A model generated the notes under the pieces. It was given only the letters and a program-made list of their open reading frames with translations. It did not search any database and was not told the origin of the DNA. A stretch of 39,942 bases of DNA from Candidatus Roizmanbacteria bacterium GW2011_GWA2_37_7 (GTDB taxonomy: Bacteria; Patescibacteriota; Microgenomatia; UBA1406; GWC2-37-13). The first letter of the stretch is position 1. Each line of letters opens with the position of its first letter. Below are positions 1 to 39,942 of this stretch, piece after piece. The position numbers were made by a program, and so were the translations under genes. The DNA is taken from positions 1 through 39,942 of the forward strand of contig LBTJ01000002.1 of assembly GCA_000990445.1 (NCBI GenBank). The letters are read 5' to 3'.

Positions 1-200
1 AGTCAGAAGAGACATTTATATATTTAGCCATGATAGGACTCATGCTCAGAAGAACGGAGGTCTCAAATAAGGGCTAAAGAATCCAAACAGGCTCTAAGAG
101 CTCGTCCGCAAATAACTTAATAGGAATTTACGGATACGGCCCCTTTGCGTCGCATACATACTGGTCAATTAATTATAATGGATGCGACCTTATTAATACC

Positions 201-815
201 ATGTTTCAAAAAGATCCGCTACTTGAACAAAGTACTTCGCCACACAGTCCGCAAAATATTATTCCTCAACAAATAAGGAAAAATGCTACCGTCCTTGATG
301 TTGGCTGTAATACAGGCTTTCTAGCCCGGATTTTGAAGAAGAAAAAGACTATTACTGATGGCATTGATATTAATGACGAAGCATTACAAAAGGCAAAAAA
401 GTATTGTCGGAAAGTATACAAACGGGATTTGTATTCGGGTAAGTTTGACATTGACAAGAAACAATATGATTATATTGTGTTTGCCGATGTGCTTGAGCAT
501 CTTCCGCGCCCTGACTGGCTATTGCTGGACGCTCACAACTATCTTGCCAAGAATGGAAAAATCATCGCATCATTACCAAACATCGCCCGTGCAGAAATAC
601 GATTAAATCTAATGCTTGGCAAATTTGACTATACCAAAGGGGGGATATTGAGTGAGGATCATCTCCGATTTTTTACACGAAAAAACGCAACCGAGATGTT
701 TGAGCAATGCGGCTATATTGTAGAAGAAACGATCCCGACCGGACTAGGGCATCAACTAAATATATTGCCAGAACTGACAGCGTTTCAATTTATTTATATA
801 TGCAGTCAAGCCTGA
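201..815 (+). CDS. Class I SAM-dependent methyltransferase
   Basis: Motif I VLDVGCNTGFLA and post-motif FADVLEHLPRPD in the ORF translation. Confidence 0.85.
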   Translation: MFQKDPLLEQSTSPHSPQNIIPQQIRKNATVLDVGCNTGFLARILKKKKTITDGIDINDEALQKAKKYCRKVYKRDLYSGKFDIDKKQYDYIVFADVLEHLPRPDWLLLDAHNYLAKNGKIIASLPNIARAEIRLNLMLGKFDYTKGGILSEDHLRFFTRKNATEMFEQCGYIVEETIPTGLGHQLNILPELTAFQFIYICSQA

Positions 816-876
816 TATTGAAAAACCTAGATACAAATGCTAGTATGTAGCGTATCTATTTTTTCCACTTTTTGAT

Positions 877-2124
877 ATGCAAGACAACATAATAAAAAAA
901 CTGAAGAAATGCCGTGTATGTAAAAACACGCATCTAACAAAAGTATTTACATTAGGACCCACACCTTTGGCAAATGCATTTCTTACAGAAAAACAAATAG
1001 ATGAACCTGAGTCGTTTTATCCACTCGACGTATATTTCTGTCAAAATTGTAGTTTCGTACAACTCGGTCATGTAGTATCACCCGAGATTCTGTTTAAAGA
1101 TTATGTATATGTATCTTCGACTTCACCGGTGTTTGTGAATCACTTTAAAAATTTTGCAAAAGAAATAGTCACTCAATTCTCTCTGAATAATAAGGCGCTG
1201 GTGATCGATATCGGTAGCAACGACGGGATATTATTAAAACCATTTCTAGCGCTTGGGACTCGCGTCCTCGGGATTGAACCTGCTTCACACATTGCAAAAG
1301 AGGCAGAGAAGCAGGGCATCGAAACCATTGATGAATTTTTTAGTGTCGCACTGGCAAAAAATATTGTCAAAAAAAAGGGTAAAGCAAAGGTCGTAACGGC
1401 AAACAATGTGTTTGCACATATTCATGATTTAGACGAGGTTATAAAAGGTCTTGACGTACTCCTTGATGATGAAGGTGTCTTTATCACCGAATCTCCTTAT
1501 CTTATTGATTTCCTGAAAAAAAGATACTTTGATCTGGTTTATCATGAACATCTCTCGTACTGGTCTCTCTCATCTCTTATGACTCTTTTCAAGCGATTTG
1601 ATATGGAGGTATTTGACATTCAAAAAGTTGATGTACACGGAGGCACCATACGCACCTTTATTAAAAGAAAAAAAGCTCACTTTGCAGTCTCAAAGAATGT
1701 GGACAAATTTCTACAAAAAGAAAAAAAATCAAAACTTAAAAATATTGAAACCTATCAAAATTTTTCAAAAAAAATTCTGGAAAACAGACGTAAACTGATC
1801 GGACTTCTGACAAAACTTAAATTATATGGCAAACGAATTGTCGGATACGGAGCTCCAGCTAAAGGAAATACTTTGTTAAACTATTTCAAAATCGGCCCGG
1901 AAATACTGGATTATATTGTAGAAGACAGCCACCTCAAGGTAGGGTTGTACACCCCTGGAACACATATCCCGATTGTATCTTCGAAACAATTGCAAAAAGA
2001 TAACCCTGATTATGTTTTTATTCTTGCCTGGAATTTTGCCCCATCTATACAAAAAAAGCTTGCTTGGTTTAAAAAAAGAGGTAAAAAATTTATCATCCCG
2101 GTACCTCAACCAAAAATTGTATAA
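877..2124 (+). CDS. Zinc-binding-domain SAM methyltransferase, sugar C-methyltransferase type (NovU/TylCIII-like architecture)
   Basis: N-terminal CRVC...CQNC zinc-binding pattern, TPLANAFL, methyltransferase motif VIDIGSNDGILLKPF, C-terminal GYGAPAKGNTLLNYF. Confidence 0.88.
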   Translation: MQDNIIKKLKKCRVCKNTHLTKVFTLGPTPLANAFLTEKQIDEPESFYPLDVYFCQNCSFVQLGHVVSPEILFKDYVYVSSTSPVFVNHFKNFAKEIVTQFSLNNKALVIDIGSNDGILLKPFLALGTRVLGIEPASHIAKEAEKQGIETIDEFFSVALAKNIVKKKGKAKVVTANNVFAHIHDLDEVIKGLDVLLDDEGVFITESPYLIDFLKKRYFDLVYHEHLSYWSLSSLMTLFKRFDMEVFDIQKVDVHGGTIRTFIKRKKAHFAVSKNVDKFLQKEKKSKLKNIETYQNFSKKILENRRKLIGLLTKLKLYGKRIVGYGAPAKGNTLLNYFKIGPEILDYIVEDSHLKVGLYTPGTHIPIVSSKQLQKDNPDYVFILAWNFAPSIQKKLAWFKKRGKKFIIPVPQPKIV

Positions 2125-2132
2125 TAATTAAC

Positions 2133-3194
2133 ATGACCAGTAATACTATCGTTCAAGAAGATATCGACCAAATAATAGATTCTATTAAAAGTCAGTATTC
2201 TATATTGGAAGGAAAAACTGTCATTATTACCGGTGGGTCAGGATTTTTAGGCCAATACATGGTCAAGACTTTAATAAGGCTTAATCAAAAACATTTGAAA
2301 TTAAAGTGCAAGATTATTTCGATTGATAATCATATTGTTCCCAATAAGAAAAGATCTTCAGAAATGATCACGGCAAAAAATGTTAGATACATTCAGCAGG
2401 ATGTTACAAAACCCTTTACATTGAAGGGTCCTGTAGATTTTATAATTCATGCGGCTGGAATTGCCGCACCTGTTTTTTATCAAAAATACCCTCTTAAAAC
2501 AATAGACGTAGCTGTAACCGGAACTCGAAATATGCTTGAACTGGCAAGAAAAAAAAAGGCAAAAAGTTTCCTTTTTTTTAGTTCAAGTGAAATTTATGGA
2601 AATCCTGTTGTGAGTGAAATCCCAACAAAGGAAACATATAAGGGAAATGTCTCATGCACAGGACCGAGAGCCTGTTATGACGAATCCAAAAGAATGGGAG
2701 AAACGCTTTGTTTTACCTATTTTCGAATGTTTCAGACGCCAGTTAAGGTAGTAAGACCATTTAATATTTTTGGTCCCGGGATGAATATGAAGGATTATAG
2801 AGTCATTCCGAACTTCCTAAATAGTGCCTTTACCGGAAATCCGCTCCCGGTACATGTAAGCGGAAAACAGACACGGACATTTTCTTATATATCCGATGCC
2901 GTTTCCGGTTTTTTTAAAGTTTTATTGTCTGATAAAAATGGTGAAGTCTATAACGTTGGGAACGATAAAGACGAAATCACCATGAATCAATTAGCTCGGA
3001 TAATAAATGATATTTTTGATCATAAACTTGAAATTAAAAACGTTGAATACCCCAATACATATCCCGCAGACGAACCTCAGAGAAGATGTCCTGATTTAAC
3101 AAAAATTAAAAAGGATTTAGGATATAAAACAAAAATTGATCTAAAAAAAGGTTTGAGAAGGACTATTATCTGGTGTCAGGAACAGGGTATGTAA
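2133..3194 (+). CDS. NAD-dependent epimerase/dehydratase (extended SDR, UDP-glucuronate decarboxylase-like)
   Basis: GGSGFLGQY Rossmann motif, SSSEIYG, YDESK (YxxxK), RPFNIFGPGM. Confidence 0.85.
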   Translation: MTSNTIVQEDIDQIIDSIKSQYSILEGKTVIITGGSGFLGQYMVKTLIRLNQKHLKLKCKIISIDNHIVPNKKRSSEMITAKNVRYIQQDVTKPFTLKGPVDFIIHAAGIAAPVFYQKYPLKTIDVAVTGTRNMLELARKKKAKSFLFFSSSEIYGNPVVSEIPTKETYKGNVSCTGPRACYDESKRMGETLCFTYFRMFQTPVKVVRPFNIFGPGMNMKDYRVIPNFLNSAFTGNPLPVHVSGKQTRTFSYISDAVSGFFKVLLSDKNGEVYNVGNDKDEITMNQLARIINDIFDHKLEIKNVEYPNTYPADEPQRRCPDLTKIKKDLGYKTKIDLKKGLRRTIIWCQEQGM

Positions 3195-3200
3195 TCTTTC

Positions 3201-4370
3201 TTGTTTATGAAGACAATTATTCACATTCTTTCTCACACTTTAGAAAATGATAGTAACCTTAATTATCATATTGAAGGAAATTGGGCTTCACGGCTAGCAA
3301 AAAACACCCTGCAATATACTAATATATTTAAGCATGAGGTTTGGTATCCTGTCAGACATTTAAAAAAATCCGTAAAAATAACCAAACATAATATTAAATA
3401 CAAACTCTTTCCGGCAAAAACTCTAAATGTAGGACTCGAATCATATTTTGGGCTGATCTCTTGCCCTCTTCTTTTTCTAGAACTATCTCATTACAACCCA
3501 AAATCAACTGTTATCCATATTCAAGGAGAAAGGGGTAGTATTTTACACAAATTACTTTTATATAAACCCCTCTTCCCGATAATTGTCCAATATCATGGCT
3601 ATGGTCAACCACCTTGGCTTGATTGGTTCGAAAAAATCAGTGTTGCTCTTATTGAAAAAATGGCTTTTCCCCGAGTAAAACATTTTTTTGTACCGATTCG
3701 TCCACGTGTGAAGTATTTAACAGAAACCATTCACATCAGTCCAGATAAAATAAGTTTTGAAAATGTTGGGGTAGACTATAGTAAGTTTAAACCGAGGAAT
3801 AAAGAATATATTCGTAAGCAACTACATCTTCCTAAAAAAGCATTTATAATGTTGTTCGTAGGCCACCTTATATATTCAAAAGGAGTTGATATTATTATCC
3901 AAGCATATGAAAAGCTGAAATCTTCATTTCCACATTTATATCTTCTATTCGTAGGGGCCCATCCTAAAGATCCGCTTTATACAACTGCCTTACAAAGGGC
4001 AGACAAAATAATAGGTGTGACCGACAATAAAGACCTTCCACTTTATTACAATGCATCTGATGTCTATTGCCTTTACGGCAATCCGAAAACTGCTCGGTAT
4101 GGAGGTGTTGGTATTGCATCTTATGAAGCTCTTGCTTCAAATCTGAATGTCATATCAACAAATCTTATCCATTTCCCTGATGACATTACTTCAAAAGTCG
4201 GGTTCATTCCAAAAAATTCTATTGATTTTGAGAACAAACTGGAATATCTGATTCGTAACCCGAACTTTGCATTTAATGCCCGCTCTATCGTTGAACCATA
4301 TATCTCTAACGATTTTGTTATGAAAAATATTATTGAGATATATCGCAATTTGTTTCCAATAAATCGCTGA
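3201..4370 (+). CDS. Glycosyltransferase family 4-like protein
   Basis: LLFVGHLIYSKGVDIIIQAYEKL and a GT-B C-terminal domain ending in GIASYEALASNLNVIST. Confidence 0.8.
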   Translation: MFMKTIIHILSHTLENDSNLNYHIEGNWASRLAKNTLQYTNIFKHEVWYPVRHLKKSVKITKHNIKYKLFPAKTLNVGLESYFGLISCPLLFLELSHYNPKSTVIHIQGERGSILHKLLLYKPLFPIIVQYHGYGQPPWLDWFEKISVALIEKMAFPRVKHFFVPIRPRVKYLTETIHISPDKISFENVGVDYSKFKPRNKEYIRKQLHLPKKAFIMLFVGHLIYSKGVDIIIQAYEKLKSSFPHLYLLFVGAHPKDPLYTTALQRADKIIGVTDNKDLPLYYNASDVYCLYGNPKTARYGGVGIASYEALASNLNVISTNLIHFPDDITSKVGFIPKNSIDFENKLEYLIRNPNFAFNARSIVEPYISNDFVMKNIIEIYRNLFPINR

Positions 4371-4419
4371 TTAGCTAAAAATCTTTTTGAAAACAAAAAG
4401 CATGTATAATGGTACAAAT

Positions 4420-5382
4420 ATGCCTACACTCAAAGGAAAAAGAGTTTTAGTCACAGGTGGTGCGGGATTTATAGGAAGCCATCTGGTAGACAGAATTATT
4501 AAAGAGCAAATCCGGTCGCTATGTGTCGTTGACAATTATTTTCTAGGCACAAATGACAATCTCAACTTTGCCTCACAAAATTTCCCATCATTAAAAATAT
4601 TCAAACAGGATATAACCAACGTGGAGAAGATCCAAACCATTCTTCGTAAAGAAAATATTGACGTTGTTTTTAACCTGGCTGCCATACCGCTTCTGACATC
4701 ATTGGAAAAACCGGTTTTTACTGTTAATTCGATTATTAATTCTTCAATGACATTTTGTGAACTGTTAAGAAAAAAACTTTTTGAAACACTTATTCACTTT
4801 TCTTCATCTGAAGTCTATGGAACAGCCCAATATGTACCAATGGATGAAAAACACCCTATGGAACCCTGCACCCCTTATGCAGCTGCAAAGGCAGCTGCAG
4901 ATCATCTTGTTTTATCCTACGTTAAAACATTTAATATAGATGCATCAATCGTCCGGCCGTTTAATAATTATGGACCCCGACAGAATAAGGGAGATTATGC
5001 AGCAATTATCCCCATAGTTGTACAAAACATTTTGCTAAAAAAACCGATAATAATCTACGGTGACGGCAGACAAACACGAGATTTTATATTTGTGCGCGAC
5101 GTTGCGGATGCAACGATTGCGATCTATAATGAACCTCGGGCAAGAAGAAAACAAATCAATATTGCCGCAGGGAAGGAAACATCGGTTCTTGATCTCGTTC
5201 ATACCATCGTTGATATCATGCATGCTGATACAAAAATCGTGTATAAGCCCGCGCGACAAGGAGATGTCCGAAGACACTTTGCCGATATTTCACTTGCAAA
5301 AAAATTAATTAATTTCCAGCCGTCAACAGACATAGAGCAAGGACTTAGGGAAACGGTTGAATGGTATAAAAATTCCCTATGA
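4420..5382 (+). CDS. NAD-dependent epimerase/dehydratase (extended SDR); start at 4420 preferred over 4387
   Basis: MPTLKGKRVLVTGGAGFIGSHLVD, SSSEVYG, YAAAK, RPFNNYGPRQ. Confidence 0.85.
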   Translation: MPTLKGKRVLVTGGAGFIGSHLVDRIIKEQIRSLCVVDNYFLGTNDNLNFASQNFPSLKIFKQDITNVEKIQTILRKENIDVVFNLAAIPLLTSLEKPVFTVNSIINSSMTFCELLRKKLFETLIHFSSSEVYGTAQYVPMDEKHPMEPCTPYAAAKAAADHLVLSYVKTFNIDASIVRPFNNYGPRQNKGDYAAIIPIVVQNILLKKPIIIYGDGRQTRDFIFVRDVADATIAIYNEPRARRKQINIAAGKETSVLDLVHTIVDIMHADTKIVYKPARQGDVRRHFADISLAKKLINFQPSTDIEQGLRETVEWYKNSL

Positions 5383-6491
5383 AAACTCAAAAAAACCTCA
5401 GATTGGCTTTACCGTACTTTGATGCAAAAGAATTACTCGCAGTAAAAAAAGTACTTGATTCGGGATATCTAACACAAGGTCCAAAAGTAGCGGAATTTGA
5501 GCAAACATTAAAAAAATATATTGGAACCCGTCATGCTTTTGCCGTTACTTCTGCGACAACGGCACTACATTTATCGCTTGTCGCGCTTGGAATAGGCCGC
5601 GGGGATGAAGTTCTTGTCCCGGACTTTACATTTCCAGCTTCGGCAAATGTGGTAGTACAGACTGGCGCAAAACCGGTACTAGTTGATATCGATCTGAATA
5701 CATATACCATGAACCTCGAAGACGCGGCGAGAAAGATTACAAAAAAAACAAAGGCTATTATGCCTGTGCACACTTTTGGACTTTCTGCAAATATGAGTCC
5801 TATTCTTAAACTAGCTCGTAATCATGGCCTCTTTGTAATTGAGGATGCTGCTTGCGCTTTAGGAGCGTCTTATTTTGGGAAAATGTGCGGATCACTCGGA
5901 GACACAGGTTGTTTTAGCTTTCATCCAAGAAAAGCGATAACTACCGGGGAGGGAGGGATGATTACAACCAATGACAAAAAACTGGCTGAAAAAATCATTC
6001 TTCTGAGGAGCCATGGGGGAATAAGAAAAAAGGGTAGATTTACTTTTTATGAAGCTGGGTTTAACTATCGAATGACGGATATACAAGCAGCTATTGGAAT
6101 AGTCCAAATGGCTAAATTCGATCGAATTCTTAAAAAGCGTTTAAAACTGGCTAAAATAATGACTGCCGCTCTGAAAAATATTGATGGTGTAACTGTTCCT
6201 TTTATCCCGAATTGGGGTGAACATACATTTCAATCCTATATATTATTACTTGATAATAAAATAAATCGCGATCTTGTCATCCAGAAAATGAAAGCAAAAA
6301 ACATTGAAACAACACTGGGCACATATGCTCTACATGACCAACCGTATTTTCAAAATGCCTACGGATATACAAAAGGTCAATTGCGCAATTCGCATATTGC
6401 ATACAAACAAACACTGGCGCTTCCCTTGCATATGAAAATGGATGAAGGAACCGTTCGTTTAATAATTTCAGCATTAAAAAAATTTTTGTAG
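5379..6491 (+). CDS. DegT/DnrJ/EryC1/StrS-family sugar aminotransferase
   Basis: TSATTALHLSLVALGIGRGDEV, VIEDAACALGASY, CFSFHPRKAITTGEGGMITT (PLP lysine), FNYRMTDIQAAIG; 4-nt ATGA overlap with the upstream gene. Confidence 0.93.
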   Translation: MKTQKNLRLALPYFDAKELLAVKKVLDSGYLTQGPKVAEFEQTLKKYIGTRHAFAVTSATTALHLSLVALGIGRGDEVLVPDFTFPASANVVVQTGAKPVLVDIDLNTYTMNLEDAARKITKKTKAIMPVHTFGLSANMSPILKLARNHGLFVIEDAACALGASYFGKMCGSLGDTGCFSFHPRKAITTGEGGMITTNDKKLAEKIILLRSHGGIRKKGRFTFYEAGFNYRMTDIQAAIGIVQMAKFDRILKKRLKLAKIMTAALKNIDGVTVPFIPNWGEHTFQSYILLLDNKINRDLVIQKMKAKNIETTLGTYALHDQPYFQNAYGYTKGQLRNSHIAYKQTLALPLHMKMDEGTVRLIISALKKFL

Positions 6492-6495
6492 AAAT

Positions 6496-7035
6496 ATGAC
6501 AAAAAAACAACATTGGGCCAGTCATGGGAATGGTAAAGTATCTTCAAAAGACTTTGGCGCATATGGAAAAGGGATTGTAATAGAAGATGACGTGCTTATT
6601 TTTCATCCAGAGTCTATCTTTTTAGGCGATAATATTTATATAGGTCATGGAACTATACTCCATGGATATCACAAAAATAAAATGAATATAGAAAGCGGTA
6701 CATGGATTGGACCTTTTTGCTACTTGCATAGTGCGGGAGGAATTTATATAGGAAAAGACGTCGGAATTGGTCCGGGAGTAAAAATGATTACCTCGCAGCA
6801 TTTAATCGATCGGGGGAACAAAGCGATAATAAAAAATGATGTATCTAAAAAAGAAATAATAATTCAAAACGGCTCAGATATCGGAGTTGGAGCAATTGTT
6901 TTACCAGGGGTTACTATAAATGAAGGTGCTCAAATTGGAGCAGGGGCTGTCGTTGCTGAAGATATCCCCCAGTTTGGCATTGCTGTTGGGGTACCCGCCG
7001 TAACGATTCGTCATAGGAAAGGACATTTGGTATGA
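6496..7035 (+). CDS. Acyltransferase with hexapeptide left-handed beta-helix
   Basis: Hexapeptide repeats (IGHGTILHG, IGKDVGIGPGV, IGVGAIVLPGVTINEGAQIGAGAVV). Confidence 0.85.
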   Translation: MTKKQHWASHGNGKVSSKDFGAYGKGIVIEDDVLIFHPESIFLGDNIYIGHGTILHGYHKNKMNIESGTWIGPFCYLHSAGGIYIGKDVGIGPGVKMITSQHLIDRGNKAIIKNDVSKKEIIIQNGSDIGVGAIVLPGVTINEGAQIGAGAVVAEDIPQFGIAVGVPAVTIRHRKGHLV

Positions 7036-8141
7036 TACCTATTTCTAAACCAACCATCACTAATAAAGAAATAAAATCACTTGTGGATGTTTGTAAATCA
7101 GGTTTGCTTGTACAAGGAGCCAAAGTTGAAGAATTTGAAAATGCTGTTGCAAAACTGTGTGGAGTAAAATATGCAATAGCCCTTAGTAATGGTACGGCTG
7201 CACTTCATACCGCACTTTATGCCGCAGGAATCGGACATGGCGATGAAATAATTACTACTCCTTTCACATTTGTTGCAACTGCAAATGCGATTCTGATGCA
7301 AGGAGCTATTCCTGTATTCGTCGACATTGCACCAGAAACATACAATATGGATCCGTCAAAAATTGAGGAAAAAATTACTAAAAAAACAAAGGCAATATTG
7401 CCGGTCGATCTATATGGACAAATCTACGATGTGGAAGCTCTCCAAAAAATTGCGAACACGCACAAACTGAAGATTATCGAAGATGCGTGTCAATCCATTA
7501 ATGCTTCATATAAGAAGCAAATGGCTGGATCATGTGGTGACGCAGGTTGTTTTTCTTTTTACGCCACAAAAAATATGATGACAGGGGAGGGAGGAATGAT
7601 TGTGACCAATGACAAAAAATTGACAACAATTGCGAAACAATTTAGAAGTCATGGACAACCAGAACATATTCGATACGAATACTTTCACCTCGGATACAAC
7701 TATCGAATGATGGATTTGGTTGCAGCAATAGGACTCGTACAGCTTGATAGACTTGAAACATTTACAAAAAATCGCATAAAAAACGCAGCTTTGCTCACAA
7801 AAGGTCTCGCAGACATTCCTGGGATTATAGTCCCCACTGTAATGAAAGAACATCGGCACGTATTTCATCAGTATACAATTCGTGTTACAAATCCTTTCCC
7901 CTTAGATAGAGATCAAGTCGCACAATACCTTAACAAGCGGGGAATTGGAACCGGTATATACTATCCTAAACCCCTTCATTTGTATTCACATCTTGCAAAA
8001 TACCTATTTAAAAGGGATGTTTTCCCCATTTCAGAACAGTTTTCCCATCAGGTTCTATCTCTACCTGTGCATCCGCTTGTTTCAAGGAAAGATATCCATC
8101 ATATTATTAAAACGATCCGGAATATATATGAAAAAAATTAA
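7032..8141 (+). CDS. DegT/DnrJ/EryC1/StrS-family sugar aminotransferase (WbpE-like position)
   Basis: LSNGTAALHTALYAAGIGHGDEIITTPFTFVATANAIL, IEDACQSINASY, CFSFYATKNMMTGEGGMIVT; ATGA overlap with the upstream gene. Confidence 0.93.
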   Translation: MIPISKPTITNKEIKSLVDVCKSGLLVQGAKVEEFENAVAKLCGVKYAIALSNGTAALHTALYAAGIGHGDEIITTPFTFVATANAILMQGAIPVFVDIAPETYNMDPSKIEEKITKKTKAILPVDLYGQIYDVEALQKIANTHKLKIIEDACQSINASYKKQMAGSCGDAGCFSFYATKNMMTGEGGMIVTNDKKLTTIAKQFRSHGQPEHIRYEYFHLGYNYRMMDLVAAIGLVQLDRLETFTKNRIKNAALLTKGLADIPGIIVPTVMKEHRHVFHQYTIRVTNPFPLDRDQVAQYLNKRGIGTGIYYPKPLHLYSHLAKYLFKRDVFPISEQFSHQVLSLPVHPLVSRKDIHHIIKTIRNIYEKN

Positions 8142-9096
8142 TGTCGCAGTCATCGGTACCGGAAATATGGGACAGCATCACGTCCGGGTATATTCGCGCA
8201 TGAATAATACCAATTTAGTTGCTGTATGTGATCAAGATATCAAACGGGCACAAAAAATAGCACAGGAATATGGATGTACAAGCTATCAACACTATCACGA
8301 TATGATAGCTAGTGAAAAAATCGATGCTGTTTCTATTGCAGTACCTACCTTCTTACATCATAAAATATCACTAGACATGCTTGAGAACGGAAAACATCTA
8401 TTAATCGAGAAACCAATCTCAACAACACTAAAAGAGGCTCAAGATATTATTGATTCTTCAAAAAAGAATAAAAGAATTGTGATGGTTGGACATATTGAAA
8501 GGTTTAATCCAGCGATAATAGAATTAAAAAAACTTATCAGTAAAGATATTTTTGGAAAAATTATAACTCTTAATACAAAACGGGTCGGAGGAGTACCTTC
8601 ACAAATAAAAAATGCAAATGTTATGCTAGATTTGGCAATTCATGATATTGATATTTCAAATTATCTTTTAGATGATCTTCCAAATAAAGTAATGGGATTT
8701 AAATCAAAAAATGTCATTAAGGAACAAGAAGATTCAGCAATCATTTTGTTAAAGTATCGCGACTCAATATCGGTTATTGAAAATAACTGGATTACTCCGG
8801 TTAAAGTCCGCACTCTTGATATTACAGGCACAAAAGCATTCGCCAGATTGGATTATATAAAACAATCATTGTTCCTTTATGCCGATAACTTTAATATACA
8901 AAAGAAGCCTTATTATAACTACAAAGAATTTATTAACGGAACTGCTACAAAAATTAAACAAAAAATACATGTTAAAAAGGCTGAGCCGTTGAAACTTGAA
9001 TTAGAACATTTCATTGATTATGTCATTCATAATAAACAACCGGAAATGGATGCCAAAACCGCTTATAATGTTTTAAATATTGCTCTTAAATTATGA
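8128..9096 (+). CDS. Gfo/Idh/MocA-family oxidoreductase (WbpB-like position); start 8128, not 7945
   Basis: MKKINVAVIGTGNMGQHHVRVY, AVSIAVPTFLHHKISLDMLENGKHLLIEKPISTT; 14-nt overlap with the upstream CDS. Confidence 0.9.
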   Translation: MKKINVAVIGTGNMGQHHVRVYSRMNNTNLVAVCDQDIKRAQKIAQEYGCTSYQHYHDMIASEKIDAVSIAVPTFLHHKISLDMLENGKHLLIEKPISTTLKEAQDIIDSSKKNKRIVMVGHIERFNPAIIELKKLISKDIFGKIITLNTKRVGGVPSQIKNANVMLDLAIHDIDISNYLLDDLPNKVMGFKSKNVIKEQEDSAIILLKYRDSISVIENNWITPVKVRTLDITGTKAFARLDYIKQSLFLYADNFNIQKKPYYNYKEFINGTATKIKQKIHVKKAEPLKLELEHFIDYVIHNKQPEMDAKTAYNVLNIALKL

Positions 9097-9602
9097 CATA
9101 TTTTAAACACCCAACTTCCGAAATATCCGAAAGTGCAATAATAGGGAATAAAACAAAAATCTGGCATTATGTCCAAATTAGAGATAAGGTTTCAATTGGT
9201 TCCGAATGTATTATTGGAAAAAACGTGTATATTGATTTTGAAGTTCATATAGGTAATCGCTGCAAGATTCAAAATAATGTTTCAATATTCCATGGTGTGA
9301 CAATTGAAGACGGAGTATTTATTGGTCCTCATGTCTGCTTTAGCAACGATAAATTTCCAAGAGCAATAAATGAAGATGGCGCATTAAAAACAGAAAATGA
9401 CTGGGCATTATCCAAAACATTGATTAAAAAAGGAGCATCTATTGGAGCAAATTCTACAATTCTGCCAGGAATCACAATAGGCGAATACGCAATGATAGGA
9501 GCCGGAACTGTAGTGACTAAAGATGTTCCTTCGTTTATACTCGTTTATGGTAACCCTGCCAAACCTTACGGTAGGGTAAATAGGGCAGGAAAAAAAATAT
9601 AG
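9093..9602 (+). CDS. Hexapeptide-repeat N-acetyltransferase (WbpD-like)
   Basis: IGNKTKIWHYVQIRDKVSIGSECIIGKNVYIDFEVHIGNRCKIQNNVSIFHGVTIEDGVFIGPHVCFSND; ATGA overlap with the upstream gene. Confidence 0.88.
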   Translation: MTYFKHPTSEISESAIIGNKTKIWHYVQIRDKVSIGSECIIGKNVYIDFEVHIGNRCKIQNNVSIFHGVTIEDGVFIGPHVCFSNDKFPRAINEDGALKTENDWALSKTLIKKGASIGANSTILPGITIGEYAMIGAGTVVTKDVPSFILVYGNPAKPYGRVNRAGKKI

Positions 9603-9604
9603 CG

Positions 9605-12076
9605 ATGATAAGATTCCAATTTAAAAAAAATAGGATTACTAAAAAAAATCAGTTGATTTCTAATTACTATTTTCAACATTTTACATTCTTATGCATAGCT
9701 GTTGTCGTAATTGCTATTGTCTCGTTTATTCCAATTATTAAAACGCACAATTGGTTAGTGATTGGAAACGATTCATTTGTACCCTTGGTACCCGAGAATT
9801 CTTTGGATTTGGTTTATCAATGGATAGATATTGACAATGGATCTTACATTGGCAACAATCATTTAACCTGGATATCAATATTTCTGATTCTAGTAAAAAT
9901 TGGCGGCAATATTTATCAAGTTGCTTTTTTATTTCAATTTCTGATTTTTTTTCTTTCAGGTATAGGTATTTATACAATTTATAATGTATTTAACAAAAAA
10001 AATCCATTATACGGACTTCTTCCCGCGGTTTTTTTTATTCTCTCGCCTCACCTGCTTGATCACATGCCCTATTATCAGGGAACTGTGGGAATTATCTGGA
10101 GTACGCTTGTTTTAATCAAATTCTTAAAGTATAAAAATTTCTCCCCGATAGATGTTTTGCTGTTGAGCATTTCTCTTAGTATCATAACTGATCTGCCAAA
10201 TCCAAAATATCATTTCTTACTCTTTGTATTATTTATTGTTGCGATACTGGTTGCACTCGTAATCAAACTATTACATATTCGGCATATTGTACGAAATCTG
10301 AAATACTTCATACTCATTCTTCTGTGCACAGCATATATTTCAGTACCGCTCATACATTTTGGATATTCGTTTCTTCATACATCTGAGGTTACCATTAATA
10401 CCAGAGCCGGCTATGAAGAATATGGTCAAACATTGGATTATGGAGCGGCCAATATTTATAAAATGGTTACTCTTTCCCATATTACTGATTTCCTTGGTCC
10501 TGAATATAAAAATGTTCCTAAATCATTAATCCTGTTTGTATATTATTCAATCCCTTTTATTGTCTACGGCCTTTCTGTGCTAATAATTCCGAAGCTTGAT
10601 CTTGAAAAAAGGAAGATTACCGTTCTGTATTTGATACTTGGGATGTTTTTCATATTCTTCTCAAAAAGCTCAAATCCACCTTTTGGCTTTATATATGAAT
10701 GGGTATTGTCTTCTTCCCAGTTTTTTGCATTTATGCGTACCTCTGCAGGAATTGTTATCTACGCGGCTGTTTTTTACAGTCTCCTCTTGGGTATAGTAAT
10801 TCAATATTGTGCAGAAAAACAAAGACAAAAAAACCATATAATTTTACTTATTAGTTTAATTATTATTCTGACTGCAGGTTTTCCTGTATGGACAGGAAAA
10901 TACTTCGAAAGAGGATTATCCCATGGTAAAGTTAGGTATGGAATAAAAATTCCTGGAGATTATTTTACAGCCTCGAAATTTATAAAAAATTTTAAACTTG
11001 ACACCAAGCTTGATATATATCCTTATGCTCAAGGTTATCAAATAAATTCTTGGGATTATTATGGATATATCATCTATCCCTGGATATTTGATAAACCGAT
11101 CATTGCATTTAATAAAACTATCCCCCTTGGTGCAATTAATTCGTTTACCAATACGCGATATTTGGTCCATGACAAAAGTATCGGACAGGACAATGATCGC
11201 AATTTTAGATTTAATAGGATGGGCACACGGGTATTTGCTTCAAAAACACTTGATATATACCGGAAAACAGATGCGCTGACTATTCCTCATTTTTATACTC
11301 CCACAACCATACGTGTCGCAGATGATGTCGAAACGTCCATCAAAAAGAGAGGACTGTCTCCTGACGTTGCATTCTATAAGACTTCCGATGTTATGAACTC
11401 TGAAAAATTCACTAGCTTATCTCTTAATCAACCGTTTATAGAATACAAAAAAATAAATCCAACCAAATTTCGGGTGCGTATCCATAAAGCACAGGATACA
11501 TTTCAGCTACTATTTTCCGAAAACTTCCATCCGGACTGGCAACTATATATGGGTAATACGTATGCATATAACCGATCCGATATTATAAAACACTGGGAAA
11601 ATAATAATAAAAAGTATACGGTAAAGCCGCTCAATGAAGCTGACCAGGCGTCAAAAGAAGACGTTGAGAAAATGATTCGGCAGGGGATAATAAGTTCAAT
11701 CGGAGAAGTCGATTCCGCCCCAGAGTTTATTTCAAAACAGTTTCTATATACGGTTCAGAACGACAACCTACAATCCGACCGTTTTTATGAAACCTTTACA
11801 AAGGATGAGCTGACCAGCGGTATCCGACACGCAAAGGTAAACTCTTTTGCAAATAGTTGGATTGTAGACACGTCAACACTGTGCAGGAATGCCGGTATGA
11901 ACTGCATTGAAAATGCTGATGGATCTTATGATTTTGAGCTGATACTTGAATTCTGGCCACAAAAGCTCAAAAATATGACCTATGTTATATCAATTGGTAC
12001 CGGAGGAATGCTTATTCTCATATTGTTATCTTCTACGTTGATACGAGGGTATAAACGACTTCGCAGGAAACCGTAA
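9605..12076 (+). CDS. Large polytopic membrane protein, GT-C/YfhO- or arabinofuranosyltransferase-like, with C-terminal soluble domain
   Basis: 823 aa; about a dozen hydrophobic segments, then a soluble region with LLFSENFHPDWQLYMG and a terminal TM. Confidence 0.55.
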   Translation: MIRFQFKKNRITKKNQLISNYYFQHFTFLCIAVVVIAIVSFIPIIKTHNWLVIGNDSFVPLVPENSLDLVYQWIDIDNGSYIGNNHLTWISIFLILVKIGGNIYQVAFLFQFLIFFLSGIGIYTIYNVFNKKNPLYGLLPAVFFILSPHLLDHMPYYQGTVGIIWSTLVLIKFLKYKNFSPIDVLLLSISLSIITDLPNPKYHFLLFVLFIVAILVALVIKLLHIRHIVRNLKYFILILLCTAYISVPLIHFGYSFLHTSEVTINTRAGYEEYGQTLDYGAANIYKMVTLSHITDFLGPEYKNVPKSLILFVYYSIPFIVYGLSVLIIPKLDLEKRKITVLYLILGMFFIFFSKSSNPPFGFIYEWVLSSSQFFAFMRTSAGIVIYAAVFYSLLLGIVIQYCAEKQRQKNHIILLISLIIILTAGFPVWTGKYFERGLSHGKVRYGIKIPGDYFTASKFIKNFKLDTKLDIYPYAQGYQINSWDYYGYIIYPWIFDKPIIAFNKTIPLGAINSFTNTRYLVHDKSIGQDNDRNFRFNRMGTRVFASKTLDIYRKTDALTIPHFYTPTTIRVADDVETSIKKRGLSPDVAFYKTSDVMNSEKFTSLSLNQPFIEYKKINPTKFRVRIHKAQDTFQLLFSENFHPDWQLYMGNTYAYNRSDIIKHWENNNKKYTVKPLNEADQASKEDVEKMIRQGIISSIGEVDSAPEFISKQFLYTVQNDNLQSDRFYETFTKDELTSGIRHAKVNSFANSWIVDTSTLCRNAGMNCIENADGSYDFELILEFWPQKLKNMTYVISIGTGGMLILILLSSTLIRGYKRLRRKP

Positions 12077-12748
12077 TCAAATATAAAGATTTGTCTCAGG
12101 AGAAAGTAGAGTGACCCCTTCAACACTTTTTAGCTTATTCATTTGCGAAATTATAGTGTCTATCTCGACATTCCTTCTTGAATAAATAGAATATGTATAC
12201 TCTGAACCGTCTTTATTTACAAAAGAAGATTTTAATTTCCAGCTTAAGTTTTTTTCATCCATCAGTCTCGTAACTTCGTCCTGACTGCCTTTTGATCCTG
12301 CCTGAACAACAAGGATATAATCAGTGTTGACATTGAAAAACCCGCCCCATTTCCCCAGAAAATATACTATACCTCCCATAAAAATTGTGGTAATAAATGC
12401 AACCGGATAGTTTTGAGCGCCTGCCGCAAGTCCTATTGCAATAGCCCAGAAAAGAAACGCCATATCAATGCTGTTTTTGATTGCGGTTCGAAATCGGATA
12501 ATTGACAGTGAACCGATAAGACCAAGAGAAAGGGCAATATTGGAGCCGATCGTGATCATGATTGCTGTGACAATGACCGCGATCATAACAAGTGTAAAGG
12601 CAAAAGAACTTTCATACGAAAATCCGCGATTTGTATGTCGATAGACTATTGCTACAACCATACCAAGAATAAACGAAAGCAAGAATGCGGAAACCACAGT
12701 TTGCAGAGGAATATCTGTTGTTAACGAAAGATCAAATAACGTATTCAT
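12077..12748 (-). CDS. DUF4956 domain-containing membrane protein
   Basis: About 4 TM segments with SLGLIGSLSIIRFRTAIKNSIDMAFLFWAIAIGLAAGA, plus a ~75-aa soluble C-terminus. Confidence 0.85.
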   Translation of the reverse strand: MNTLFDLSLTTDIPLQTVVSAFLLSFILGMVVAIVYRHTNRGFSYESSFAFTLVMIAVIVTAIMITIGSNIALSLGLIGSLSIIRFRTAIKNSIDMAFLFWAIAIGLAAGAQNYPVAFITTIFMGGIVYFLGKWGGFFNVNTDYILVVQAGSKGSQDEVTRLMDEKNLSWKLKSSFVNKDGSEYTYSIYSRRNVEIDTIISQMNKLKSVEGVTLLSPETNLYI

Positions 12749-12805
12749 AAGTTCTTATCATAACAAATAATTTGAGTTTAGGTCGCATCATTTTTAATAA
12801 GTTGA

Positions 12806-13534
12806 TTAACGCACGCAAAGCGAACTGTTTATCGCCAAACGCTGTACACTGTAGGCATATTTACTGACAGCCGTCCGTTTCAGGCCATATTTTTTTATAC
12901 AGTAAGTCAGCCAGAACGGAAAATATCCTGAAGTTTTTATTTCCATAATGTTACTGTTTGGCAGAACCGGAATATACGGAGAAAGGGGGATATTCTTCTG
13001 ATAACGCATACATTTTATATCAGAATCAAAGGTAATTCTCACTTTTTTATCACGTCTGCCATAGAATGCGGCACGATTATAATCTATTTGAATAAATGGA
13101 ATAAAATTATGAAGACGGATATAACGCATACTTTGTTCAAAGACTGGATCTGTAATCCGTCCAGTTAATTTATTCTGCAGAGAGGATAAAAGCCTGTCCC
13201 GCGTCTGTTTATCTATTGTTGTTTTATGTTTTGAACCTTTATCATAGAGCTTGTATTTGATCTCGAGTGAAACTGTATCGGTTGTCCCTGACGGATAGGT
13301 GCGTATGCGCAATTTATACCTTTTGGCAAGTCCGTTGATTTTTGTAAGATATGATTGCAGCTCACTATTTTCAAAGTAGATTGAAGAAACAATATAGTGG
13401 TTTTTATCTTGCAATATATGAGGATCAGGAGCTATAAAGCTTCCGATATCCTGCCTGAGATGACGGTACAAGTCATGAGAAACGATATATTTATATTCTT
13501 CACGTACCGGAATATTTTGTGTTTTTCCCTCCAT
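12806..13534 (-). CDS. Polyphosphate polymerase (VTC) domain protein
   Basis: EYKYIV, KLRIRTY (RxR), LEIKYK, IQIDYNRAAFYG...VRITFDSDI, MEIKTSG, SKYAYSVQ: order matches the VTC tunnel-fold motifs. Confidence 0.87.
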   Translation of the reverse strand: MEGKTQNIPVREEYKYIVSHDLYRHLRQDIGSFIAPDPHILQDKNHYIVSSIYFENSELQSYLTKINGLAKRYKLRIRTYPSGTTDTVSLEIKYKLYDKGSKHKTTIDKQTRDRLLSSLQNKLTGRITDPVFEQSMRYIRLHNFIPFIQIDYNRAAFYGRRDKKVRITFDSDIKCMRYQKNIPLSPYIPVLPNSNIMEIKTSGYFPFWLTYCIKKYGLKRTAVSKYAYSVQRLAINSSLCVR

Positions 13535-13549
13535 TTTATTAATAAAATA

Positions 13550-16500
13550 TTATTTTGGAACAACTCCCACAGGTTTACTGATATCCGTCGAATCATACTC
13601 TTTCATACGGGACGCGGTATCTTTTAGCGTCGCATAAGTCCCTTTTGCGGTTGTAAGTTGGCCCTTCAACAAGGATTCCAGCGCATCTCGTTTGCTGACA
13701 CTTTTTTTTGACTCTTTGATAAGTTCTTTCGTCTCTTTTCCAGTCAGCCGGTACTGGGAATTTATGACTTCAATTGATGATAAATAATCCGAATCAAGAA
13801 ACCGCCAGTCGCGCTTGCTGATAGTTTCGAGACCAAAGTCCTGTTTGTTATCTTCAAATAACGTATTATAAACCTTTATATGACCTCCACCAAAAAGCTC
13901 TTTCTTATTATATGCCGCGACTCCTACTGTATTATTTGTCATATTATTGTGATTGAGAATAACCGTAGAATTGTCTTTCACGGCAACACCCATCTGTGTA
14001 TATTCAATAAAATTATTGATAATGGATATATGGGAATCTTCGCCCACACTTATGCCTTTGTCGCCCGACCTCTTGATAAGATTGTCTTTGATTACTAAAT
14101 CAACCGTACCCGAAATATCTATACCGTCATTGCCGTTGTCTTCAAACAGGTTACCGGAAACGATTGATCCCTGTTTGACAAAATCAAGATCCATGGCATC
14201 ATATGAGTTTTCATAAAACCTGCTGTTTTGTATCACCGCTTTCCCGTATTTTATATTTACCGCATCATCGCCGGCTCGCAGGTTGGCGTAGCGGAAAATG
14301 CTGTTTGTGATAGTAACATCACTATAATACCCGGACAGCATGCCCGACGCGTACACTCTGTTTTTGGTTGTTGCATCGTTACCATACTCAAAAATGGTAT
14401 GATCAAAAATGCCGCTTGCATCCTCCTGCACAAGCGCGACCACCCCCCATGGTTTATCAGGATCAATAGGGGTAAATATAATCGGGTCTCCATTTTTTCC
14501 CTTTGCGATAACCTTTCCGTATGAAATAAGCGATGTATTTTTGTCAAATTTGATCTTTGATCCGGGCTGAATCTCAAGAATGATTCCTTTTGGAATAATC
14601 AAATCGGTTGATATGTGTACATCGGAATCTATGAAGGTAAACTTTCCTGTTTCAACTTCTTTGAGTAAAGGATGAGTAAAAGGCGCTTGAGTTGTAACAA
14701 CAGCTGCTTTGGGAGAGGTGAATTGGGTATTTCCCATATTGCGGGTTAATGGTACTATTTGCGTTTCTTGTGTTGCAGGATTTTCTACCTCAACTGAAAT
14801 CGCGGAAAATGGCTCCCCGTCTATAGTTTGCAAATCAATTTCCATAAGTCCCTGCCCCAGATAGATTGGTGTTGCAAATTCATCTTTATAAGTCAGCTTG
14901 GGACTTATGATAACGTCGGTATTAAAAATAATCTCCTGACTGCCGTCAGTTTTTTTCTGAACCGTAAAATCAGCAGACACAAGAGGAATCGTATTCACTT
15001 TTACACTTTGAAATACTTCACCGATCAGACCCGATACAATCAGTCGTTTAATACGTATGCCATGAAAAGAATCAGTTTGTAATAAAATAGTACCTGTACT
15101 GTCGACAAAACCTTTTACTTTCGTCATCTCTATTTTATTATTAAGATATTGTATGTTGCTTTTGAGGATCGAGGGAATCTGGAGATAGGTAACAAAACTA
15201 GGTTTATTACCGTCTCCGACATAATACGTTGTCGTTGGGTCAGCCATAAATTCAGAAATCAATCCTATCAGTTCGGTTTCTTCAAACTTATTAAGCCTCT
15301 GTATTAAAGCGTCGCTGTATTTATAGATAGCGTTGTTTCTCTTATTTCTTACTTCAGGAACTTCGAGAAGCTTAGAAAATAGTTGATTTACATTGAGATA
15401 ATCGTTTGGAAACTCTTTCAAACCCGGTCTTTGCAGATCTCCTACATGCGTATAATTCATGAAGTCCCAGGGGAAAAAATATATACGTCCATCTGCAGGA
15501 TTAATATAAAATACAATATTGTGAAAATCATAATGTGCGGTCCCACTTAAGGAGTAGAGTGCTAATATTTTCGACAAATTGTCAGGATCAAAGTAATATT
15601 TCCAGCTTTTCTCCAGCTCCGGGACATCTTTTTTGATAACAGCCAAAAAATAATCCGCATCGCGGTCGTAGAAACCTTCAAAATCTTTGAGAGTTGAAAG
15701 TATCATCTCTTTCGAGATGGCCTCTGTTGTAAATTCTTTTGGATTTTGATACGGGTCGGTATTGTAGATGTTTGCTTCAGTGAAATTTCTTTTGGCAAGA
15801 AAATACCGGTCAAAATCCTCACTGACATAATAGACACCATGAGATATCCCGTTTATATTGAGTCCGGCAATTTTTCCATCAAGCGCTGGTAAATCAATTG
15901 AGCGCGCCAGCTTATTGACCAAATACTCACCGATATATGCCCGCTTGTCGGGAATATAAAAGAGCAGTTTGTCATTATGCTTAAAATCATCAGTAAAATT
16001 GACAGTATAGGATTTTTTGTCATTTGCCCAGTGATGCGACGTACCGCCGCGATTTTTAATCTTTATGTCATAAGAATTATTCTTATGTGTGAGTCTTGCT
16101 TTGACGGAGGGGAATTGGAAATTGCTGTTATAACGATCTTTACTATCTTCGGGGATAGCGGCAAGAAGTTTGTCATATTCCTTTTGATCAATATTTATGT
16201 CATACCTATCCACCGGCTTTCGCAAGGGTTTCAGACTTTTATTAAAATCTGCGGTAAAAAAATCAACTTTATATGAACTGCATAAATTCCCCGGATTTTG
16301 AAAAAGATAATATTTCAGATTTTTAATAGTATCTGCAGATGTCGGTTGTGAATTGATAAAATAAAATCGTTTTGACGGAGAAATGTCAATTCCCTCAAAA
16401 CCCTTGCTTTGCTCATATATACCTTCTCCTGTGACAAGCAAACCAAATCCCGGAAATTCACATGCGTTTTCATTCTTTTCTACCGTAAAATATGTCACGC

Positions 16501-17572
16501 CGGATAACCCATTTGGGACATCCATGCCGGCAAGATCCATTGTCATTCCGATGGAAGGCTCCGTTATCAATTTGGACAACACGACGGTAAACTCGCTATA
16601 GTTTCCTTTTGCAGTTGATTGCGGTGTATTCTTATCAAAAAAGATAATATTGCAGTAAATACTTCCCTGTGTTTGATTACATTGAAGATAACTTTGTAGT
16701 TTATCTTTGACCCATACTTCTTTTGTGGGTTGCCTTAATCCGGAAGTGTAATAATTTACTCCATCTTTTTCTAGAATGGTAGTCAGCGAGGCATCGCCGG
16801 CAAACACATGTACATTGCCGTGTCTGACAAGCAGAGGATGTACGTCCTTCATCCAGCTGTTTGTGCCGGTATCATTGGCAGGAAACTGAATTTCCCTGAT
16901 ATTGATACCTTCGGATAATTTGGCTTTCGGAACCATCTTTTGCAGATCTTTTTCTGTCAAATCAGGTGCCCAGAACGCATGATGCATTACTAAAATAACC
17001 GGTTTATCTTTCAGTTCCTCCAACTGTTCTTTCAGAAATGCCAGCTGTTTACCCGCTATCCCGACTCCGCCATGCGGATAAGGGGGCGCATCTGTATTCA
17101 TACTATTGAGGACAATAATATTCAGCCCGTCTTTGTCAATATATCTGTAATTTCCGAATTTCTCATAAAAAGACTTTGCTCCTGCATCGTCTTGAATCTC
17201 ATGATTGCCGGGAGAGACAAAAATATTGATGCCATACTTTTTTTCATATTCCTGAACCTTGTCCAATACATTATTTTCAGCGTCACCTCCAAGAAGAAGT
17301 GTGGAAATATTTTTATCATGTATATCTTCTAATATGTAAGTAAACTCGTCCGGATTTGCATAGACATGCCCGGTAAAGGCAAATGATGAGTTTTTCGAAG
17401 AGTATGTATCTTCTCCATTTTTCTGATTACGAACCCCAAGATAAAGAATTGAGAAAATTGCAACTATTAAAATAAAATACTTAAATAAACTGCCTTTAAT
17501 ATATCTGTGAATAATATATTGAACCTTTTTTTCAAATGTTTTATATATAGGATAATATCTCATTAAACTCAT
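13550..17572 (-). CDS. Membrane-anchored fusion: calcineurin-like phosphoesterase - CotH kinase family - right-handed parallel beta-helix (1340 aa)
   Basis: N-terminal TM (FILIVAIFSILYLGV); GGD...SPGNHE...MHH around aa 64-335; CotH pattern VKARLTHKNNSYDIKIKNRGGTSHHWANDKKSYTVNF ... HYDFHNIVFYINPADGRIYFFPWDF around aa 455-815; beta-helix repeats around aa 980-1245. Confidence 0.85.
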   Translation of the reverse strand: MSLMRYYPIYKTFEKKVQYIIHRYIKGSLFKYFILIVAIFSILYLGVRNQKNGEDTYSSKNSSFAFTGHVYANPDEFTYILEDIHDKNISTLLLGGDAENNVLDKVQEYEKKYGINIFVSPGNHEIQDDAGAKSFYEKFGNYRYIDKDGLNIIVLNSMNTDAPPYPHGGVGIAGKQLAFLKEQLEELKDKPVILVMHHAFWAPDLTEKDLQKMVPKAKLSEGINIREIQFPANDTGTNSWMKDVHPLLVRHGNVHVFAGDASLTTILEKDGVNYYTSGLRQPTKEVWVKDKLQSYLQCNQTQGSIYCNIIFFDKNTPQSTAKGNYSEFTVVLSKLITEPSIGMTMDLAGMDVPNGLSGVTYFTVEKNENACEFPGFGLLVTGEGIYEQSKGFEGIDISPSKRFYFINSQPTSADTIKNLKYYLFQNPGNLCSSYKVDFFTADFNKSLKPLRKPVDRYDINIDQKEYDKLLAAIPEDSKDRYNSNFQFPSVKARLTHKNNSYDIKIKNRGGTSHHWANDKKSYTVNFTDDFKHNDKLLFYIPDKRAYIGEYLVNKLARSIDLPALDGKIAGLNINGISHGVYYVSEDFDRYFLAKRNFTEANIYNTDPYQNPKEFTTEAISKEMILSTLKDFEGFYDRDADYFLAVIKKDVPELEKSWKYYFDPDNLSKILALYSLSGTAHYDFHNIVFYINPADGRIYFFPWDFMNYTHVGDLQRPGLKEFPNDYLNVNQLFSKLLEVPEVRNKRNNAIYKYSDALIQRLNKFEETELIGLISEFMADPTTTYYVGDGNKPSFVTYLQIPSILKSNIQYLNNKIEMTKVKGFVDSTGTILLQTDSFHGIRIKRLIVSGLIGEVFQSVKVNTIPLVSADFTVQKKTDGSQEIIFNTDVIISPKLTYKDEFATPIYLGQGLMEIDLQTIDGEPFSAISVEVENPATQETQIVPLTRNMGNTQFTSPKAAVVTTQAPFTHPLLKEVETGKFTFIDSDVHISTDLIIPKGIILEIQPGSKIKFDKNTSLISYGKVIAKGKNGDPIIFTPIDPDKPWGVVALVQEDASGIFDHTIFEYGNDATTKNRVYASGMLSGYYSDVTITNSIFRYANLRAGDDAVNIKYGKAVIQNSRFYENSYDAMDLDFVKQGSIVSGNLFEDNGNDGIDISGTVDLVIKDNLIKRSGDKGISVGEDSHISIINNFIEYTQMGVAVKDNSTVILNHNNMTNNTVGVAAYNKKELFGGGHIKVYNTLFEDNKQDFGLETISKRDWRFLDSDYLSSIEVINSQYRLTGKETKELIKESKKSVSKRDALESLLKGQLTTAKGTYATLKDTASRMKEYDSTDISKPVGVVPK

Positions 17573-17628
17573 TAAATAACCAATAATGTTATAATCTAAA
17601 AGTGATTACATTATACTGTAAAAGCATC

Positions 17629-18153
17629 ATGGGTATCTTTTCTTACTTAAAAAAAATATTGGCACGATATAACCGAGCAAAAGTATTCCTTGTTTTGTTT
17701 ACTATTTTTTTAATCCTAGTCATTAAACAGTTATTTGAGATAAACTTTCTTCTTTGGGTAATTTTGTCTGCCCTCACTACCTATTTTGTTGATACGGAAT
17801 ATAAAAAAAAGAACTATTTACAGTATGGCATCATGCAGCGTAAAGCATTTATATTGCTTATACTGATTGTAAGTATACTTTCTTTAAGGGATGTCAATTG
17901 GAATAGATTCGAATGGTTAAAAACATATCTTGATTCTGGGACGGTGTTATTTCTTTTATTTATAGTTTTCTCTTATTTATTTTCTATAAAAAGATATATT
18001 TTGGTTTCAATTTCACTTTTTGGACTGATGCTTATACCAATCTTTATTCTGATGGAATTTCCCATACTGGCCGATGCCTATGCAGTATTTTCATTTTTAC
18101 TGATTTCCTACCTTATCATTAAAGAAGTATCAACAATTCGAAACATAATTTAA
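17629..18153 (+). CDS. Hypothetical polytopic membrane protein
   Basis: About 5 hydrophobic segments; start at 17629 (MGIFSYLKKIL) is more plausible than 17602. Confidence 0.6.
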   Translation: MGIFSYLKKILARYNRAKVFLVLFTIFLILVIKQLFEINFLLWVILSALTTYFVDTEYKKKNYLQYGIMQRKAFILLILIVSILSLRDVNWNRFEWLKTYLDSGTVLFLLFIVFSYLFSIKRYILVSISLFGLMLIPIFILMEFPILADAYAVFSFLLISYLIIKEVSTIRNII

Positions 18154-18156
18154 TTT

Positions 18157-19260
18157 ATGCAAACCAAACACCATATAACAGTGGTCTTTCTTGATCTTCT
18201 ATGGAGAAGCCTCTATATTATTTCTTCAATCATTTTTCTGTATTTTTTTATATCTTATCTTCTCATTACAGTAAACCCAACAACTCTTTTTATTGACGTG
18301 CAAATATTTACTCCTAAATATCTTCGATATATTCTGGGGGTCGCTTTTCTTTTGGCTGCGTTGGGTTGGTGGATTCTAAAATTGCTACACAAAATCAAAT
18401 TTCAATCTCCTTGGCATCTAAATCGCATGGAAAAAATTTTGACAATAAGTTCTGCGGTAATTTTGGGATATATATACGGCGGGTCTCTTGAGACTCACTC
18501 CGTACTTGCTTTTGTAATGTTTATTGCCTTTTCGATAATATTTACATATTTGATTCCGCAGCTTATCAATTTTTACTCATATCTTAAGATCAGTGACCTA
18601 AAATATTTTCTTATAGTTCTTCCTCTGACAAATAAATTTATTGGCCTTTTGCAAAGATATATTTCTGTTTCAAAAGAAAATATTAATGAACATCAATACA
18701 CTTTTGTCATTACAAAAAAACAAATAAGAATTCTGGCTCTGATGGGTATATCCATAATCTTTATTGTTTTTTTGACTTTAATGATTATTACAGTTGTCTA
18801 CAAATATACGTCAGGTCAAATTATCCGGGAAAATAAACTTAGAAAAACTTTTTATATCTCTTCTGTTGAACCAGAGAATACTACCCCAGGCAGAACTGCA
18901 AAACTAATTGGATATAATTTCGGATTCAAGACTGATAAGAATTATCGAGTTTTGACCGATGACGGTATTATTCTTGAAATTGTAACTTGGGATAAAGATT
19001 TTATTGAATTTATTATTCCTCTCTCGCTCCAAACAGGCGAACATAAAATCTGGATTGTCCGGCCAACAGACGAACTGCACAGGGAACAAGGGTTTAAAAA
19101 AAGTAATCAAATTTCTTTGAAAATCCATTCCAGATTTGCGCTGCTGCCGGATGTGGGAGATAGTGACATCGAAAGAGGAGTAAAGAAGATCAAAAGATAT
19201 CTTATTGAAAAATATCCCAACTATAGTTGGCTTATATTTTTTATCTTGCAATATGAATAA
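18157..19260 (+). CDS. Polytopic membrane protein with IPT/TIG-like Ig domain
   Basis: TM segments, then FYISSVEPENTTPGRTAKLIGYNFGFKTDKNYRVLTDDGIILEIVTWDKDFIEFIIPLSLQTGEHKIWIV. Confidence 0.6.
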   Translation: MQTKHHITVVFLDLLWRSLYIISSIIFLYFFISYLLITVNPTTLFIDVQIFTPKYLRYILGVAFLLAALGWWILKLLHKIKFQSPWHLNRMEKILTISSAVILGYIYGGSLETHSVLAFVMFIAFSIIFTYLIPQLINFYSYLKISDLKYFLIVLPLTNKFIGLLQRYISVSKENINEHQYTFVITKKQIRILALMGISIIFIVFLTLMIITVVYKYTSGQIIRENKLRKTFYISSVEPENTTPGRTAKLIGYNFGFKTDKNYRVLTDDGIILEIVTWDKDFIEFIIPLSLQTGEHKIWIVRPTDELHREQGFKKSNQISLKIHSRFALLPDVGDSDIERGVKKIKRYLIEKYPNYSWLIFFILQYE

Positions 19261-20770
19261 AGCTCTTCAATATATTCTTTTATTCTCTATTATTTTGACC
19301 GGCTTTTGGTTTCGATTCCAGGGAATTCGAGACAATCATTCATTTTGGTCAGATGAAGCATTTGTTGCCACACTGTCACGGGATATTTTGACAGAAAAAC
19401 GTAGTTGGGGGGATGCTTTCTACCAATATGGCTACCAGCGTTTACATCTTATCACAACCACAACGTCGATGAAGCTTTTTGGATTCAATGAATTCGCCGC
19501 CCGACTTCCTCCAGTACTATTTGGCGCGCTCAGTATTATCGCAACATATCTTTTGGCATCGCAGCTCTCAAACCGTGCTGGCGGTATTCTTGCCGCATTT
19601 GTTTTTGCCTTTTCCCAGCTCATGCTTGCCAATGATACGCAGGCCAAGACCTACAGCGCCCTGACGTTCCTGTTCGTTGCGGTGTTGTATTGTTTGCGGC
19701 TTCTTGAGCAAAAGAAAAAACATACGATGATGTTGCATCTGATAATCATTGTTTTGGCCTCGCTGGCGACTCTATTTCATTATTTAGGAATTCTCATCTG
19801 GATTCCATTTTTGATTTATGTCTTATTAACTTACCGTGATACAATTTTCAAACTTGTGAGAAATCCATTGTATGTCCTGATCGGGATAGCGGCTGTAGGA
19901 CTTTTGGGGTATATTTTTCACGCCGGTCAAATTATTGCCGATTTTTTTCAGGGAGAAACGCTGAGTTTATTTCTTTTTCCGGTCAATAACATCACCTATT
20001 TTCGCGAGTTGGTCTGGCGCAATTATGCGTTTCTCTCGCTACCTGCGTTTGTGGGAATGTTTATCGGAATATACGAGAAAAAATATGCATGGTCCGTTTC
20101 GCTTATGCTTTTCCTATTGTTTTATAGCTATCTCTGGATTTTCAGGTCTACCCATAATATTAGATATATCGTCCCTTTTATCGGAATCATTTTTGTCTAT
20201 TTCGGCGTATTCTGGGGAAAGGTCGCTGAAAAACTGTTTCCTAAATATCAATTACTTTTTATTACGATGCTGATCGTCATACTGTATATGGGTGGATATA
20301 AAATAGTTCGCAAGCCCAATGCATATTACTCTCCAAACGCTGATCTTTATGGCGATGTACAGAATGCGGATTATAAAACTTTTTTTTCGATTCTTAAAAA
20401 AAGATATCCTGATTTGTCAAACACAGCTGTATTTACTGATTGGGGAGATACACAACGATGGTATTTGGAGGAAAAACCAATAAATGCGTATTTTATGAAG
20501 CGTTTTATCAATGAAAAGCCCGAACCAAATATTATTGATGGCGTGATGATGTATGGCACTCTTGATCAGTTTCTTGCTGAACAAAAAAAATACCCGAAAG
20601 GACTGCTTGTTGTGGAGGATTGGATAAGTTTTCTTCCTGATGAGATAAAGGAATATGTAAAGGAAAATCTCACCCTCGAGTATCGAGTAGAATCGCTGCC
20701 ACAAGCAGCAGGCGATCACTGGCCACTTGCACTCTACAGCTGGGGTATGGAGGAGGAACAAAACCAATGA
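19253..20770 (+). CDS. GT-C membrane glycosyltransferase (GT39/PMT_2-like)
   Basis: FRFQGIRDNHSFWSDEAFVATLSRDIL, FGFNEFAARLPPVLFGALSIIATYLLA; start 19253 (MNKALQYIL) overlaps the upstream CDS by 8 nt. Confidence 0.8.
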   Translation: MNKALQYILLFSIILTGFWFRFQGIRDNHSFWSDEAFVATLSRDILTEKRSWGDAFYQYGYQRLHLITTTTSMKLFGFNEFAARLPPVLFGALSIIATYLLASQLSNRAGGILAAFVFAFSQLMLANDTQAKTYSALTFLFVAVLYCLRLLEQKKKHTMMLHLIIIVLASLATLFHYLGILIWIPFLIYVLLTYRDTIFKLVRNPLYVLIGIAAVGLLGYIFHAGQIIADFFQGETLSLFLFPVNNITYFRELVWRNYAFLSLPAFVGMFIGIYEKKYAWSVSLMLFLLFYSYLWIFRSTHNIRYIVPFIGIIFVYFGVFWGKVAEKLFPKYQLLFITMLIVILYMGGYKIVRKPNAYYSPNADLYGDVQNADYKTFFSILKKRYPDLSNTAVFTDWGDTQRWYLEEKPINAYFMKRFINEKPEPNIIDGVMMYGTLDQFLAEQKKYPKGLLVVEDWISFLPDEIKEYVKENLTLEYRVESLPQAAGDHWPLALYSWGMEEEQNQ

Positions 20771-23052
20771 AAGCATCAGTCGTCATTGTGACATTCAAGC
20801 GTCCCGGCAAGGCAGTTGAGCTTACGAAAGCTATCCGTAAAGTGCACAAGGATATCGAAATCATTATCGTCGATCAGGAAAACTCATCCGGTATCTCAAA
20901 ATCGGAGCAGGAAAAGGCGCAAATACAATACTTCAATCTTCCCCTGGCAAATATTTCTACTGCCAGAAACAAAGGATGGCAAAATGCTTCAAATGATATA
21001 GTGATTTTTCTTGATGATGATGTTGAGATTACTCCAAAAACAATTGCCGCTCATATTGCTGTATACGATCAGGCGGATATTGTTGGTGTCGCCGGTAGGG
21101 TCATAAACGACGAAGATAATTTGTCGGAAAATACGGGTGTTTTGACAGGCAAAACAAATATTCTTGCCAGCAGTTTTCTTCAGCAGTTTTGGAGTACAAA
21201 AAAACAATACGTTGATTATGTATATGGATGCAATATGTCTTTCAGGAAATCTGCTTTACAAAAAGTCAAAGGGTTCGATCCCTTTTTCAACCGTATTTTT
21301 GACGATGTAGATATCGGAAGACGAATTAAAAAATTCGGCAAAATACTTTTTGAACCTAAAGCCCTTCTTTATCATCATAAAGCAAAATCCGGGGGAACAC
21401 GAACATCAATGAAGGACAAGATGTCTATGATCTACAAAAACTATGGTTATTTTATTGCCAAACACGTATTGTTTCCTTTTTCACTTATAACATTACTTTT
21501 GCGTACTCGGACAGCATTGTACGAAGCGCCTTTTGCCGTAAAAGACCTGGTGAAAGGATATGTATCTTATATTTATCTCCATACATCCGTACAAGTAACT
21601 TTCCTGTCGTTTGCGATCATCGTAATATTGAGATTGTGGAAAGTCGCTGAATTTTTTAGCTTCAACTTTGACGAAGAGTATCAGGCAAGCCTTGCCTGGG
21701 AGCAGGTAAAAAACTTCCATCCTATCTGGATAGGTGTCAGCGCATCAAATATCGGGTATTATCTGGGGCCGGGATTTACATATCTCAATGCTTTTCTTTT
21801 CAAGCTGTCAAACGGGGATCCGGTATCCCTTGCATGGTTTTCAGCACTTTTTGGACTTATCACAACCATAAGCGTATATTACATCACCCGAGAATTATTT
21901 AATAGTAAAGCTGCACTTATTGCAATGACGATCTATGGTGGATCTGCTTTTTTGAATTTTTTTGACCGTAGGTTTTGGAATCCTACTCCGATTCCTTTTA
22001 TAACTCTGTGGCTAGTGTATAGCCTCATTAAGGGTCAATCCAATCATCGCTGGTATATCCTCACCGCATTACTTGTTGGCGCGTCTCTCAATGCTCATCT
22101 TGCGCTCATTTTACTTTTCCCTCTTGTATGTATTTCTATACTTTTCAATGCCAAAAAGATTCAGTTTCCTGTCTGGATAGGGATGGGTATAAGCTATTTT
22201 TTTCTTACACTTCCTTTGTTAATTTTTGATTTTGTTCATAATTTTGACAATTTGCGTGCGCCGCTTCTATTTATTATCAATCGAGGAAGTGGTGAAGGAA
22301 CCCTTTCTTTATCATCAATTACGTCTCATGCCGCTGTTTTTTTTCAAACTTTAGGAAGAATCTGGTTTATGGGTTTTCATACCAATATCCAGGATGAGCA
22401 ATGTCTCGGAGCTCATTGTCTGATCACGCCTGCAAAACCGCTTCTTATTTTAGTTTCCGTGCTGTTACTTGGGTATTATTTTTGGCGAAATCTACGAAAT
22501 AGTAACTCAGCACATATCTATATTCTTTCAGGAATGCTTTTGTATGCTTTGGGTTTTATGTTCTATTCTGGGTATTCAGCTGAATATTATCTTCTTGGAT
22601 TTTTTATATTGTTTGCTGTTTCTGCGGGCTGGATTTTATCAAAAATAAAACCCTTTGTTGTGCTTCTATTATTATCGTTGTTTCTAATTTTCAACAGTTA
22701 TACAGTATTTGCATCAAATCAGGAACAGTACGGACTTGTCACAAGAAAACACCTCATACAAAAAATAATGACCGAAGTTGGAGATAGTCCGTATTCTCTG
22801 GAAACCTATGGAAATGATCCACGTAAATATCATCCCTATGGAGGGTGGAGATTTTTATTTAAAATCTATGGGAAAACACCGACTCAAAGTTTTGCTGATG
22901 AGTTCTTTGGATGGATATATCAAGATGAGATCACAAACAAACCACCAATTCTCCGTGTTGTCATATCTGATACCATTCCGTATAAGTCGAATTTTTCACC
23001 ATTAAAGACATTTCATGAAGGGACCTATTATGGCTATATATTTAAAATATAA
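20767..23052 (+). CDS. GT2 glycosyltransferase fused to a GT-C (GT39-like) membrane domain
   Basis: N-terminal GT2: MKASVVIVTFKRP, VIFLDDDVEITP, GCNMSFRKSALQKVKGFDPFF, DDVDIGRRI; C-terminal polytopic domain: LRLWKVAEFFSFNFDEEYQASLAWEQ. Confidence 0.82.
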   Translation: MKASVVIVTFKRPGKAVELTKAIRKVHKDIEIIIVDQENSSGISKSEQEKAQIQYFNLPLANISTARNKGWQNASNDIVIFLDDDVEITPKTIAAHIAVYDQADIVGVAGRVINDEDNLSENTGVLTGKTNILASSFLQQFWSTKKQYVDYVYGCNMSFRKSALQKVKGFDPFFNRIFDDVDIGRRIKKFGKILFEPKALLYHHKAKSGGTRTSMKDKMSMIYKNYGYFIAKHVLFPFSLITLLLRTRTALYEAPFAVKDLVKGYVSYIYLHTSVQVTFLSFAIIVILRLWKVAEFFSFNFDEEYQASLAWEQVKNFHPIWIGVSASNIGYYLGPGFTYLNAFLFKLSNGDPVSLAWFSALFGLITTISVYYITRELFNSKAALIAMTIYGGSAFLNFFDRRFWNPTPIPFITLWLVYSLIKGQSNHRWYILTALLVGASLNAHLALILLFPLVCISILFNAKKIQFPVWIGMGISYFFLTLPLLIFDFVHNFDNLRAPLLFIINRGSGEGTLSLSSITSHAAVFFQTLGRIWFMGFHTNIQDEQCLGAHCLITPAKPLLILVSVLLLGYYFWRNLRNSNSAHIYILSGMLLYALGFMFYSGYSAEYYLLGFFILFAVSAGWILSKIKPFVVLLLLSLFLIFNSYTVFASNQEQYGLVTRKHLIQKIMTEVGDSPYSLETYGNDPRKYHPYGGWRFLFKIYGKTPTQSFADEFFGWIYQDEITNKPPILRVVISDTIPYKSNFSPLKTFHEGTYYGYIFKI

Positions 23053-24253
23053 AGGAAGTTTAATTGCGGTATTGATTTTAATTCTGCTGGGGATCCTCCA
23101 AATTCACAATGCATTTTTTCATCCCATAACTCGGGGTTTTGATGCTGATGCACATATCGAATACATCAAATACATTCAAAACACAAAATCACTTCCAATT
23201 ATTTTTGAAGGATGGCAGTATTATCAGGCACCATTGTATTATCTCTTGGGGGTATTCATGGCGCAATTTATTTATCTGAAATTTTTCGGTGTATGTTTGT
23301 ACTTCTTATTATTAATACTCGCTTATAAACTATATAAAAATCAATTTCGTAAGGCAAACCAAAATTTTTTGATTCTCGGGGTTTTGTTTATTGCCACACT
23401 TCCCGTTTTGCTCTACCAGTCAATTTCAATAGGAAATGAATTTTTATCTATGGTTTTGATTTCTTTAGCTCTTATTTTTTATCATATGAAAAAAATAAAT
23501 ACCGTCAAAACTGCACTCGCCCTTGGAGTTTTATTGGGACTTGCGATAGCAGTAAAAGCTACCGCATTTGTATTGGTTGCAGGCATTTTTCTGGATTTTA
23601 TTATTTCTCATAAAGATTTTATAGCAAAAATTAAATCATTTGGACTGGTACTCTACGCAATGATAGGGATCGGTGGGATGCATTATATTACAAATTTTAT
23701 CTATTATGGAAAACTGCTTGCCGCCCCCGATAACTTTCCCCAATATTTTTCATTTCTTCAGCCAGTCAGTCCGAGAAATTTTGAGTTTTTTACTACTATG
23801 AAAGGATTTTTTACTATGGATTTATTCCAGTCACATCACTACTCATTTTTATCGGGTACGTATTTTTCATGGTTCTATGATGGTCATAATATTGTGGTTC
23901 CGGTGCAAGAATTTTCAAAAGCTGGAACGATGCTTATCTTTATGTCGTTTCCAATATTTTTTCTCATGGTGTTTGGCTTTATCCAAACCGTCAAGCATCT
24001 CAATATTCATAACAGAATCTTCATCCTCTACACAGTATTACTTTTTGGAAGCTATATACTTTATAATTTCCACCTCCCATATTTTTCCACAGTCAAAGGA
24101 TCATTTATCGCAAGTCTCGCTTTACCTGCTGGTTATTTTTTTCTGAAAGGATTTGATCGGTTTCAAAAATATTCTGGAGTGGTATCTCTATACTTTCTAA
24201 TCTATAGCCTGATACTTGTGAAGCATTTTTGGATCTTGGATTGGTGGTATTAG
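23030..24253 (+). CDS. Polytopic membrane protein, GT-C-like
   Basis: About 10 hydrophobic segments; luminal FDADAHIEYIKYI; start 23030 (MAIYLKYKG) preferred. Confidence 0.6.
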   Translation: MAIYLKYKGSLIAVLILILLGILQIHNAFFHPITRGFDADAHIEYIKYIQNTKSLPIIFEGWQYYQAPLYYLLGVFMAQFIYLKFFGVCLYFLLLILAYKLYKNQFRKANQNFLILGVLFIATLPVLLYQSISIGNEFLSMVLISLALIFYHMKKINTVKTALALGVLLGLAIAVKATAFVLVAGIFLDFIISHKDFIAKIKSFGLVLYAMIGIGGMHYITNFIYYGKLLAAPDNFPQYFSFLQPVSPRNFEFFTTMKGFFTMDLFQSHHYSFLSGTYFSWFYDGHNIVVPVQEFSKAGTMLIFMSFPIFFLMVFGFIQTVKHLNIHNRIFILYTVLLFGSYILYNFHLPYFSTVKGSFIASLALPAGYFFLKGFDRFQKYSGVVSLYFLIYSLILVKHFWILDWWY

Positions 24254-25656
24254 AGGGCAATTGGTTATTAAAAACGTAAGAAGTATAAACTCCGCTTTGA
24301 AATGTAGCAATAGGTTCGATTTCAAATTTTGGTATAACCGTATCAGCAACAACGACTCTAAGCTCAGGTGTATCTTTTGAAATTTCATCCTGATATATCC
24401 ACCCAAGAACAGGGTCTACATTGCTTTTACTTGGGGTTTTACCATAGTGCTTAAATAAATATCTCCAACCTGCATAGGTAAATTCAGGTTTAAGCAGTTC
24501 ACCATATGTCTGAAGTTCATACGAGCGATCGCCGATTGCGGGCATTGTTTTGTAAACCAATTCTCTTCGTATATACAATCCATATTTGTCAGAAAGTGTA
24601 AAAACCGACAGAATATTTACAATGATAAATATACCTACTATGATCAAAGAAATTGATTTTGGAAGGGCATTGAGAGTAAAGCCAATAGCTACTGCCATAA
24701 GGGTGAGCACGCTCATAAGATAATACTCAAGGTTATAGCTTGGGTACATAATAAAAGCCGCAATAATAGTAAGAAGAGAAATTGCGAAAATGTCGTATCC
24801 TGGTCTTCGATTTTTCAGCAAAAACCAGATCAAAGCTCCCAATGAAATGAATGATAGAAATATATTCCCGTTTGTTTTGTCCATATGAGATTCCAGCACA
24901 ATTTGATCTTGGGGATTTGTATGAAATGTAATAAACCAGAGCCGGCCAAACGAAGACAAAAGCTCTTTGACGTGGCCTACCATATTGGGAAATGAAAATT
25001 CGTAAAGCGCGGCATGCTGTTTGCCAAGAAGCGTACGTATCGGCATCATGAGATTGTCGTAATTGTGGTTAATATCAAAAATAATAAGCGGCGAAGTGAT
25101 AAGTAGGTATACGGCAAAGGCCAAAATTCCAATGTGCATATTTGTTTTCATTGTATTTTTTCGAATATTCAGAAAGACAACATATACCGTGGGTACCAAA
25201 AAAAGAAGAAGAGTAAGATGCGTATGAAAAGCTGCGCCAATCAAAGCAGACGTCAATACCAGCCACTTGGGATTTTTCTTTGCTTGAATAAGACTAAATA
25301 CCATCCACACTGTAATAAATGGGATCGGTGAAGGATTCCAAAATCTTCGATCATGCAAATTTATGAGTGTCGAACATCCATAGATGATAACTGAATACCT
25401 TAAATAACATTGCGTTGAGGTAAGTGAATCCAGGACCTAAATAATAGTTGATATTTGCAGCACTCACGCCGATCCAGATGGGATGAAAATTTTTTACCTG
25501 CTCCCATGCGAGAAATGCTTGCATTTCCTCACTAAATGTGAAGTTGAATAGTTCCGGCACTTTCCACAAACGGACAAATAGTATGAGAAAGAAAATAACG
25601 CATAACACAAAATTTTCTTTCATTAATCTGGGAAGTTTGTTAAACAATTGTTGCAT
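24250..25656 (-). pseudogene. Disrupted GT-C (GT39-like) membrane protein, paralogue of the C-terminal half of the 20767-23052 product; internal out-of-frame deletion near 25390-25400
   Basis: ORF 25351-25656 (LRLWKVPELFNFTFSEEMQAFLAWEQVKNFHPIWIGVSAANINYYLGPGFTYLNAMLFKV) stops early. Homology resumes in another frame (VIIYGCSTLINLHDRRFWNPSPIPF) in ORF 24105-25358. About 39 codons present in the paralogue are missing between them. Confidence 0.8.
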
Positions 25657-25715
25657 AGCAGAAAAAATCTCAATTTTCGTATTATACTGTCATTGTAATA
25701 GATTTTATTTACGAT

Positions 25716-26519
25716 ATGAAGAGAGCATCTATAACTGCCATCATCCCCGCACACAATGAAGAAAAAAATATCGAAAGATGTATCAAGAGTGTTTCGTGGT
25801 GTGATAAAGTCCAAATCCTATGGATGGGGGATGATCGGACGGGAAAGATGGCAAAATCTTTGGGCGCTTATGTAATCGAACTGAATAAAAGTAAGGAGTC
25901 AAATTTTTTAAAAGTCCAAAAAAATATTAACTGTGTGATCAATCATGCGACAACAGATTGGATGCTCCGCATTGACGCTGATGAAGTCGTAACAGAGGAA
26001 TTAAAGCAAGAAATTCAGCGGATCCTATCTACGAACAATCATATTCTAACTACTGATTTTCCTGTTGCATTTGGTATACCTCGACAACAATATTTTATGG
26101 GTGATTTCCTAAAAGGCGGTGACTGGGCATATGATCGTTTGGTGCGGTTATTTCAGCCAAAATATGCACGCTACGAACCGATTGTTGCGGTGCACGAACA
26201 GTTTCGAGTACATGGAACAATCGGATATTTGAAAAGTCCATTGCTTCATTACTCGCATCCAACTCTCAAAGATGCAATCAATAAATTTAATATATATACG
26301 ACAATGGAGGCAAAACAGCTGAAGGATGGTTTCCTCATTGCATTTCTTAAGTTCATCTTTTTGCCATGGTATATATTTGCCCGCTGGATGATCTGGCATA
26401 AAGGGTATAAAGATGGTGCACGAGGAGTGATCGCAGGATTCTTGCGAGGTTTTTATGATTTTTTATTGTATGCAAAATATATCCTGCTTTGCAGTGAAAA
26501 AAGTCATTCCTCTCCTTAA
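25716..26519 (+). CDS. GT2 glycosyltransferase (WaaE/KdtX-like)
   Basis: ITAIIPAHNEEKNIERCIKSVSWCDKV, DWMLRIDADEVVTEELKQEI, C-terminal TM-like segment. Confidence 0.85.
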   Translation: MKRASITAIIPAHNEEKNIERCIKSVSWCDKVQILWMGDDRTGKMAKSLGAYVIELNKSKESNFLKVQKNINCVINHATTDWMLRIDADEVVTEELKQEIQRILSTNNHILTTDFPVAFGIPRQQYFMGDFLKGGDWAYDRLVRLFQPKYARYEPIVAVHEQFRVHGTIGYLKSPLLHYSHPTLKDAINKFNIYTTMEAKQLKDGFLIAFLKFIFLPWYIFARWMIWHKGYKDGARGVIAGFLRGFYDFLLYAKYILLCSEKSHSSP

Positions 26520-26529
26520 ATCCATTCCT

Positions 26530-26557
26530 TGTTTACTGCTTACTGTTTATCGTTTAT
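26530..26557. repeat. Degenerate 7-bp tandem repeat, site A
   Basis: TGTTTAC TGCTTAC TGTTTAT CGTTTAT. Confidence 0.7.
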
Positions 26558-27344
26558 TGCTCAATTTTTTTATCCCAACAATAAGAGTCAAGCCAAGCGG
26601 CACCCCGCCCAAATATTCTTCAATTCGTAAAATCAGCTCAAGAACATATCGTGCCAATTTGCTAAAAAACGAATCACTATAACGCATTGTTTCATTTATT
26701 GGTTTATGCAGTATTTTTTCAAAAAGAAAATACACAAAAAACCCCATACTATTCCATTCCGTTGCAAACTCTATTTCAAACGTTTCGCGTTTCACGATTT
26801 GCGTTTTGTCGGATATTGCTTTGTTAATAATATCTAAAAGTAATTTCTGATCATATCTTCTGAAATGTCCCCATTTCACATCACGCATACCAAAGAGAAA
26901 TGAATGCGCAGGAACAGTAATTATCAGTATTCCATTTGGTTTTACAAATGACCACAGATTTTGTATTGCCAAGATATCGTCTTTGATATGTTCGATCACA
27001 TCACTTGCTATAACAACATCATATTCTTGATTTCCTTCTAACTTGGTGATATCTCCTTGATGAATATTTTCATTTTTGAGTAATGGGTCCTTTTTGATAT
27101 TTTCGACATTCTTTTTTTCAAGCTCAAAACCTGAGATTTCAAACCCTTGAGCTTTGAAAAATTTGAGTAATAATCCGTTTCCCGCGCCAACATCAAGGAG
27201 TTTTGGACGTTTTGCGTTACACGTTACACGTTTTGCGTATTTATATAAAAATCTCGCCAGATTCGTGATCCGCAGATCATAGGAAGTGGAGGAGAGATGT
27301 TGTTGTTGAGAGTTCAAGTCATGTTTAGCTATCATACAATTCAA
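26547..27344 (-). CDS. Class I SAM-dependent methyltransferase
   Basis: KLLDVGAGNGLLLKFF, VVIASDVIEHIKDD, GILIITVPA. Confidence 0.85.
   Translation of the reverse strand: MNCMIAKHDLNSQQQHLSSTSYDLRITNLARFLYKYAKRVTCNAKRPKLLDVGAGNGLLLKFFKAQGFEISGFELEKKNVENIKKDPLLKNENIHQGDITKLEGNQEYDVVIASDVIEHIKDDILAIQNLWSFVKPNGILIITVPAHSFLFGMRDVKWGHFRRYDQKLLLDIINKAISDKTQIVKRETFEIEFATEWNSMGFFVYFLFEKILHKPINETMRYSDSFFSKLARYVLELILRIEEYLGGVPLGLTLIVGIKKLSNKR
26781..26808. repeat. Degenerate 7-bp tandem repeat, site B
   Basis: CGTTTCG CGTTTCA CGATTTG CGTTTTG. Confidence 0.75.
27208..27242. repeat. Degenerate 7-bp tandem repeat, site C
   Basis: CGTTTTG CGTTACA CGTTACA CGTTTTG CGTATTT. Confidence 0.8.
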
Positions 27345-27380
27345 ATATTACAAAACTAATCATATATAATCTACTTAACT

Positions 27381-28391
27381 ATGACAGACCTTGAGCACTA
27401 TGGTCCATCAGGCCAAATTTTAATTAAAGATGGAACTCCTCAGTTACCAAATCCCTGGAAGGGGATATATACTCGAGAATGTTTACCTTCAGCACAGCAA
27501 ATTTTAGATGAAGTTAATTTTATAGGTAAAACTTTGGATGAATCAGGTGAAGTATATAGAGCTCAAAACGATCCTTATTTTATCAAGACCAGTGATGCTG
27601 AGTTGGCAAAAAAAATTCCTGAGTTTGTAGATGCTTGCCTAGAGGAAATACATCAATATGAAACCGTTTCAAGAAAACCCTCAAATGAACGGCTGCAAGA
27701 ACTGAGAAGGATAGCACAAAACGTATGGATAATAGTTGATCGTTCAGCTCCAGGCGATTACTTTCGCGCTTATAAAGATGATCGGCATCGAGACAATCCC
27801 TCCACACGAGCAGCTGATCGATTTCGAGCAGATCAGGCAGCAATATTGGCCATCGTTATCGCAGGTATAAAAAATGAATGGCCAGAAGAAGAGCTATTGC
27901 TCTTTTTGAACACACACGTTTTGACAAATGATGATCCAAAACTAAATGCGCTTAAAGAAAAAGCAAGAAAAGCCGTGCAAAAATCAGGAATACGTCTCGT
28001 TTATAGCGGTCGTCCTGACGAAGCGAGCGCTATAGAAAGGGTGCTCAGTAAACAAAACGTTTTTATTCCCAGAGATAGTGTAGATATTTTGCCTCCGAAT
28101 GAAGTTGATAATACGCTCGACCAAACCAGACAATTCAAAAAATATCTTCAAGAACGCATGAAAGATGGGGAAGCATTCATAGAGCCAACAAATATACAAG
28201 GGATTCGAAGTTCGCGAATGGACCAAAAGCAATCTATGATTCCACCAGGGATACAGGGATATATTTACGCTATGCCAACAGTTGTGGACGATGCTGCTAA
28301 AGATTATCGAAAAAAAGAAGTGAAAGGCGCTCTAAAATATGCTCTTGTTGGTCAAGCAACTTTTGAACCTTCCTCTCATGAATTGATTTAG
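27381..28391 (+). CDS. Hypothetical protein, weak YdcF/DUF218-like pattern
   Basis: Intact 336-aa ORF; IRLVYSGRPDEASAIERVLSKQNVFIPRDSVDILPPNEVDNTLDQTRQFKKYLQE resembles the SGG..SEA...GIP...I......NT.eN layout of DUF218. Confidence 0.45.
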   Translation: MTDLEHYGPSGQILIKDGTPQLPNPWKGIYTRECLPSAQQILDEVNFIGKTLDESGEVYRAQNDPYFIKTSDAELAKKIPEFVDACLEEIHQYETVSRKPSNERLQELRRIAQNVWIIVDRSAPGDYFRAYKDDRHRDNPSTRAADRFRADQAAILAIVIAGIKNEWPEEELLLFLNTHVLTNDDPKLNALKEKARKAVQKSGIRLVYSGRPDEASAIERVLSKQNVFIPRDSVDILPPNEVDNTLDQTRQFKKYLQERMKDGEAFIEPTNIQGIRSSRMDQKQSMIPPGIQGYIYAMPTVVDDAAKDYRKKEVKGALKYALVGQATFEPSSHELI

Positions 28392-28392
28392 A

Positions 28393-29382
28393 TCAGCCGA
28401 ATGACTTCTTGATTGTGTATCGTGCAATATCTGCCTCAACCATGATTTTCACGAGTTCTTCAAACGCAACCTTTGGCTTCCATCCGAGTTTTTTGCGTGC
28501 TTTGTCTACCCGCCCACGAAGATGCGGGACTTCAGCAGGCCGCTTGTATCGTGGATCTATTTTGATATATTGTTTCCAGTTTGAGATCCCGACTGCTGCA
28601 AATGCAGCTTCGACAAATTCAGAAACACTGTGTGTTTCTCCTGTTGCAATGACAAAGTCATCAGGCTCATCCTGCTGAAGCATCAAATACATTGCCTCGA
28701 CATAGTCGCCTGCAAATCCCCAGTCACGCTTTGGCTCAAGATTGCCCAAAATGATATGATCTGCAAGGCCTAGCTTGATTTGTGCTACTCCATCAGTGAT
28801 TTTACGGGTGACAAATTGAATGCCCCGAAGCGGTGATTCATGATTAAAAAGAATCCCATTGCAGGTAAACATATTGTATGATTCACGGAAGTTTACCGTC
28901 ATCCAGTATGCATAAACTTTGGATATTCCATATGGACTTCGTGGATGAAACGGCGTATTCTCATCTTGAAATCCATCACTGTTTGATAAACCAAACATTT
29001 CAGATGTCGAGGCTTGATAAAACTTGGATGTTGGTGAAAAAAATTTGACAGCATTCAAAAGCGACAAGACGCCAACTGCATTGACCTCAGTGGTAAGCTT
29101 GGCTTGCTGCCATGATGCGCCAACAAATGACTGTGCCGCAAGATTGTATACCTCATCAGGACGTATAGATTTGATCACATTGATAAGTGAAGATTCATCA
29201 GTCAGATCTCCATCAACGTATTCGATTTGGTCTTGAATTCCCAAATATTCCGGATTTACAAATGAAGGATTGGAGTATCTGCGAAGCAAACCATATATTT
29301 TATAATCTTTTTCAAGCAGAAACTTTGCTAAATACGGACCGTCCTGTCCTAATATTCCAGTGATAAGGGCTGATTTTTTCAT
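28393..29382 (-). CDS. gmd: GDP-mannose 4,6-dehydratase
   Basis: ALITGILGQDGPYLAKFLLEKDYKIYGLLRR, NLAAQSFVGASWQQ, STSEMFG, SPYGISKVYAYWMTVNFRESY, RDWGFAGDYVEAM. Confidence 0.92.
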   Translation of the reverse strand: MKKSALITGILGQDGPYLAKFLLEKDYKIYGLLRRYSNPSFVNPEYLGIQDQIEYVDGDLTDESSLINVIKSIRPDEVYNLAAQSFVGASWQQAKLTTEVNAVGVLSLLNAVKFFSPTSKFYQASTSEMFGLSNSDGFQDENTPFHPRSPYGISKVYAYWMTVNFRESYNMFTCNGILFNHESPLRGIQFVTRKITDGVAQIKLGLADHIILGNLEPKRDWGFAGDYVEAMYLMLQQDEPDDFVIATGETHSVSEFVEAAFAAVGISNWKQYIKIDPRYKRPAEVPHLRGRVDKARKKLGWKPKVAFEELVKIMVEADIARYTIKKSFG

Positions 29383-29410
29383 GATGTGAATATGAAATAA
29401 CTATCTAATT

Positions 29411-29451
29411 CTGATATTATATCAGTCATTTCTCACCTTGACTTGGTCAAG
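29411..29451. promoter_or_regulatory. Two perfect palindromes upstream of the Phd/VapC-type operon (candidate autoregulatory operators)
   Basis: CTGATAT-T-ATATCAG (29411-29425) and CTTGAC-TTG-GTCAAG (29437-29451), ending 22 nt before the antitoxin start. Confidence 0.55.
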
Positions 29452-29473
29452 TAGTTGGTTTAAAATAAAAAAT

Positions 29474-29713
29474 ATGATCCAAGCCAATATCCAAGAAGCA
29501 AAAACAAACCTTTCTCATCTTGTTGAGATGGCTTTGAGTGGTAAAAAAGTAATTATTGCCAAATACAATAAACCTCTTATTGAACTCAAACCACTTGAAG
29601 AAAAAAAAGGAAAACGAGTATTGGGCCAATCGAAAGGTAAGATTATTCTTACCGATGCCTTTTTTGAACCACTTCCTGATGATATTCTGGAAGCATTTAA
29701 TAACCCCGAATAA
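29474..29713 (+). CDS. Phd/YefM-type antitoxin
   Basis: MIQANIQEAKTNLSHLVEMALSGKKVIIAKYNKPLIELKPL; start 29474 rather than 29438. Confidence 0.85.
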   Translation: MIQANIQEAKTNLSHLVEMALSGKKVIIAKYNKPLIELKPLEEKKGKRVLGQSKGKIILTDAFFEPLPDDILEAFNNPE

Positions 29714-29715
29714 AA

Positions 29716-30108
29716 ATGGATATTTTGCTCGACACCGTAGCATTTATCATGATTGCTTGCGAACCTGAAAGACTTTCGCTACATGCAAAACGACTGTTTA
29801 CGGATCCGGATAACAATATATTTCTCAGTGTTGTATCCGGTTGGGAAATTATGCTCAAGCAAAAGCTTGGCAAACTAACTTTGACAGATAAACCAGAAAC
29901 GATATTGACTATAGACGTCGCCAAGCACAATATTCGCGTAATTCCGTTGAGAATGACTGACATTTTCCAGCTTGCTCTCCTGCCTAAAGTAAAAAATCAC
30001 AAAGATCCATTTGATCGGATGCTCGTCTGTCAATCACTCGCACATAAAATGCCGATTCTCACCCCGGATCCCTGGATCAGAAAATATGATGTAAAAACTC
30101 TTTGGTAG
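29716..30108 (+). CDS. PIN-domain toxin, VapC-like
   Basis: MDILLDTVAF, SVVSGWEIMLKQKLGKLTL, HKDPFDRMLVCQSLAHKMPILTPD; 2 nt after the antitoxin. Confidence 0.85.
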   Translation: MDILLDTVAFIMIACEPERLSLHAKRLFTDPDNNIFLSVVSGWEIMLKQKLGKLTLTDKPETILTIDVAKHNIRVIPLRMTDIFQLALLPKVKNHKDPFDRMLVCQSLAHKMPILTPDPWIRKYDVKTLW

Positions 30109-30145
30109 TGTTTCTTAACCTTATAACACCATACGTCATGGTAGA

Positions 30146-30183
30146 GTAAGTTCGTTTACAAATGAAAACACCCACGAACTTAC
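30146..30183. terminator. Candidate bidirectional hairpin between convergent vapC-like and galK genes
   Basis: Perfect 10-bp arms GTAAGTTCGT / ACGAACTTAC with 18-nt loop; no strong U-tract. Confidence 0.4.
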
Positions 30184-30185
30184 GC

Positions 30186-31415
30186 TCAGGAATTTGAAAG
30201 CGCTGTTAAAACCTCAGCTCCCTGTGAAAGCTCAAATGGAATATACTCCAGCCCAGATCCATACTCATACGAAAGTTCATCTTGAAAAGATTCAAGGGCA
30301 TCCTGACAAACTAGAGCCAAGCCTATTGCAGAAAATCCACCACCCATATTGCGTATCCCAAGAACTCCGTCAATTTCACGGCCTTTTGTTATGAGTTTGG
30401 TCAATTCTGGTGTTTTTTCATCAAGTTCATAAAGCTCAAGCGCACTTTTCCCTGAATCAGTCAAAATCTTTCCAAATTCTTCAACTGCTTCTTGTTTCAG
30501 AGCTTCAACAGCATCAAGAACTCGCTGATTTTCATACACTACATGCTCAACACGCTTTCTCATGACTGGATCAATGTTTTTCAGCTTTACTCGAGAAGAC
30601 TCAAACTCATAAATACTCACGTCCCGAAGTGATCGAATCTCTTTACCAAGAATTTTGGATAAATGAGAAATACTATCTTCACACATTTTGCGGCGTGCAG
30701 GGTATCCTGACGAGCCTAGATTGCGTTTTACCTCTTTGTCAACCATCACTATAAACGATAGTCCGTGCTTGGAAAAATCAAACGGAATGTAATCAATCTT
30801 TGAAACCGGCATGGTATCGGTTGGTAAAAAGTCAAGAAATAGCAGCGTATCTTTTTTTGCAAGTCCTGAAGATGCTTGATCTAAAAATCCACATGGGATT
30901 CCGACGAATGAGCCGTTTTCAGCGCTCTGGCACATACGGGCTTTGTTTACCGGGTCAACATCAATGGCAAATAATCCACACAATGCAGTTGCAACCGAAA
31001 GCTCAAGAGCAGCAGAACTTGAGACGCCACCTGAGCTTGGAACATCGCTTGAGATGTAGATATTTGCGCCTGCGAGGGGTTTACGTTTATTGAGCTCGTA
31101 TACAACACCTTTTATATAGTTGAGCCAATGCGCATGTTCTCCTTTTTGGATATTGTCGATTTCAAACTCTTCAGGCTTTTTTGAATATCCTTCTGAAAAT
31201 ACTTGTATTTTCCCATCAGTTTTCCGTGAGATACATGTATACGTGTATCGTGAAATTCCAGCAGAAAGCGCATATCCATTGTTGTAGTCGGTATGATTGC
31301 CGATGATTTCTGCTCTTCCTGGTGATTGCGCAACAACTTCAGCATGGTTTTGATAAAGAGACTGAAAAGCTTTCTTTGCAGCTTTTACCCGATCAACTGT
31401 ATTTTGATCTTTCAT
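30186..31415 (-). CDS. galK: Galactokinase (GHMP kinase)
   Basis: SPGRAEIIGNHTDYNNGYALSAGI, PSSGGVSSSAALELSVA, GFLDQASSGLAKKD. Confidence 0.92.
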   Translation of the reverse strand: MKDQNTVDRVKAAKKAFQSLYQNHAEVVAQSPGRAEIIGNHTDYNNGYALSAGISRYTYTCISRKTDGKIQVFSEGYSKKPEEFEIDNIQKGEHAHWLNYIKGVVYELNKRKPLAGANIYISSDVPSSGGVSSSAALELSVATALCGLFAIDVDPVNKARMCQSAENGSFVGIPCGFLDQASSGLAKKDTLLFLDFLPTDTMPVSKIDYIPFDFSKHGLSFIVMVDKEVKRNLGSSGYPARRKMCEDSISHLSKILGKEIRSLRDVSIYEFESSRVKLKNIDPVMRKRVEHVVYENQRVLDAVEALKQEAVEEFGKILTDSGKSALELYELDEKTPELTKLITKGREIDGVLGIRNMGGGFSAIGLALVCQDALESFQDELSYEYGSGLEYIPFELSQGAEVLTALSNS

Positions 31416-31430
31416 ATGAATAAATTATTT

Positions 31431-31494
31431 GTATGATACGATCATACAGTATACATTTCAGGTCTCGGGTTCGCAATAGATAGTATGATACAAT
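31431..31494. promoter_or_regulatory. galK/galM divergent regulatory region: perfect inverted repeat plus a repeated half-site
   Basis: GTATGAT-ACG-ATCATAC at 31431-31447; GTATGATAC again at 31483-31491 (52-bp offset). Confidence 0.5.
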
Positions 31495-31501
31495 AATCAC
31501 T

Positions 31502-32380
31502 ATGATGAAAATCGATAGTCATATGATCAAATTCCGTAACTCTCTTGTACAAATTGTTCCGTCATATGGCTGCAATATTACTTCTCTCACGCTTGACCGT
31601 CAATCTATCCTTGACGCAAACACTGATCCAGAAAAACTTGCATCAGATTATTTATGCAAAAGTGATTTTCTTGCCCCATTCCCAAACAGAGTATCTGACG
31701 GGAAATATACCTTCCAAGGAAAGACGTATCAGCTCGTTACCAACGAACAGGAACGAGGTCATGCACTGCATGGATTCATCACACAAAAAAAATTCTCTAT
31801 GACACTCGAATCGTCGGACAGTGATGAATCTGTCGCAGTATTTCAAACAGAGATCAAACCCGATGAGTTTCAAGGATATCCATTTTATCTACAAATATCC
31901 ACATCATTCCAACTGACTACCACACGTCTTACCATAACCATGACTGGAAAAAATATTGGAAATACAGAAGCTCCGTACGGCGTTGGCTGGCATCCTTATT
32001 TAACTGTTGGAAAATCCATCAATGATTGCATGCTTCAAATACAAGCCCGATCAGTTCTTGAAACTTCAAAAATAAAAGAGCTTATCCCAACAGGAAAAAA
32101 ACTTTCAAATCCATTTGGCACAAACAAAAAACTGATTGGAAATGCGAAATTTGATACGTGTTTTACAGATCTAGAGTCCAATACAGTGATATTTGAAAAC
32201 ATCGAACTTTTTATGGACAATACTATGAAATATGTCCAAATGTATACTCCAGATGATCGCCAATCAATTGCAATAGAGCCAATGAGCTGTGCCCCAGATG
32301 CATTTAATAATGATATGGGGCGCATTGCACTCAAACCACAGCAATCAGTTTCTCATACCTTTGGTTTACGCATTATTTGA
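31502..32380 (+). CDS. galM: Aldose 1-epimerase (galactose mutarotase-like)
   Basis: LAPFPNRVSDGKYTFQGKTYQL, HALHGFI, PYGVGWHPYL, AIEPMSCAPDAFN. Confidence 0.88.
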   Translation: MMKIDSHMIKFRNSLVQIVPSYGCNITSLTLDRQSILDANTDPEKLASDYLCKSDFLAPFPNRVSDGKYTFQGKTYQLVTNEQERGHALHGFITQKKFSMTLESSDSDESVAVFQTEIKPDEFQGYPFYLQISTSFQLTTTRLTITMTGKNIGNTEAPYGVGWHPYLTVGKSINDCMLQIQARSVLETSKIKELIPTGKKLSNPFGTNKKLIGNAKFDTCFTDLESNTVIFENIELFMDNTMKYVQMYTPDDRQSIAIEPMSCAPDAFNNDMGRIALKPQQSVSHTFGLRII

Positions 32381-32386
32381 TAACAC

Positions 32387-33285
32387 ATGTACGATCATCC
32401 TCATCGAAGACACAATTTGTTGACTGGTGAATGGGTTTTAGTCTCTCCACATCGGGCAAAACGTCCCTGGCATGGCGCAGTCGAAGCAGTCCAAAATACA
32501 TTAAAACTGCATGATTTAGAATGTCAATTATGTCCCGGAAACAAACGAATAAGTGGTGAACAAAATCCAGACTATAAAGATACATTTGTGTTTACCAATG
32601 ATTTTCAGGCAATATATCCACACGATTACAAACAAACGCCACCAGACAATGCGCTTCTGGAAAGCATCAAAACGAGGTGCGACTTCTTGAAAAGGAATAT
32701 CTTTGGGTTCAAGTTTTTGAAAATAAAGGAGAGATGATGGGATCCTCAAATCCTCATCCGCATTGTCAGATTTGGGCAAGCGACGAAATTCCCCATATTC
32801 TCAAGCTAGAAGATCAGCATCAATTGAAGTATTTTAATACAAAACAATCAAAACTCCTTGCTGACTACCGAGATACAGAATGCAGGAATACAGAGCGTGT
32901 TATTGTCGAAAATGACCAATGGGTGGTTCTGATTCCGTTTTGGGCAGTATGGCCGTATGAAACGCTTGTATTGCCAAAATATGAAGTCTCACGCTTTGGA
33001 GATATTGATATGTCTGCTTTGAAGGAGTTTGCGAAAATAAATCAAAAACTGCTTTTGGCGTATGACCGATTATTTCAAACATCGTTTCCGTATTCAATGG
33101 GTTTTCATGGCTCTTATGAAAAAACAAATGACAAGCACTGGCTTTTCCATACACATTACTATCCGCCGCTCCTTCGCTCTGCAACTATTCGCAAATATCT
33201 GGTAGGATATGAAATGCTTGCTGAGGCACAGCGTGATATCAATCCGGAGCAAGCTGCGCAAACCTTGCGATTACACGTACAATAA
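32387..33285 (+). pseudogene. galT: Disrupted galactose-1-phosphate uridylyltransferase; internal out-of-frame deletion near 32660-32665
   Basis: ORF 32387-32737 has HPHRRHNLLTGEWVLVSPHRAKRPW...CQLCPGNKRISGEQNPDY...FTNDF. The rest is in another frame (ORF 32677-33285): [25 protein letters not shown]...FPYSMGFHG...[30 protein letters not shown]. The RGxxRVICFSPxH segment expected from remembered E. coli GalT is absent. Confidence 0.85.
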
Positions 33286-33289
33286 TACT

Positions 33290-34363
33290 ATGAAACAACA
33301 AAATCTTAAAAACATACAGCAAACATTTATCACAGAATTATCAAATGCTCAAAAAGGCGATCATTCATCTCTCCCATTTATTCGACACACTCTGGCTTCA
33401 CATCCGATAGTTGCCAATGATGAAGTTTTTCAGGTCGTTGTAATTGGTGGAAGTTACTATCAAAAGGCTTTAATGAAAAACGTTTCAGGAAATGTTCGAA
33501 TACTTACGCAGGATCAAGGAACGCAACCGCCATTTATGCATGAGAAAACACTCATGAAGTTTCTTGCCGAGCATATCGATCCTCATGTAAAAACCGTAGC
33601 ACTAAACTTTGCCTATCCGCTTCATCCTGTCAACCGTGAAGGACGTCTTGATGGAAGACTCGTCAATGGATCCAAAGAAAATTCCTTTAAAGGACTTGTT
33701 GGCAAGGTAGTGGGGGAGAGAATAGAGCGGTATTTTTATGATAAGCACAATCGTCAGATCGCAGTTTCAACTGCAAATGATACGATTTGCCTGCTTCTTT
33801 CAGGACTCATGACTCATCCGTGGAATATTTTAGCTGCAGGGGTTGTGGGAACAGGCCTGAATTTTGCTATCTTTCTGGATGAAACAACTGTTGTGAATCT
33901 GGAGTCAGCTGAGTTTGATAGATTTGAACAATCTGAAGCAGGGAAAATTATTGATGCGTCTTCGGTGTCCCCGGGTTCTGCACTTATTGAAAAAGAAATT
34001 TCCGGCGCATATTTGCTTCATCACTTTAACATAAATGTAAAACAACAAGGTATTGTGCTTGATAAAATCAGAGCAACAAAAGAAATTGATTTGTACGCAC
34101 GAAATAAAGATGAGCACATTGCCGGTCTTGCCCGTGAAACGCTCGAGCATTCAGCCTCACTTGTTGCAGCTCAAATATCTGGGATTTTAGAATTTTGTAA
34201 ACGCGATCTTCTTTTTATTATGCAGGGAAGTCTGTACTGGAAAGGATATAAATATAAAGAAACAGTAGCTCGACTTGTCGCAGAACTTTCACCAAGCTAT
34301 CACGCTTCATATGAACAAGTACTTCATAGTGACCTTTTTGGTGCGGCAAAGCTGGTGGGATAG
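33290..34363 (+). CDS. Hexokinase-family protein (eukaryotic-type hexokinase fold)
   Basis: VALNFAYPLHP, VNGSKENSFKGLVGKVV, AVSTANDTICLLLSG, AAGVVGTGLNFAIF, VNLESAEFDRF, DASSVSPGSALIEKEISGAYLLHHF; start 33290 preferred. Confidence 0.78.
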   Translation: MKQQNLKNIQQTFITELSNAQKGDHSSLPFIRHTLASHPIVANDEVFQVVVIGGSYYQKALMKNVSGNVRILTQDQGTQPPFMHEKTLMKFLAEHIDPHVKTVALNFAYPLHPVNREGRLDGRLVNGSKENSFKGLVGKVVGERIERYFYDKHNRQIAVSTANDTICLLLSGLMTHPWNILAAGVVGTGLNFAIFLDETTVVNLESAEFDRFEQSEAGKIIDASSVSPGSALIEKEISGAYLLHHFNINVKQQGIVLDKIRATKEIDLYARNKDEHIAGLARETLEHSASLVAAQISGILEFCKRDLLFIMQGSLYWKGYKYKETVARLVAELSPSYHASYEQVLHSDLFGAAKLVG

Positions 34364-34382
34364 GAAATGGTATAATTGTGGT

Positions 34383-34694
34383 ATGAAACTCCCAAATAAA
34401 TTGCCAGAAAAATTTAAAACTCTTTTTTGGGATACAGATTTCAACACGCTTGATCCATATAAAAAATCCCATTACATAATCAATAGAATATTGGACAAGG
34501 GGAATGTCGAGGCTGTTCGATGGGCAAGAAAAACCTATTCTCAAGATACTATCAAATTTTCCTTGATGAAGCTACGCGATTTTTCATTAAAAAGCGCCAC
34601 ATTTTGGGCTACAATATATGATATTCCATTTCATCAAATTATATGTTTACAAGAACCTTATCTGACAACGCGGCGAAAGCTTTGGCAGCACTAG
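34383..34694 (+). CDS. Candidate antitoxin partner of an AbiEii-type toxin (DUF6922-like)
   Basis: MKLPNKLPEKFKTLFWDTDFNTLDPYKKSHYIINRILDKGNVEAVRWARKTYSQDTI; overlaps the downstream NTase by 52 nt. Confidence 0.7.
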   Translation: MKLPNKLPEKFKTLFWDTDFNTLDPYKKSHYIINRILDKGNVEAVRWARKTYSQDTIKFSLMKLRDFSLKSATFWATIYDIPFHQIICLQEPYLTTRRKLWQH

Positions 34695-35278
34695 GAAAAT
34701 CAAAAATCTGCAGAAGTGCATATTTAGCAGGAGGTACTGCTTTGGCCCTTCATCTAGGACATCGTGTTTCAATTGATCTAGATTTTTTTAACGAAGTAGA
34801 TTTTGATTCACGCGAAATTGTAACCCGCCTTAAAACACTTGGGGTTTATGAATCGCAACAGCAAACAGAAAAAACTATAAATGGAATTTTTAACTCAGTT
34901 AAATTCAGTTATTTTTATTATCCATACAAACTCATATCACCAACAATTGAGTTTAAAGAAATCGCTCTTGCAAGTACAGAAGATATCGCAGCAATGAAGC
35001 TTGTTGCGATAACCGATAGGGGTACAAAAAAAGATTATATTGACTTGTATTTCCTTGCCAAAAAATATTCGTTTGAAGAAATGTTTGAATTTTATGAAAA
35101 AAAATATCACCTTCTGGACCAGAATCGGATGACAATCCTCAAAAGTCTCAACTATTTTTTTGATGCAGACGAATCTGAAATGCCGGTCATGATCGAAAAA
35201 ATCCAATGGGAAGAAGTAAAATCCTATTTCAAAGCAATTGTCCCTCCTCTTGCAAAAAAAATACTTGATCTTGAATAA
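34643..35278 (+). CDS. AbiEii/AbiGii-family nucleotidyltransferase toxin
   Basis: AYLAGGTALALHLGHRVSIDLDFF, AAMKLVAITDRGTKKDYIDLYFL. Confidence 0.88.
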   Translation: MFTRTLSDNAAKALAALGKSKICRSAYLAGGTALALHLGHRVSIDLDFFNEVDFDSREIVTRLKTLGVYESQQQTEKTINGIFNSVKFSYFYYPYKLISPTIEFKEIALASTEDIAAMKLVAITDRGTKKDYIDLYFLAKKYSFEEMFEFYEKKYHLLDQNRMTILKSLNYFFDADESEMPVMIEKIQWEEVKSYFKAIVPPLAKKILDLE

Positions 35279-35307
35279 AATGAATGAACTTTTCGATATA
35301 ATGCCAT

Positions 35308-36375
35308 ATGAGTCGCTTTGTGACTATAGGGCATATTTGCCATGATCTTTATCCAGGAAGCCTCTATCCTGATGACCCGGGGACACTTGGCGGAGCAGTA
35401 ACGTTTGCTGCTGCTGTTGCCGCAAAATTCGGTATTCCAACAACAGCGATAACCAGTGCACCGTACAATCATCCGCGCTGGGGTGATTTTCAAGAACTTG
35501 GCCGTTCTTTGAATTTTCAGCCAGTAAATGTAAATCACGGACTTTATCCAAATGATGGGAGTATCACAACTTTTGTCAATGAATATAACGTGCAGGGTGA
35601 CCGAATACAACATCATCCTTCACGTAATAATCCATTTGATATGCGACATTTTCCACAGATTGCAAAACACCTGAGTCCTGAAGATATCGTCTTAATTGGC
35701 ACGGTGACCTATGATGAAATATCCCCAGAGCTCTTGAGAGCAATAAAAGGAGAGGTAAATAAAGTTGGTATTACTCTCCAGGGACTTTTGCGTTACGTTC
35801 ACCCTGATACCAAACGAGTTACTGGCGGTCCTTTTCCGCAGTGGAGAGAGATTGCTTCATCTGTGGATTACATATCTCTGAGTCTTGAAGATCTTCAATT
35901 TCCAGACGGAATGAGTTTACTTGCAGATTTTGTCCGCATATGTCCACTTGTGACACTCACTGATGGACCATGTGGTGTTCATATCTATTCAAATGGTGCA
36001 CATGAACACATACCTGCATTTTATCTGAATGAAAACGAAATATTAGGCGGTGCCTGGACCGGAGCAGGGGATACGTGGACTACAACATTTATGTGTGCGC
36101 GTATGCACGGTCAACCTTCAAAAAAAGCTGCTGCCTTAGCTCATTTTTATACTGCTATGAAAATCCGCAAAGATCCAGAATTAATAATTTCAAAGCCCGA
36201 TGGTATCCCTAGTTTGCCATCCCAGATAGAAATTGAACAATTTAGATTACTAAATTCTGACCGCGTTATGGAGTTTCTTCATCAAAATAATCTTCTTGCT
36301 GACGATCTTCAACATCTTTTTGAGGGACATCAAAATGCACAAGAAGAATCAATGCATCTGAGGATCGAAACATAA
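35308..36375 (+). CDS. PfkB-family carbohydrate kinase
   Basis: GGAVTFAAAVAAKFGIPTTAIT, LTDGPCGVHIYSNG, GAWTGAGDTWTTTFMCARMHG. Confidence 0.8.
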   Translation: MSRFVTIGHICHDLYPGSLYPDDPGTLGGAVTFAAAVAAKFGIPTTAITSAPYNHPRWGDFQELGRSLNFQPVNVNHGLYPNDGSITTFVNEYNVQGDRIQHHPSRNNPFDMRHFPQIAKHLSPEDIVLIGTVTYDEISPELLRAIKGEVNKVGITLQGLLRYVHPDTKRVTGGPFPQWREIASSVDYISLSLEDLQFPDGMSLLADFVRICPLVTLTDGPCGVHIYSNGAHEHIPAFYLNENEILGGAWTGAGDTWTTTFMCARMHGQPSKKAAALAHFYTAMKIRKDPELIISKPDGIPSLPSQIEIEQFRLLNSDRVMEFLHQNNLLADDLQHLFEGHQNAQEESMHLRIET

Positions 36376-36427
36376 AAAAAGAAATAAAAATATGGTACTA
36401 TCATGGTAGAAACTTTTTTGTGATCAT

Positions 36428-37636
36428 ATGTCAACAGCTTTACAAGCATTTGAATTTTCTACAAAATTTCTTCTTCAAAATCAAACCGAGTTTGGAATGG
36501 CAGCTGCACGTCCGAGTAAAAACATGGAAAAGGGGACATATGCTTCGCTTTTCCCACGAGATATCGGCGTTTCGACTCTGGGCATGCTTGCATCTGACAA
36601 TGAAGAACTCATCAATCTTGCAAAAAAATCTTTGGAAAATCTGGTGCCTTCGCAATCCAAACGAGGTCAGTTTCCTCAAAATTATGTACCTGATAAAAAA
36701 GAAATTCACTGGTGGATGCCGGGTACCATTGATGGCACGTTGTGGTGGAGTATTGCTTTTTTAGAATTTATCAAAAAAACCAATGACCAAAGATTTTACC
36801 ATAAATATAAAGATAATCTTGATAAGGCTTTTACATGGTTGGTCTATCAGGACACGAATAATGACCATCTACTTGAGCAAGGAGAATGCGCTGGCTGGGA
36901 TGATGAAATGCCAAGACACGGGACTGTGCTGTACTCAAACGCCTTGTGGTATTGGCTGATGAAGCTTCGGATTGAGGTAGAGAAGAGAAGTGATTTCAAT
37001 AACCTGAAAGAACGGATTTATGAAGGAGTAAATACCTTGCTGTGGGTGCATAAATCCGACGATCGGTGTGGAAATTATGTACCGGAAAATGAATATACAA
37101 AATCAATGGTATATGCACAAACCATGATCGAATGGTCAAACACGCAGGCAGTATACCTCCCATATTACCTAGGATTTTCCTCACATCGCTCATTTGAGAT
37201 GCGGCTTGAGACATATGGCAATATTCTGGCATGCCTTACCGGACTTGCCGATGAAAAAAAAGCCGAATTGATCACTCAAGAGATTATTCGCGCTGGTGTA
37301 AATCTTCCCTATCCTATCAAAGTTTTATATCCACCAATCTATCCGGGAGAGTCTGACTGGCGGCTGTACATGGCAAAGGGAAGGCAGAATTACCCCTGGC
37401 AGTATCACAATGGCGGAATTTGGCCATACATCGGAGGGTTCTGGGTCTGGTGGCTGTCAAAATATGACAAAAAAATAGCAGCAGCAGAACTTGAAAAATT
37501 AGCTAAAGCTAATGCCATAAACAACTGGGAGTTCAATGAATATCTTCATGGAATTCATGGAACGCCTATGGGAGTGCCATTCCAATCCTGGAATATGGCA
37601 ATGTACATCAAAGCATATACCTCTGTAAAAATATAA
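36428..37636 (+). CDS. Six-hairpin glycosidase-like enzyme (GH100/GH133/GH15-like; often annotated as debranching enzyme)
   Basis: FPRDIGVSTLGMLA, DGTLWWSIAFLEF, QGECAGWDDEMPRHG, NYPWQYHNGGIWPYIGGFWVWWLSK. Confidence 0.65.
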   Translation: MSTALQAFEFSTKFLLQNQTEFGMAAARPSKNMEKGTYASLFPRDIGVSTLGMLASDNEELINLAKKSLENLVPSQSKRGQFPQNYVPDKKEIHWWMPGTIDGTLWWSIAFLEFIKKTNDQRFYHKYKDNLDKAFTWLVYQDTNNDHLLEQGECAGWDDEMPRHGTVLYSNALWYWLMKLRIEVEKRSDFNNLKERIYEGVNTLLWVHKSDDRCGNYVPENEYTKSMVYAQTMIEWSNTQAVYLPYYLGFSSHRSFEMRLETYGNILACLTGLADEKKAELITQEIIRAGVNLPYPIKVLYPPIYPGESDWRLYMAKGRQNYPWQYHNGGIWPYIGGFWVWWLSKYDKKIAAAELEKLAKANAINNWEFNEYLHGIHGTPMGVPFQSWNMAMYIKAYTSVKI

Positions 37637-37642
37637 TAAAGC

Positions 37643-38046
37643 ATGCTATCAATCAAAAACTATCCATCGTATAATGCTCTTTCCCTTGAATCTGCTCAGT
37701 AAATTCAATCTTGGTCTTGCTTCAGGAAATTCGCCAAAAGGCATGTACAACCATCTTATCTGCATGCTTTCTGAATCTCATCTTGATCTATCTCAGTTTC
37801 ATACAATAAATCTAGATGAATTTTATCCGATCTCTCAAACTGATGATCGTAGTTTTTTTCAGGAAATGTTTCATGGGTTTTGCAACAATTCTTGAATCAA
37901 AAGAAATCATTCTGCTGGCAACCGGAGAATCAAAACAAGATATATTTTACAAGCTTCAAAAGCTCAATACACCAGATCCAGATTTACCTGCAAGCTATTT
38001 ACTCAATCACCCCAAAACAACAATATTCACAGATATTAAGATATAA
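37643..38046 (+). pseudogene. nagB: Degraded glucosamine-6-phosphate deaminase, fragments in all three + frames
   Basis: MLSIKNYPSYNALSLESAQ* (from 37643), SKFNLGLASGNSPKGMYNHLI...DLSQFHTINLDEFYPIS (ORF 37674-37895), SKEIILLATGESKQDIFYKLQ...PDLPASYLLNHPKTTIFTD (ORF 37816-38046); the middle third of the family is missing. Confidence 0.8.
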
Positions 38047-38060
38047 CCTTAAGTCCAGTG

Positions 38061-38116
38061 AATTTCACGCTTCATGCTTTGTGTAATGCGTTACACATTA
38101 CGCGCTAAATGTTACA
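38061..38116. repeat. Degenerate 7-bp tandem repeat, site D, upstream of flippase gene
   Basis: AATTTCA CGCTTCA TGCTTTG TGTAATG CGTTACA CATTACG CGCTAAA TGTTACA; also contains the near-palindrome GTGTAA-TGCG-TTACAC. Confidence 0.65.
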
Positions 38117-38124
38117 ATAATGAA

Positions 38125-39405
38125 ATGATCGCAAGACTCATCCGCTTCATCAAAGATCCCACAAGCACAAACATCATCATCAATACAAGCGGAAACTACC
38201 TGAATGTTGCGTTTACTGCATTTTTCGCACTTATTTTGTTTCGTTCTATGACGCCCATTGAGTATGGAGTTTTTAGTGTGCTTATCGGGATATCGTATAT
38301 CACATCAAACATTCTTGAGTTTGGGACTACAGCTACAATTTATTCGACTGTGCCGGTTTTGTTTCATGAAGATGATAGCAGGCTATATACATTTATCAAA
38401 AGCACATTTTTCTATCAGACTTTTTTATCTATTGTGGTAATTGTATCTTTAATCGTCAGCTTTCCGATACTTGACAAAATGTTTTTTAAAACAGGAGCAC
38501 CTCAATGGATTTTAACTATGACTGCATGTACGATCATCTTGTTTGTTTGGCAAAATTTTTTGACAAATGTCTTATTTGCATCAAAACGTTTTTTTCGCGC
38601 CAACCTCTATCATAATACATCAAATCTTATCAAGGCGATCATATTGATCGTACTTAGCGTGACAAATAATATCAGTATTGCAACGGTCATCATGACATAT
38701 GGACTTATCGGTCCTTCGGTCTTTTTTCTTCTGGTACTTTACAAAAACTATGAACGGATCGAGCCCATGAAACATGCGAGCGTCAAGCGTGATGAAATCA
38801 AACTCAACTACACGCTCACGTACTTTGCTGCTTCACAGTTTTACAATGTCGGACTACGAATGGATCTATTTTTACTTTCATTTTTTGGACTGAGAGAGCA
38901 GGTAGGATTTTACGCATCTGCACAAAAAATAATTCTTTCGATTATCGCAACAGTTGTGAGTATTTCACAGGTGCTTTCACCGCAGTTTGCTGCAGCAAAA
39001 ACGCGTAGTGAAATAAACAAACTTATGAAGAAAGGTTTCACCTACATGCTTATTCCTATTGGCATATTTATCGCACTGATATTGACTCCAACCGCTGTAT
39101 TTAATCTGGTATTCACTGAAAACTTCAATCAAGCAATCGGCATCACAAAAATTCTTGCAGTTCCATTTAGCCTTAGCGCTGTCGGAACAGTGATCACGTT
39201 GTATTTACTTTATACTGTCAAAAAACCTGTCTATATCCTGATTTCTAATATATTCTTTTTTATCATTCTTTCCGGAGGTTCATACCTCCTTATCCCTCAA
39301 TATGGGATGTATGGCCCTCCTTTTGCTATTGCAGGTGCGTATATTGTTGCCATCGGCGTGCAGGTTGCGGGATTTTTTAAGGAACATAAGAACATGATTC
39401 AATAA
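38125..39405 (+). CDS. Oligosaccharide flippase family protein (Wzx-like)
   Basis: SGNYLNVAFTAFFALILFRSMTPIEYGVFSVLIGISYI, about 12 TM segments; start 38125 preferred. Confidence 0.85.
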   Translation: MIARLIRFIKDPTSTNIIINTSGNYLNVAFTAFFALILFRSMTPIEYGVFSVLIGISYITSNILEFGTTATIYSTVPVLFHEDDSRLYTFIKSTFFYQTFLSIVVIVSLIVSFPILDKMFFKTGAPQWILTMTACTIILFVWQNFLTNVLFASKRFFRANLYHNTSNLIKAIILIVLSVTNNISIATVIMTYGLIGPSVFFLLVLYKNYERIEPMKHASVKRDEIKLNYTLTYFAASQFYNVGLRMDLFLLSFFGLREQVGFYASAQKIILSIIATVVSISQVLSPQFAAAKTRSEINKLMKKGFTYMLIPIGIFIALILTPTAVFNLVFTENFNQAIGITKILAVPFSLSAVGTVITLYLLYTVKKPVYILISNIFFFIILSGGSYLLIPQYGMYGPPFAIAGAYIVAIGVQVAGFFKEHKNMIQ

Positions 39406-39942
39406 GTCGTGCAATAAACGTCATTCTTTGCAATTATTATCTCTCTCCCCAAACCCCCCAAACTTCCTAACCTCCTTAAATCTCTCACCTCAAGTTCTGG
39501 CGCATAATATTTCAAAGGATCTGACGAAGACAAAATCATATATATCGGTGCTTTTCCATTTTTTAATATTTGAGCCAGGTTTTTCCAATCTTCACGATGA
39601 AACTGTGGATTGAGAAGATAGAACAAAGACCAGGAAAGAAAACCGATAAACACTAATGGCGCTAACTGATGTATTAGTTTGAGCGAAGCTACTTTATTTT
39701 GATCTGCCAACTGGCGGACGCGAGCCCCTCTGGGTGACGACGTGTAAAAAAATGGTAGCGAGTTTACACTATACGAAAGCAATAAACTCAAAAATACAAT
39801 CAAATACTGAAATCGAAAATACTGAAGCAATGGAGATACAAATGAAAATATAATCCCAAGAATAATCGGTACACAAAAGAAAAAAATCAACATTTTCACC
39901 ACCCTAAAGTCCCAAACCCCCCTAACCCTCCCCAAAACCCCC
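39399..39942 (-). CDS. C-terminal part of a GT-C-like membrane protein, probably continuing beyond the window edge
   Basis: TM segments, FRFQYLIVFLSLLLSYSVN, FHREDWKNLAQILKNGKAPIYMILSS; ORF open to the right edge (apparent TTG start at 39935 is unlikely to be real). Confidence 0.55.
   Translation of the reverse strand, partial: GVLGRVRGVWDFRVVKMLIFFFCVPIILGIIFSFVSPLLQYFRFQYLIVFLSLLLSYSVNSLPFFYTSSPRGARVRQLADQNKVASLKLIHQLAPLVFIGFLSWSLFYLLNPQFHREDWKNLAQILKNGKAPIYMILSSSDPLKYYAPELEVRDLRRLGSLGGLGREIIIAKNDVYCTTY
39447..39476. repeat. C-rich/G-rich interspersed repeat, copy 1
   Basis: CCCCAAACCCCCCAAACTTCCTAACCTCC; shares CCCAAACCCCCC with copy 2. Confidence 0.55.
39899..39942. repeat. C-rich/G-rich interspersed repeat, copy 2 (G-quadruplex-compatible on the minus strand), truncated by the window edge
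   Basis: Minus strand: GGGGGTTTTGGGGAGGGTTAGGGGGGTTTGGGACTTTAGGGTG. Confidence 0.65.

Follow-up and report, generated by a model that had tools for sequence, protein, structure and literature searches.

Gene organization of the cassette and its flanks

The window, i.e. the whole stretch of DNA analysed here, is one complete contig of 39,942 bases from a genome of 0.96 Mb, which comprises 79 contigs and is estimated to be ~85% complete. Three intact open reading frames (ORFs) on the minus strand, at 12077-17572, encode DUF4956, VTC and CotH proteins and are separated by intergenic gaps of 57 and 15 nt, just as the original prediction described them. The family names given there are also correct, since all three proteins score above the curated Pfam cut-offs. 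The features are listed below.

12077..12748, minus strand: DUF4956 membrane protein, 223 aa (Pfam PF16316, E 2e-17)
12806..13534, minus strand: VTC-domain protein, 242 aa, soluble, putative polyphosphate polymerase (Pfam PF09359, E 3e-36)
13550..17572, minus strand: membrane-anchored surface protein, 1340 aa (Pfam PF00149, PF08757, PF13229; hydropathy)
17432..17488, minus strand: N-terminal membrane anchor of the surface protein, residues 29-47 (hydropathy 2.32 over 19 residues)
16967..17359, minus strand: calcineurin-like phosphoesterase-like (Metallophos-like) domain, residues 72-202 (Pfam PF00149, E 3e-7; motifs)
15311..16060, minus strand: CotH kinase domain, residues 505-754 (Pfam PF08757, E 9e-16; aligns to B. 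cereus CotH 5jd9)
13838..14614, minus strand: right-handed beta-helix, residues 987-1245 approximately (invariant residues; confident model region; Foldseek)
201..9602, plus strand: flanking glycan genes (Pfam)
9605..12076, plus strand: large multi-TM protein, 823 aa, convergent with the cassette (ORF; Pfam scan)
17602..26519, plus strand: divergent flank with small multi-TM proteins, then PMT-like and GT2 glycosyltransferases (Pfam; hydropathy)

According to Pfam, the flanking glycan genes encode methyltransferases, epimerases, GT4, DegT aminotransferases, a GFO/IDH oxidoreductase and hexapeptide acyltransferases. The 823-aa multi-TM protein matched no Pfam family. One minus-strand ORF lies inside the otherwise plus-strand divergent flank, and scans for promoters and terminators gave little above chance. 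Elsewhere in the window, a galactose-1-phosphate uridylyltransferase is encoded at 32387-33285 by two overlapping ORFs, one for the N-terminal and one for the C-terminal part, which suggests a frameshift or an assembly error; its neighbours are genes for galactokinase and aldose epimerase. At 34275-35278, a gene for a DUF6922 protein is followed by one for an AbiEii-type nucleotidyltransferase, an arrangement resembling a type IV toxin-antitoxin pair.

The setting in a glycan locus, which had also been claimed, is borne out by a comparison with other regions. Glycan-type genes make up 12.8% of the cassette-flanking ORFs versus 2.3% elsewhere, about six times as many (p 9e-8), the controls being 20 regions, mostly from the same genomes, at hand-picked positions rather than from a formal random draw. 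Near several cassettes, no glycan gene was detected. Among the annotated plasmid copies, one lies in an exopolysaccharide cluster and one beside a glycosyltransferase.

Sequence and structural features of the three proteins

The VTC protein scores 125.5 bits against PF09359 (cut-off 23), and a profile built from 17 VTC members of the phylum matched the yeast Vtc4 structures at E 2e-22. The motifs RxR, ExK, MEIK and SKY, which had been read as kept, are present, with R76, R78, E91, K93, E198, K200, S224 and K225 all invariant. In the alignment to Vtc4, none of the active-site basic residues is lost: Vtc4 K200, R264, R266, K281, R361, R373, E426 and S457/K458 correspond to K15, R76, R78, K93, R154, R166, E198 and S224/K225 of the window protein. 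The numbering of R264, R266, E426 and K458 follows published papers, and K200, K281, R361, R373 and S457 are placed tentatively by residue spacing. All checked tunnel residues are kept in the aligned members covering them (one row is without the N-terminus, and conservation was counted among the rows covering each position) as well as in 59 further sequences, mostly from Firmicutes. Vtc4 is inactivated by R264A/R266A/E426N, and its K458 is catalytic; these residues are kept here as R76, R78, E198 and K225.

In hydrolytic tunnel enzymes, an acidic patch forms a second metal site that needs three Glu, whereas Vtc4 is basic there (PMC4641920). Three of the four patch positions were mapped in the window VTC: R11 and K200 are basic as in Vtc4, and E13 is acidic as in the hydrolases. 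Glu13, within RxExK, is invariant in bacterial VTCs; hydrolytic tunnel enzymes have Glu here too, and yeast Vtc4 has Thr. Because two of the three positions are basic and one is Glu, the sequence leans to a polymerase rather than a hydrolase and leaves the choice undecided. For a polymerase, the product may be polyphosphate (polyP).

As in the yeast VTC complex (Vtc4; PMC9911596), the tunnel-fold polymerase residues are conserved and a membrane partner is encoded alongside. Unlike in yeast, the catalytic domain forms a soluble protein of its own: the VTC domain is the only one found by Pfam in the 242 residues, and SPX is absent. A literature search returned no activity shown for any prokaryotic VTC protein, and S. 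intermedius showed no phenotype under the conditions tested when its VTC gene was deleted (PMC12345266). Among the cassette-bearing genomes tested, PPK1 is absent from 27 of 27, and PPK2 gave only one weak, broken match. Should the VTC protein produce polyP, these genomes would have no other known synthase family.

The DUF4956 protein scores 63.8 bits against PF16316 (cut-off 30.6). Hydropathy and the AlphaFold2 model (mean pLDDT 85, 42 sequences) agree on five TM-length helices, rather than the four counted previously, followed by a C-terminal ACT/ferredoxin-like domain. The protein carries a conserved motif, GxLSIIRFRTAIK, with R85, F86, R87 and K91 invariant. A Foldseek search with the model returned ACT domains and the MgtC C-terminal domain, only the ACT-like domain being matched, and there is a weak MgtC/SapB profile match. 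The sequence profile and fold searches gave no sign of a polyP channel, and Vtc1 showed no sequence match to DUF4956 and was absent among the fold matches listed. Passage or export of the VTC product by DUF4956 is conceivable, and a regulatory role is equally open.

The 1340-aa surface protein consists, in this order, of one N-terminal TM helix, the phosphoesterase-like domain, the CotH kinase domain and the right-handed beta-helix. It had been described as a surface-type CotH fusion; a membrane-anchored, extracytoplasmic protein is indeed predicted, and what that description missed were the phosphoesterase-like domain at the N-terminus and the beta-helix at the C-terminus. The former scores 31.5 bits against Metallophos PF00149 (cut-off 21.5 bits) and keeps GD, GNHE and HH, without the first-motif Asp and the final GHxH. 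Phosphoesterase activity is doubtful because these two elements are missing. The missing metal ligands weaken the case for a working phosphatase, and the domain is possibly inactive. In G007, a family relative, the locus (L005) has the same fusion and gene order as the window, with greater motif loss. In G113 (L006), a more distant class relative, the phosphoesterase-like protein is a gene of its own (9983-11089) between the VTC and CotH-beta-helix genes. The profile search found this domain in the window, L005 and L006 only.

The kinase residues K519/K520, E585, H680, D682, N685 and D703 (Lys, Glu, catalytic Asp, Asn and metal Asp) are kept in the window CotH and also in most CotH relatives. 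The Patescibacteria are not known to form spores. The window copy shares the K, E, HxD..N and WD elements with the Bacillus CotH spore-coat kinase (PDB 5jd9/5jda) and, unlike it, sits in a membrane-anchored multi-domain surface protein. Two CotH-beta-helix relatives, at 11022-13601 of L006 and 9147-11432 of L039, are without the metal-binding Asp (D703) and keep the beta-helix ladder; judging from their sequences, they are possible pseudokinases. Catalytic residues are gone from some CotH relatives, so that the essential activity may be one other than the kinase.

Conservation within the surface protein is highest in the beta-helix rather than in the kinase: of the 23 residues invariant over 13 sequences, 19 fall within the beta-helix and 4 within the CotH domain. 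The invariant Asp/Lys residues at 1103, 1128, 1152, 1172, 1200 and 1224 are spaced by 20-28 residues, as would be expected for a charged ladder along one face of the helix. In the AlphaFold2 model (three sequences), the CotH region is poor and the beta-helix region confident; therefore, the latter alone was used. Its closest solved folds in Foldseek, apart from CotH, are the alginate epimerase AlgG and PL6 lyases, with low global TM-scores (the rest of the model is poor). Such a fold would support a polysaccharide-facing role, catalysis not being implied. None of the Firmicutes cassettes examined showed a beta-helix, which is thus not the common core.

Distribution of the cassette and its relation to Pel

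Among 381 Patescibacteria genomes, VTC is found in 28, DUF4956 in 27, CotH in 27 and all three families in 23. VTC and DUF4956 occur together in 25 genomes versus ~2 expected (Fisher p about 1e-33), and all 25 pairs share a contig and a strand and lie no more than 4 kb apart. DUF4956 and CotH also co-occur in 25 genomes (p 1e-34), and VTC and CotH in 23, in 20 of them within 6 kb. The co-occurrence of the three families, as previously suggested, is thus far beyond chance, and the neighbourhood counts rule out chance adjacency. VTC-DUF4956 is the tightest pair; no CotH gene is adjacent in some genomes, e.g. G221, G267 and G393. Among 14 control genomes, the same three were matched by VTC and by DUF4956. 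The VTC gene is patchy within the genus, being present in 2 of 7 genomes, the window genome included. Pairwise identities of the parts correlate with r of 0.70-0.83 (Mantel p <= 0.0005), a correlation that still includes shared genome ancestry.

A wider sample of 35 genomes, found through DUF4956 and hence biased to Firmicutes and DUF4956-bearing loci, held a complete trio in 18 of 35 loci according to our own profiles and the locus DNA. In the Firmicutes loci L070, L077, L082, L083, L089, L096 and L106, a CotH protein of ~1,060-1,110 aa is encoded upstream of DUF4956 and the VTC profile is empty between the two; a divergent VTC possibly lies there. A phage or plasmid origin of the trio was rejected: VTC and DUF4956 have no PHROG family, and only two plasmid records matched DUF4956. 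VTC homologues of 26-28% identity are present in four unannotated faecal 'Bacteriophage sp.' records (MT836222, MT835527, MT837266 and MT838813), which may be bacterial contamination.

The trio has already been published as a group of accessory genes in Gram-positive pel operons (PMC7112168, PMC12345266); streptococci, clostridia and bifidobacteria carry it next to pelDEADAFG. The same three families are contiguous in the accessory genes cotH-PPP-DUF4956(-DUF4832) (PMC7112168), in S. intermedius SIR_1594-1593-1592 (PMC12345266) and in the window; what they share is a CotH that is secreted, a polymerase of the VTC type and a membrane protein carrying an ACT domain at its C-terminus. The window trio differs in its ultra-small Patescibacteria host, in not being contiguous with pelDEADAFG, and in its CotH, which is fused to the phosphoesterase-like domain and beta-helix where the pel-operon CotH has FN3 instead. 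In S. intermedius, Pel decreases when the CotH gene is deleted and increases when the DUF4956 gene is deleted; aggregation drops in either case (PMC12345266).

According to a 2025 paper, the synteny of the trio was not found outside Pel loci. The PelG profile, the sole Pel marker that we scored, gave no match in the window genome (85% complete) or among the window ORFs scanned with Pfam, and Pel membership of this trio was therefore rejected for the window genome. PelG is over the cut-off in 0 of 28 other cassette-bearing Patescibacteria, some of whose cassettes are partial, with two weak partial matches. Within the DUF4956-found sample, it is over the cut-off in 2 of 35 genomes, in one of which, Exiguobacterium algae, it lies beside the cassette, and it falls short of the cut-off in 16 of the 18 genomes with a complete trio. 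We think that the trio is mostly Pel-independent and that, with PelG mostly missing from cassette genomes, the 2025 statement is too narrow.

An earlier published example, C. perfringens NELoc-2, has no Pel gene listed (PMC2879425). Both this locus and a Planococcus maritimus plasmid locus resemble the window in having VTC, a membrane protein, CotH and a glycosyltransferase, again with no Pel gene listed; the NELoc-2 membrane protein, annotated 'tubulin' in 2010, is most likely DUF4956. They differ in a HEAT-repeat protein and a single GT2-type synthase, and no beta-helix fusion is known from them.

Proposed role of the cassette and alternative interpretations

We favour, tentatively and with slightly less than even confidence, the interpretation that the trio represents a conserved envelope-phosphate module, in a form independent of Pel, that serves secreted or surface polysaccharides. 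The conserved neighbourhood, the glycan context, the VTC residues, the kinase residues of the window copy, the topology and the near absence of other polyP synthases point to it. In the cytoplasm, the VTC protein would polymerise the gamma-phosphate of ATP into a phosphate chain. DUF4956, with its ACT domain, would dock VTC and pass or regulate the product at the membrane. On the outer side, the anchored CotH protein would use its beta-helix (proteins that act on polysaccharides often have this type of fold) to hold a surface glycan, and the kinase domain would phosphorylate the held glycan or a glycoprotein, changing the retention and adhesion of the surface layer. Phosphotransfer by the CotH domain, its phosphate donor and a glycan substrate are what we infer from the protein features above.

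It is unlikely, in our estimate, that the polyP stays inside the cell, with VTC and DUF4956 as a minimal cytoplasmic synthase for storage or osmotic purposes, the ACT partner sensing a metabolite and CotH being merely a co-regulated, spore-coat-like surface protein kinase. A substitute synthase would be useful because PPK1 is missing in the cassette genomes, the ACT-like C-terminus is a typical regulatory fold, and VTC-DUF4956 pairs do occur without an adjacent CotH. However, CotH accompanies VTC in 23 of 28 genomes, adjacently in 20, the context is one of glycan genes, and the published phenotypes concern polysaccharide amount and aggregation (PMC12345266). We give a similarly small chance to a regulatory system free of any phosphopolymer, in which VTC would consume or hydrolyse (poly)phosphate or a nucleotide signal and an MgtC-like DUF4956 would control polysaccharide synthesis. 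Here the invariant Glu13, the MgtC matches by profile and fold, the rise of Pel upon loss of the S. intermedius DUF4956 gene (PMC12345266) and the two-component system genes that recur near many Firmicutes copies, as identified by reading the sequences, would all fit, but a hydrolase metal-2 site needs three Glu and two of its positions are basic.

The conservation of the beta-helix raises the question of whether this part does the chemistry, as an epimerase or lyase of the secreted polysaccharide, with the CotH and phosphoesterase-like domains as degenerate phosphate-binding accessories. The Asp/Lys ladder with its share of invariant residues, the AlgG and PL6 neighbours, the metal-binding Asp lost in L006 and L039 and the degenerate phosphoesterase motifs, more so in L005, are in its favour. 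We nevertheless consider it distinctly improbable, given that the window copy and most relatives keep the kinase residues and that the Firmicutes cassettes examined gave no beta-helix. An extension of the envelope-phosphate module is very unlikely in our view: PPK1-less ultra-small bacteria would make polyP with VTC and pass it via DUF4956, and the surface CotH would use this exported polyP, not ATP, on the glycan held by the beta-helix. If true, it would describe a kinase outside the cell that is supplied with an energised donor of its own.

A trio known in one setting, Pel, is here extended to a new setting with a new domain architecture. So far seen as a Pel appendage, it mostly exists independently of Pel and recurs as a unit across distant phyla. 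It reaches PPK1-less genomes near 1 Mb, which turns it into a general question on envelope phosphate chemistry: what does the bacterial VTC enzyme produce, and from where does an extracellular kinase obtain its phosphate donor?
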